From positions 4,183,685 to 4,247,684 of the forward strand of contig OW804097.1 in the NCBI GenBank assembly GCA_942159475.1: a stretch of 64,000 nucleotides of DNA, written 5' to 3'. Positions within the stretch are counted from its first letter, which is position 1; the number at the start of each line of letters is the position of its first letter. Below the pieces are notes generated by a model. The model was not told the origin of the DNA, made no database searches, and saw nothing but the letters and a program-made list of their open reading frames with translations. This DNA comes from Sthenelais limicola. Its lineage: Eukaryota; Annelida; Polychaeta; Phyllodocida; Sigalionidae. This document shows, piece after piece, positions 1 to 64,000 of the stretch. A program made the position numbers and the translations under genes.

Positions 1-1167
1 TAAACAGCTTTATTCAATATATATCAACAAAACTTGCTGAGTTGAATACATATGGAGAGCCGACCAATACTCTGATGGAAATGTAATGTTAGTGTAAAAT
101 CCTACTTTGCAAAGTTAAGAGATTTATTTTTAAAAGTCTCATTCAGACATGCATCTGCATGTTATAGCTGTACTCACAGCTAACGTAGGTAAAAGAGTAA
201 ATATTTTCTACCTTTTGTTCAATTCTTTTCCAACCCTTCGAAAAGACATTTGAGCAACATTTTCAAGGATTTTATATGGTTTTCTTTGCTACAGGGCTTC
301 TAAAACGTCCTCATTAGTATTTGGAGGATCCACCTGTATCCTTTCTTTGGATGACACATTCTTATCACACTTATAAACGCTCGTTTTCTCATGGCCTAAT
401 CCACTTCACAGTTCATTAACCCAAAGCAACAGTTTACCTCAGTTATTAACAACCTTTTCAATTCATAATTTCAGTTAATGATATTTCCTGTACAAATGTA
501 CATAATTCCCTTCGTCAGACGGGTCAACTAAGTTCAAATTTAAAATTTAACATCCTATTTTTGTGTTCCTGTATACATACACATAATCTTATTATACCCT
601 GTACACTATTATATTTACATTTATCAGTTACTTATTAAATTTAACCTTTAAAACACGTTAACCTCCAACAGTGCATATATAATGCCAGGGAATGCGATTA
701 ACATTGTGTTTGGTCTCACATACAGCCAATTCACCCCTGCCAGAGGCTCATTCGATGGCTCAGCATCTCACTAGGGCTAGGAGTAATGGCCTACAATTCG
801 CCTTAAAAAATCCCCTCACATAACACAGAATTAAGACAAATATACAGTTCAAATATTCCAACATACGTAGTATGGACCTTTTTCAGCATACTTTAGCCAA
901 ATCTATTAAATATGTAGAACTGTAGATTGTGCATTTTCAGACGCCCTGACACTTCTTAGAGTTTTTTTGTTTAATAAGTGTACTAACTTGATGCATTTGT
1001 TCTACCTTGATTTCATTTCATGAATCAAAGATGAAACTCATTTTGAAAGAACTGGTTATAATGAGTTTGCTACGATTATAATACCTTTACATTCAATGGA
1101 TCATTTCAAAACTTGTCCTAATCAGGACTGGTTCAGAGCGCACACCTGAGGGAGCGGGCTGAGGCAC
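1..1167. other. AT-rich non-coding stretch, nothing recognised
   Basis: I see no coding frame with a family signature, no repeat and no RNA gene here. Stop codons are frequent in all frames. Confidence 0.5.
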
Positions 1168-1503
1168 AATAGGGGAGTTGCATAACCGCCATTTTGAATC
1201 TTGATTCACATTGAATTATGGGAGTAATGGTACAGTGTAAAATCTATAGAAAATAGCTTGGAATATTTTCCAGTGCTCTAATATCAATATCCAAGTGTTT
1301 TACATGTTTCTTTAACGCACAACTTCATCTTTCCCATCATGCATTTGGTTTCTATAGATAATTACACAAGCTATGATATTGTTGAAATACTCTTGCAATT
1401 TTCCATAAAATTCTTGCTAAGTTTTTCTATGTAGATTTGAACTGAATCTATCCCAGCATGCAGTGCAGTAGACATGCGCAGTGGCACCTGCAACTCCCCT
1501 ATT
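1168..1503. mobile_element. MITE family A, complete copy with terminal inverted repeats
   Basis: The stretch starts with AATAGGGGAGTTGCA and ends with its exact reverse complement TGCAACTCCCCTATT. The 336-bp interior has no coding capacity. A second copy of the same sequence lies at 3628-4070: both share the CCATTTTGAATCTTGATTC block, the ATTATGGGAG block and the CATCTTTCCCATCATGCATT block. The family is not identified. The terminal repeats and the second copy support a non-autonomous DNA transposon. Confidence 0.75.
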
Positions 1504-2429
1504 ATTGCACTGTCAGGGCTATAAGGTCTGTCCAGTTCCTGAGAGTAGTCCACCACCCCACGTCCAAAGAACGTACATATAAACAGTGGACAATACAAAG
1601 CTGACAAATTATACCCATTTGAACTAAGTTGATCTGACAAGTGCAGAAAATCCAAATAATTATTTTTGTTATGAAATATGTAACATACTTCAATCTATAC
1701 ATGCTTTTCTGTTACACTACATGTACTCAGAATCTACAATCATACATTTATACAAACTGGAAGAAACAAGCCCTATTTTCCAGCATCGTCTGAAAACATT
1801 CATCATGCCTTCATCCATCTTTGGTATTTGTCAAACATCTATTGACGTCATATGTATAAGGCAAGTATATAGAAATGACTACATTATCACGTGTACATAG
1901 CAAGTCATTGCTGGGACCGAGGGAGGTTGTCTTGCGCCTTGAAACGTTCATCCTCTCCTGTTATAAACGTTCATCCTCTCCTGTTATAAAGATAATGACA
2001 TAGCTAACGGAAGTGTATAACATTTAAGCAAGTAATTATTATATATAAAATGATTCTGGAGATGGAAGGAGTCACTCACGTCGATATCTTATAAGTTTTC
2101 TTTTTATTTCAATATTTTGCCCTTGTGTGTATGTGTGTATGTGTGTGTGGAGGCGGGGCGCTTCGTCAAGGATAATACAAGAAGACTACTGCTCCAATAA
2201 AGTAAATTTGTGTAAGGAATGTGTAAACCCACGACACATAATGTGTACCAGGCGACACTTAATGTGTGGTTAATGTGTAAGAAGAGAGTGAGGAAAAGAA
2301 GGTTAGGTTGAAATTGATGGATTTTAATTGATGGTTGAATAAACTGGTGTTATTTTGTCATCAATTATATATAATATACAATAATCTATTTAACGTCAAT
2401 CGATGCCTTGATATACCTTTCTTTCATTA
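1504..2429. other. Non-coding stretch with a small tandem duplication
   Basis: No gene is seen. A 23-bp unit beginning ACGTTCATCCTCTCCTG is duplicated head to tail at 1944-1989, and a (TG)n-type run lies at about 2115-2150. Confidence 0.5.
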
Positions 2430-2830
2430 CAGGGGCGGCGGAACCGGGGGGGGGGGGGCAAGGGGGGCAAAGAAAGAGTGGTCTCTCACAGAACCTTGTG
2501 CAACTTATACTATCTATCTGAGTGCTAAAACATTCCAGTATAAAGGTCGTTCATAGATATTATATCCATCTAAAATAATATTCAAAATATCAAATTTTCA
2601 GAAAATTCTACCCCTTTATTTAGTTGATTACCTATATATATGATGTGTTCCAAAAAAATGAGTCACAAGTCGCAAAATTGATATTTTTCAAAGTGATTTC
2701 TTTTTTACGGGATCTCTTTATGACAATGTTTTGATTTTTGCAGGGTCTAGCCCTTATCGTCATATGAATGTATACAACAAATGTCAGGACATTGTATTTA
2801 ATTTATTTTTGCGTTTTGAAGGCCTTCATA

Positions 2831-4488
2831 TCAGTGGTGTTACCAGGGGGCCTAGACCTCTCAAAATGGTCTCTGTGCCCCCCCCCTAACTGAGAGGGGC
2901 AGAGCACCCCTAAAGCAATGCCTGTAGTAGGGGCCAGATGCAACGCCAGAATTTGCACTTTCCTTCAAATCACTGACTCTACATGTACAACATTACCAAT
3001 AACCCCATATTTTATTTTAACTTAATAATTCTTTTAACATTAAACTATATTTTACTTACTTTCTATCACATAATTTATTTTGCTGTAAAATATGCCTATG
3101 TAGGTTAGCATCCTATTCCAGTGGTAACTGCCTTGCTGTTTCTGGGCCTCTATTCAAAATGCATTTTAAGACTCAGAATGTCTTAACGGTCTCAAAATTG
3201 GTATTCAAACAAGAATCAGTGAGGGTGAACAGTTTACAGTTATGATTTGTTCATACTTTGTACGATTCAGGGTTTTTAGTTATTTCCATTTCCCAAAGGA
3301 AACATGACATGGTCCAGTCAAATCTAATTTCTGGACAAAATAAACATATATTGGTGAGATTTTCAGAAAATGTACAATTGGCAGCTGCCCACATTTAGTG
3401 AATTCTGCTAAATTAGGCTGCAATTTGGTCAATACTAGGTAAATTCGAGTATATTCGGCATCACATTGATTTTAGCAATCTGTTTGACTAGGTTAAACTG
3501 TATTTTGAACTTTATGTTTGTCTAAAATTTGGTTTATTTGAGAAAATTGGCGAAGCTAAATTGTATATTTTCTCAAAATCTGACCCATATTATATATGCC
3601 TGAAATGTGAGGACTCAACAGGGTTTCAATAGGGGAGTTGCATAGCCACCATTTTGAATCTTGATTCGCATGGAATTATGGGAGCAATGGTACAGTATAA
3701 TATTTGATAAAATATGTTATATTTAGCATGGGATATTACCAGTGTTCTAATGTCAATGTAAATGTGTTTTACATCCTTCCATGACACAAGACTTCATCTT
3801 TCCCATCATGCATTTGGTTTTCATTGATCATTTATACAAGCTATGATAACGGTGGTATATCACCCCAGGGTGAACCGTGGTTACTATATTTATAATCGAG
3901 AATACCTGAAAACTTATATTGCAATGTACATGTAACCGTGCCTGAATAAAGACCAGTACCAAAAAAATATAGGTGAAAACACTTTTGCAATTTTTGATAA
4001 AAATGTTGCTACATATTATGTATGTCAGATTTCAACAGAATCCATCCCGGCATGCACTGCAGTAGACATGGCCAATTCCGCCAATTTGACAACATTTGGC
4101 CCCAAACCGTGGAAAGTGATTGAATTATCATTAATTAGATTTTTTTTTGATTGGATGGTTCCACCAACATGTGGAACAACATTTTTGGCAATTTTACCCC
4201 AGATTTTTTTTTTCAAAATCCCATTTTGGGGGCAAAAATCAAATTTTTGAACTGTCATTATACCGTGGAATTGCTAAATTTCTAAATAATCATCAAAATT
4301 GAACATTTTACTTTATATGTAGTATACTTTACATTTTTGTTAGACAAATTAGAATTGTGGGGCTTTATTTCATTGTCATATGCAAATTAACTGTGATGTA
4401 TTGCAATAACATTCCAAACAGGTAAATTCAGAAGATTTTGACCTCAAGTGTGCTCCCCCCTAGACCTGCCTTCTGGTACCGCCCCTGT
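2831..4488. mobile_element. Insertion inside the family B MITE
   Basis: This segment interrupts the family B MITE. Its edges form an imperfect inverted repeat: CAGTGGTGTTACCAG near 2834 and the complement of TCTGGTACCGCCCCTG ending near 4487. This would fit a second hAT-like non-autonomous element. It carries the family A MITE copy at 3628-4070. No coding capacity is seen. Confidence 0.45.
3628..4070. mobile_element. MITE family A, copy 2, truncated
   Basis: It matches the 1168-1503 copy from its AATAGGGGAGTTGCA terminus through the block ending CAGTAGACATG, after which the right terminal repeat is missing. It also carries about 120 bp of unrelated sequence at roughly 3848-3970. The copy sits deepest in the nest. 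Confidence 0.65.
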
Positions 4489-4747
4489 GTATGGAGCATA
4501 TTTAGTTACTTTACTGGTAATTATCCATCCAGAAACATTGCAAACATACATTGCAAACATTATTTTTTTCAAAAATAAAAATATCAAACTTAAGATATAG
4601 AAACACTTATTAGGTGCCCTAGTGTTTCTATTATACAATTGGAGGGTAATGCAAACTCACCCTCAATGCTTCCCCTGCCCCCCTCCCCCGCTGCCCATCC
4701 CCCAAAAAGTTTGCCCCCCCAATATTTTATCTGTTCCGCCGCCCCTG

Positions 4748-5762
4748 TAATTCATTGTATTTGCCTTCGTTATGGCTAGACTGTATGGGGTATCGGTATC
4801 ATCTATTTCTAATCATTTAATGTGTCTTATGCTGGTTTTTCTTTAATTGATGTACCTTTGTTTAGGTAAATACTTGTCGATTCTTTGAGAAATGGGTGGT
4901 TATTTATTTGATTGCATATTATATGATATTGGTGGAAATAAATTCTGGCCTGGGTCCTTCATTGAAGGTATCATTTGAGAGAAGCAAACACCCTACAATC
5001 TTGGGTTAAAGAGATAAACCACTGTTCAACAGGGAAAAAAAACTGAAAATAACATTTTGGTTAAACTTTGCCTCGTGAAAGAACAAGGTTATGTGAATTA
5101 AAAAAGCCCATAAAACAATGTCACCGGGTTAGTTTTTATTTCAGGGAGCCCTGAAATTTATGGCTGTTCATTATAGAAGTCTATGAGAAAAGGACATTTT
5201 TTTTTCGTTTTTATTCAGAATAAAAAAAATTAAAAATAACTTTTGCCTAAAAATCTCTATAGACATAGCTAACATATTGCTTTACGCTTTCAAGCAATAA
5301 AAAATGGGGGTCACCAAATTTTTAAAAAAAAGTTATTCAACTGAATCTGCATCCTGATGAGTTAGAAACAGGAATATTGAAGGTATTCTAAATAATATCT
5401 TTCAAAATATGTTGAGATATCCTGTTCTCTCATGCATGAATGTAAACCTGTATTGTGGCTATGTTTAGAAAACATTTCAACTGAAAAATGTTATTTGTCC
5501 GTCTGAAATCTTGGAAAAACTGAAAAAATATTCATGCATCCATCCGGACTTCAATACTAAACTTTGGTGGTCTCTAAAATGAAAAAAAGATACGCTGAGA
5601 TCCATTTTGTTTGCTTTTTGTTATCCCCCAACCACGTTCCTTCTCAAGATGAAGTTTGAAAAAATGATTGTCACTCCTTATTTTTCATGCACTCCTGCCT
5701 GCAGCAGTGCATATAGGACAAGGGTTTATCTCTTTAAACCATGCATAACTCGTACCTAAGAA
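4748..5762. other. 3' flank of the Roc-COR-CARD gene, nothing else recognised
   Basis: Non-coding AT-rich sequence downstream (minus strand) of the stop codon at 5763-5765. AATAAA-like strings occur in minus orientation near 5200, but none stands out as the poly(A) signal. Confidence 0.4.
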
Positions 5763-5921
5763 CTATTTGGACCACCAGGTTGTTCTTGCATCTAGTCCCA
5801 TGTTGGTTAGAATGAAATCCTGTTTATCATCTTTGACTGCTTGCAGGAAGCCTCGGAAGTGACCAATCGTTCGGATGTGGTCCAATAAAAGCAGGACTTG
5901 AGCTTCCTGACTCTCAAATGA
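5763..5921 (-). CDS. Roc-COR-CARD exon 10: C-terminal part of CARD-like domain and stop
   Basis: Acceptor ATTTCCAG, phase 0. It encodes ESQEAQVLLLLDHIRTIGHF then RGFLQAVKDDKQDF, the classic end of a CARD (LLD.I...G...F..FL.A+). The frame stops at TAG (5763-5765) after WWSK. Together with exon 9 this completes a six-helix death-fold at the C-terminus. Confidence 0.75.
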   Translation of the reverse strand, partial: SFESQEAQVLLLLDHIRTIGHFRGFLQAVKDDKQDFILTNMGLDARTTWWSK

Positions 5922-8900
5922 CTGGAAATAATCATCATCATTATCTCTCCATGTACCCTTATAAGATAATACAAAAATGATAGGTGAATGAGCTTTGTGA
6001 TTATTATCATTGACTTCCTTTATGCTGAATGCATTTCATTTCCTCAAAATGCAGAAATAATATCAATATTTGAATGAAACATATAATTCATTTATTATAC
6101 GCGCATGCTATATGAGAGGTGCTATAAGTGGGGTGCTATAAAAATAGTCATATAGGACGTGTCCTATAAAAATGTAGTTGTCTAAAAATAGCTCTGACTC
6201 AGCACTTCCGCTGTCTCCGCGGAGATCCCCGCGGAGATCCCCGCGATCGGTAATCCACCTGTGATTATAAAAATACATAATAAACACCACACCATTAAAT
6301 AGAGAATTAAATTCTCTATCAAATGATGTAAGGTTTATTATTGTAGCTCAAGAAATGGCTATGATATGAACGTTTTAGTTCAACCAAGTCAGTAAGTAAA
6401 CACTGCATGATCACACAGTCCTGACAGCTCACTCACACAGTCCTGACAGCTACAACAAGCCTACTGAAGGTGCTCTCAGCGGGGCAGCTGGGGCTCTCTG
6501 AGAGTTCTTTAATACTCTTTCAGTGATATCTGATGATGATCAAATTTTATGCACATATAATAAATATAGAATGGAACTCGCCATATAGAATGGAACTCGC
6601 CAGCAAGACTTGATTCGTCCACATAAGCACTCTGCCTACGGCATCGTGCTTATGTGGACGAATCTCGTCCTATAAATTTTCGATTATTGCCGGCTCGTCC
6701 CATTCTCTCTATTTATTGACCCCGATGTTGTGGTAGGCCTATATTTGGTCATATTTAGGGTACAGATTAAGTTTTCTGAAATACGATTCACTGGATTGTT
6801 GAATCAGCTTTAGATATTTTATCTGCTTATCTGGTTGAACATGGTTTCTGCCAACAAACTACTCGCCTTTGCTTGAATCTGTGATCTAGTAGCTTTATCA
6901 ATGGCTTTATTTGCCTCCAGTCGAGCAGCCAAAGTGGATCTGTACTTCAAATTCTCAACAATAATTGGTTTGTGGTCGATCAGGAAGTCAAGAAGAAGCT
7001 TCACGTTGCTCAACCATGTGAAGTTGGGGATGGAATCATCAACAAGTTGGTCCTCTACCTCCGGTCTTGCTCTTGCTCTGAAAGTAAGATATTGTCCAAG
7101 AGAGACATAAGTAGTTATATCAACTATCAAGTACCTCACTGAGAAAATTCTATGGGATTATATTATTACTACTATTAAATGAAATTAGCAAGCTGTAAAA
7201 CTAATAAATTCTGAGAACATAAAATATTGATTATCTTTTCTATGATCTCACAATCAAAATATTGGGAATTGGTGATTGTCGTAATACTGTGGAAAATAAT
7301 CATCTGAGTAATGTATGACATGAATGTTTAACGTTCTGTCATTTAAGTAATGTAGTGAGAGCTATTTCAAATAAAACAATTAGTTCGGTCCTTTCCTATA
7401 GTTTAGCAATAGTTTCTTATTATGACATATTTAAGGAAATATCGCGTAATGTTTATATGTATTTACACAGTAATTAGGAATATTTCAACCAATCAACTAA
7501 ACCAGGGTAATGAATGATCCATTCACTTACACTTTCATCTTGGTCTTCGATTTTTGGTGAGCTGATGATCCTAGAATAGAGGAAGTATTTCAAACCTTAA
7601 ATAGAATGAATACTATTACAATACCACTTTAATAACCATAACATCTAAACTGGTTCATTGTGTGGTGAAATTATTGAGCTCAAATAACTAACGTGGTATA
7701 TAAATCTACTCACTGCACTTACTTAGGACCACTAATTTAAAGTTAGTGTAAATTGGGGTCTCCACTGGCTGTGGTAAGCTCTATGGTAAGCTCTATGGTA
7801 AGCTCTGTGGTAAGCTCCGCGGTAAGTCTTGTGATGGTGCTGTGATGGTGAGAAGTGGCGAGGACCTGCCTACATGGCCAATGAACCATGTAGGCAAGAT
7901 CTCATCATTCGTCTCCACCTACAGCACCAGCACAAACCATCGCAAGGCTTACCATAGAGTTTATCGCAGCCAGTGGAGACCACCCTTAAGGGTTAGTTTT
8001 GATATCAATCCATGTATTCTATTCCACCTTACAGGACATTGGAAAAAACAGTGCTTCATGGCTTTCCTAAGTCTATTTGAGCTAACACTACGGGAAATAA
8101 CCAAGCTCCCGAAAACATCACACTGACGACGGCAGCAAGAGACTATTCAAGCCTAATTTAAACATTATCGCTAATACTTATTACTAGCCATATTGATTAG
8201 TATATGTGTTGCACATCGTCGTTTTTAAGAGTTGAATAAGCTGCATTTATCAACAATTAATAGCTCTGAATTGTTTGGGGATGTCCTCATCCTAAGCCAC
8301 CAAGCCTGACGTCACCACAATTATCAATATTATATACCAGGGATATCTGGGGAATGATAATTTGAGTGAAAGCAAGAGGGTTTAAACCTAGTTCATTAGT
8401 TTTCAGTATTGATATAATACTGTGTGTCCCCAGTACTAATGCTACAAATAAAGGTATATAGTGATCTGCCCTTGCCTGAACAATCAGGAGGCACAGACTT
8501 ATCCTGCAAAATACCAGAAATAAAACAGACCCTTAGCATATGATCGTAACAAGAAAATTCATCAGCAATTTCACATAAGGACCCTTTGGTCATTGTAAAA
8601 ATTCCTCACCACGCCATGCTCCCGGGGAGCATAACGCCACTTTTCCTAATCCATGACTTAGAATCCGCGTAGTAAGTTTTTGCATCTATTTTTACTTGTT
8701 GAGCTTCAAGACCCTCATCAGGGTAAAATATGAAACGTGTAAAGGTAGATTTGAATCCCAAAATCACTTACCACAGTGTTTGAGTCATGTTTTGTTTTCT
8801 TGGGACAACTTATCGGACCTCTCAATACTTGACTCTCTCTCCGTGACGGTTGGATCAGCAAGGGCTCGATCTCGGCGCGAATTAGAAACCTCATGCCAGT

Positions 8901-11900
8901 CTAGGGTGGTTACATCCCAAGTCGGTAGGCGGGGCCAGCGTCAGCTGCTCAGGTTCCCCTGGCGTGTTTGCCGCGCATCAAAATCTCCCGCCCGGTCTTG
9001 CGACCCTAATACGGACTCGAGAAAGCAATGAGGAGCTGTTACACCCCCCCCACTTATTCACAGTCAAACCCGTACTAGCCAACTGGAAAAATACCTCTAT
9101 CTGACCTTAGCAGGGTGCCCAGAGATCTACTCCTTATAAGGGTACCAAACCGTCGGGACCAACTGCAACAAGTAACGGCAGACTCTCGTCCACGATTACA
9201 CGCCATATTTGTGTGTATAGGTTTTTTTGTAACGCCATCCTCACAGCGTGGCCTATCTCATTGCAGGTTGAGACCAAATTCCTGTATGGCAGAATTTATG
9301 GATAATTCATTAACCTTCACTTAACTTCAGTGAAGAACTTCATTTTATAACCAACATCCCCATATTGCTGAAAATATGCTGATGAATTCTCCCAATAGTT
9401 CCCAAAACACTAAATTATCCGTTTCCAGCCAGATTCCCACCCCCAAATAGACACCGTCAGGTGCTGCCCCCTATGACCAAACTTTGTTCATAGAACTAGC
9501 AACTTTCCCTAGGCATCCATTCGGTGTGACACTCACGCCCAAACATGGCGTCGAATGGCTTCCCTTCTCGAGTTTGGAATCCTGTGTTGAGCTGGTTAAA
9601 CCCCTAAGTATTTTACATTCTCGTCTGTTCCATGACTACGGGAACACCACGCCATATTTGAGCATCAGTATAGATGTTGCTAAGCGCACTGGTTATTTTA
9701 TTGCTCGCTTAGTCTGATACTGTGGCGTGCGCCCGCAGCTCACTACATTTCTGACTCACCTGATTTATTGCTTTTCGTAAATACCGCACCTCGCTTCTGC
9801 TCCGATGTTATTTTCAAGTCTTAGTCACGAGTTATACGTCGGCGCCCTGTCTATCCCACTGGAGTTCTCCTGAATCCAGTCGCATACCCATTTTTGGGCG
9901 TCAGAATACAGTCTTGTTACAACATAAATCTGTCTTAAGAACTAGCTCATGGGTTATTATCGTTTCCTTTTTGCCTTACTGATAGTTAGCTTGGGCTTGC
10001 GACCTGGATTACGTTTGGTCGGTACCGGCTCTATCTGAGTTTGCTCTTCAGGAAACTTTTCCATGAGTCTTTCCATGAACCTATTATTTTCGACTGCAGA
10101 CACTTTCTTTACCTGTGTGATATTCACGCTCTTACCCATCATCTTTCCAGTACTGAGCTGTTTTAGACGGACCGTGAATTTAGATGGAATATCTACCACT
10201 AGCCATGGACCAGTGTAGGCGTTCTGCAGCTTCATACTCGTATGTTTTTGGAGTAATCTGTTTATTTTAACGTATACAATGTCACCCAATTTAATATCAT
10301 GATCTTTAGCCCCCTTATCATGTCTTGTCTTCATCTTCTCTTGAGCCCTCTCCAAACTAATAGCTGCTTGCAAAGCTGCCTTAGACTGAGTATTCACAAT
10401 ATCCAGCAAATGGGCTGTAATAGGACGAATTTCTTCGTCCACATTTAATATTGCCTCCTCCGGCGGCGTCACCGCATTTTTACCGAATACTAGTAAATAA
10501 GGAGAATGACCCAAACTGTTAGAATCAGAGATATTTAGGGCAAAAACTACCGCAGCCAAGTATAAATCCCAGTCTCGCTGGTACTTTTGCACATACATTT
10601 TTATTGACTGAACCAAACTTTGGTTTTGGCGTTCTACTTGACCCTGTGTAGTAGGTTTCCAGCTACTACTGAATACCTGCTGTATTCCAAAAGCTTTACA
10701 AAAAGATGTGAAAGTTACACTACGGAAATTTGAGCCATTATCGCTGAAAAGCTTATTTGGGACTCCCACGACGCACAGAATGTTGTTGAAAAATTCTTGT
10801 TTCAAAGTTGTGGCGTCAATAGCATGGGTTGCCCAAGCAAAACAGTACCGACTATATATATCCACTACTACGTGAATATACTTTCGGCCAGCGTTTGACT
10901 GTGTTATTGGTCCAATAGTATCAATCATCAGACAGGACATGGGTGCCGGTGCTGGGTCTCTCAGTGCCATTGGTAATTTATATGGATGTTTTGATTTCTT
11001 ATTCCTTAGACACTGATCACAAGTCCCCACGTAATCAACGATATCTTTTGTCATTAACGGCCAGTAAAATCGTGCACTTACTACGCTCAATAAGCGCACT
11101 GACCCTAAATGACCTGCCATAGGTCTATCATGTAACAATTCTAGTACAGGCCGAATACAGGTGCCTGGCAACACTACTTGGTAGAGTCTTGCTGCATCCC
11201 TAATTTTCGTGCCTGTAGGCAGTCTGCATAGCATACCCGAATTCACAAAAAACTGATCATGTGTGAGTAAAATCTGTCTAGCCTTCGCCGCATCCTTAGG
11301 CAGCGTTTTGGAGCCAATGTAGTCCAATATACCAGAACAGAACTCGTCTTCCCATTGGGCTTGTATAAATTCGTCCTGAGACAGAGGCATCCCCAGTTTT
11401 TCTTGTAAGTCACCGAAAAATGCTCTGTCAACTTTAGGTACTTCATTAGCTAACGCCTTTCTTTTAGCCACAGCCCTACTTGGTTGGGCGTGCGACTTGG
11501 CTATCCCTGATTTATTCACTGTTTTTGTTTTAAATTTCGGGGTTCTTATTTTAGCTGCTATTTTCCTGTCTTCCCTCAATTTCTCAGATATTGCAGTTTT
11601 CTGCTTAGTAGATTCCCTTGTCTGTGCCACGTTTATAGTATAAAACGATTCTTTCTTACCAGCAGGGCGTCCAAATCTCTGAAAAACCGGTTCCAACACA
11701 GCTACCTTCTCATTACATGAATCCCCACATACAGAAACACTGGCCAAATGATGAACTGTCTCCTGTCTCCCTGAATTGATGTCAATAAAAGGTATCGTTG
11801 TGTCAGTAAGTGTCTCTACTAACACTGATCTTACTAATGCATCTTTTACTCTGGGATAGGGGGTTCCACCTTTCCATCCCTTGAGAATAGGCCTATTACG

Positions 11901-14900
11901 GATTTTCAAGATGGGATAATTCTCGCAACAGTCCTCCTCATTGAATGGTTTGACCACGTCTATAGGATTGAAAGTCACGCCCTTTTTCTTTGGGGCGTCC
12001 AATCTCTCCTTTTGCTCCTTTATCGAGAGAGGGTAATCTTGTCTACTTAATGAATCTGGGACCAGATTTAATTTACCTGCTACAAATTTAATCTCATAGT
12101 CGTACTCCATTATCTCTTCTAAAGAGCGGTACATTCTTCCAGATAGGTCGCGTTTAGAATTTAGAGCCAACAGGGCCGCATGATCGGTGTATATAGTACA
12201 TCTATTTCCTAAGAGATAGTGTCTAAACTTCCTTAATGCGAATTTAATTCCAAGTAATTCCCTGTCAGTAGTTGAATATCTCGATTCACATGGCGTTAAC
12301 GCCCTACCTGCAAAGGCTACTGGTCTAAAATTTCCCTCATTATCCTTTTGACTGATGCACGCCCCAAGCGCAGTGGACGAGGCGTCACTTGCGAGCTCGA
12401 ATGGCTTCTTATAGTCTGGATAATGTAGTAAAACCTCTGTACAAATAGTTTTCTTAATTTTATCAAAAGCTTTCTGACAATTCTCGTCCCATTTAAAGTC
12501 CACACTCTTCTTTGTTAAGTGATAGAGTGGTCCCATTATGTTTGAGAAGTCAGGAATAAACGACCTATAGTAATTAGCCAGCCCATTAAACGCCCTTACT
12601 TGCTTAGGCGTCTTTGGCACTGGATAAGTTTCTATGGCTTCTACCTTATCTTGGTTAGGTTGTAAGCCTCTGGAAGTAATTTTGAATCCTAAGAACGGAA
12701 CTGAGTCCAAGCCAAAAAAACATTTCTCCCTTTTGAATTTAATATTGACTCGTCGGAATGCGTCAAATACCTGCGTCAGGTGTTCCATGTGTAACTTCCA
12801 CGTTTTACTGGCTATCAAAATATCATCTACATATGGCAATGCAGATGGCACTGACGCCAAAACGTTATCAATAACAGCATGGAAAGCCTTGGGCGATGTT
12901 TTCAATCCCATCGGCATACACTTATAAACATAAATTCCGTCACACGTGCTTATGGCTGTGTGTTTTCTGTCTCTATCTCTAATTTTAATTTGGTGAAAGC
13001 CACTTTGAGCATCCATCTTGGAAAAGTATTTGCCTTCTAATTCACCGACAGCCTCAATAGTTTCTTCAGCACTAGGGAAAGTTCTGGCCTGGTCCTTTAT
13101 CATAGAATTCAGCAACCTAAAGTCCGCGACAATTCGCCAGGCTTTGGCGGCGTCAGGACCGGTTGCCTTCTGCACCAGAAATGCTGGTGACGCAAATTCA
13201 ACGATTTCGTCCGTTTTCTCTAAAACTCCCTGGTCCACTTGTTCCTTCAACAATTTTCTCATAACCTCTTTCATTTTAGGATTTAGTCTGTAAGGGTGCA
13301 TTGCTTTAGGCTCATAGTTCTTTTTCAAATCGATTCTATGTTCATAACCATTGGCACTACCTATTTTCATATCCTTCCCAACAAAAACATCCTCCCTTTC
13401 TTCTAGAAATTGGATAATGTCGTCCCTCTGTTGAGAGTCTAGATTTATGCCCAATTTATATTGTCTGTTTTCAAAATATTCCCCTTCGGTCGATTTTCCA
13501 GTTACTATGTCCAGTCTGTCTGATTTTAAATCTGAAACATAGTCAGTAGGTGTGTCACTGTCTGAAAAACTCCTAAGTCGATCTGTGTTATTTTCCACTA
13601 TATTGTCATTTTCCAATTTCGTCAATTCCTTAGACCCCTTCCCATTGGAGTCATTCGTGTCCTTGTCATGGTCCATCGGAGCAAAGTCATCTTCATCTGC
13701 TACAGTATACAAACCGAGTATTGAACCCTTTTTTACACTGTACCAAGCCGTACTTGAGTTATATACACAAATTCTGATCTTATTGCTTTGGGCGTCCGGC
13801 TTTACTAACGCCCTTTTTACCAAATACGGGACTGGTACCTGTCTCTTGGCATTATCTGTGACTCCCACTGTATCAGAGATATCTTCAGGAGCCACTACTG
13901 AATTTGTGAAATAGAATTCCGAGCTAGGTGGGATTTTAAAATTTCTGTCTGATCTTATGGCATAAACTCCATTCCGATCTAAATTGAAGTTTATCTGAGC
14001 TCGAAACCTTCTCATGAAATCAACCCCCATTATCAGAGGGCAAGTTAAATTTGGTACCACATCAAACCAATGTCTAAAAGTACGCCCATACATAGTTAAT
14101 CTCAGACGCACTTTAAAGTCTATTTGGCGGGAAGAATTATCAGCCATGAAGATTCTTTTCCTGAATTTCCGGATAGGGATGTCCCCAATTTGTGCAATTA
14201 TACCTTTAAACAAAGTCTCACTAACACATGTGCAAGTCGCCCCAGTATCAACCAAAAAGGGAATATTGGTAAACTTACCCACGGTAGCACGCACAAATCC
14301 GTCCTTCACTGGCAGTCTGATTCTGTCTACACGCTCGTTTTCCTCCTGAAAAAGAGTGACTAGATCATAAGAGTCACCCTCCACATTGTAAAAACCTTCA
14401 GCGGGGTCCACAGAATTCTCACTAGGGATTACACGCCCTTTACCATCTACTCTAGACAACCTCCCAACTCTATTCTTTCCCGCCGTGCGTCTTCGGCGCA
14501 ATGACGTTCTATTCTTCATCATTGTTTACATTGGTTTTCTTCCTGCTTGGAGCAGGCGTGAGTTCGCACTTGGCAAGTTTTTGCTTGCGCTTTTCTGAAG
14601 TGGTGGCACCTTCATGGCCCGATTCCTCTGCCTCTGTCTGCGTTTCAGCACCTGAACTCGGCTGACTCTTTGGCTTAGGCTTAAACCACTTCTTCTTGGG
14701 GATACTTGATGTTCCACAATTTCCACACATATGAGTACCTGCCTTGGGCGTCACTGACTCTACACTGCTGTCTCTCTTTATGAATTTCTTTGTAAAAGGC
14801 TTTTTGAAACTCTTCTTCTTGAAAGACACCTTCTTGTCTTCGTCGTCAGTAGTTTCCCCAGCTGCCATGTTCTTTAACAAGTTGATTACCGCCGTAGTAG

Positions 14901-17900
14901 AGCCCTGGTGCTCTTCCTCTTTAGCCTCATCACTAACAGCATGGCGATTCGCCGCCTCCATGGCCTCATCCAAGGTCTTTGGATTATCGGCCATGACTCT
15001 CTTTGACAAACTGGGCTTCAGATTTGTTATGTAAAACTTCATCTGTGTCTTGTCATCGACACCAGATTTAGCCAAAAGCAGATCCATTTCGGCATCATAC
15101 TCTTGTAGTGATTCATCTTTGCCCTGTCTACGGCTGCTGTAATCCATCATGCGTTCGTGATAGGACAGCTTCTTAAACTTTTCCAAAAATTTTCTCTTGA
15201 AGGTCTCAAATCCTGACGTAGGATTCCTCGACCTATACTGTTTATAGAAGTCTAGGGGCTTACCCTTCAAAAACTTCTTAATTCCCTGTGCTTTTAATGA
15301 GCTAGACGCCCCCAAGGAATCAGTATATTCTTCATAGTCGGCCAAGAACTGCGCCGCCGACATTAACGTCGTTGGCGCTGAAAATTTCTCGGCGGTGCTG
15401 CCAGTGTTTTGGCGACTGACGCACTATCTTTTGTCACCTGTTTCACCGCCCTGTTGCTGACCATTCTGAGGTGGTTTTTGCTGTCTTTTTCGTCATCTGA
15501 CGATGACGAATCCGTCAGCCAATCATCCTCCCATTCATCTGAATTGTCATCCATCTGTTTTTTCTGGCGTGACCTTCTGTGTGCTCCCATGGGCATCTGT
15601 CTCGAATGCCTGACTCTGCCCCTTTTGAACTCGTCATCGCCAGGGTCTGCCATCTCCCATTGGCGTTGTACAAGGTAATCATTGTTCTGACGCCCCACAG
15701 ATCCTATTTGCCCATGTGTGTTGTAACCTGGACCTTCTTCCACATGTACTCGTGTGGGCCTCGGCCTTATTGGGCTTATTCCCTGTACTGGGAAAGGATC
15801 TCTGGAACTCTCTCGTCCTATTGACTGCTGTGGGACATACACACTGTGCCTACTCACGCTTTGATAACCATCCAATTTAAGAGGCGCCGTTGGCCTTGGA
15901 ATTTCTCGTCCCAGGTCTCTATTATACGCCGGCGGTGGCGTGTTTTGAGGGATATCCAACCTGTTATTTAATCCCCTTATTGATGGGGCTGGAGGCATAG
16001 CTGTTTTGTAAATGCTACCATATGAATCATTTATGTCAAAGTGATGACCTGTATCTTCACATGGGAACTGTTGTGGCCACGGCAATTCACTCTGGATTGT
16101 CTGAGTTGGCCTATCCATAGTGGGCACTTTTGGCGTAGGTTGGTGCACTGCCTGAACTTCCAATAGTCTGTTTCTTATCTGCAGCTTTCTTATCACTTCC
16201 CTAAGTTCGTTCACCTCCTGCCTATGGTCTATCTCCATCCTATCTAGTTCCATTGTACAGGTATGCACCAGTTCATCACTTTTGTACCTGCACATGTCTA
16301 ACTCTTGCCGCACAACATTGTTCTGAGTTTCCAAGTCAATCCGGTCCTCTCTGAACTGTTGCAATTCACATTCCAGATCTTGAGCTCTTTTCTGCTCAAA
16401 CAGAATCAGCTCATCCCTCCTCTTTAGTTCCTGGATGTACTTTCTTTGAGGATCCATTTGTGGCACTGCACCTGTTCCTTCCAGGTGCATTGTGGCGAAT
16501 GTTCTGAATCTGTCTGCTGCAGATTTTGCCTCAGGCACACCACCGGTCGCACCTAATGCTTCAGAACCCCTACCTTCACTATCCTCTTTGGACGCCATTA
16601 TGTTTTCATAAGTCCTAGCAGGCCTGTTTACCTTCAGGGTACCATCACCATTCACATTAGAGAGACTCCAATCTGAGAATGAAGATAGATCCAACCGATC
16701 ACCTTCCCTATTGTTCTTGGTTTGTGGTACAGTCAAGTGAATCTGTTGGTTTCCCTCACTCTCATAGCCCCTTCTATTGGGATCCTCCCTGAACTGTTCT
16801 CTGCCAGTAGTGTGATGTTTTCCTGGCGTCAGCACTGACTTATACTTTGATCCCGACAGCGTGGACTTCTCAGAATCCCCATCGTCGTCATCAGGACCTT
16901 CCTTTAGGGGACCTACGGCACCAAAGCCCCCTGCCAGCTCATTGTCTCTTTGCCAGTGCCTTAATTCCTCCAACTCCGGATATTGTACTTTGGTAGGAGT
17001 ACCCAAAATATCCACAGCTAGCGCCCCTTCATCCCCTTCTGTCTTGACTTTCTTTTCTGCAATTGGGGTTGAAGTAGAGGGTTGGACGCCCTCAGCCGTT
17101 GATGTTGACGGTTGGGCGCCCTGACGCAATGCTCTTACTTGGTTGTGAAGGAGTGGTTGCTCTTGAACTTCAGTCTCCTCGTCCGCTTGACCACGGGGAA
17201 GCTGAACTTTAGCCAAATAGTTTCCCCCACTCCTTAGACGTTTCCAGACATCAGAAAACATGTACCCCGGCCTAGGCTTCCTTGGGGCCCTTGTCTTCCG
17301 GGTTCCCATGATGGACATTCATGGTTCCCCCAAGTCCTCCAGGCTATACATATACACTACACATATGAGATCGATGGTAATGATCTCACTTTCCCATCCC
17401 CTGGACTCGGCACAACTTGATTGTTTTTAAGCTTTGATATCAATCCAGAGATGCACTGTGTAGTTGGATGTCTGTCTATCTTTCAGTCACTCAATGTAGG
17501 AGTCTGTTGTATCTTCCTCCTACATGACTGCTGCTTACTCCTCTCAGGTCTCCTTACACCCAGAGAAAGCTGGCTTGCTTTCCCCAGGTGGGCTATTTTT
17601 AGCCTCCCTGACTGGAGCTTCTCTACTCACCAGGTAGTGGAAGGGTTTGCTCAATTTCAGCAAACTTTCCACCCCTTAAGTTAGGGGATAATTCGTGTAT
17701 AAATACACAATTAACCACGATCTTAATTGGCTTCTCCACCAGTTATATAATACTGTGTGTCCCCAGTATTAATACTACAAATAAAGGTAATAGTCAATAG
17801 ACTATCCTATAGTTTAAATTTTGAATAGATTCGGTGAGAGAGAAGAAGTGCAGACACGGCGACTGTAATATTATAAGTGAGTAGAGGCGAGCTCCCTCAA

Positions 17901-20900
17901 TGTATTTATTCCAAGGTTCTAGTGCTGCCCGCGTGGACGCAGCCACGCCCCAGGCCTCCCGAGCCTTCCCAGAAACCCACTACTGTAACAGTATCCAATG
18001 ACACTAGGGCCCAATGATTCTAGGTGCCGCTTTTGCATATTTTCAGACTTCAAGGCCCACCCCTCCTCAGATGCTAGAGGCCACTGACATTCAGGCACTG
18101 ACCATTGACCACTAGGGACTATCTACAATAATTACAATGAAACCGTCAAATAAGTACTCCCATCTATTGTCTGAAATATTTGCTTGTAAATGACAGGGCT
18201 TAGTATCTGACCTGTTGCAAAAATGAATTTGAGTATTGTGGGAGGTGTTTGCAATTCAGTTTAGCGATCTTGTGATGACTATCCTAATTGTAAGAATTTA
18301 TTTATCCAGAATGAACTCCGACTGTCCAGACCATTTAGCAGTCCAAATGCTATGGCCCACCGACCATCAGATGCTGAGGCCCAAACATCACAGATGTTAC
18401 AGCCCACCCACAATCAGCTGTGTACCCTAGCACCAGATGTGGGGTGGGTCCTGGCACCTGGATGCATGGCCTAGCATCAGGGCCCTAGCGTCGTTGGGCC
18501 CTAATGTCTGGATCCCAATAAGGAGCATGCTCATGGGATTAATTCAACTAGGAATAGCCATGGTTTCCAGCTACTGGAAGCACTTTCACCACAGCAAATC
18601 GTTATCCAGGAACATATGTCTTACAATTAACTTCTAATCCAGAGGGAACAACTTAATCAAATTTAATAATGCAATTTATTGTGTTGCAGTTCATTTGCTT
18701 AGAATGTAAATTTAGAATTATATCACTCCAAACAATGTTTTTGTTCATCAGTCCTGATTGTGTATCGCCAACAGTTGGCAATACACTTTGCTTTTATTGG
18801 CCAAATGTCGGGAGTAATGTACGGCCTCCCAACACTTGTAGCTATCGGCGACAGGTGCCAATGATTTTGAACATGTTTGAATTTACATGTGCATCACCTA
18901 CCTGTCGGCACTTGTAACAGCCAATGTAGAGGCATTGCCGATACTCAGGACCGATGGCGACGATACTTGGTTGAATCGCTACCTAAGGAACTTTTGTCAA
19001 CATTTGCCATCGAAAAGTTTTGGTGATTGGCAGTGAGTCAATTACAGGAATATTAATCATTTTGATATTTTTTCACACTTTGGCTTCGCTCTATATATAC
19101 TTATCAGGGAAATCTACTTTAATTCCGTAACCATATGATAACATCAATTTATAAGGACTTGTTCAAGCACTTATTCCAATAGTTAAAAGTAGCAAAACAC
19201 AATACATAATGCAATCTTGACGTATGCTATGCTTGGTACCCATCAGATAGTGAATACCTACCATCTACTTCACTGAGATGTTCAGGCTGCAAAATATATG
19301 TCGGGTTCTGTCAATTAATGCAATAACAAGAAAGACCTACAATTTGAACTTAAAGAAAATATTTATCCATTTAATGTTTATCTTTCCTCTCTCTGCCCAC
19401 TTTCTTCACTCTGCCGACTTTCTCATGAACGAAAAGGACATAATCGTGTTGAGATTACTGAATATTTGTATAAGATCTTTATAAGAATACCTTAATCCAC
19501 TGAAGATGCTTGGTGGTTTCTGGTTTCCATAGGCAGAGTTTGCATTCCACCCGTTTTGGTTCGGCCCGAGCATCAGAAAGAGAGATCCAGAAAGATTCCT
19601 GGGGTTGACACTTGCATTGAAGCCTCAGAAACATCCCATAGGTTTGACTGACATTAATCATTTTCAGAATATTGTTGATGCCTCCTTCAATCTGATCCAA
19701 AATAGTTGAACATGCTTTGAAGTCATCTGTCTCAGGCATTCTGACCCCCACCGAAATGGCTGATGTCCCTCCGCATACAACTTCTGCGACTTGTACTTTG
19801 ATCTGGTTGGCTCCTGCAGTGACTTCGTATTTTGCACCATTGCAGTAGACCGTCCCTATTGTCTTCCATCCCTTCTCTGTCACTAGGTATGAAATGAGTT
19901 TACTGGTGAGACCAACTGGTATGAAGGTCTCTTGTGCTTCATAGCCATCATCTGTTGTCAGTTTTCTGTCAGTGGGTATAAAGTATACCCGTGGGGCTTG
20001 GTCAGAAATCCATCGAGCTGACTCTTCCATCTTTTGCATTAAAGATGGAATCAGGAACCATGGTTGTTCTTGCTGTGCTTGATCAATCCATGGATGTAAG
20101 ATAAAAAATCTCTGCATGATTTGAATGACCTTGTTCGTATGGGGATGCCATAATTCTTTAGCTAGGCTACCATGCAGTTTACCCTTCGACTCTAAAGCAT
20201 ATGCATACTTGTCTTCCTTTATTTCCAAGGGACATATAACCTTTCGGATTTCTTTTATTAACCACAGTGGGTCAGTGATTATCAAATCAGTTTCCAGTTC
20301 ATTGAAGAAAATCAGTTCCCGCTGGTCATGAAAATACTCTAGGACTTTTTTGAGTGATTCTTCATTCTCAGTGTACCCATCTTCTGTGATCTTCTTCAAT
20401 GCACTAGCCAGGGTATGGGTGCGTTCCTGCTGTAGAACGTCACGGATCCACAACCATCTCACTGGGAGTTCTACTTCAAAGTGCTTCAGGACTTCTTGTA
20501 GAGTTTGTGTCAAATCATCATAGTCTCTGGGTGTCTTACTTGAGTACTTCAAATACTTGAGAATATTTATTGACACATTGTTGTCAGAGATGAATTTTCT
20601 GATAAAGGTTTTTATTTCTTTTAATCTCCGGTCTGCCAGCTTTGTAAACAGATAAAGAATTATTATAAATAGCTAATTGGGGGGTACAAGACTTTATAAA
20701 TGTAAACAAAGACACTTATTTCAATTGCAATTTCGATGCCAGACCTTTTTGATTTATGAAAAATCCTATTATGAGATAAATTGAAGCTATAATTTTCACA
20801 TTTCTTAACTGAAAGTATTCAATCTAATGTTAAATGTTGAAAATTTACCTTCATGTCTATTAAATCTGCTTTCGTTGCAACAACAAGCAAAAGTGGAAGC

Positions 20901-23900
20901 GATGTATTTCCGTCTTTTTGAATAGATGATCTAACCAGAATCGATTTTAAGAAGAATTGAAGGAACTCTAGAAAGACATTAATGAAAATTTTAAGTATAA
21001 CAAAACTTGAAGAGACCAATAACATTATTATTTGTGTACATCACAAATGTTTTGAATGTAAGCGAATTATGGGCGCTATATTGCATATGGCACACTAATC
21101 CCCTTTTCACCCTAAAGAAAATTCCCAGGCACACCCTCCTAACCACCCACCCTCCCAACCATCAAAGAGCATCAGGCTACGGTGATGGCGGCTGTTTATT
21201 ATGTATATTAGTTCTTTTAAAGAATAATTATGTTGTTAACAATTGGTATGAAAGTGATGCCCAAGAAATAACCGATGTGTGTAGATAAAGCTATCTTTTT
21301 TGTATGGATTGAAATATTTTAAATCATAAGTAATGATTACCACTCTGAGGGCGATAAGCATCAGCCAAAGTAGGGCAACCGTATATATATGGGTCTTGGG
21401 AAATGATAAATGCCAGGTATATCTGAATATATTTAGTATTGCATTGTGCTAAACTGCAGTTTATTTTTCAGCTCATTTTTGTCCTAAATGTGGGTTATTT
21501 GAGAGGATTGGTGGAGGCGAACTGTACATTTTCTAAGGATCTGACCCAAATAGTGGCACAGCAGATGAGATCTTTCTTCAGAATGGAAATGGTAGATATG
21601 CAATTTCTTTGTTATGGTTCCAAGGGGAGAGAACATACAAGTGGATAGCATTGCATTTGTCGATGGGGGGATAATTACAATAATGCCATGAACCTTTTGT
21701 TTTAGAAAAAAGGATATCTGTTGGAAATCGGATAAAAAGGTTTGCTGAGAACAAATCTGTGTTATGGGTATGATCTTCTTCAAAAGAGGAAAAGATTGAG
21801 AGCACCGTTGATATCTATTGGCACTATTTGATGCAACAACCACTGATGGAAAAGTATGAATAAAATCAATAGTCCAAACCCCCCTTTAATACTTTACCAG
21901 AACTAGAACTGACATTACAATATTATGAAAATAAATGTACCTTTTTCTGTTTTAGGCTGCATGCTGCATGGCATCTCATCATCTGGCTGCGCTACTTCAT
22001 CATCTAATTCATGTGACAGGTCTGTCACCAGTATGTAGAGGGTTTTTGGGGTGATGAATAATTGATGGATGGTGTAAAACACAGCCTGCAAACAATCAGT
22101 AGTTGGAGTTTTGACACTGATTAATGGCTACATGTCACTGGTATGTAGAGGGTGTAAATAAAGATCAATATTGCACTGAATTAGGTTTAGAAGTATGTTT
22201 GTATTTGAAATTATTGCTCGCATTTTAAAAAATGTAATGACAAAAACTCATAACAAATTTATCCCAGAAAATTCTAGAGAGAAATTTCCCTGATAAAGGG
22301 TGCAACAGCTTTAATATCATAACCATTCTTAACAAAACGTTTATTTATGAAGAGGCAGCTAAGAGTTCATTAATCATTTATTTATCATAATTATTTAATT
22401 TTTAAAACTTTTGATATTCATTATCAGAGGCTATAAATGGTCATAACTATTATATGAGATAAATTGAAAAATCCAATAATTGAATAATCCTAATAATCCA
22501 GTCATTTATTGGTTGATGACTGGTTTATTGGGTTTCAGGATGGATTGTGAATCTGTGAACATGAAATATTTTCATTTTCATTCCTCTATTGTTCTCCTCT
22601 GTTGTTTGTTTAGCTGTTTAGAGGTCGAGTTGACTGTTTACATTACTTTGTCTACAATGTCATTGAAATGCATACAAACACATGATGCACAATTTTTGCT
22701 TGTAGTGGGATGCACGACTCTGGTGATGATGTGCCATGATTCATTCAGCAATGGACCAATTGTCATTGCATGGATAGATAGATCCTTACCGCGCAGGGAC
22801 ACAACATTCAGCAAGCTGAGTGCCAGGACAGTAGTTCTAGGACGGTGTGCATTTGCACCAATTACACCAGGTAAACCGGATCTTCCCCATCTGTCAGAGC
22901 TTTAGTTTTTACTAGATATGTGGTTGTTAAGATGGAATGCGCTTTCTTGGGTCTTGAATGGATTTGCATTTAGGTACCATTTCATAAAAGTAAATATTTT
23001 AAAGCTAGCTGGTTATCATCTTTTGCATGTGATTCTGTTGTATCATTCTTGCCAGTTTCCGCCATTCTTGCCAGTTTTAATAAGAGTATAATCAAATATC
23101 TTGGAAGACCTGGACGTCACCTTTCAGATGCGTGTCTCCTTTGTGTAAACCTTTCTTGTATAAATAAAAAATGCTTTGAATTGAATTTAATGAAATTGAA
23201 ATCCTTCTGCGAGAAAAACACAGATCTTCCAGGTCACCCTATGTAAAATGACTGATTTATACTTGATAAGTTTGGTTGATGTAATAGTTGGTACAGGTGT
23301 GGCTATGCACTTTATTCTTACACAATTCAATACTCTTTTCGAGTTTAGCAATTAAACCTATATTAAACCTTTTAATTTTCGTTCTACCACTCTTTCAACA
23401 TCATATACTTTCATGTAAGTAAGTATGTATTATTTACCAAAACCTTTTCAATTCAATTCAATTAAAGAATTCGTTATTGCTTTGATCTTGAATTATGTTA
23501 CAGAGTTTCAATAACGTGAACATGAAATAAATCATGCTGAGTAAAATATCAGTAAACATAAACAGTGTAACCAAAGGAAATCCTCAATATCGGTTTCGGT
23601 AACAGGTATATAGAGCATTGTTATAAAAATATAAATATAAATACACTCTGGATTCACAGGTATAGAGATACCCAGGGTAGGTTTAGGTACTAAAGCAAGT
23701 TACCTTTCTCATCCACCTGAGTATCTCGATACAAATAGAGCATACGTCATGATACTTGACAAGCTGTCTGTCACTGAAACAGTCCAGGGCCCCCCAAGAA
23801 ACATACGAATCTAGGGCCCCACAGGGGCCCCCTAGTCACCATCCTGACACTCCAATCTACATGGGGGTGTTGGGGTCCAGATTTTCACCCAATCCCACAA

Positions 23901-26900
23901 ATATCCATATAGGGTCCCAATTAAAGGTACATGGGGGTCCACGTGGCCACCCCACTACAAAATCATTTTTTAATTTTAAATAAAGTTGTTCATAATTTTC
24001 AAGGAGCCAAATACGTTTATATTATGTTCTAACTTCATTTCAAGACTATTTCATAACATTTCAATTCTTATGTTTATACTAAGGGCCGCGGGCCCCCACC
24101 ACAGTTGCCACACAATCACTGGGGCCCCAGCTCATATGTAACCTATTAGGTCAACTCCACAGTGGCTCTATCTATACTCGTAATCATAAACCTTAATATC
24201 TGGGGCTACCATATATGTAAGATGGGCTGTTTATTTATATCCCTTTATATTTATTATCTATCAACAAGGCTCATTAAAAAAAATACACAAAGAGCCATCC
24301 TTTCTATCAATGGTCTTTGTGGGGCCACCTGATATACGATAGTATGCTTTTTACTATTACTCCTTTAGATTTATAAGATATGAACCATAATTTTATTTAA
24401 ATCAATACATGTAGGTTAATTAGATAGCTGCGGGGGTCCCCATTTTCGTGGGGGTCCCGTGGGCACTGTCACCAGATGATCTGTGTGTTGGTGTGCCAAG
24501 TATCTTGACATAACTGGTTTTACATGTATGGAGACACCCAGGGAAGGGCTAGGCACTAAAAGTAATACAAGTTACCTTTTCCATCCACCTGAGTATTTCA
24601 GTACTATAGCAAGAATAGCATAGTATCGCGTATGAGGGGGGCTATATTCTCCGAGTATGGCCGAAAACTACGAGGCCGTACACCGAGTTGTTTTTTCGGC
24701 CATACGAGGAGAATATAGGCCGTCGAAGACGCGATACTGTGCTATTCTTGCTTTTATTCTATGATTCTTAACTTAAAACAACTTTATTTGCATTAATTTC
24801 ATCAAACTTTGTTGTCCCCCAAGTCTCGAATGGTTGTGACGTCACTGTACAATACAAGGAATTTATATTATCCACCTTGTGAGCGGCAAGTATATCGATT
24901 ATATTGTACGCTCACGGCCAAATCATGGAATGAAATACAGGTACAGTCACCACTAACATATAAAGTGAAATATGATAGTCTCTTGGAAATAATTTTATTA
25001 GGATAAGATGATTTCAGTATTGATCAGAATAATGCCAGTACAGGTGATAAATGGGGTTCATGTGTTCCTGAGGAGCAGTATGAATTATTAAGAAGCAAAG
25101 GACATTATGAATTATCTAGGCTCAAAAGGGGACAAGAGTTTGTCCGTGTACTTTTGGAAAGTTTGTTTGTCCTCTTTTTTTGCGTGCTTCAACACTGAGT
25201 TCATACCTTTATTGACATTTATAAATCATACAATTATTGATTTTGGACAATTTTGAATTTGAAACTACAAGATTCTTTCTACCCTTGGCATGGCTCCTCG
25301 TGGACAGATGTCTGTCATCTATATCATCTGGATTTTGGAATAGGTAAAAAGCCAAATGAAGTATATGTTTTTATATTCAACAGTTTGTGCTCAAGGTCAA
25401 CATTCTTGAATTTCGATTTGTTAAATATGAGTGCCCTGTTCTGCTGAGATTGCAATTTCTGAAGTATGAATTTAGGAGGTGAATCATGAATGAAATCGCT
25501 AAAGTCAAATTTGGAAGAATGGCCATTTTATACATGTCATGCTTGGCCTTGGTTGTTAAAGTTTCTCGTCCTGTATAGCAGACGAATTTTGGCTGAGACC
25601 AGTTTTAGGGTATTTTTCATATGATGCTTAAAAGTTAATAAATCATCAAGAGTAAAGCCAAGGTATTTATCATTATGTATCTGCTCAAGAGTTGAATTGC
25701 CTAGTTATAGATTTTTAGTTTAGTTAATAGAAGTTTTTAGTTTTTTTCTTTGTGGGGTACCACAATGCAAATGATGTGTTAAGCGACAACTTGTTTACTC
25801 TACACCAAGTGTAAACATTATTCAGATCGTGCTGAAGGTTGTCATATAGGCTGTCAATATTTTTATTATTAAAGAATAGAACCGTGTCATCTGCATATTG
25901 CTGTATAGGCATGTCCTACCACAGAATGGAGGATATTAATATAGATTGTGAATAATATCGGTCCAAGCATTGTACCTTGAGGCATTCCATAGGTGACTGT
26001 ACCCTCCTTTGAGTTTAACCCATTTAGCTGTGCTATTTGTTTTCTATTTGATAAGTAATTTGTGAACCAGAGTTGTTCCATACCCCGTATTCCATATGCT
26101 GCCTATTTATCTAAAAGAATCTGGTAGTTTACAGTGTCTTTTAGCTGGTGTTAATTTAAGTTAATACTTATATTTGTGAGAAACCAACTTGCCTTAATAG
26201 AAGAAGGTATGGTAGGTCTATGATATAACTGCAGTAACACGTAACAATTTCGGGTGACAGTTCAAACACTGCTGCATATTTTGAATATCTTATCCCCTAC
26301 ACAAGCATGAAAATTCATGTTACTGCTCAAATACTCACTTGTCCTGCAAAGTCCCAAAATTGTATGTACACATTTGGTCTCAGCTTCAGTTGTAACATAT
26401 CTCCCCACGACATCTTTGCGTTGTTTTGAAGCTTATTGGTTAGGGTTGGAAATTACAACATGAATCGATGTAGAATACATTAAAAGTTGATAATGATTTC
26501 ATTGATAACCACTTCTGATAATATATCATGAAACAAGTAAGTTCTGAATATTCAAAATACAGAAGTTGGGAGTGCCCAGAATCATTCATGTTATAACATA
26601 TGATTCTAAAGAAGACGTACTGGATAAACAAGTAAAAATTACTAGTCAAGTCATTTATACTACGACTGAATGGGTTGCTCACTTTGAGCGGGAAGAATAC
26701 GCCCATTTAATAGTTTGTTCATTTCTGTACGCGTTGAATAAAGAGCGTGTGGCCGCCGATGTAAAAACGTTTTTGATTGGTCAGTAATGGTCGATATGGT
26801 GACGTCATCGCTGCGTCGACCAATCAGAGACGAGCTTACTCCATGATTCGGCATGATCAAAACTAAAGATGGCCACACGTCTTGGACATGCAGCCAGCCT

Positions 26901-28723
26901 GTAAGTGTAAGATTGGCCTTTTTTTTAATATTTCCAAGTCGTAGTATAAAGAAAGAACTGTACTTAAGGTTGGAACTACTTGTGTAATTCAATGGCTCTT
27001 GTTAAAACTTTCTTTTGTATCCAACGCGCGACCTGCGGCCGCTTGTTGGATACAAAAGAAAGTTTTAACTCGAGCCATTGAATCACACTTGTAGTTCCAA
27101 CCTTGCGTACAGTTCTATCTAAATCCCCCATACAATCATTGATACTAAAAAAGAACTATAGGGCAGATATTCATGTCATATAAAAAAAAGAACTATAGGA
27201 TAAACAAGAAAATAAGAAAATATACTTCTGAAGGCGAATCGATTCTCTCCAAAGATTCTGCAAGAGCTTTCCATGATTCTTTCTCTTGGGCATTTTCTGC
27301 AAGCAGAGAACAGCAATAAATAAAAATAAATTCTCTGACTCTTTATCATACCATGATGAAGGTTCTCCCTGAAAAACCAAACTGTTGGAATCACAACGTC
27401 ATACCAACAACTGAATGATAAAAACGATTTCGCTAAAATTGCTGACTTTCTAGTTTTGGTGTTCTAGCAATTTTATACAACCTTTAGGATTTTATGCTCA
27501 TTAACAATATATAGTTATGCCCGCACTTTACAAAGAACTAATACTTATACATTCTAAACCCAACCTTAGCTCCTACACAAAACCCCTAGTCAACCCAAGT
27601 CAACACCCGCATAAGGCATACATGGGAAAAAGAGATCCAATTACCATGATCTGAAATGTACAACCTTCAAGTGTGCTTTCTGTACTAATTTAATCTTGGA
27701 AAATAAATATTTTATTATTATTATCATTACAAGTTAAACGGTTCTGAGATCTTCCCCTAGCCCCTTCAAAATCAGTCTTGGACTACATTTCTCCACACTG
27801 GAAAAACAGTTGTCAATGACGCAGAAAAGGAATGTGCTTAACTAATGAAATTACGTTATATTATTGCATCTGCGAGCCCGGCTGACAAACCATAAATCAT
27901 GATCTTTTATGTTCACTTAAAGCACCCAAACAAATAGTTAAACCCATCGTAGAGAAACATACCTTACATGCTTTTAGAGCTCTTTTTCTTCGCATTCCAA
28001 ATTTCTACCTCATGTTGATATATTTTATTGGGAAATAGCCACACCTCCCGGTTGTCCTAATCGACAAAGGCCTAATTTTACCTGGCGAAACTCTCAATTT
28101 CAATCTTACTGAAAATTCTGTGCTTTCTCAGATTTCTCAGCATCAAATGGATAGTTTTGTTTAGCGATGGAAGTAGTTCCCATATTAATATGCTGCATGG
28201 TGCCTGACAACTAATTATTTTTCATTGATATTTTATTATCAAAATAATTTGTTATCATTTAATAATTACAGGCTCTGTAGTTTGGGTTTAAAACAGATTT
28301 AGTTTCATGAATAGCTTTTCTAGTTATCCCTTTTTTACTAACTTATCATTATATATCATTATTTTCACTTTTTCACCTTCAGCTTAAGATTCTACTTTTA
28401 ATTTTTATCAAATATGATATAAAACTGCGGAAACTTAAGGGCACATTCTGGGACATTTGTGTGAATCAGCTAATGGAGCAATGCATAAATCAATGATTAC
28501 TAAATAAACTTGCCTTCGTCTAAGGACCACTGTCCAGTAACCTTTGATGCCACATTTACAACTTTGACATCAGCAAGGTTGGTGCTGTAGTGCTCTTCTG
28601 TAAACCTTTTACCAAGTAAAGAGTTTAACAACGAAGTTTTTCCAACAGAGCAGCGACCAAGAACGACAACTCTGGGCCGGCAGGTCTTCAAAGTTTCCTC
28701 TTGCAGGGCCTTTTGCATTGATC
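5763..28723 (-). CDS. Roc-COR GTPase with C-terminal CARD-like domain, ten joined exons
   Basis: Joining ten exons (28514-28723, 27226-27296, 26339-26431, 21941-22085, 20849-20967, 19491-20639, 8476-8503, 7531-7570, 6867-7077, 5763-5921) gives one uninterrupted frame with every splice phase matching: 739 residues from the ATG at 28718. Landmarks are the P-loop GRCSVGKTS (21-29), WDFAGQ (118-123), TKAD (203-206), COR (about 212-594, Cys-rich at its end) and a CARD-like six-helix region (about 635-725). Roc-COR proteins are GTP-switched dimers (LRRK2 and MFHAS1 relatives). CARD domains assemble caspase or inflammasome-type complexes, so an intracellular stress, immune or death role is likely. 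No LRR or kinase domain is seen. Whether the ATG at 28718 is the true start is open, because its context is weak and the exon has a clear acceptor 5 nt upstream. Confidence 0.85.
5922..6866 (-). other. Intron 9 of the Roc-COR-CARD model
   Basis: No coding signature. It contains tandem GGAGATCCCCGC repeats at about 6205-6245, an 18-bp duplication ATAGAATGGAACTCGCC at about 6568-6602 and the hairpin at 6612-6664. Confidence 0.5.
6612..6664. repeat. Perfect inverted repeat, 19-bp arms
   Basis: GATTCGTCCACATAAGCAC (6612-6630) is followed after a 15-bp loop by its exact reverse complement (6646-6664). It lies in an intron. It may be the centre of a foldback element or a structured intronic hairpin. 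Confidence 0.8.
6867..7077 (-). CDS. Roc-COR-CARD exon 9: N-terminal part of CARD-like domain
   Basis: Acceptor ACTTTCAG, phase 2 in. The frame contains LLLDFLIDHKPIIVENLK followed by STLAARLEANKAIDKATRSQ, which fits helices 1-4 of a CARD (compare the pattern: helix, HR.LLV..L, L...L, I......I). The GC-type donor AAG|GCGAGT, phase 0, joins exon 10 so that the helix continues without a break. Reading on past the donor gives a stop at 6819. Confidence 0.72.
7078..7530 (-). other. Intron 8 of the Roc-COR-CARD model, nothing else seen
   Basis: AT-rich sequence bounded by the GTAAGT donor at 7525-7530 and the TTTCAG acceptor at 7078-7083. No repeat or coding motif is recognised. Confidence 0.5.
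7531..7570 (-). CDS. Roc-COR-CARD exon 8: 40-nt basic linker exon
   Basis: Acceptor TATTCTAG, donor AAGT|GTAAGT, phase 1 in and phase 2 out. It encodes SSAHQKSKTKMK, a basic linker. The outgoing phase matches exon 9, whose acceptor leaves a single A to finish the Val codon. Confidence 0.65.
7755..7984. mobile_element. Foldback element with inverted ends
   Basis: GTCTCCACTGGCTG near 7758 pairs with CAGCCAGTGGAGAC ending at 7980, and the complementarity continues inward through GGTAAGCTCTATGG and its counterpart near 7945-7965. The left arm carries four tandem copies of a GGTAAGCTCTATG-like unit. There is a second, inner hairpin (CCTACATGG and CCATGTAGG). This looks like a foldback MITE in intron 7; the family is unknown. 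Confidence 0.6.
8414..8460. repeat. 45-bp motif, copy 1 (outer left of the gypsy element)
   Basis: The block around ATACTGTGTGTCCCCAGTA, continuing through CTACAAATAAAGGTA, recurs with about three changes at 17742-17788 in the same orientation. The two copies lie on either side of the gypsy ORFs. They might be remnants of LTR ends, but sequence outside the 45 bp does not match. Confidence 0.5.
8476..8503 (-). CDS. Roc-COR-CARD exon 7: 28-nt linker exon
   Basis: A strong acceptor (GGTATTTTGCAG) opens DKSVPPDCSG in phase 0. A GC-type donor CAG|GCAAGG ends it in phase 1, exactly the phases needed between exon 6 (leaves phase 0) and exon 8 (enters phase 1). It has no motif. It is inferred from splice sites and phase only, and other linker exons in the 11-kb intron cannot be excluded. 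Confidence 0.5.
8504..9956 (-). other. Region 3' of the gypsy pol ORF, unresolved
   Basis: GC-richer than the host DNA, like the retrotransposon next to it, so the upper part (about 8700-9956) is probably the 3' untranslated region and LTR of the element. I could not find a matching LTR copy at 17.3-18.2 kb, so the boundary is unknown. Confidence 0.4.
9957..14522 (-). CDS. pol: Gypsy pol polyprotein (protease, RT, RNase H, integrase)
   Basis: 1521 residues. An aspartic protease motif FLVDTGAT lies at about residue 89. Reverse transcriptase with the catalytic YVDDILIA is near 565. RNase H follows (LASDASSTALG, then YTDHAALLAL). After a long, poorly conserved spacer of about 250 residues comes integrase: an HHCC-type zinc finger (GHLGS through CDQCLRNK, about 1135-1165) and catalytic core elements MIDTIGPI, FSDNGSNF (about 1260) and QGQVERQ (about 1294), followed by a GPWxV-type C-terminal segment. 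No chromodomain or envelope frame is evident. The start ATG overlaps the end of gag by 14 nt in another frame, so expression needs a frameshift or reinitiation. Confidence 0.93.
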   Translation of the reverse strand: MMKNRTSLRRRRTAGKNRVGRLSRVDGKGRVIPSENSVDPAEGFYNVEGDSYDLVTLFQEENERVDRIRLPVKDGFVRATVGKFTNIPFLVDTGATCTCVSETLFKGIIAQIGDIPIRKFRKRIFMADNSSRQIDFKVRLRLTMYGRTFRHWFDVVPNLTCPLIMGVDFMRRFRAQINFNLDRNGVYAIRSDRNFKIPPSSEFYFTNSVVAPEDISDTVGVTDNAKRQVPVPYLVKRALVKPDAQSNKIRICVYNSSTAWYSVKKGSILGLYTVADEDDFAPMDHDKDTNDSNGKGSKELTKLENDNIVENNTDRLRSFSDSDTPTDYVSDLKSDRLDIVTGKSTEGEYFENRQYKLGINLDSQQRDDIIQFLEEREDVFVGKDMKIGSANGYEHRIDLKKNYEPKAMHPYRLNPKMKEVMRKLLKEQVDQGVLEKTDEIVEFASPAFLVQKATGPDAAKAWRIVADFRLLNSMIKDQARTFPSAEETIEAVGELEGKYFSKMDAQSGFHQIKIRDRDRKHTAISTCDGIYVYKCMPMGLKTSPKAFHAVIDNVLASVPSALPYVDDILIASKTWKLHMEHLTQVFDAFRRVNIKFKREKCFFGLDSVPFLGFKITSRGLQPNQDKVEAIETYPVPKTPKQVRAFNGLANYYRSFIPDFSNIMGPLYHLTKKSVDFKWDENCQKAFDKIKKTICTEVLLHYPDYKKPFELASDASSTALGACISQKDNEGNFRPVAFAGRALTPCESRYSTTDRELLGIKFALRKFRHYLLGNRCTIYTDHAALLALNSKRDLSGRMYRSLEEIMEYDYEIKFVAGKLNLVPDSLSRQDYPLSIKEQKERLDAPKKKGVTFNPIDVVKPFNEEDCCENYPILKIRNRPILKGWKGGTPYPRVKDALVRSVLVETLTDTTIPFIDINSGRQETVHHLASVSVCGDSCNEKVAVLEPVFQRFGRPAGKKESFYTINVAQTRESTKQKTAISEKLREDRKIAAKIRTPKFKTKTVNKSGIAKSHAQPSRAVAKRKALANEVPKVDRAFFGDLQEKLGMPLSQDEFIQAQWEDEFCSGILDYIGSKTLPKDAAKARQILLTHDQFFVNSGMLCRLPTGTKIRDAARLYQVVLPGTCIRPVLELLHDRPMAGHLGSVRLLSVVSARFYWPLMTKDIVDYVGTCDQCLRNKKSKHPYKLPMALRDPAPAPMSCLMIDTIGPITQSNAGRKYIHVVVDIYSRYCFAWATHAIDATTLKQEFFNNILCVVGVPNKLFSDNGSNFRSVTFTSFCKAFGIQQVFSSSWKPTTQGQVERQNQSLVQSIKMYVQKYQRDWDLYLAAVVFALNISDSNSLGHSPYLLVFGKNAVTPPEEAILNVDEEIRPITAHLLDIVNTQSKAALQAAISLERAQEKMKTRHDKGAKDHDIKLGDIVYVKINRLLQKHTSMKLQNAYTGPWLVVDIPSKFTVRLKQLSTGKMMGKSVNITQVKKVSAVENNRFMERLMEKFPEEQTQIEPVPTKRNPGRKPKLTISKAKRKR
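14509..15363 (-). CDS. gag: Gypsy gag
   Basis: 284 residues. The region from YKQYRSRNP through FKRKFLEKF and YDAEMDLLLAKSG matches the retrotransposon gag capsid pattern. A basic Lys/Phe-rich tail follows, with one CGNC knuckle-like pair near residue 214 but no complete CCHC finger. The ATG overlaps the stop codon of the preceding ORF as TAATG, and the end overlaps pol by 14 nt. Confidence 0.85.
   Translation of the reverse strand: MSAAQFLADYEEYTDSLGASSSLKAQGIKKFLKGKPLDFYKQYRSRNPTSGFETFKRKFLEKFKKLSYHERMMDYSSRRQGKDESLQEYDAEMDLLLAKSGVDDKTQMKFYITNLKPSLSKRVMADNPKTLDEAMEAANRHAVSDEAKEEEHQGSTTAVINLLKNMAAGETTDDEDKKVSFKKKSFKKPFTKKFIKRDSSVESVTPKAGTHMCGNCGTSSIPKKKWFKPKPKSQPSSGAETQTEAEESGHEGATTSEKRKQKLAKCELTPAPSRKKTNVNNDEE
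15363..17318 (-). CDS. Extra 5' ORF of the gypsy element, coiled-coil protein of unknown function
   Basis: 651 residues and no family recognised. The N-terminus is basic (TRKTRAPRKPRPG) and the first half is low complexity. A long heptad-like coiled coil (about residues 285-385, Glu/Arg/Leu-rich) follows, then a Pro/Arg-rich part, an acidic Ser/Asp stretch near 600 and a basic end. It could be a structural or nucleic-acid-binding accessory protein of the element, or the N-terminal part of a bipartite gag. Its stop is fused to the gag start (TAATG). It is intact in this copy. Confidence 0.75.
   Translation of the reverse strand: MSIMGTRKTRAPRKPRPGYMFSDVWKRLRSGGNYLAKVQLPRGQADEETEVQEQPLLHNQVRALRQGAQPSTSTAEGVQPSTSTPIAEKKVKTEGDEGALAVDILGTPTKVQYPELEELRHWQRDNELAGGFGAVGPLKEGPDDDDGDSEKSTLSGSKYKSVLTPGKHHTTGREQFREDPNRRGYESEGNQQIHLTVPQTKNNREGDRLDLSSFSDWSLSNVNGDGTLKVNRPARTYENIMASKEDSEGRGSEALGATGGVPEAKSAADRFRTFATMHLEGTGAVPQMDPQRKYIQELKRRDELILFEQKRAQDLECELQQFREDRIDLETQNNVVRQELDMCRYKSDELVHTCTMELDRMEIDHRQEVNELREVIRKLQIRNRLLEVQAVHQPTPKVPTMDRPTQTIQSELPWPQQFPCEDTGHHFDINDSYGSIYKTAMPPAPSIRGLNNRLDIPQNTPPPAYNRDLGREIPRPTAPLKLDGYQSVSRHSVYVPQQSIGRESSRDPFPVQGISPIRPRPTRVHVEEGPGYNTHGQIGSVGRQNNDYLVQRQWEMADPGDDEFKRGRVRHSRQMPMGAHRRSRQKKQMDDNSDEWEDDWLTDSSSSDDEKDSKNHLRMVSNRAVKQVTKDSASVAKTLAAPPRNFQRQRR
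17319..19490 (-). other. 5' region of the gypsy element and intron 6 of the host gene
   Basis: From 17319 to about 17740 is probably the 5' leader of the retrotransposon. The second 45-bp motif copy is at 17742-17788. A short inverted pair lies near 18765-18790 (TATCGCCAAC and GTTGGCAATA). No further coding exon was recognised. Confidence 0.4.
17742..17788. repeat. 45-bp motif, copy 2 (outer right of the gypsy element)
   Basis: Nearly identical to 8414-8460 (shared core ATACTGTGTGTCCCCAGTA), same orientation. If it marks the end of the 5' LTR, the next bases on the minus strand, AACTGGTGGAGAAGCC, would be a candidate primer-binding site. Confidence 0.5.
19491..20639 (-). CDS. Roc-COR-CARD exon 6: COR domain
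   Basis: 1149 nt, 383 codons, phase 0 to 0. The acceptor ACAAAG precedes LADRRLKEIK, which extends the frame beyond the first Met at 20576. The sequence has the COR layout: a helical N-lobe with PVRWLWIRDVL, the strand ELIFFNELETDLIITDPLWL, a second lobe (RVYFIPTDRKL to VAEVVCGGTSAISVGVRMP), and a Cys-rich end (LRLQCKCQPQ with later CKLC). COR dimerises Roc proteins. The donor is ATTAAG|GTATTC. If unspliced, the frame stops four codons later at 19479, so an alternative short form ending at 19479 is possible. Confidence 0.9.
20849..20967 (-). CDS. Roc-COR-CARD exon 5: Roc G4 motif
   Basis: 119 nt, acceptor CTTTCTAG, donor ATGAAG|GTAAAT, phase 1 in and phase 0 out. It encodes FLQFFLKSILVRSS and LPLLLVVATKADLIDMK. 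TKAD is the guanine-specifying G4 motif. Confidence 0.9.
20968..21940 (-). other. Intron 4 of the Roc-COR-CARD model
   Basis: AT-rich, no transposon signature or further exon recognised. Confidence 0.5.
21941..22085 (-). CDS. Roc-COR-CARD exon 4: Roc strand after switch II
   Basis: 145 nt, acceptor TTTGCAG, donor AAAAAG|GTACAT, phase 0 in and phase 1 out. It encodes AVFYTIHQLFITPKTLYILV, which directly continues the WDFAGQ motif as in other Roc domains (the usual pattern is AGQ, E/A, xFYxTHQxFxT, then LYxLV), followed by an acidic loop. Confidence 0.88.
23655..24605. repeat. Direct repeats of about 85 bp, 865 bp apart
   Basis: About 85 bp at 23655-23735 recur at 24520-24605 in the same orientation. 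Shared blocks include CAAGTTACCTTT and CATCCACCTGAGTAT, preceded in both by GAGA(T/C)ACCCAGGG. The intervening DNA has repeated GGGCCCC and TGGGGGTCC strings. The structure may be an inserted element with short terminal direct repeats. Confidence 0.55.
24609..24751. mobile_element. 143-bp foldback element
   Basis: The left end GCAAGAATAGCATAGTATCG pairs with the right end ...GCTATTCTTGC with one mismatch. The pairing continues toward the centre (CTATATTCTCC with GGAGAATATAG, TATGGCCGAAA with TTTCGGCCATA). The whole segment can fold into one hairpin. It is non-coding and probably a MITE. Confidence 0.75.
25700..26090 (-). pseudogene. LINE reverse transcriptase fragment (CR1/jockey-like)
   Basis: Two minus-strand frames, 25887-26081 and 25724-25912, together carry GMPQGTMLGPILFTIYIN and then QQYADDTVLFF, the RT palm motifs of non-LTR retrotransposons. 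The frames overlap and are shifted relative to each other, and both ends are missing. This is a dead 5'- and 3'-truncated copy in intron 3. Confidence 0.85.
26339..26431 (-). CDS. Roc-COR-CARD exon 3: Roc G3 motif
   Basis: A 93-nt, phase 0 to 0 exon with donor CAA|GTGAGT and acceptor ATAAG. It encodes RPNVYIQFWDFAGQ, the DxxG (G3, switch II) motif in the form typical of Roc domains. No long ORF marks it; it is recognised from the motif and the splice sites. Confidence 0.88.
26744..26880. repeat. Foldback sequence next to exon 3
   Basis: GCGTGTGGCC at the left pairs with GGCCACACG at the right end. Inside, GATTGGTC pairs with GACCAATC around TGACGTCATCG. It may be a MITE. The CCAAT-like and CRE-like strings are a consequence of the palindrome and are not good evidence of a promoter. 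Confidence 0.5.
26955..27115. repeat. Large inverted repeat, 71-bp arms, 19-bp loop
   Basis: Positions 26955-27025 and 27045-27115 are near-perfect reverse complements (GTTGGATACAAAAGAAAGTT in the right arm matches the left). Only a few mismatches, such as GGCTCTTGTT against AACTCGAGCC, are present. The loop is GC-rich (CGCGCGACCTGCGGCCGCTT). It is non-coding and located in intron 2. Confidence 0.85.
27226..27296 (-). CDS. Roc-COR-CARD exon 2: insert between switch I and G3
   Basis: This 71-nt exon lies between acceptor TGCTTGCAG and donor TCAGAA|GTATAT. It enters in phase 1 and leaves in phase 0, matching both neighbours. It encodes a charged helix-like stretch (NAQEKESWKALAESLER). No known motif is present; the assignment rests on the frame and on the position between the P-loop and the WDFAGQ exon. 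Confidence 0.75.
27297..28513 (-). other. Intron 1 of the Roc-COR-CARD model
   Basis: Bounded by the GC donor and the TTGCAG acceptor. An (ATT)n-like run is present near 27710. Nothing else is recognised. Confidence 0.5.
28514..28723 (-). CDS. Roc-COR-CARD exon 1 of model: Roc P-loop
   Basis: The exon follows an acceptor CCCTTAG and reads in phase 1 (GA completes a codon). It encodes VVVLGRCSVGKTSLLNSLLG, a textbook P-loop (G1) of the Roc family, followed by the switch I region. The donor is AAG|GCAAGT, a GC-type donor; using it removes an in-frame read-through to a stop and joins cleanly to the next exon. An ATG lies 5 nt into the exon, with T at -3, a poor Kozak context. Translation may therefore begin in upstream exons. 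Confidence 0.88.
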
Positions 28724-29784
28724 CTAAGGGTAGATAGACAACCTCATGAGTATTTGCTTTTAGAATACTTTCGAGAATATAGCTATTTAGGCTCTACTTT
28801 GAAAGCTGCAGTATGGTGATGCAGTTTGGTTGATCCAAACTGCACACATGATGAATACAGCTTCTATCATTACATGTGACACAATGACGCAATTTGGTTG
28901 GTGCAGAGTAGGCCTGACTTAAAAATAATGTTGTCTATAGCTGTCAACACATTGTAGTGTATTGAGCCTCATTAAACTAAAGTTAAGGTAAACAAGTAAC
29001 ATCAACATTTTTACAATTTTACCAATAACCGTTACTGTTTTTATAATATTATCATTTTAAATAAACGATTAATTTTGCTCATAATAACAAGCCCAATAAC
29101 TGAACACATTTTTATGGATGAGTCATTTTGTGTGTCTCACTTGAGAGTGTGACAACATCGCCATCTTTGACGTCATACAGTGACTGCGCATGGGCGACCT
29201 AAACAGCAACAAGATGATGTGCATGACAACCCCTGCGACGATTAATTTCTTTCATTAAAACTGTTGCACATGAACAAATTTGGGGATATTTTTTGGGGGG
29301 ATACTTTTTTTAAGTGAGTAAATAGTTGCAACTTTTTCTAGAACCCTGCGACGCCATGTCATTGAGCATGCGCAGACCGATCCGCAACACTTGGATCTAA
29401 AGGTAAGGAAGGGGACGGCGGGAGGCTGGGAAGGATCTAATCTTACACATGCACCATGAATCACCTTGGCATGATTTGGGGGCAGAGGTCAGTCCAATAA
29501 GAGAAGTGTTAGGGCAGCAGAATATTTCTTGGGAATGAATTGGTGTTTTGTTTGGTGAAGTGTTTTGCTGAGTATAAATAAAGCTGGAGGAAAAGCCTTC
29601 AGTCACTCTTGCCTGGGCCAAACATGACAAACTTCAATGAGCTCTGACTTCTTCTCTACCAACTCAATACAACACCAAACCTATGGGCAAATGCACCTAG
29701 ATTCCTAAAAAATCAGACATGGACCCTAACATCTGAAGATGGAGGGGCAATAATGTTTGAAATTTGTGCCTTAATGCCCATAGT
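28724..29784 (-). other. Sequence between P-loop exon and the 222-bp array
   Basis: No exon is convincing. A minus-strand frame at 29466-29630 could join exon 1 in phase through CAAG|GTGATT, but it has no ATG. Another minus-strand piece near 29137-29180 has ATGs and a GTGAGA donor, but its phase does not match exon 1. Confidence 0.4.
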
Positions 29785-31265
29785 ACTGAATAGACTATGC
29801 CGGGTAGGATCTATGACCCTAATCATGAATCAATAACAAATCCATAATACAGAAACAATTATTATATTTCTGTAGACTGTCACTCTGCAGAGAAGTATAA
29901 TGACAAACACAAATATTACTTACGTGCTGTTTATGGATCCACATGATGAGTAAGAAGCAATGAAATAAAGAAATAAGAGTAGGTCTGTTAAAACAATACT
30001 TGTTACCATGAGTAGACTATATTGCTGTTTGGTACTATAAACCTGAGCATTCATCAATACTAAATCTATGAAACAGAAACAATTATTATATTTATTATCA
30101 TATATCTGTAGATATCACTATGGAGAAAAGTATTAATGAAAAACATAAATATTACTTACAGACTGGTTATGGATCCACATGATGAGTAAGAAGCAATGAA
30201 ATAAAGAAATAGGAGTAGGTCTGTTAAACAATACTTATTAGCCTGAATAGACTGTACCAGTTTGGTACTATGAACCTGAGCATGAATCAATAATAAATCA
30301 ATAATAGAGAAACAGTTATTATATTTCTGTAGACTGTCACTGTGCAGATAAGTATAATAACAAACACTAATATTACTTACAGACTGTTTATGGATCCACA
30401 TGATGAGTTAGAAGTAATGAAATAAAGAAATAAGAGTAGGTCTGTTAAAACAAGACTCCTTAGCATGAATACATTATTGCTGTTTGGTACTATGAACCTC
30501 AGCATGAATCAATAATAAATCCATAATACAGAAACAATTATTATATTTCTATAGACTGTCACTGTGCAGAGAAGTATATTAACAAACACAAATATTACTT
30601 ACGTGCTGTTTATGGATCCACATGATGAGTAAGAAGCAATGAAATAAAGAAATAGGAGTAGGTCTATTAAAACAATATTTATTAGCCTGAATGGACTGTA
30701 CCTGTTTGGTACTATGAACCTCAGCATGAATCAATAATAAATCCATAATACAGAAACAATTATTATATTTCTGTAGACTGTCACTCTGCAGAGAAGTATT
30801 AATGACAGACACAAATATTACTTACGCCCTGTTTATGGATCCACATGATGGGTTGGTAGCAATGAAATAAAGAAATAAGAGTAGGTCTGTTAAAACAGGA
30901 CTTATTCGCCTGAATAGACTATACCAGTTTGGTACTATGACCCTGAGCATAAATAAATAATGAATCAATTATACAGAAACAATTATTATATTTCTGTAGA
31001 CTGTCACTGTGCAGAGAAGTATTAATAACAAACACAAATATTACTTACATGCTGTTCATGGATTCACATGATGAGTAAGAAGCAATGAAATAAAGAAATA
31101 GGAGTAGGTCTGTTAAACAATACTTATTAGCCTGAATAGACTGTACCAGTTTGGTACTATGAACCTGAGCATGAATCAATAATACAGAAACAATTATTAT
31201 ATTTCTATAGACTGTCACTGTGCAGATAAGTATAATAACAAACACTAATATTACTTACAGACTGT

Positions 31266-31931
31266 TTATGGATCCACATGATGAGTTAGAAGCAATGAAA
31301 TGAAGAAATAAGAGTAGGTCTGTTAAAACAAGACTTATTAGCATGAATACATTAATGCTGTTTGGTACTATGACATTGAGCATGAATCAATACTAAATCC
31401 ATAATACAGAAACAATTATTATATTTCTGTAGACTGTCACTGTGCAGAGAAGTATATTAACAAACACAAATATTACTTACACGCTGTTTATGGATCCACA
31501 TGATGAGTAAGAAGCAATGAAATAAAGAAATAAGAGTAGGTCTGTTAAAACAATACTTATTAGCCTGAATGGACTGTACCTGTTTGCTACTATGAACCTC
31601 AGCATGAATCAATAATAAATCCATAATACAGAAACAATTATTATATTTCTATAGACTGTCACTGTGCAGAGAAATATATTAACAAACACAAATATTACTT
31701 ACGTGCTGTTTATGGATCCACATGATGAGTAAGAAGCAATGAAATAAAGAAATAAGAGTAGGTCTGTTAAACAATATTTATTAGCCTGAATGGACTGTAC
31801 CTGTTTGGTACTATGAACCTGAGCATGAATCAATAATAAATCAATAATAGAGAAACAGTTATTATATTTCTGTAGACTGTCACTCTGCAGAGAAGTATTA
31901 ATAACATACACAAATATTACTTACGCCCTGT
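31266..31931. repeat. 666-bp three-unit block, copy 1
   Basis: Three units whose sequence recurs without visible change at 31932-32597. Triplet order on the minus strand, in ascending coordinates, after the shared start is CGT, CAC, GGC in both. Such exact multi-unit duplication indicates recent unequal exchange. Confidence 0.85.
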
Positions 31932-32597
31932 TTATGGATCCACATGATGAGTTAGAAGCAATGAAATGAAGAAATAAGAGTAGGTCTGTTAAAACAAGAC
32001 TTATTAGCATGAATACATTAATGCTGTTTGGTACTATGACATTGAGCATGAATCAATACTAAATCCATAATACAGAAACAATTATTATATTTCTGTAGAC
32101 TGTCACTGTGCAGAGAAGTATATTAACAAACACAAATATTACTTACACGCTGTTTATGGATCCACATGATGAGTAAGAAGCAATGAAATAAAGAAATAAG
32201 AGTAGGTCTGTTAAAACAATACTTATTAGCCTGAATGGACTGTACCTGTTTGCTACTATGAACCTCAGCATGAATCAATAATAAATCCATAATACAGAAA
32301 CAATTATTATATTTCTATAGACTGTCACTGTGCAGAGAAATATATTAACAAACACAAATATTACTTACGTGCTGTTTATGGATCCACATGATGAGTAAGA
32401 AGCAATGAAATAAAGAAATAAGAGTAGGTCTGTTAAACAATATTTATTAGCCTGAATGGACTGTACCTGTTTGGTACTATGAACCTGAGCATGAATCAAT
32501 AATAAATCAATAATAGAGAAACAGTTATTATATTTCTGTAGACTGTCACTCTGCAGAGAAGTATTAATAACATACACAAATATTACTTACGCCCTGT
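31932..32597. repeat. 666-bp three-unit block, copy 2
   Basis: Head-to-tail duplicate of 31266-31931. I found no difference between them in the stretches compared. Confidence 0.85.
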
Positions 32598-35500
32598 TTA
32601 TGGATCCACATGATGAGTAAGAAGCAATGAAATAAAGAAATAAGAGTAGGTCTGTTAAAACAGGACTTATTCGCCTGAATAGACTATACCAGTTTGGTAC
32701 TATGACCCTGAGCATAAATAAATAATAAATCACTTATACAGAAACAATTATTATATTTCTGTAGACTGTCACGGTGCAGAGAAGTATTAATAACAAACAC
32801 AAATATTACTTACAGGCTGTTTATGGATCCAAATGATGAGTTAGAAGCAATGAAATAAAGAAATAAGAGTAGGTCTGTTAAAACAAGACTTATTAGCCTG
32901 AATAGATTAATGCTGTTTGGTACTATGAACCTCAGCATGAATCAATAATAAATCAACAAATCAGAAACAATTATTATATTTCTGCAGAGGGTCACTCTGC
33001 AGAGAAGTATTCATGACAGACACAAATATCACTTACCCCCTGTTTATGGATCCACATGATGAGTTAGAAGCAATGAAATAAAGAAAAAGGAGTAGGTCTG
33101 TTAAAACAAGACTTATTAGCCTGAATGGACTGTACCTGTTTGCTACTATGAACCTCACCATGAATCAATAATAAATCCATAATACAGAAACAATTATTAT
33201 ATTTCTGTAGACTGTCACTGTGTTGGGAAGTATAATAACAAACACAAATATTACTTACACCCTGTTTATGGATCCACATGATGAGTTAGAAGCAATGAAA
33301 TAAAGAAATAAGAGTAGGTCTGTTAAAACAAGACTTATTAGCCTGAATAGATTAATGCTGTTTGGTACTATGAACCTCAGCATGAATCAATAATAAATCA
33401 ACAAATCAGAAACAATTATTATATTTCTGCAGAGGGTCACTCTGCAGAGAAGTATTCATGACAGACACAAATATCACTTGTGCCCTGTTTATGGATCCAC
33501 ATGATGAGTTAGAAGCAATGAAATAAAGAAAAAGGAGAAGGTCTGTTAAAACAAGACTTATTAGCCTGAATGGACTGTACCTGTTTGCTACTATGAACCT
33601 CAGCATGAATCAATAATAAATCCATAATACATAAACAATTATTATATTTCTGTAGACTGTCACTGTGTAGGGAAGTATAATAACAAACACAAATATTACT
33701 TACAGACTGTTTATGGATCCACATGATGAGTTAGAAGCAATGAAATAAAGAAATAAGAGTAGGTCTGTTAAACAATACTTATTAGCCTGAATAGACTGTA
33801 CCAGTTTGGTACTATGAACCTGAGCATGAATCAATAATAAATCAATAATAGAGAAACAGTTATTATATTTCTGTAGACTGTCACTGTGCAGATAAGTATA
33901 ATAACAAACACTAATATTACTTACACCCTGTTTATGGATCCACATGATGAGTTAGAAGCAATGAAATTAAGAAATAAGAGTAGGTCTGTTAAACAATACT
34001 TATTAGCCTGAATGGACTGTACCTGTTTGGTACTATGAACCTCAGCATGAATCAATAATAAATCCATAATACAGAAACAATTATTATATTTCTGTAGACT
34101 GTCACTCTGCAGAGAAGTATTAATGACAGACACAAATATTACTTACGCCCTGTTTATGGATCCACATGATGGGTTGGTAGCAATGAAATAAAGAAATAAG
34201 AGTAGGTCTGTTAAAACAGGACTTATTCGCCTGAATAGACTATACCAGTTTGGTACTATGACCCTGAGCATGAATAAATAATGAATCAATTATACAGAAA
34301 CAATTATTATATTTCTGTAGACTGTCACGGTGCAGAGAAGTATTAATAACAAACACAAATATTACTTACAGGCTGTTTATGGATCCAAATGATGAGTTAG
34401 AAGCAATGAAATAAAGAAATAAGAGTAGGTCTGTTAAAACAAGACTTATTAGCCTGAATAGATTAATGCTGTTTGGTACTATGAACCTCAGCATGAATCA
34501 ATAATAAATCAACAAATCAGAAACAATTATTATATTTCTGCAGAGGGTCACTCTGCAGAGAAGTATTCATGACAGACACAAATATCACTTACCCCCTGTT
34601 TATGGATCCACATGATGAGTTAGAAGCAATGAAATAAAGAAAAAGGAGTAGGTCTGTTAAAACAAGACTTATTAGCCTGAATGGACTGTACCTGTTTGCT
34701 ACTATGAACCTCAGCATGAATCAATAATAAATCCATAATACATAAACAATTATTATATTTCTGTAGACTGTCACTGTGTAGGGAAGAATATTAACAAACA
34801 CAAATATTACTTACATGCTGTTTATGGATCCACATGATGAGTAAGAAGCAATGAAATAAAGAAATAAGAGTAGGTCTGTTAAAACAAGACTTATTAGCCT
34901 GAATAGATTAATGCTGTTTGGTACTATGAACCTCAGCATGAATCAATAATAAATCAACAAATCAGAAACAATTATTATATTTCTGCAGAGGGTCACTCTG
35001 CAGAGAAGTATTCATGACAGACACAAATCTCACTTACGCCCTGTTTATGGATCCACATGATGAGTTAGAAGCAATGAAATAAAGAAAAAGGAGTAGGTCT
35101 GTTAAAACAAGACTTATTAGCCTGAATGGACTGTACCTGTTTGCTACTATGAACCTCAGCATGAATCAATAATAAATCCATAATACATAAACAATTATTA
35201 TATTTCTGTAGACTGTCACTGTGTAGGGAAGTATATTAACAAACACAAATATTACTTACATGCTGTTTATGGATCCACATGATGAGTAAGAAGCAATGAA
35301 ATAAAGAAATAAGAGTAGGTCTGTTAAAACAGGACTTATTCGCCTGAATAGACTATACCAGTTTGGTACTATGACCCTGAGCATGAATAAATAATGAATC
35401 AATTATACAGAAACAGTTATTATATTTCTGTAGACTGTCACTGTGCAGATAAGTATAATAACAAACACTAATATTACTTACAGACTGTTTATGGATCCAC

Positions 35501-36571
35501 ATGATGAGTTAGAAGCAATGAAATGAAGAAATAAGAGTAGGTCTGTTAAAACAAGACTCCTTAGCATGAATACATTATTGCTGTTTGGTACTATGACATT
35601 GAGCATGAATCAATACTAAATCCATAATACAGAAACAATTATTATATTTCTGTAGACTGTCACTGTGCAGAGAAGTATATTAACAAACACAAATATTACT
35701 TACATGCTGTTTATGGATCCACATGATGAGTAAGAAGCAATGAAATAAAGAAATGAGAGTAGGTCTGTTAAAACAATACTTATTAGCCTGAATGGACTGT
35801 ACCTGTTTGGTACTATGAACCTCAGCATGAATCAATAATAAATCCATAATACAGAAACAATTATTATATTTCTGTAGATATCACTATGGAGAAAAGTATT
35901 AATGAAAAACATAAATATTACTTACAGTCTGGTTATGGATCCACATGATGAGTAAGAAGCAATGAAATAAAGAAATAGGAGTAGGTCTGTTAAACAATAC
36001 TTATTAGCCTGAATAGACTGTACCAGTTTGGTACTATGAACCTGAGCATGAATCAATAATAAATCAATAATAGAGAAACAGTTATTATATTTTTGTAGAC
36101 TGTCATGGTGCAGAGAAATATAATAACAAACACTCATATTACTTACAGACTGTTTATGGATCCACATGATGAGTTAGAAGCAATGAAATTAAGAAATAAG
36201 AGTAGGTATGTTAAAACAAGACTTATTAGCCTGAATAGATTAATGATGTTTGGTACTATGAACCTCAGCGTGAATCAAAACTAAATCAAAAATACAAAAA
36301 CAATTATTATATTTCTCTAGACTGTCACTGTGCAGAGAAATATAATAACAAACACTAATATTACCTACCGACTGTTTATGGATCCACATGATGAGTTAGA
36401 AGCAATGAAATAAAGAAATAAGAGTAGGTCTGTTAAAACAAGACTTATTAACCTGAATGGACCATGCCAGGAATATTCTACTACCCTAAACATGAATGAA
36501 CAATGAATCCAAAATACAGAAACAATTATTATATTTCTGTAGACACTCACTGTGCAGAGAAGTATTAATGG

Positions 36572-37552
36572 CAATTAGAATCGATTTGGTGAGATTCTGG
36601 GAGGATGTTTTTCTCTATAGAATCCCGCCTACGACTTCCATCTCGAGGGATCAGTGGTCGGCCGGGTTCTATAGTACCCTGTCATTTCAGGCGATTCAGC
36701 CAAGCAGTTGCCATATTCGAACGTTGATTTTAAAAAAAACGGGACCTTGTATAAAAACAAAATCTTCAGGACATCCTAATCAATATGATTTCTTATGACA
36801 TCTGAAATCTTGTTGTCTTCCCATCATTCCTTCATAGAGAAATGTTAGTAGGAATGTTGTGAGGATGGAAAAAAAAGCTGCCCGGGCGAGCCTCAAACCC
36901 CTAACCCTTGGCACTGAAGGCGATTGCTCTGCCACTGAGCTATGCATGTAGGTTAGGAGAGGATGACAGAATTTGGCTATTTATGTACGGCCCAACAAGT
37001 ATAGAATGAAAAAGAAAGCTGACAGACCTGGACGAGGTTTGAACCCTGGTTGTGTTTGTATACCAGCACTTACTGGAGGACATTTCATAATTTGTTTCCA
37101 TCGTTATTTTAACATTTTATCATTAGAAACTAGAAGATAACATGTCTGACATTGAAATCAACATCAAACAAGTTGATGTTGCCAGCAAATAAACATATTT
37201 AAAATTAATAACTGAGCATCTGTGGAACTGACATGCAGTTCCAAACACAACCAATTGTAAGTGGCGCTTGGTGGGAGCAAGGCGTGATGGGTGTGTTTGG
37301 GTTTAGTCCATTCTGTTGGTGATAGAGGGGTGGCCGTTGTCCCGCAGAGAGCTAAAAAAAAGAGCTAAACAAGGACAATTGGATGTTTTTTGGCCGTAAT
37401 AAAAAAGGTTTGTCTATCTTTTTTTCCGTCCCCTGAAGTGAATCTCATCAAATCTAGGTAGCCTGGGGAAGTTCTCGGGCAAGCCCTCAAACTTTTCCCC
37501 AGGCTACAATACCCGCGAGCAGAAAAAACCAAGGGAATTATTTCTATAACAA
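36572..37552. mobile_element. Insertion in the array with tRNA-like promoter boxes (SINE-like)
   Basis: About 0.98 kb of non-array DNA splits a unit. On the minus strand at about 36880-36950 there is a tRNA-like A box (TAGCTCAGTGGCAGAGC) and, 3' of it, a diverged B box (GGGTTTGAGGCT). A second B-box-like string, GAGGTTTGAACCCTGG, lies near 37033 on the plus strand. Several elements may be involved; boundaries are approximate. Confidence 0.5.
36880..36950 (-). repeat. tRNA-derived (SINE or tRNA pseudogene) sequence
   Basis: The A box is intact, but the anticodon loop lacks the usual T before the anticodon and the B box is altered, so this is not a functional tRNA. It is most likely the head of a SINE or a tRNA pseudogene. 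Confidence 0.55.
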
Positions 37553-37921
37553 AAATATTACTTACATTCTGTTTAGGGATCCACATGATGAGTTAGAAGC
37601 AATGAAATAAAGAAAAAATAATAGTCTGTTAAAACAATATGTATTAGCCTTTGCTGTTTGGTACTATGAACCTGAGCATGAATCAATAATAAATCCATAA
37701 TACAGAAACAATTATTATATTTCTGTAGACTGTCACTGTGCAGAGAAGTATAATAACACACACTAATATTACTTACCGACTGTTTATTGATCCACATGAC
37801 GAGTAAGAAGCAATGAAATAAAAAAATAAGAGTAGTTCTGTTAAAACAAGACTTATTAACCTGAATAGACCATGCCAGCTAGGTTCTGTGACCCAAAGCA
37901 TGAATGAATAATGAATCACAT

Positions 37922-39553
37922 TTTTAAAGAAATTTTATTGAGGACATTTCCATTCGGACATAGTAATCTCATGCACACTCAATGGCAAAAAAGAATTATT
38001 ATACATCAAGATTAATTATCATTTAATTTTTTAAAGATCTTTGTAAATATATAGAGAATATACCGTACAGGATGACATTCGTAAGCAATGATTTAAAGTT
38101 ATCAAACCTTAACCTCAATAAGGTCGCATGACGACACATATCATTAGAAAGAAGTTAACCGTTTGATTTATCAACCTGATTTTTCAAGTAATTATGTACA
38201 ACATGAATTTTTCTTTTAATTTTTTCTCCAATAATCATAGTGATAGTATCGCCCTTATAGAGTGAATAAAAACAAGTATTTCAACGTACAGAGAGACAGA
38301 ATTATAGAGGTAAAGGTCATTGTGTCCACCACAGCTCATCTCCTTTTAGAAAGATTTTCATGGCTTTCCATTCCATATTTTGCACATGTGGAGGAAGTTT
38401 GTTCCATTCATGTTGACCATTAAAATGTGGGCTTCTCATTTTTTTTTTTTTTTAAAGATTTTATTTATACTGGGGATCGAAGGTCCCCTCACGGGGTTTT
38501 TCGCCTGTCCCAGTCTTACATAGGGAGACTGAGCAGGGAAAGTGTACATAGGTAAACATTTATATAGATATATATATATATATACATGGTTCTCGGGCAT
38601 AAAGTATAGATTTACTAGGTTGCACTTTGCCACTCAGATCATTTAGTGATGGAGTGTTAGTGGTAATTATAGTTAGAGAGAGATTACGAGAAAAATTGGG
38701 CTTTGCCACTCAGATCATTGATGATGGAGTGTTAGCGAATGTATTTATTGTTTATATAGGTAAAAAAGAAGGAACAGAGGCTTGAGATTTGTTGAAAAGT
38801 TTCGAGCCTTATCTAATATACATTATGATACAGTTTAGCCATGTTGGAGGCTAATTGGTACGTCAGGTTATGTACCAATTAGACTTCTTCTGTATTGGGT
38901 CTGGCTGTGTTTAATACAATGCCTTCATACAATCTTGTTGGCCTTTCTCCTACATCACAAAGTGTATTCTTTTTGTTACTCATGACCCGTAATAGAGAGA
39001 TTTTCAATCGTTTGGTCAACTTTTCAATATTACACAACCAACTGAGGGTAACAATGTCCCTTCGATCATTTATGCAAATTAATCTCACTGCCCTATTCAA
39101 TATACGTTGTAATTTCTGCTTGATGTCACATGTTGTCATATCAAGAAATAGAAGACCATATTAAAGAACAGATAGAATGTGACTTTTTACGATCGTTTTT
39201 GTCATGTCTGTGGTTAAATATTTGCGAATTCTTTGCAATTGAACAAGTTTAAAAGTGGCAGAACATTTCAGCCTAGTAAAGTGACAGTTCATAGATAAGC
39301 TAGAATTGACTCTAAAACCAAGATAATTAACAATATTAGTCCAAGAGATCTTATGACCATTTAGGAATATGCTACCAAGAGCTGCAATGTTAATCCTTTT
39401 TACCTTGTTTTTCGTGCCTAAAAGTTGGACCTGGCATTTCTTTTCATTTAGTTTTAACTTGTTTGCAGTCATCCAAATATTAATAATATTTGTAGCCTCC
39501 TGAGATATTCGTACACAATCGTTTAAATCATCACTCGTTACACTTACAATCAT
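37922..39553 (-). mobile_element. 5'-truncated LINE inserted in the array
   Basis: About 1.63 kb interrupts a unit. Minus-strand frames at 39161-39550 (NIINIWMTANKLKLNEKKCQ, VNYLGFRVNSSLS) and 38879-39139 (LNRAVRLICINDRR) are the C-terminal part of a CR1/jockey-type reverse transcriptase, separated by a stop. The 3' region (low coordinates) has a T run at about 38440 and (AT)n at 38570. The insertion point has AATCA on both sides, a possible target duplication. Confidence 0.75.
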
Positions 39554-41121
39554 GAATAGAGAAACAATTATTATATTTCTGTAGACTGTCACTCCTCAGA
39601 GAATTATTAATGACAAACACAAATATTACTTACATGCTGTTTATGGATCCACATGATGAGTTAGAAGCAATGAAATAAAGAAATAAGAGTAGGTCTGTTA
39701 AAACAAGACTCATTAGCCTGAATAGACTGCTGCTGGTTGGTACTATGAACCTCAGCATGAATCCATAATAAATCCATAATACAGAAACAATTATTATATT
39801 TCTGTAGACTGTCACTCTGCAGAGAAGTATTATTGACCAACACAAACATTACATACCTTCTGTTTATGGATCCACATGATGAGTTAAAAGCAATGAAATA
39901 AAGAAATAAGAGTAGGTCTGTTAAAACAAGACTTATTAGCAAGGTAATGCTGTTTTGTGCTATGAACCTGAGCATGAATCAATACTAAATCAATTATTTT
40001 TCTGTAGACTGTCACTATGCAGAGAAGTATTTATGACGGACACAAATATTACTTACGTCCTGTTTATGGATCCACATGATGAGTTAGAAGCAATGAAAAA
40101 AAGGAATAAGAGTAGGTCTGTTAAAACAAGACTTATTAGCCTGATTAGACTGTACCTGTTAGGTACTATTAACCTGAGCATGAATGAATACTAAGTCAAT
40201 TATACAAAAACAATTATTATATTTCTGTAGACTGTCACTGTGCAAAGAAGTATTAATAACAATTACAATTATTACTTACGTGCTGTTTATGTATCCACAT
40301 GATGATTTAGAAGCAATGAAATAGAGAAATAAGAGTAACATAGTTCAAACAAGACTTATTAGCGTGGATTGACCATGCCAGGTAGGCTCTATGAACCTAA
40401 GCATGAATGAATAATGAATTCAAAATACAGAAACAATTATCATATTTCAGTTGACTGTCACTCTGCAGAGAAGTATAATTGAAAAACACAAATATTACTC
40501 ACTGACTGTTTATGGATCCACATGATGAGTTAGAAGCATTGAAATAAAGAGATAAGAGTAGTTCTGTTAAAACAAAACTTATTTGCCTGAATAGAGTATA
40601 TCAGTTTGGCACTAAGAACATCAGCATGAATAAAAAATAAATCCATAATACAGAAACAATTATTATATTTCTATAGACTGTCACTGTGCAGAGAAGTATA
40701 ATAACAAATGCAAATATTACTTACTGACTATTTATGGATCCACATGATGAGTTAGAAGCAATGAAATAAAGAAATAAGAGTAGGTCTGTTAAAACAAGAC
40801 TTATTAGCCTGAATAGACTAATGCTGTTTGGTACTAAGAACCTCAGCGTGAATCAAAACTAAATCCATAATGCAGAAACAAATATTCTTTTTCTGAAGAC
40901 TGTTACTGTGCAGAGAAGTTTTAATGACAAACACAAATATTACTTACCGACTGTTTATGGATCCACATGATGAGTTAGAAGCAATGGAATAAAGAAATAA
41001 GAGTAGGTCTGTTAAAACAAGACTTATTAGCCTGAATAGCTAATTCATAGTTTGGTACTATGAACCTGAGCATGACTGAATACTAAGTCAATTATACAAA
41101 AACAGTTATTATATTTCTTTA

Positions 41122-41540
41122 GTCCATTTTGGATCAGATTTTGGGTGTTTTCGTGTTCAATTGTGGTACAACAGGCCGTGACTGTACTAACGGTCTATTT
41201 TTTCGTTTCCTATGTTCCCATTGGCTAACTGTCCAAAATCAGACCCAGTCTATCAACCGTTTTCCTCGATGCCATTTGGCCTCCTGCAAGGCACACCCCT
41301 GGCCTGCCGCCGCACTCCACACCACCCTTGCGTGACCCTCACTGAAACCTGTGAGAGCCTTGAAATGCACTAAAACAGAAACCCTCAGGAATCACAGGTT
41401 CACTGGCCACAAATGTTGATGAGAGAAGTAGTGTGAAGTGCTGAATGTTAAGTTACTGAGGTGATCTGTTTAAACAAGTTTCTGGTCGTTTTTGGGCCTG
41501 TGACTGAACCATGATTTGAAGCGTGAAATAATAAAATAAG
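41122..41540. other. Short insertion within the array
   Basis: About 0.42 kb of GC-richer sequence without coding signature breaks the unit before the last two array units. Identity unknown. Confidence 0.5.
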
Positions 41541-42148
41541 TGTAATGAATCCAAAATACAGAAACAATTATTATATTTCTGTAGACTGTCACTGTGAAGA
41601 GAAAAATTAATTACAAACACAAATATTACGTACCTTCTGTTTATGGATCCACATGATGAAAGCAATGAAATAATAGTAGATCTGTTAAAACAGGACTTAT
41701 TAGCCTTACAGACTGTACCAGATTTTTACTATGACCCTGAGCATGAATCAATACTAAATCCATAATACAGAAACAATTATTATATTTCTGTAGACTGAAA
41801 AGTATTATCTACAAACACAAATATTACTTACCATCTGTTTATGTATCCACATGATGAGTTAGAGGCAATGAAATAAAGAAATAAGAGTAGTTCTGTTAAA
41901 ACTTTTTAGCCTTACAGATTGATGATTGATTGATTTATTGGAAAACAAATGCCAATTGACAAACCTAAAAGCCTATATATGTAGAAATATCAACTTTCTC
42001 AATTTATTTCAACACCTTTAGGACAACCCTAAGATCAAAATCAATCATAGACCATACTTTTTTTATGTATACAAACTCCAACAATGTTCAATCGTCAGGG
42101 CTCATCTGACCATTTTCCTACCTATATACTTATTAAAAAAGAAAGAAC

Positions 42149-42608
42149 TGTAGTGTTCTTCCAACACAACCCAGGTTCGGACCCTGCAAAGAACAACAAG
42201 AACACAAGCTTAACTTCATTCTTGGTTTATTCACACAACCCTCCGCTTGCCTGAAACTCGGCTCAGAGGGCTCCTAGGTAATTCAGCTCCCTAAGAGTTC
42301 ATGGTGTTTAATGGAAACATACAGCATACATACACAATGATATGATGAAATAGTACATGTTGAGGGATGAAGTATAAATCACAGACACTTATACACATAT
42401 TGAGACATTATGGTAAATAGTATTGAACTCCATACCTAAGTCTTGATAATAGGTAATAGTTACATAGATCATGTAGATTGATGAGATATAAAAGCAATGG
42501 CTTTAGTAGTACTACAGACAGTAGTGTCCTCTGTTGTTATTCAGTGGAACTAATCAACAGTACCAAATATAAGATACAATGACCCCTAGAGTATTGAATA
42601 TCACTACA
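42149..42608 (-). repeat. 3' LTR of the non-autonomous element
   Basis: 460 bp, differing from the other LTR by a handful of substitutions and small indels. Confidence 0.9.
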
Positions 42609-43261
42609 ATACTCCCCCTCTTTTTTAAAGATTTACATCCAAATTGAAAAATCATTTAAGGGATAACACCCAAACAGTAAGTAGCATTACTTAGAATAAA
42701 ATTCACCACTTTCCTGTATAAAAAGAGAATTAGCAGTGCAAACCTGGTTCAGCATGAATGATATAATGTAAGTTGACAAGCAGGAGCATTTCTGTGTCCT
42801 CTCTACATACAAAACAATTTCAGGTTGCAACATCTCTAATGAATAGGCTGAAAGTGGAGACAAAATGTGATCCACCTCTTGGAGAAACAGTTCAAAGTGT
42901 GAGGATTAGCCTTCTTCCAACCACAATATATATATCAAGAGTAAATATTAGGTAAATAACATCTACTCAACACTATTCTGGAACAGATTTGTTGGAGAAA
43001 AATTTTCTCAAGTCAGTGGGCAGTCCAGTATCATTGTATCAGCATCATGACATAGTCGGAGTCCATTAATCTGTGTCCGTGGCATCAGGTCATCAGGTCA
43101 ATAGGTCCTGGGGATCCAAAGTGGAGGTGACTGGAACATCCAGGTAGGTGTGGGCATGGGATTCCTCATCAAAACTGGCATCCACTCCTGACATCATGGG
43201 CATCCTGGCACATCATGGGCATCCCTGAAATGGCGTCATAGTGGCTGGGATCTTTGAATCC

Positions 43262-43466
43262 CCTTGCTCACTACTTCTTGGACTTGTTAGTCCAAGTTCT
43301 ACTTGTCCACAGAAAGTCAGCTAGGCATCATCTTGGACTTGTTCTTGGAGGCTTGACCTCACTCACTATTTCTTGGACTTGTTAATCCAAGTTCTACTTG
43401 TCCGCAGAAGGTCAGCTAGACATTTTCTTGGACTTGTTCTTGGAGGCTTGACCTCACTCACTATTT
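43262..43466. repeat. Tandem duplication of about 102 bp inside the LTR element
   Basis: The segment starting CTTGCTCACTACTTCTTGG, which runs through CTTGACCTCACTCACTA, is repeated once head to tail with a few changes. Confidence 0.65.
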
Positions 43467-46286
43467 CTTCAGACTTGGGTAGTCCAAGGTCTCTTTTCAC
43501 AGTTGTTATTGTCCAAAGACAGACAGTACCTGTGCCTCTAGCAATTTTGCAGCTCAGCCTCAGACTGGAGTAGACATGTTTCTCATCAGACTCAAGACAA
43601 TCTGAAGCCCAGCTATTTCTGCTTTTCTTTGAGTGAATATTTCACAGTTTCAGCAACATTTCAAGCAAGTTAAATGGCCTTTTCTACCTACTTTCAACAT
43701 TTCTGTTCAGTAAAAGTCAGCACTCACTGGAGGTTATCTGGTTAACATGGTTCACCTCACTGTTGCAAGGTACCATCAACAGAGCACCTTCCCGCTCTCT
43801 CTTAACCAGGTACTACCCAGGTCTCCTACAGTGCAGACCATGTTTTAGCATGATTGGCTGTGCTGATCCTCTGTTGAGACATCACAGAGCAATTTATCCT
43901 AGATTTCTTTGATTATCCAGCCAAGTTTGAAGCAACACTCTATTTACCATCAATAGATTCTGGCCGTACAGCAAGTTCCGAGTTACCATCACTCGCAGGG
44001 CAAGCCTGGGCACAAGCGACACTTAGCGTTCAAATCAAATACTTTCCAGAATCCAGGATCTCCCAGTCATATAGAAGTAAATCTATATGTCATGTGGGAC
44101 AGAGCAACTGAATTCGGCATGTCACTCGTCTGACTTCTCGTTGTGTACTTTTAAGTGAGAAAGAAATCAGCCCGGAAATTTCTCTCTCTTCGTACCATTT
44201 CAATCTTTATGTAACCAAACTGGAGCTCTCTGTGTACATTGAGCTCTTACCAGGCTAGGGAAAGAAGAATCTGATGGCTTTGGAGCATTTCCTTGGCCTT
44301 TCTGATCTCCTCTTAGGTTGCACTGGAGGCATGGAAACATCCAAGCTGGTTGTTTCCTCGTCCGACCAGGCTTCCTATTCAACAGTACAAGGGGGCGCCA
44401 CTGGCAAAATGGATGTATCCATCTTAGTCTTTGGCCTCCCGCACTTTCTCCCATGGACTGTCACCACTTTAGTCTTATCTGCTATAGATAAAACCTTCCT
44501 GGGCCTGTCTGGCCTAGGCTTAGTGGTGGTGGGTCCTGGATCAGCTAAGGAAACCGCAGATTTATCAACAGATTTCCCTTGTCAACCCCCTCGCCTCCTT
44601 CGAGGTCTCTGCTTATTCCAAGAAGTTTGAGAAAGATCTACAGCACTTCCTCCCCCTCCTTTCCATTCGGACAATCTGGGGTCTGCCTGTAGTGTTCTTT
44701 CCCTTCTCGGACCTCATGGGACATTCCTTCACTGCCACTTTTCAACCATCTTCCAGTCTTAGAATATTCCAACCTGCCTTCCCCAGCTTCTGACATTCAG
44801 GTTCAAAATGCAAGTAGGCAGCTTGCATCAGACCATCCTCATCAAAAGTCAGTTTCAGGTAGTCTTCTCATGAGACCTTCAGCGGCTCCAGTTCATAGGT
44901 GGTACTTCCTATGAACTGTCATATCTTTCTGATTTCTCACCAGCTACTGGACGAATTGTAGATGGGTGCCACGGCGATTTCTCGTCTCCTGATACATAAG
45001 TACGCAGGATTCCCAAGGCAAAACCCTTCAGCAATTCCTGGTCTGACTCGCACATGAACATCTTTATGTTTCTGAGTCACTGATACTATCCAGTTTAGCA
45101 AGAGTTAGAGATCTGGCTAGGTAACTAGATTTCTCCATGTCACCTTCAACCTATTCTCCCATCATCTCACCTCAAAGGATTTCACAGAGGATTCTATTCT
45201 TCGTTCTTGGATTTTTCCCCAGTTGAATACCAGTTCCTATCCAAGAATAGCAATCCTTACCATTCAAGACTACAGTCATGGACCCAGTCTTGTGTTCAGT
45301 CACCTTGGGACCACTGAGCACGAAACATGTAATCCTGTCTGTCCTGTAGCTCCGAACAAAGCATACTCCAATAAGTGAAAATGAGTGTACCCTCTCCCAT
45401 TACACACACCATATGAGCCAAAAACATAGGTGGTGCATGAGGAAGGGAATCATAGAATTTCCAAGGAAATATCCATGACCACCCACTCCCATTGGGGCAT
45501 ACCATCTGTTCCTGGACTATTAGATAATCCAGAATCTCCAAAGTTCTCTTTTGCAACACTGAAACTTTCTGCATTAGGGCAATCTCATGGGAAACCATTT
45601 CCATCCCAAGAATTGACCCCTCCACAGCTTGGAATTCAGTCTGTCCCCAGCTTACTACCAGGGCCAGTATCCGAATCTTCCCTCAGGAAAGGTATTTCCC
45701 TCCGGCAGTGAACTAGTATCTCTGGATTTCGGTCAGGGTTGCCCTTTTTGGTTGGCTTGCCCTCCCTACTCCCAGTGCCTAGGCACTAACCTCCAGCTTC
45801 TGTACTACACATAGATTACCTTTGGACTATGGTACTATGAAGTAGTTTTGTCCATCGAGGCTTACAAGGTTTCCTTAAAATCCTGGCCCCTGGCCTGGTC
45901 TTTTATGAAAATCCTCGGAAAATCCTCCTTTCCTCCTACCCTGCAAGGACTGCAAAGCCTGCATATGCAATGACTGTACTCAAAAACCTTGGGCACTGAA
46001 GTAGTTATTGCCAATAACTACCTACAGGATTCCCAAAGGCATATTTCCAGTCATTGCCACAGCTTCAGAATCAACCCATAACAAGAGCTATAGGAGGTCT
46101 GGATGCTTTTCTATTCTGCTAACCCATAGTTCAAATAAATGGACAAGAGATTCTGTCCCATCATGATGAGATCCTTTCAGACCCAGCAAATTCCCAGAAT
46201 AATGTGAGCTCAGTGCCTAGTGAATTGTAAATCACCACTTGCATAGAACACACTGCCCAGGCATATGCTTGCTCTTGGGAACATCT

Positions 46287-46391
46287 TGCCCTGAAATCCG
46301 AAATTCCAATCTGAAAATCCAAAATTCCAAATCCAAAATTCCAAATCCGAAAATCCAAAATTCCAAATCCAAAATCCAAAATCCAAAATTC
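46287..46391. repeat. Short tandem repeat (AAAATTCCAAATCC-like)
   Basis: Six or more irregular copies of a 7-14 bp unit (AAAATTCC, AAATCC). It lies near the 5' end of the LTR element. Confidence 0.75.
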
Positions 46392-46558
46392 TAGATGCAA
46401 AATTGCACTACTGAAATCCATGATTCCAGATCAAGGGACAAGGGACATTGCAAGGATTTTTCAGCATGAAAAGTCCAAGCAAATCTTGATTCCTCAGAGA
46501 ATCTCACGGGGCCACAGCAGCAGAGGAGTTGAGGCTAAGAATTGGTCACGGCACCAAT

Positions 46559-47022
46559 TGTAGTGTTCTTCCAACACAACCCAGGTTCGGACTTAGCAAA
46601 GAACAACAAGAACACAAGCTTAACTTCATTCTTGGTTTATTCACACAACCCTCCGCCGGCCTCTTGCCTGAAACTAGGCTCAGAGGGCTCCTAGGTAATT
46701 CAACTCCCTAAGAGTTCATGGTGTTTAATGGAAACATACAGCATACATACACAATGATATGATGAAATAGTACATGCTGAGGGATGAAGCATAAATCACA
46801 GACACTTGTACACATATTGAAACATTATGGTAAATAGTATTGAACTCCATACCTAAGTCTTGATAGGTAATAGTTACATTGATCATGTAGATTGATGAGA
46901 TATAAATGCAATGGCTTTAGTAGTACTACAAACAGTAGTGACCTCTGTTGTTATTCAGTGGAACTAATCAACAGTACCAGATATAAGATACAATGGCCCC
47001 TAGAGTATTGAATATCACTACA
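46559..47022 (-). repeat. 5' LTR of the non-autonomous element
   Basis: 464 bp. It ends next to the putative primer-binding site. Small differences from 42149-42608 (for example GGACTTAGC against GGACCCTGC) suggest moderate age. Confidence 0.9.
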
Positions 47023-47026
47023 GAAC

Positions 47027-47760
47027 TAGCTATATTGATAACAAATATTTTGCACGATCCATGAAAGGGCTGGACCAAAAGATCCTAAACGCGATCTTGG
47101 CCAACCTTGACTGGGAGAATTTTTATCTCTGTACTGACCCAAATGTCTGTTGGGATATCATGCTCAACAGAATAAATCTCTACTTTGATATAATGTGCCC
47201 CATGAAGCAATTTAATAACATTAGAAAAAAGCCAGAATGGCTTACAAAAGAAATCGCATCCATGATGAATGAATAGGATAAATTATTTAGGCTGGCGAAA
47301 GCCAAGAATGATAGAGAAATTCTCATTCGTGCAAAATATATAAGAAACAGAGTCAATAACATGTGTAGAAATAAGAAGAATATGCTGATAAGCAGCAAAC
47401 TCGAGTTAAACAAAGATAACCCCAGAGCCCTTTGGAAATCAATTAATAATGTTATTTGTCCAGAAAAATCAAAAAAGACAATTGAAATTCAGTTAGTCGA
47501 CAAAAAAGGGAAGCAAGTCCCTCCTGGGCAGGTTCCTGCCATGTTTAATAATTTCTTTGTAAAAGTCTGGCCAATAATATTAGTGAACCCTCGGCCCAAG
47601 AAACTGAAGACCTACAAAAATCGTCCAAAAAACAGGCCAACCAGCCCCCCGAGACTCTAAAAAACAGGAAAATGGAATTTAGATTAATATCTCCAAAAGA
47701 GGTTTTGAATATCCTGAAAAAAATTGATCCACATAAGAGCTCTGGAGTTATTAAGTTACC
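47027..47760 (+). pseudogene. LINE fragment: endonuclease-to-RT linker region
   Basis: Frames 47061-47276 (KPEWLTKEIASMMNE, then a stop) and 47361-47570 (NPRALWKSINNVICPEKSK, MFNNFFVK) match the linker that precedes the RT of CR1/jockey LINEs. The continuation near 47700 reads KKIDPHKSSG, the start of the RT domain, and breaks off there. Stops and frame changes show it is dead. Confidence 0.75.
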
Positions 47761-47970
47761 TTTATCAAGAAAGAATTTTTTAATATGAATTTTGAACATA
47801 TTATTGTCCTGAATGTTATGTAACCTAGTAGGTAAATTATTCCAAGTTAAAGCAGTTTGGAAATGCAGGGATTGTCTATTTGATTCCTTTTTTTGGAATA
47901 ATGTACAAGACTTTGCCTGAAAGCCTGAATGTGCCAAGGTCACATGCAGAGGCAAGAAGGATACTGGCAA
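47761..47970 (-). pseudogene. LINE RT C-terminal fragment, opposite strand
   Basis: The minus-strand frame carries SLHFQTALTWNNLPTRLHNI and FKIHIKKFFLD, the typical last residues of a CR1/jockey-type LINE ORF2. It abuts the plus-strand LINE at about 47760, a head-to-head junction of two fragments. Confidence 0.7.
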
Positions 47971-48069
47971 ATAGCAGGGGACGATGTGATTGCCAGGTCG
48001 CTATTTGTTTACATGTTTGTATCTCAAATAGGGTGGCTTAATTCAACAAATCAGACAAAGAGGTAGTCA

Positions 48070-48482
48070 TATGTGATCCGTTTTAGGAAAATGAGTCATA
48101 AGTCGCAAAATATGAATTTTGAGATATCATCATATCTGAAAAGAGGAGATCAAGCCGATTCCAATGATAATAAAGAGTCCAATATTCTAATAAATATTTC
48201 CATATTTTAAGTTTGATATTTTTATTTTTGACAAAAAATGTTGTAATATTTCTGGTAGACAATAACCAGTAAAGTAACTGAATATACTCCATATGTGGAC
48301 CTTTAAAACGAAATGATATATTATTTATAATGTCCTAAACTTTGATATATGGATTGATACAACCATAAGTGATAAACTCGCCAAGAATCAGAACATTCCA
48401 ATAAAGTGATCTTGTAAAATAAACACTTTGGAAAATATAATTTTTGCGACTTATGACTCATTTTCCTGAAACACATCACATA
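48070..48482. mobile_element. MITE family B, copy 2, complete
   Basis: Terminal inverted repeats of about 40 bp: AAAATGAGTCATAAGTCGCA at the left and TGCGACTTATGACTCATTTT at the right. The interior matches 55147-55558 and the split copy at 2634-4640. Non-coding. Confidence 0.85.
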
Positions 48483-48529
48483 TGTCTTCATTGATCGTAA
48501 ATTGCTGGTAGTGACACTGCTTCCTACCA

Positions 48530-49640
48530 ACATAAGATAAGATAAGATAATTCTTTATTTGCCATAGAGTGTTTGACAAAAAGGTTGCGTTCTTCTCAAG
48601 TGGAGGTCTTCCCGAACATGCCTTTCTTTGTTACCTTTTTTCTTGGTTACATTTGGGTTACATTTTGACTAAGCTAGCTACGCTCATATTAAACACTATA
48701 AGTATTAAACAGTATTGTTAAGAAAACAATTAGTTAATTAATTCATTCGAAAGATCAATCAATCATTAAATTTTTCCATGTGTACATCTCAAAAAGAAGT
48801 GTACTCATGAAAGGCTGCATGTACAAGGTGCTGGTAACAAACGGTATAATCATGTGAGGTATACAATTATTGAGCATCATTGTAAAAATAGAGAAGAAAT
48901 TGAGAAACAAAGCGCGGAACATACAACAATAATCCTTACAACAACCCAGAATTTTGAATTTTTGTTGTTCTGGGGGTGATTGTTTTTAAATTTCTGCGAC
49001 CCCCTGCATGACTCCTGGTCCCAAGTTTTCTATTATCTAAGTTATTTTGATTTTTTGCTAAATGATGTGCTATTTCAATGATGTGTCTTTCTCTTCTGTC
49101 GCTGAGAGGCAGAATGTTTAAGAGTTTGTGTTCATTTGTAACATTGTCGAATTTATTTTTATCAAAGATAGTACGTAATGCCGAATTTTGTAGTACTTGT
49201 AATTTATGAAGAAGATATTTAGGTCCCGAGTCATAGATAAAGTCGCAGTAATCAAAGTGTGGTAAAACAGCCATCTTGTATAGATCTTGGCATGCTTTTT
49301 TGGTCAATGAGTTTTTCGCTTTATAAAGTAGTCTAATTTTTAGGGAAACTTTTTTTATTAGATTTTGCAAGTGGGGTTTGCAGGAGAGTGAATAATCCAA
49401 TAAAAAGCCTAAATATTTGTATTCTGTAACTTTCATGAGATTGGATGTCCCAAGTCTCAGGGAGGAGACACAATCAGTTTTGTACGTAGGAGAAATGGCA
49501 AAGTTTATCACACTGCATTTATCAGCATTTAAGGAAATCTTGTTGTGACGGCACCAGGCACTAATATTATGGAGGTCTTCTTGGATTTTTGAATTTGCTT
49601 CACGTTCTTCTATATGGTTAACAAAATGTCTGCTGCCATT
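48530..49640 (-). pseudogene. LINE 3' part: RT C-terminal domain and microsatellite tail
   Basis: The frame 48936-49511 encodes YKYLGFLLDYSLSCKPHLQN, ALRTIFDKNKFDN and RRERHIIEIAHH, typical of the region after the RT palm in CR1/jockey-type LINEs. The 3' end at about 48530-48552 is a (TAAGA)n repeat, the usual kind of tail for such elements. The 5' part is missing. Confidence 0.82.
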
Positions 49641-50147
49641 ACCAGGGACAGACTGGAAGAGCTATGACTACCATAAAAGGGAGCTGTACAATTTTCTGGC
49701 GTAAACTGTTATCATCACATATTAAAATGTTTTGGTACTGATTCCGGAATCAATAAAATACAAGAGTGAAACTGTCTCTTGTTATGTTATGGTGCATAAT
49801 AATGTAGATCAACACAATAATGTGGAAATAGTCTAAAGATCAAATCGTTTCTGATTTTTGCAAACAAATGATTTGTTCTGTTGTGTCATTTGGACTGTAA
49901 CTTAAAGCATCAGAAATATCCTTATTTCAGGGCAGAAACATCTTAAAATGCTCCTTCTGATTCAGGCATGCTTCTCCCTTCAATGTCCATGTCCTAATAT
50001 CACCTTAGGAAAAAATTTAGCCAAGAAATTGCAGTGCCCCTTGCAGAATATAACCATTTAAAACGTCTCCTTGTGTTTAATTAGTTTTTAAAGCTTCCTA
50101 ATTTCTTTAAAAAGCATCAGACGTTGGTCCACTAATATGCCACTTCT
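49641..50147. other. Non-coding, nothing recognised
   Basis: Between the LINE and the DIRS-type element. It may contain the leader of the latter. Confidence 0.4.
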
Positions 50148-50753
50148 ATGATTGCCACTGACAAATGGAAATTAGTAACACTGATACTGACACCTTGCTC
50201 GGCGGCTGCAGATCTGGGCCGTGTGCAAGACCTGGCGAAGCTTTGGCCCAAGGCGCACATCGTTCTGGAGAAAAAACACGAGGAGCTATCAATTCGTGAG
50301 TTATTACACGGCTGTATATCTGTAATGAATTATTTGCTATCTTGTAGAGTGGATGCACATGGGTACGGTCAGCATATCGCCTTTATTTCTAAGAAGTCTA
50401 TGGGGAAAGAGTTTGTACGTCAGGCAGTCATCCGCTATGAGCGAGCCATCACCGATAGTGTGGTGAATGGGGATCTGCGCGGTTGGGTTCAGGTGGACCC
50501 GGCCTTGGCTATCACATACTTCAGCCTGGAGAATATGAAACTGTTCAGACAACTGAGAACACCCGCCAGGTCTGTAAGTGCTCAGGGAAATGGGCGCTTC
50601 AGGGCCAGGCCAATCTATCGCCGCTTGTCCAACGATGGTAAATACAACCCTTTATTTGACATTAAAAACTGGGCAGATGACATCTGTTGGATTTATAATT
50701 ATCCTTCTCACGCCAAGAAATGTAAATCTCCATGCCCTTGCCGCCATGTGTGA
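50148..50753 (+). pseudogene. DIRS-type element: gag-like ORF
   Basis: 201 residues. The C-terminus has CWIYNYPSHAKKCKSPCPCRH, which reproduces the Cys/His finger usual at the end of DIRS-order gag proteins. The N-terminal start may be truncated. Confidence 0.65.
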
Positions 50754-51505
50754 TACCTCCCACACAGGCGATGTGTGTGAGGCGCACACCTCATTTAGCT
50801 GGCCTGAACTCTCCTGTGGAGGAGGGCGGGTTTAGCGACGTAAGCAACCAAGATGGCCTCCCCACACATGTGTGGGTGGAAAATGCCTTGAAACTCGATC
50901 AAGTTCATCATATAGGGGAGGTTCCATCACAGATGAGGCTGACAGCTTGGTGTAATTTCTTAAAATTCGACTCCGACTGGGACCGAGACGCCCTCTTCAT
51001 TCTGGATGGCGTAGTAAATGGTTTCCGCCTTGTGAACGATCCACTCTCCTTGGAGCCTTACGCCGTGGACAATTATAACTCTTTTTTTGCTGTGAATGCT
51101 TTCCATAAGCTTGACTGTTTGATTAAATCTGAGATTGCCTCCGGAAGAATCTCCATAGTCTCAGAAAAACCTACATGTGTGCACGCCCTCAGTGTCGTCA
51201 AGAAGCCTGACGGGGGCGTGCACCCTATCACCGATTGCAGCAAACCCAATAACATCTCCATCAATTATCATACCAGCCACATCACATCCCGCTTCAGCCT
51301 TCTGTCAGTAGACGACGTCATGGCCCAGGTACGCCCAGGTGACTATATGGGAGTGATAGACCTAGAGAGTGCCTACAGATCCATCAACATTCACCCTAGT
51401 CAGCGTCAATATTTTGGCCTGGCTCGGGAAATAGATGGTGAGCTATGTTACTTAGTGGATAAAGCCATCTGCTGGGGCGTCAGCAGCTCCTTTTGTCTTC
51501 AATAG
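50732..51505 (+). pseudogene. DIRS-type element: reverse transcriptase, N-terminal part
   Basis: It contains VVKKPDGGVHPITDCSKPNN, FSLLSVDDV and MGVIDLESAYRSINIHPSQR, the fingers and first palm motif (catalytic Asp in VIDLESAY). A stop at 51503-51505 separates it from the rest of the RT. Confidence 0.8.
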
Positions 51506-51527
51506 AATTACTACATGTATCTCTCGG

Positions 51528-52277
51528 ATGTTGTCCAGGAGAGGTTATAATTGTGTGAACTATTTAGACGAGTTGGGGTCACTCATTGGAAGGGACAAAG
51601 GACGCCCAGAGTTATGTTATATCCACTCTCAGGTCGCTTGGATTCTATGTGTCATGGAAGAAAGTTTCTTATCTGAGTCACCTCTGCAAATTCCTGGGAA
51701 TATGGCTAGGGAGTGTCTCCATGAAGCTAAACTCTCAGCCAAATTACTGTTCTTCAGAAACCACCATCGAGCCACAAAAATCCAGATCCAACGCCTCACA
51801 GGATTATTATCTCACTGTGGGAAGGTGGTGGCAGGGGGGCGTGTCTACATTAACAGTGTATTCGATTTATTGAAATCATTACGCCCATTGGGTCTCATCT
51901 TCATCTTCATCTTCACGGCCAGCCTGGATGACAGGGCGTATTTGGGCTCCTTCTACCAGGTCAACGCTGAATATATTGGGTTCAGGCTACTGCAGTCCCA
52001 ATGTGAGATTAATATTCCTCCCTGCTGCTTCCACAGTATCTCCGCTCATGAAATATGTGCCATAGCTGCTTCTTTCAATGTGGGCCTCCAGGCTCATGAC
52101 TTCAACGATAAAGGCATTTTGGTTACCTGCAACACTAAAGTGACTGTTCATATGCTGACTAAAGGGCGTGCCCAGTGTGTCCATCTCCAGGATATATTAA
52201 AAAGCTTATTCCACTTGTGTCATAGGAAAAATGTCTTATTAGTCCCTTGTCTTCTATCTTCCTTACAGGATGCCTAG
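51528..52277 (+). pseudogene. DIRS-type element: RT C-terminal part and RNase H region
   Basis: CVNYLDELGSLIG lies where the YLDD catalytic box is expected, so the second Asp is replaced by Glu. KIQIQRLTGLLSHCGKVVAG and the later HEICAIAASFNVGLQAHDFN follow the DIRS RT-RNase H pattern. Confidence 0.75.
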
Positions 52278-53213
52278 ACCTGGAGGTCCAACGTCTCCAA
52301 TGGGAGGTGTTAGCCACCACTACAAAGTCTGTGGAGAAAAGCCAATGGAATCAATATCACTCCTTCTGTAATATCAACTCTCTTCTACCAATTCCTGTGA
52401 CGACGTTGACAGTAAGCAGGTATCTTGCCTATATAGGTTGTGTTAAAAAACTAGCCTTTAGCACCATCAACAACAATTTTTCGGCTCTGAATCATCTGTC
52501 TAAATTCCATGGAGGCCCGGACCTATGAGATGATTTCCAGCTATCTCTAGTCCTGAGGGGTCTCAAATGTGCTCTGGGCTCCGTCACTCGTCCAAAGGAA
52601 CCTCTACTGCCCCAGGAGATCAGTCTTCAGCAACTCAGTGTGCAGTGTGGGCGGGCGTGGTGCTTTGCTTCCGCACCCTCCTCCGCAAGTCACACAGCTT
52701 TCAATCACCTGGGGACGCCCACCTGCTGCTACATAGAGACATCTCCTTTGAGGACGACTGGGTCTTGGTCCAGGTGAATTCATCAAAAACTGACCTGCAG
52801 GGCACATGACCTTTCATCTCGCCAGTTTGTTGTTGTAGTTCTCCTTTGTGTTTGTATACCGCCCTTCGATGCCTGTTTGCTGCCTGTCCAGCTCTGCCTT
52901 ATTCTCCATTGATATCTCTGCAGGGGGGCGTACCTGTACCTTACTCAACGGCGTTGCCCTTGCTCAAGAGTGAGCGGCGTGCGTGAGAAAGGACACCGGC
53001 GGGCGTGAGAAAGGACATCGGCCGTCACAGCTTGAGGAGGGGCTCCGCCACGTTTATGCATGTAATAATAATAATTTACAGGATATCCGCATGGCCGGGG
53101 ACTGGCAATCCATGGCGGTCCTGCAGTACCTGGCTTCTCCTCTTCCCTATCGTCGAGCCTTGGAAGCAAAAATGGTGTCAATTCTAAGCTCTCTCGCCTT
53201 ACCATCTCTATAA
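52247..53213 (+). pseudogene. DIRS-type element: tyrosine recombinase, broken
   Basis: The N-terminal SAM-like part is at 52247-52528 (VTTLTVSRYLAYI). The catalytic part is split: LCFRTLLRKSH holds the first Arg (about 52660-52700), RHSLRRGSATF the His-x-x-Arg box (53022-53058), and GDWQSMAVLQYL the Trp and nucleophile Tyr (53100-53140). An AAT-repeat slip at about 53065-53080 shifts the frame between the last two boxes. Confidence 0.8.
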
Positions 53214-53633
53214 AAAAAAAACTGGGTCTGGGCGCATAGCTCAATATTTCTCCTGACTAAACATCTAAGCTGGACTGACCAGAAATATCAAGAACAATGC
53301 CAAAACGATTCAACTAAGAAAAGGTTTCTGCTAAATATTTGTATTACATATTATGCTTTTTGCATTTGTCTGGATATCTTCGGCAGTGTCGATGATTTGC
53401 ATTTCAACTTTTCTCTACCTGCTTATAAGGTTGTCTGTTATATTATTTCCAGCATTATATTTACCTAAGGACTCAATGAAAAATGTCCACGTTATATTCC
53501 TGAACATTTCAAGATCTGCAGAGTTCCTCAATTTGATATATTGTGATGCTCAAAGACTCAATAACAACCTTTCAAACTTATTTCCTTGTTCCGTCTGATT
53601 CATGAAGGGATACAGATTGGAGATATTACTTAC
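53214..53633. other. Non-coding, nothing recognised
   Basis: AT-rich sequence after the DIRS-type element. Confidence 0.4.
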
Positions 53634-53663
53634 CCTTACTGGCGTCAGGATCAGGTGTATTGT
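53634..53663 (-). other. Candidate 30-nt micro-exon
   Basis: Acceptor CTTTTCAG and donor GG|GTAAGTAATATC. If translated in phase 1 it reads (x)NTPDPDASK. A 5-nt version (TAAGG, acceptor GCCAG) is the alternative. It shares CTGACGCCA with the candidate exon at 59242-59273. It is the nearest non-array unit upstream of the 222-bp array, ignoring transposons. Confidence 0.4.
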
Positions 53664-54010
53664 CTGAAAAGTCAGCATGAAGTGTTATGGAGCTAATGGT
53701 TCATAATACGACTATTTGTGTATCTAAATGTTGTTAGCACCAGCTCGTGAGGCATATATATATATGGGGTCATATCGTGAACGGACTCATGAACTACCAA
53801 CCAGAACTGCCAGCTGCTTGGTAACATCAAGCGCGCAAAGCCTATACTAGTGTTTTCAAACACTCAAACGAAAGCTGTCACACAGTCGGTGTCGCTTGGG
53901 AATTTGTTTACTTACACATGAATATTGACGTTTTAAATGGGAATTCTGGTTATCATTGGAACTCATGGCACACGTTATTATAAGGGATAAAGATTGGAGA
54001 TATAACTTAC

Positions 54011-54015
54011 CCTTA
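54011..54015 (-). other. Candidate 5-nt micro-exon TAAGG
   Basis: A long pyrimidine tract (CTTTTTCTCTTCCTCACGCCAG) precedes TAAGG and GTAAGT. The surroundings resemble 53634-53663. Confidence 0.3.
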
Positions 54016-54100
54016 CTGGCGTGAGGAAGAGAAAAAGATTAAATAAGTCATGTTTAATTGACTATTGCCAGTTAAAATACATAGTTTACAATATGAATAT

Positions 54101-54137
54101 TTATAGAATAGAATAGAACAGAATAGAAAGTCTTTTA
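54101..54137. repeat. (TAGAA)n-type tail repeat
   Basis: ATAGAATAGAATAGAACAG run, followed by a LINE-tail-like sequence. Probably the 3' end of a lost LINE. Confidence 0.5.
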
Positions 54138-54351
54138 TTTGTCTTTGGTTAATTACAGTAGAAATGACAAATGGGTTGACATGCTTATGTGTCGATAATT
54201 ATGGTTCTGAGCACCTGTACTAGTTTTGGTTTTGTATTATGATTGTTATCATGTTTATCTTTATTTCTGATGCTTTGAGATGAATCAATGTTCCCATATT
54301 TATGATTAAGGAAGGATTGATGAAACAGATGATGAGTAAAGTATTACTTAC

Positions 54352-54354
54352 CTC
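54352..54354 (-). other. Candidate 3-nt micro-exon GAG
   Basis: On the minus strand TTCCATTTCTTCTCTCGG, then CCAATTGATAG, GAG, GTAAGTAATAC. It has the same layout as the array units, with a strong pyrimidine tract. Confidence 0.45.
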
Positions 54355-54561
54355 CTATCAATTGGCCGAGAGAAGAAATGGAACATGAGTTTAATGATAA
54401 TTATAATGTAATATTCAAAGGTTTTGTCATTATTTATCAACCACAAAATTAAGAAGTCTCTTGAAATAGAATTTGCAATATGAAGCAACTGATATATATA
54501 TATGGTCTATTTAAGGTAGTTATTGAGACATCACACTAGGTATTACTAGGGAATTACTTAC

Positions 54562-54570
54562 GTGTCGTTC
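54562..54570 (-). other. Candidate 9-nt micro-exon
   Basis: Acceptor AATCTTCCTACAG, exon GAACGACAC, donor GTAAGTAATTCC. The length is a multiple of three. The donor side matches the array units. Confidence 0.45.
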
Positions 54571-54815
54571 CTGTAGGAAGATTTTGAGTAAAAGAAAAGA
54601 TTGTTTGTTATTTAAGTTCACTCAGGTTATTGACCTCATTGAAGTCTATTGAAAAATAATGGGGTATGGGAATTGCAGGAATTCTCATGACAACAGTTTG
54701 CGTTTTCTATCAGTACTGTTATCGTATGTAGTCATATTTTTATTGTTTTGAAATTATTTTTGATTAATTAAGTCATTGACACATGGAAAAGGTAACATGA
54801 GATGGTTTCACTTAC

Positions 54816-54818
54816 CCC
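54816..54818 (-). other. Candidate 3-nt micro-exon GGG
   Basis: TTATTTCATCCCTTCCACTA (likely branch point CTAAT) then GCATAG, GGG, GTAAGTGAAACC. Its TTATTTCAT block is also found at the same place in the 222-bp units, which suggests common descent. Confidence 0.45.
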
Positions 54819-55146
54819 CTATGCATTAGTGGAAGGGATGAAATAAGAAATCATTAAGATAATTAAGATTTTAAGTACCAATTGTTATGTTGTTACATTT
54901 TAACCATGCCAGAAAAGGTTTCTCAGAAAAGAATTTGCAATATGAAGTAATTGATATGGTCGATATTATTATAGAGTCATGTACATCCACGGACGTGGAG
55001 TAAGTAATTAAAAATCTTTGAGAACAGCAAAGTACTTATATATCATGAAGTTTAGTATTTGTATTGAGGTAAGTGATTATTGTTTTTATATCGAGAATCC
55101 CGGTAGTCTGAGTGGTTAGGTGATTATAGGTAGGAAATGAAACCCT

Positions 55147-55558
55147 ATATGTCATCCGTTTTAGGAAAATGAGCCATAAGTCGCAAAAATGGATTTTGAG
55201 ATATCACCATATTTGAAAAGAGGAGATCAAGCTGATTCCAATGATAGTAAACACTAGGACACCCAATAAGTGTTTCTATATCTTAAGTTTGATATTTATA
55301 TTTTTGAAACAAAATGTTTACAATGTTTCTAGATGGGTAATTACCAGTAAAGTAACTAAATATACTTCATACAAAGGCCTTCAAAACGCAGAGATATATT
55401 TAATACAATGTTCCGAAATATGTTACATGGATTTATGTGACGATAAGTGCTAACCCTCTAAAGATCAGAACATTTTAATAAAGAGATCCTGTGAAAAACA
55501 CTTTGAAAAATATCAATTTTGCGAATTTTGACTCATTTTCCTGGAACACGTCACATAT
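55147..55558. mobile_element. MITE family B, copy 3
   Basis: The ends are the same inverted repeats as in copy 2 (AAAATGAGCCATAAGTCGCA at the left, TTTGACTCATTTTCCTGGAA at the right), with a shared interior. It separates two candidate micro-exons. Confidence 0.82.
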
Positions 55559-55635
55559 TATTATTAGTTTTGTTTGTTTATTCACAGTTTAGTATTTGAA
55601 AACTTAGAAAATCAATGTTAGTAGGAAATACTCAC

Positions 55636-55638
55636 ATC
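55636..55638 (-). other. Candidate 3-nt micro-exon GAT
   Basis: CCTCGATGCCTAAAAAG, GAT, GTGAGTATTTCC. The pyrimidine tract is weaker than at 54352 and 54816. Confidence 0.35.
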
Positions 55639-55664
55639 CTTTTTAGGCATCGAGGGAATTTATG

Positions 55665-55691
55665 AAGAAGAAGAAGAAGAAGAAGAAGAAA
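55665..55691. repeat. (GAA)n microsatellite
   Basis: About eight GAA units on the plus strand, so a CTT-rich tract on the minus strand just upstream of the 55636 acceptor. Confidence 0.9.
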
Positions 55692-56267
55692 AGATAAAAT
55701 AATTAATATGATTAGTCTATAAAGATCTAAGAAACCAGGTATAACTTCAAATTTATTGAAAATATTGTTTCCTTCATGTATAGATGGTTGATTCTTCTTT
55801 GGGGGCAGCACAGGTTTTTTTCAGTCCATGATCTTTATTATACATAGGTTAATGATATTAGGTTTTATGGATGCAGTCTGTTTAAAGCTTTCGTGGAAAT
55901 CCTAGTTTTGCTGGTCTATCTGCAAAAATCTGACATCCACAGTGCAAAAAGTACAAAAACACCCTTTTTTCAGTCAATTTTCTATTTTCTCAATATCATT
56001 ATAATTATTGAGAATTGAACAATATTGAGCAATATTGTTTTTCTTTATATCCCAATTCATTGGCACACTGCTTGACCTTAAGTGGAGGCAATATTTTATT
56101 TTCTATCACAAGCAGTCACAAAAAGTATACATATTCATAAAAATATGTTCGGGAATTTCTCTGTTACTGTTCCAACGCTATTATTCATCCCTAAGTGGTG
56201 CGGGTAAATACAAAAAAAATAAACTAGATATTATGTCAGTTGAATAATTTATTTCATTGACTTACCC

Positions 56268-58214
56268 CTAAAGACAAACTTCTGTTTGACTCTCAGTTTG
56301 GACTGAAGAAAAAAAGTCCCATGTGGGCTAGTTTTTGTCGTACCATTCCAACGACATTCCTACATAGGAATATTCAGACTGAGAAAAAAGAATCAGACAT
56401 TTCCTTTTCATGAAATAAAGCTTTCAATATCCTTCAATCAAAAAAAGAATAATTGAAAGAGTTTTATTTTCATAATGTGCATAATATGTTGGTAATGTTA
56501 CCATTCCAACTACAAAGTCATTTTTCTTTGAGGAAGACGTAACTAAGATAATAAGGATATTTTCCTCCCCATCCTCGATCCTTATATTCCTATCAGAAAA
56601 TGTTCTATTCTAGTCATTTTGTTGAAGAGACAAATGAGGGTCTTATTAAAAACTCGCCTATTGTACCACACTAGCGGGTAAAATCATTTATTTTTGGCGA
56701 TTTTTATTTTTCATTCTATTCTTATTTTTGGACATTTTTTTTTTTTTTTTTTTCTTTTTTTAGTAAAATCAACATATTTCTTGTTTAGGAAACGACAGTA
56801 TTAATTACTGACCCAATACATTGATTCAAAGCTATCATGGTAACAGATGAACTCCAGGGTACAAACCATACTATTTGAGAGATGATTGATCAAACTTTAT
56901 GATAAAAGGGATGCAAAAATTATACACCTGGAGTTTTGTATGATTGGTTTAGGCATAAGGTCATGTCTGGAAAATATCACCTTGGAAATGGCGTTGTCAT
57001 CACCAAAAGCAATAACAGAAATTAATTATTTAATGTGTAACTGGTCAATTACAGCTCACAAGGTTAGTGCATTTGAACGGTAACAATTGTTTTTAGTTGA
57101 TGCATCTTTTAAGAATAAAGTAAAAGAAAGAAGGTGCCCAACTTTCCCCATAAAATTTTCAAAATGTCTACAATATGTGACCCAAAGCTTTGGTCTCAGG
57201 AATGATTCTTTTTTTGTCCCTGTCCTGCCAACAAACGAGAATCGCCCATAATGTAAGATTTGATGACAAGCTTAATTATTACTTGTGACCTGATGAATGG
57301 CAAACTTAGCCCGAAAGCTAGTGTAATAAATAATTGAAATTAGGGGTCTTATTTCCAATCCACTGTTGCAATGTCACAGACCAGATTATGGTGTTATTGA
57401 TATGGTTACTGTTTCAATCAGGGGCCTATTCTGAGGTTGCTCATATTTAAAGCCCTCGGGCCCCCAACTCAGGGGTAAAAAGTGTATGCTTTTTTGTTCT
57501 AGCCTCTGAAAAGTAACCCCCATTCCGCGAATTTTCAGGGCATTTTACCCCCCCCATTTGTGGCAAAACGCGAACAATCTGATGCTAAAAAAGCCCCCTT
57601 TTTATGATTCAAGGAGTCAACGGTAATATGTACCACCAACTGGCAACATCTGAGATCATCCTTGAAGGATAGTGCATTTTTCTGTAACTTATTAGGCCTA
57701 AATATGATATTGATCTGTATAAAATAAAATAAAATAAAAAAACAAAACAGAAGTGGCCCACTTCTGTCATAATTATAGGCTATTCTGTGCCACAAAGTGA
57801 GTAAAAAAATACCCCCTTTTCCAGCATTTCACTGACTTTAGTTGCAAAAATACCCCCTTAATCAGCATTTCGCTGAAATCAGTTGCAAATTGGTACCCTT
57901 ATTTCTGATTTCATGCTATGTGTTTCCGAGTGTAAAATGACCCCTTTCTCTGTGAAATTGAGAAAAAAAAAGCACACACTTTTGAAAAGCATACACTTTT
58001 GAGGGGGGGGGCGGAATAAAACTGTGACAAATGATATCATAAAGTTTGTATTGTTGAGCAACATCATTGTATTCTATAGATGCACCCAAGAATTATGTAC
58101 TAACCCCATGTTAACTTTACACTGATCTTTATTCAAAACATATATGTACAAACAAATGTGGGTTCTTTGAGTGTTTTCCTGCCAAAAAGTAAGACAAAAT
58201 AGAATTCCACTTAC
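56268..58214. other. Non-coding, low-complexity stretches
   Basis: A minus-strand TAG-GG-GTAAGT string lies at 56261-56270 (possible 2-nt exon or recursive splice site, weak). There is a poly-T run near 56740-56760. A G/C-run region at 57420-58020 has two partial copies of a CCCCCTT...CAGCATTTC-CTGA unit (57810-57890). No gene. Confidence 0.4.
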
Positions 58215-58243
58215 GCTGATTCAGTTGGTGTCAGTTTCTCTGA
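58215..58243 (-). other. Candidate 29-nt exon
   Basis: Acceptor GTCCTGCAG, donor CAGC|GTAAGT. The content CTGACACCA resembles CTGACGCCA in the candidate exons at 59242 and 53634, so these may be duplicates of one small exon. Confidence 0.4.
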
Positions 58244-59241
58244 CTGCAGGACTTAAATGTAAATATGGAAGACTTTAGCTTGAAATGCGTAGCTTAGATT
58301 TTACAACCTGCTACATATTCAGTGGTTACTTAGAACATCTTGTCAACCTAAAAAGAAAATAAAGCATTGGCATTTTCAGGATTAGTGCCATTGTAGGTAT
58401 TAAAATACAAAATTGAGAAGGGTGGTATTATTTATTATCATAAGATTTCATGTCCATTTCACATATACAATCGTTGTCATACAAATTAAATAAAAAGAAT
58501 GGAAGAGGAATATTGTCTGTGACTGTCACAGCTCTTCCGAATACCCCATAAATCTTTTAATATGGACTGATAGAAAGAACGGTACTAGGTTGATACAAGT
58601 TGAGTACTAAACTATAGTAAATTATCAGGTATCAAGTACAAGGTACAAAGAATGTGTACACAAGTGTACGTGAATATAAGTGTCTATTGTCGGGATTGGA
58701 GGACAGTAAGTTGATTGTGGTTTGTGTTTATTAGGGTCCAACGTGAGGCCAACATGAGGCCTTCATCAAGGAGGATAATATATATAAATATAAAGTTCAT
58801 ATGACATGATGACATAAAGAAATAATTTGAATTATTAGTTTATTATTCATGAATACGTGTTAGGGTCAACTGTTATTCAGAGAACATTGACCTCGCCTTG
58901 ATTATACTAACAGCGACGAGTCAAAGTACTTTAGTGTGTTATTATTTGTGATAATTCTCCATGATTGTGTTATCATTCATAATTAGGAAATACTGTAGTA
59001 GAACAAGGATGTGGCCGTGCAATAAAGGCAGGGGAAATCCAGGAAAAACAAAAACACTAAACAAATTAGATATTTTTAAAGATAAAGATTAAACCATGAA
59101 TAAATGATTTGATGGTCAATTTTACCTACATATTCGTCAAAAACATTACGATTACATATGAGGCATAGTATCTACATAATTAATGTATTGATTTATTTTC
59201 CTGACATCTATATAGATGAAATAAAGCAGATTCACACTCAC

Positions 59242-59273
59242 TCTTGTAAACCAGGTGGCGTCAGTGTCTCTAT
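59242..59273 (-). other. Candidate 32-nt exon
   Basis: Acceptor GCTTCACAG, donor AAGA|GTGAGT. It contains ACACTGACGCCACC. One frame is open (RDTDATWFTR) and can be continued through 58215-58243, but the phase does not carry to the P-loop exon. It may be untranslated. Confidence 0.4.
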
Positions 59274-59694
59274 CTGTGAAGCTGTGGTACTGGAACTTGA
59301 TATTGTTTAGTTAGACTTCACACTGTAGCCGAGCTACTCTGTTGGCGAGGTAGTTTGCTAATGCAATAACACCTTGTCACCCTGAAGATAAAATGTACCA
59401 CATAATGGACTGTAGTCAAATAAATCTACCTCTGGACATAGAATCGTGGCTATTGGCATTTTTAATGTTACGTTATTGCAAGGTAAAATCTAACATTATA
59501 TGTATTTAGGGCATGAAATAATCTATAATTTATACACTTAATACTTTCTCTCAGGCTTTATCAAACCCTTATATTGAGTAAGTAAAGGAACATTATAGTG
59601 AATCATTGCTGCTTTGTGTGCCTGTAGTTGTCATAATTCTGACACCTCTATGTCTTATACCATATCACCGATAATCAATAATATCCATACTTAC

Positions 59695-59699
59695 TCTTA
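59695..59699 (-). other. Candidate 5-nt micro-exon TAAGA
   Basis: ATGGAGCAG, TAAGA, GTAAGTATGG. Very similar core to 54011-54015. The pyrimidine tract is poor. Confidence 0.25.
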
Positions 59700-60217
59700 C
59701 TGCTCCATGTAAATCCCATACAATTGTGGTTGAAGGAAAAAACCCGAGCCTTTGACCAAAGCTAATTTTTCCAGTCAATGTATTCTGGTCTGGAACGTCT
59801 AGTCAACATAGCAGAAAAATAGTTACATAAATAAAGATTAGTATTTGCTCATGTGGTTTGAGGATCAAATTACACGTTATTCTTTAAAGCTGCATTCCCA
59901 GCTAAATCAAACCAAAATTACTTTGGATAATTTATTCATTTATTAATGGGTTGATATTCAACATGTTCGCTTTCAACTATTCATTGCTACAGGCATATAA
60001 ACATAAATTGAATTATACAACTTGTTCCTCATTTCATTCTTTAGTATTTTGTACATTTTGAACCTAAGTTAATTAACTAAATAATAGAGTAAAAAACTTT
60101 TTTCCAAGACAAAACGAAAAACAGATGTACCTCTCAGCGTGTATCTGCTTGATTTACCTTAACAAATATTTTTTAGCAAAAAAAAATAAAAAAATATGAA
60201 AGGTAGTTTATACTCAC

Positions 60218-60241
60218 CATTAAGGTAATGCCAGTTGTAGC
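60218..60241 (-). other. Candidate 24-nt exon
   Basis: Acceptor CATTGCCAG, donor AATG|GTGAGT. It reads ATTGITLM in the frame of its full length. It ends in an ATG. Confidence 0.3.
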
Positions 60242-60292
60242 CTGGCAATGGATGCCACGAGGATGGATTCCAGGACTTATTCAAGTACTTAC

Positions 60293-60303
60293 TCTTAGAT
60301 CTA
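60293..60303 (-). other. Candidate 11-nt micro-exon
   Basis: TATATAGCAG, TAGATCTAAGA, GTAAGTACTTG. Confidence 0.25.
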
Positions 60304-60474
60304 CTGCTATATATTGCTTGTGGCTTAGTGTACAGTCAACACACTAACAAAGGCCTACAAGGATTAAGCCTATGTCAAACAATCACTCAGGTCTTGGATG
60401 ATGAGGTATGATTACACTTGGTGTTAGGGTTTGTAGATAAGTAAAGCCTTGAACCTTAGTCTTCAAACCAATAT

Positions 60475-60850
60475 GTAGTCAGGCATGTACAGACTAAGCT
60501 CTCATAAATCAAGCATGTGCAGACTAAGCTCTCATGAATCAAGCATGTACAGACTAAGCTCTCATAAATCAAGCATGTACAAACTAAGCTAAATCTTTCA
60601 AATGCAGCATGTACAAACTAAGCTTAAACTCTTAAATGCAGCATACAGACTAAGCTTTAACTCTTAAATCCAGCATGTACAGACTAAGCTTTAACTCTTA
60701 AATCCAACATATACAGACTAAGATTAACTAACTTATTTCAGCATGTACAAACCAAGCTCTTAACTCCAGTATGTACACAGTAAGATTAAGCTCTTACATC
60801 AATTATGTATAGACTTAATTATATCCAGTATGTGCACTTAACAACAGCTG
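60475..60850. repeat. Minisatellite, ~30-bp units
   Basis: About 11 irregular copies of a unit around CATGTACAGACTAAGCTCT. The copies degrade toward the right end. Confidence 0.85.
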
Positions 60851-61616
60851 GGAGCACCTGAAAGATGGAAGATATGTATATTTTTTATGTTATACTTTCT
60901 CTCTATTTGAGTAAAATGGCCATGTATGAACGATGTGTAAATTATGACAAAATAATCCTTGCATACGAATAGGAAATATAATTTGAGATGCTCCTACCTC
61001 ACCACAATAATAAATGAATCAACTGAAATATAAGGTGAACAGAGCAAGACAACTCGCTTTGCAAGGACACTATTGTATTTCTTTTATTTCTCAGATTTAT
61101 CTTATTTGTATTGTACTTTTCTTAACATAACTCGGTATGACCCATATGGTCACAAGGCAACGCACGAAGACACCCGGGTAGGGTATACTTGCGTCTTTTC
61201 ATCTTCTTTATATTTAACTTAATGTAATCTGGCCTCAAATGTAATAAAAAAAAATATGCAAGACACTTGATTTATCCACAGTATTATTTCATGTATCACA
61301 TTATCTTTAGAAAAGTAAGTCACTTTTGACTTAATTGATGGCTCAGCTAGCCTGCCCAGATGTCTGTAGCTTATGGTTCAACACTGATTTTATTTAAGAC
61401 TTTATTTACATAATTCCTTCAGGGGAAGCGTTTTCAGATGGTTTGGTCCATTTGAGGTAGATCAACTATTTATTAGGTAACTGGACCCTGCAGTACAATG
61501 TAATCAGGCTTAGATACTTCAAGTTTACTTAATGTGTGGTTAGATGAATAATATACAATCTTGTGTTAGACAATCTTTTTCCATTCATTAATATCGGTAT
61601 ATAATACTTCACTCAC

Positions 61617-61711
61617 CCTTCAATAACAAGCTGTCAGAGTGAGGTGGATGGTGCAGCAGGCAGAAGTCACGCTAACTACGAGTCATACCCAGCCTGAGGC
61701 CAGTAATCACC
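61617..61711 (-). other. Candidate 95-nt non-coding exon, copy 1
   Basis: Acceptor ATATAGTTGCAG, donor GAAGG|GTGAGTG. Stops in all useful frames suggest 5'UTR. A near-identical 95-nt copy is at 61876-61970. Confidence 0.4.
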
Positions 61712-61875
61712 CTGCAACTATATACCAGAAACTATGTTATACTTTAGTCTCATGTAGACCTTACTATATCAATACAGATTCTGAAGTTTTTACTTATTGG
61801 TTATAAGGTAAATCAATTATTCATTAGGTAATTGGACTCTGTAGTTCAATGTAACCAGGCTTAGATACTACTCAC

Positions 61876-61970
61876 CCTTAAATCACAAGCTGTCAGAGTG
61901 AGGTGGATGCTGCAGCAGGCAGAAGTCACGCTAACTACAAGTCAGACCCAGCCTGAGGCCAGTAATCACC
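61876..61970 (-). other. Candidate 95-nt non-coding exon, copy 2
   Basis: Same length and splice signals as 61617-61711 (donor TAAGG|GTGAGTAG). Differences are mostly single bases. The flanks are duplicated as well. Confidence 0.4.
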
Positions 61971-62050
61971 CTGCAACTATATACCAGAAACTGTTATTAC
62001 TTTAGTCTGACGCAGACCTTACTATTTCAATACAAATTTGGAAGTTTGTA

Positions 62051-64000
62051 CTTATTCGAACGCGTTTGAAATTAATGCCAGAGGTGTGGCAATATGGGCA
62101 GATATTAATTTCATCGCTTAAACAAACAATAATATCAGAATATATATTTTTTTCTTTTAGACACTCCATCTATCCGTCACGATATACATACACGACAAGA
62201 AATGTAAAGTTTATGCCATTTTATATAATGTAATGATGAAAATGCAACCAGCAAACTCTGAGAATAGTGTAATTGTTACATAATGTTTATTTGCTGAATA
62301 AAAATCTTAAATACAAAAAATAAGCAGTGAGCCACCTTCAGTCAATGATGAGGGTGGTAGTGTTCATCTACATAAAAAAACCACTGTAAGATCAAGAAGT
62401 GAGTTTCAAAACCTCCTATGTGAAGGAGAATTACCACCCCCACCACCCCGACTCAACTATGTGTAGAACCTCACACAGTGCATCATTTTACTATACTACT
62501 TACATTGTGGTATAGAGTGCATGTGCACTTTGTTTATGTATAGCACAATCACACTGCACATGCTATAGGACATATCTTTATATATTATCCTGTCTAGTCG
62601 TTGTGGAGTGACAGCCTTGTAGAGGAAATATTTAGCTTTAAGATGTTCTTTATTTTATACACAAGCTTTCGCAATTTTATGAGGAAGTTTTGCTAATTTC
62701 TCTATACTGACCTTGGGAATGACCTTGAATAGAGGAGCTGGATACTTAGGTATGAAGCACTGATGTCTAGCCAATGCTTGCTGGAACTGGTCAATGAATA
62801 AAGGCGGAATTAATTAATTGTATCACTGACTTTTAATATTTAAACGTTTCTAACGATAACACAATATTGAGTAATATGAATGTCACACTAAATATATGGA
62901 AATATCTTATTTAGACCAGTTATCAATTCATTTGAGAAAACTAAGGGACTATTTAAGACATCCATACAATTGTTGTATATATGTTTTGTATTTTTATTCT
63001 GCTCTCGTTCAAATTACAATTACATCTGCCAGAATTGAGATGGCTGCCTCTGTCTTAGCAGGTCTACTTGGAGCAACCCAATTAGTTCGTTATAGGTCAT
63101 ATTACCTTTACAAGAACGTAAACGCGATTTACATTTGTTTTGTTGTCCGATCATTGTCATTAGTACAATATATTAACATTGAAAAACCCTATATCCCCTT
63201 CCCGGCTGTTAAATTTACTTAATACTTCTATCTGTCAATCAGCGTTTTCTTCTCTTACTATCAGAGATAGTAGTTCATTGTTCTTTCATCCTTAGTCTTT
63301 GTTTCTTCACTATTACTTCGCTTCAGTTTCTACATTATTTTTAATCTCATAATGAGCCAACCCCATTCCCCAGAACATATTTCCTACAAGAACATTAGTA
63401 AACATACATGAAATGATCAGATAATACATTTAAATTTGATATACTTATACAATTTGATGTTGATTTTTACCGGTATATCGGTCTTTGATTAAGGACTTGT
63501 AAGCCTTATATGCCTGTAAATGTAAATGTGATATAGAAATAAAAATCTATTATTATTATTATTACATCTAGTCCATCAAATGGTGGTGGTGGATGTGTTC
63601 TTATGGCTCCCACCATTTTGTTTATTCACTCATTCAAATCTCAATATCGTGTGGATCTGTTGTAGTATGCTTGAATGCAATACAAAATAAAATATGATGA
63701 ATCCATCTGCTCACCTTTAGGTACTCTATGTGCGCTGGTATGGGAATAGTTGTGGATGCATTCAATGTTTCTATCGCCACCACCTGAATAAATAAAAATC
63801 AATGTTATGAATGTAAGAATGAATGAAACTACCACAACTGAATTTTTCCTTTCTCAATCAAATAAAGAAAATGAAGAAGGATGCCTCGAGTTTCCTGAGC
63901 TTTTCATGAGTTCATAGCCTTTTATAGAATATTTTATGATTTTGTTATTTTGCTGATGTACACTGACAATCTAGGTCAAATGGGCTTAACAATCCGATTA
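62051..64000. other. Non-coding right end, nothing recognised
   Basis: Only a short (TTA)n microsatellite at about 63548-63565 stands out. The frame at 62896-63222 has no family signature and AT-driven composition. Confidence 0.4.

Follow-up and report, generated by a model that had tools for sequence, protein, structure and literature searches.

We lean, with modest confidence, towards reading a tandem array on the minus strand of the window (the whole stretch of DNA analysed, 64 kb) as 41 successive single-codon exons in phase 0. Each is followed by a copy of an intron of about 219 nt, and together they would form the 5' end of a Roc-COR GTPase gene that has grown by repeated tandem duplication of one 'codon + intron' unit. 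In each unit an AG is followed by exactly three bases and a donor position.

29785..41925, minus strand, array of 41 units of about 222 bp (predicted 3-nt exon plus intron copy)

The first-pass annotation had also counted 41 units here, and an nhmmer search of the whole 64 kb with a core profile finds the same 41 cores. The only other row among its 42 is a piece (36575-36537), half of an array intron that an insertion has cut in two. A longer nhmmer profile adds partial pieces (29853-29786, 36574-36506 and 41124-41087) only at array edges or insertion points, as well as 16 weak opposite-strand matches inside the array (E 0.002-0.96). All 41 full unit copies of the window sit in this one tandem array, which has periods of 222 and 445 bp and carries recent block duplications. 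Intron lengths range from 195 to 233 nt in 37 of 40 cases, the remaining three being enlarged by insertions, and the unit-to-unit spacing is not a multiple of 3 in 19/40. The conserved flanks, initially put at 8-10 bases, in fact belong to a block of about 90 bases. It starts at a TTTTAACAG motif, 58 nt before the acceptor, and reaches about 20 nt past the donor. Triplets are inherited together with both flanks: the nearest unit has the same triplet in 14.5 of 41 cases judged by the left flank and 14.7 of 41 by the right, compared to shuffled means of 2.8 and 3.2. The two triplets bordering one intron copy are identical in only 2/40.

The segments between the triplets look like complete spliceosomal (U2-type) introns, running from GT to AG with donor, branch and acceptor consensus. 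A recount gives the same figures as the first-pass annotation, with the acceptor AG present in 41/41 units, the donor GT in 40/41 (unit 33473 reads AC) and a triplet of exactly 3 nt in 41/41. GTAAGT, earlier ascribed to most units, is exact in 36 of 41 and matched at five of six bases in four more. The constant 3 nt fall within the limit for a micro-exon (≤30 nt between acceptor AG and donor GT) and differ from a ratchet point, in which the acceptor AG abuts the donor GT. An AG-free zone precedes the acceptor: the preceding AG is at least 45 nt away in all 41 units, while such a zone is found at only 27 of the 369 other AGs in the units. This preceding AG lies exactly 58 nt upstream in 37/41 and at 72, 72, 57 and 45 nt in the other four. 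A yTnAy branch motif occurs 18-30 nt upstream of the acceptor in 38/41 units versus 204/369 for other AGs, which is weak evidence because 55% of those other AGs carry one. Its commonest forms are CTAAC (GCTTCTAACT, 20/41) and CTTAC (GCTTCTTACT, 14/41), the variable base being the N of yTnAy. As acceptors, the micro-exon sites score low (median 3.4, with matrices entered by hand). The predicted single-codon exons are, in transcript order:

41832..41834, minus, exon 1, ATG (Met), most upstream unit
41634..41636, minus, exon 2, AAG (K)
40948..40950, minus, exon 3, TCG (S)
40725..40727, minus, exon 4, TCA (S)
40503..40505, minus, exon 5, TCA (S)
40280..40282, minus, exon 6, CAC (H)
40057..40059, minus, exon 7, GAC (D)
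39857..39859, minus, exon 8, AAG (K)
39634..39636, minus, exon 9, CAT (H)
37777..37779, minus, exon 10, TCG (S)
37566..37568, minus, exon 11, AAT (N)
36369..36371, minus, exon 12, TCG (S)
36147..36149, minus, exon 13, TCT (S)
35926..35928, minus, exon 14, ACT (T)
35704..35706, minus, exon 15, CAT (H)
35482..35484, minus, exon 16, TCT (S)
35260..35262, minus, exon 17, CAT (H)
35038..35040, minus, exon 18, GGC (G)
34815..34817, minus, exon 19, CAT (H)
34593..34595, minus, exon 20, GGG (G)
34370..34372, minus, exon 21, CCT (P)
34147..34149, minus, exon 22, GGC (G)
33925..33927, minus, exon 23, GGT (G)
33704..33706, minus, exon 24, TCT (S)
33482..33484, minus, exon 25, GGC (G), donor AC not GT
33259..33261, minus, exon 26, GGT (G)
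33037..33039, minus, exon 27, GGG (G)
32814..32816, minus, exon 28, CCT (P)
32591..32593, minus, exon 29, GGC (G)
32369..32371, minus, exon 30, CAC (H)
32147..32149, minus, exon 31, CGT (R)
31925..31927, minus, exon 32, GGC (G)
31703..31705, minus, exon 33, CAC (H)
31481..31483, minus, exon 34, CGT (R)
31259..31261, minus, exon 35, TCT (S)
31049..31051, minus, exon 36, CAT (H)
30826..30828, minus, exon 37, GGC (G)
30603..30605, minus, exon 38, CAC (H)
30381..30383, minus, exon 39, TCT (S)
30160..30162, minus, exon 40, TCT (S)
29924..29926, minus, exon 41, CAC (H), last of the array

Exon 25 is probably skipped, with the frame kept, because its donor reads AC. Read in this order, the triplets begin with ATG, contain no stop in 41 and translate to MKSSSHDKHSNSSTHSHGHGPGGSGGGPGHRGHRSHGHSSH; the first-pass annotation had mentioned neither the leading ATG nor the open frame. 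ATG occurs once among them, in first place (1 in 41 by order alone). Ser, Gly and His make up 31 of the 41 residues, whereas A, V, L, I, F, W, Y, C and M are all absent from the 40 that follow Met. Given the leading ATG, the absence of stops and the lack of hydrophobic residues after Met, the triplets look like one consecutive reading frame. The earlier micro-exon idea is partly supported: 3-nt exons between introns agree with the donor and acceptor signals, the AG-free zone and the unvarying triplet length, while, given such a frame, alternative cassettes adding stray codons or 5'UTR triplets are less likely. In 4000 simulations on the intron tree, for which the rates and 20/18/17 events were chosen by hand, 1.5% began with ATG, 0.025% had at least 31 Ser, His and Gly, 2.8% had at most one T at position 2, and none was free of hydrophobic residues; the absence of a stop is unremarkable alone (P 0.39). 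The triplets read in plus order contain two stops. Frame +1 has a stop at its first codon only, and frame +2 is stop-free, yields a hydrophobic, Trp-rich string and would join the stronger Roc acceptor directly. Codon-usage scores are -0.29 for the proposed frame, -0.10 for frame +1 and 0.45 for frame +2.

As the first-pass annotation had stated, the array lies upstream of a Roc gene on the same strand. This is an animal-type Roc-COR GTPase gene, of which six predicted exons, 71 to 1149 nt long, have compatible phases and form a single frame when joined. Pfam finds Roc (1.6e-14) followed by COR-A (6.4e-9) on the assembled exons. The gene's predicted exons and two candidates for a connection to the array are:

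28514..28793, minus strand, Roc P-loop exon, GC donor, in-frame start at 28793 or 28723
27226..27296, minus strand, predicted exon 2
26339..26431, minus strand, predicted exon 3 (WDFAGQ, Roc)
21941..22085, minus strand, predicted exon 4 (Roc)
20849..20967, minus strand, predicted exon 5 (with what we take to be the ATKAD motif)
19491..20639, minus strand, predicted exon 6 (COR-A domain)
29141..29198, minus strand, candidate bridging exon, 58 nt, phase 0 in and phase 1 out
29465..29612, minus strand, alternative candidate bridging exon, 148 nt, phase 0 in and phase 1 out

Acceptor 28793 (phase 0) would allow a direct in-frame join to the array and is weak (score 2.8, preceding AG 3 nt away, no branch motif), although that of predicted exon 3 is weaker still (0.6). 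Acceptor 28723 is stronger (7.3) and takes 1 nt from the previous exon, so that a bridging exon would be needed to keep the array frame; in a control, 7 of 32 windows contain an exon reaching the same bar as the two candidates. The 24 codons between both acceptors score -0.14, which is below 94% of coding windows and is reached by 65% of open intron windows.

The triplet takes 15 values over the 41 units, as reported before, and no other column scored is as diverse as its three (0.743, 0.698 and 0.676, against means of 0.062 over the 90 columns of the conserved block and 0.167 over the 146 columns of the rest of the unit). This bears out the earlier claim that change is concentrated in the triplet, whose diversity is about four times that of the remaining intron. 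When only the introns are used to build a tree, 17, 15 and 14 changes fall on the triplet columns, compared to a mean of 1.02 (maximum 7) in the block and 2.43 (maximum 10) in the rest of the unit. Codon position 3 is no faster than positions 1 and 2, unlike in an ordinary conserved coding region. Among near-identical units (15 non-independent pairs), the triplet differs by 15.6% per site at an intron divergence of 0.8%.

Because an in-frame join to Roc would use a weak acceptor or a candidate bridging exon, a 5'UTR role of the triplets deserves consideration. They may be 3-nt exons that lie in the 5'UTR or serve as optional cassettes, only a few of them being included together, with translation starting at the ATG just downstream of acceptor 28723 (MQKALQEE...), which we regard as unlikely. 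The splice signals fit this equally well, a direct join to acceptor 28723 would place Roc in a different frame from the one proposed, and equal change at the three codon positions fits the absence of coding constraint. Yet the ATG at the first unit and the lack of hydrophobic residues (0/4000 simulations) would be left unexplained, and there would be no reason for a non-coding triplet to be so much more diverse than the rest of its intron. An unspliced tandem satellite, whose splice-like motifs are coincidental or relic and whose triplet is a mutational hotspot or some unknown variable site, seems to us quite unlikely. Satellites typically show such periods and recent block duplications, and the similar change at all three positions, even between near-identical units, is in its favour. 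However, the conserved block coincides with the donor and acceptor regions, AG and its AG-free zone are kept in every unit, the triplet length never varies, the array adjoins a gene on the same strand, and a hotspot limited to just three bases is not known to us.

It is very unlikely that the real exon is about 61 nt long, running from TTTTAACAG to the donor with the triplet as its 3' end, in an array of alternative exons. The upstream AG at a fixed 58 nt in most units, its slightly better acceptor score (median 3.9 vs 3.4) and the strong conservation across all 61 nt are set against a length that is not a multiple of 3, a displaced AG in four units, a stop in two of three frames of the consensus (by inspection) and diversity confined to the last three bases. 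Some mobile elements generate 3-bp target duplications, and the segments begin donor-like and end in AG like an intron; still, a mobile, introner-like intron, or a site-specific element with such duplications or a variable crossover core, is highly improbable. The triplets on both sides of a copy are rarely the same, as a target duplication would be, no terminal inverted repeats are seen by eye, the full copies of the window are confined to one tandem array, and the triplets are inherited with both flanks. Tandem small RNA genes, e.g., spliced-leader RNA with a leader ending at the triplet, are scarcely credible despite the tandem organisation and the strong donor in most units, as none of the Rfam families attains its gathering score in any part of the window and three tested pieces show ordinary folding energy (z -0.38, -0.28 and 1.04).

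Under the preferred reading of successive single-codon exons, the spliceosome would remove the array introns in succession by intron definition. Each removal would deposit one codon and expose the next GTAAGT, much like a recursive-splicing ratchet that deposits a codon. As the near-identical introns appear to have a single codon between them, the protein start would be spliced one amino acid at a time, adding MKSSSHDKHSNSSTHSHGHGPGGSGGGPGHRGHRSHGHSSH as a hydrophilic, Ser/His/Gly-rich N-terminus to the Roc-COR protein. Because the frame survives the skipping of any unit, many isoforms of different length would be possible. The triplets would differ because they are the only protein-coding part of the unit, while splicing constraint and homogenisation through unit duplication and exchange would hold the introns uniform; because change is faster in the codons than in the introns, local mutability or selection favouring change would have to act too. 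Such a stepwise spliced, codon-per-exon N-terminus, with the array acting as a length-variable and fast-diversifying protein-coding satellite, is a tentative proposal drawn from the genomic sequence.

A literature search found nothing like this array, the closest cases being schistosome MEGs, aphid bicycle genes and isolated 3-nt exons. MEG products carry a signal peptide, and exons of aphid bicycle and megacycle genes are longer than 3 nt. The predicted start here, MKSSSHDKHSNSS, has no hydrophobic stretch (by inspection only). In the available portions of the source, schistosome MEGs have 10-20 short exons, the majority of 15 bp; the text puts the smallest at 6 bp and the abstract at 3 (PMC10526429). 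The likeness lies in a series of many very short exons, mostly with lengths divisible by 3 and separated by longer introns, a structure that holds for the 41 array exons and not for the six Roc-COR exons. In contrast, the array exons are all one codon, 41 in a row, with introns that are copies of one another, and the host is a Roc-COR GTPase with a hydrophilic start rather than a protein described, in those portions, as secreted. Aphid bicycle and megacycle genes, in the excerpts available, string together many small exons that almost all share one phase, with more than 100 micro-exons in megacycle (PMC9168663); theirs are phase 2, whereas the array exons are 3 nt and phase 0 with repeated introns. 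The accessible passages on Drosophila hth micro-Ex8 (PMC7392893), RPS24 (three consecutive micro-exons of 3, 18 and 22 bp; PMC11162997) and Ncam and TnT, i.e., NCAM and troponin T (PMC8042270), describe the same one codon per exon, yet one 3-nt exon each as opposed to 41. Plant 1-nt micro-exons (APC11 and VPS55) similarly leave almost no exon, and the donors of VPS55 are conserved as GTRAGT in the part of the source available (PMC8831610), a form comparable to the array's GTAAGT, but these are single exons. Drosophila ratchet points and RS-exons, as partially available, have nearly touching acceptor and donor and stepwise removal (PMC8605326), but ratchet points leave 0 nt and need a cryptic exon behind, while the array would leave 3 nt each. 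A duplicated segment can supply the splice signals of a new intron, as the available text of PMC4974935 describes for one event; here about 40 units would each have added a codon.

Standard annotation and read mapping would probably miss such an array, as 3-nt exons are hard to place. If the proposed reading is true, the array would be an extreme test of the spliceosome on exons too short to seat acceptor-bound and donor-bound factors next to each other, and a whole protein segment would be assembled from single-codon exons. Tandem 'codon + intron' duplication would then grow a low-complexity protein region without slippage, in which the codons diversify while the introns stay uniform.

The array proposed by the first-pass annotation is borne out: a fuzzy search located 41 units between 29915 and ~41850, and a profile run across the entire window recovered the same 41 cores, together with fragments at insertion points and along the borders of the array itself. 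On the minus strand, a unit reads ...CCATAAACAG NNN GTAAGTAATATTTGTG..., with few changes among units, and TTTTAACAG is an upstream element of it. NNN denotes the triplet, the three bases enclosed by an acceptor AG and a donor GT, which had been described as taking 15 values between nearly unchanging flanks. The 15 values are confirmed, with AG kept in 41/41 and GT in 40/41 units (the units are relatives, and counts out of 41 do not equal 41 independent cases). The column diversities of the triplet (0.743, 0.698 and 0.676) are the top three of all columns scored. Mean diversity is 0.062 in the conserved block around acceptor and donor and 0.167 in the remaining unit, a class in which some columns are counted twice because the alignment is slightly longer than one period. 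On a tree built from the introns only, which takes no account of exchange between units, the three columns of the triplet undergo 17, 15 and 14 changes, compared with a mean of 1.02 (maximum 7) for the block and 2.43 (maximum 10) for the rest. At an intron divergence of 0.8%, triplet sites differ by 15.6% between units (15 pairs, non-independent). The length of the triplet does not vary: AG and donor are separated by 3 nt, a micro-exon length, in all 41 units, while the spacing between units is not divisible by 3 in 19 of 40 cases.

The segments between the triplets look like complete introns. Of the 40, 37 measure 195-233 nt, and the other three (683, 1194 and 1854 nt) all carry insertions. 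The insertion in the longest one, at 37920-39560, contains a frame with weak similarity to reverse transcriptase (RVT_1, 4.7e-4, short of the cutoff); the other two insertions are shorter. The donor is exactly GTAAGT in 36 of 41 units and has a single mismatch in four more. It resembles the conserved GTRAGT donor of the 1-nt micro-exon of plant VPS55, as described in an excerpt of PMC8831610. The nearest AG preceding the acceptor AG lies 58 nt away in 37 units and at least 45 nt away in all, and a comparable AG-free stretch is found at only 27 of 369 other AGs of the array units. A yTnAy branch motif occurs 18-30 nt before the acceptor AG in 38 of 41 units, but also at 204 of the 369 other AGs; being short and common there, it carries little weight alone. 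The predominance of CTAAC (20/41) and CTTAC (14/41) in the branch region, forms whose sole differing base is the N of the consensus, appears more telling than the bare motif count. A strong intronic donor would relieve the adjacent exonic bases of constraint; compared with the U1-complementary CAG, 17 of the 41 triplets agree at no position, 12 at one and 12 at two.

The explanation that we favour, leaning towards it only slightly, is that these are 41 consecutive single-codon phase-0 exons encoding the predicted N-terminus of the downstream Roc-COR GTPase gene. In minus-strand order, from 41832 (most upstream) to 29924 (last), the triplets run ATG AAG TCG TCA TCA CAC GAC AAG ... TCT TCT CAC, with MKSSSHDKHSNSSTHSHGHGPGGSGGGPGHRGHRSHGHSSH as their predicted translation. 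ATG is present once, at the first unit, and the 41 ordered triplets contain no stop in this frame. Ser, Gly and His make up 31 of the 41 residues, and no hydrophobic residue follows the Met, a property picked after the peptide had been seen. Triplet evolution was simulated 4000 times on the intron tree, with mutation rates and event numbers hand-set from general knowledge. ATG came first in 1.5% of the simulations and at least 31 Ser, His or Gly residues were reached in 0.025%; hydrophobic-free runs did not occur (0/4000), and absence of stops alone was frequent (39%). Read in plus-strand order, the triplets include two stops. Frame +1 has a stop as its first codon and stays open thereafter, and frame +2 is stop-free and yields a hydrophobic, Trp-rich string. 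The array codon-usage score is -0.29 in the proposed frame, versus -0.10 in frame +1 and 0.45 in frame +2. Our confidence is slightly lowered because the branch motif is common at other AGs and because frame +2 is also stop-free.

The array lies directly upstream of the Roc-COR gene, whose six predicted exons, on the array's strand, fuse into one frame. Pfam identifies Roc (1.6e-14) and COR-A (6.4e-9), and LRRK2 is among the PDB matches.

Predicted Roc-COR exons and candidate bridging exons
28793-28514, minus strand, Roc-COR predicted exon with the P-loop (Roc exon), phases matching
27296-27226, minus strand, Roc-COR predicted exon, phases matching
26431-26339, minus strand, Roc-COR predicted exon, phases matching
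22085-21941, minus strand, Roc-COR predicted exon, phases matching
20967-20849, minus strand, Roc-COR predicted exon, phases matching
20639-19491, minus strand, Roc-COR predicted exon, phases matching
29198-29141, minus strand, candidate bridging exon, 58 nt, VAHAQSLYDVKDGDVVTLS
29612-29465, minus strand, candidate bridging exon, 148 nt

The Roc exon apparently ends at a GC donor at 28514 (GAAG/GCAAGT), with phases that then suit the next exon. A ~25-bp inverted repeat (GTTAAAACTTTCTTTTGTATCCAA) around a short GC-rich loop was seen by eye in a Roc-COR intron (27000-27075). Downstream of the COR exon, LTR-retrotransposon-like frames occupy 9957-17318 on the minus strand, with Pfam matches to RT, RNase H and integrase in 9957-14525 and two upstream frames that look gag-like by eye. 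Four small ORFs below 7200 have no Pfam match.

A direct in-frame join is possible: the array consists of phase-0 exons, and the Roc exon stays open in that phase as far upstream as the AG at 28793. With hand-set scoring matrices, this acceptor is weak (2.8), has a second AG 3 nt before it and lacks a branch motif; the acceptor of exon 3 scores lower still (0.6). The acceptor at 28723 is stronger (7.3), and a direct join there would fit frame +2; for the proposed frame it is one nucleotide short, so a bridging exon would be needed. The two candidates are no proof of one, since an exon reaching the same bar occurs in 7 of 32 control windows. The 24 codons between 28793 and 28723 come to -0.14 per codon; 94% of coding windows score higher and 65% of open intron windows do at least as well, a result that leans against coding. 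Given the weak acceptor at 28793, the non-specific bridging candidates and the codon scores, the in-frame link between array and Roc exon is only plausible. If it is wrong, the array could be a 5'UTR or part of another transcript. Among minus-strand ORFs above 41925, three compared with Pfam (42690-42905, 45299-45682 and 48936-49661) gave only a sub-threshold KCTD match (E 0.055). At 29090-29430, CpG observed/expected is 0.5-0.86 (window mean 0.44, 95th percentile 0.90), CCCTGCGACG is repeated around ~110 bp, and there are motifs that we take to be NRF1-like and CRE-like. This interval, below the array, may serve as a promoter of the Roc gene; if so, it would weigh against the single-codon exons as the N-terminus of that gene's product.

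Other readings of the array were set aside, including 61-nt exons, ATG-start exons (MWIHKQX) and mobile elements with 3-bp duplications. For a spliced-leader or other small RNA, there were no Rfam matches at gathering scores and folding was ordinary in the three pieces tested; for a hypervariable anticodon, ARAGORN detected no tRNA. On the plus strand, TAATATTAC, which overlaps the array donor, resembles what we take to be a geminivirus-like nonanucleotide; the exact array-unit pattern was absent from viral contigs. A search of prokaryote genome contigs for COR-exon relatives gave 20 pattern matches, none confirmed. A 95-bp tandem repeat (2.4 copies) lies upstream of the array at 43267-43492. 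An irregular tandem repeat (units of ~30-34 bp) is at 60479-60766. Plus-strand open frames at 50136-52277 presumably resemble DIRS-type reverse transcriptase; against Pfam, two have no match at E 0.1 and the third none at 0.001.

The nearest unit carries the same triplet in 14.5 of 41 cases by left flank and 14.7 by right flank (shuffled means 2.8 and 3.2), and six unit pairs are identical over 162 core columns (gaps ignored), five of which share the triplet. As triplets are co-inherited with both flanks, the array appears to have grown by duplication of codon plus intron, with codons changing later. Triplet positions 1, 2 and 3 change at like rates, position 3 far above the intron rate, and differences at position 3 are often synonymous (TCT/TCG/TCA, GGC/GGT/GGG, CAC/CAT). 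Selection on the amino acid alone is thus insufficient; the excess change would require codon-retaining homogenisation of introns, local mutability, or both.

A 3-nt exon is too small to accommodate both acceptor-bound and donor-bound factors, so the introns would have to be excised by intron definition. Excision would probably proceed in steps, with every splice depositing one codon and placing the next GTAAGT beside the growing exon. The frame would be preserved whichever unit is skipped, as unit 33473 (AC in place of GT) probably is. Stepwise removal is also a feature of recursive splicing, but a ratchet point leaves 0 nt (excerpt of PMC8605326) and an array unit 3; as AG and GT do not abut, the array is not a member of that class. 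A literature search, confined to papers other than subscription articles and preprints, found no array of single-codon exons in the portions covered. Judging from such portions, the nearest known systems are schistosome MEGs (PMC10526429), aphid bicycle and megacycle genes (PMC9168663), single 3-nt exons in hth (PMC7392893), RPS24 (PMC11162997) and Drosophila micro-exons (PMC8042270), and intron gain via tandem duplication (PMC4974935). Tentatively, and with a little less than an even chance of being right, the single-codon-exon array may represent a length-variable, fast-diversifying coding satellite that is spliced stepwise.
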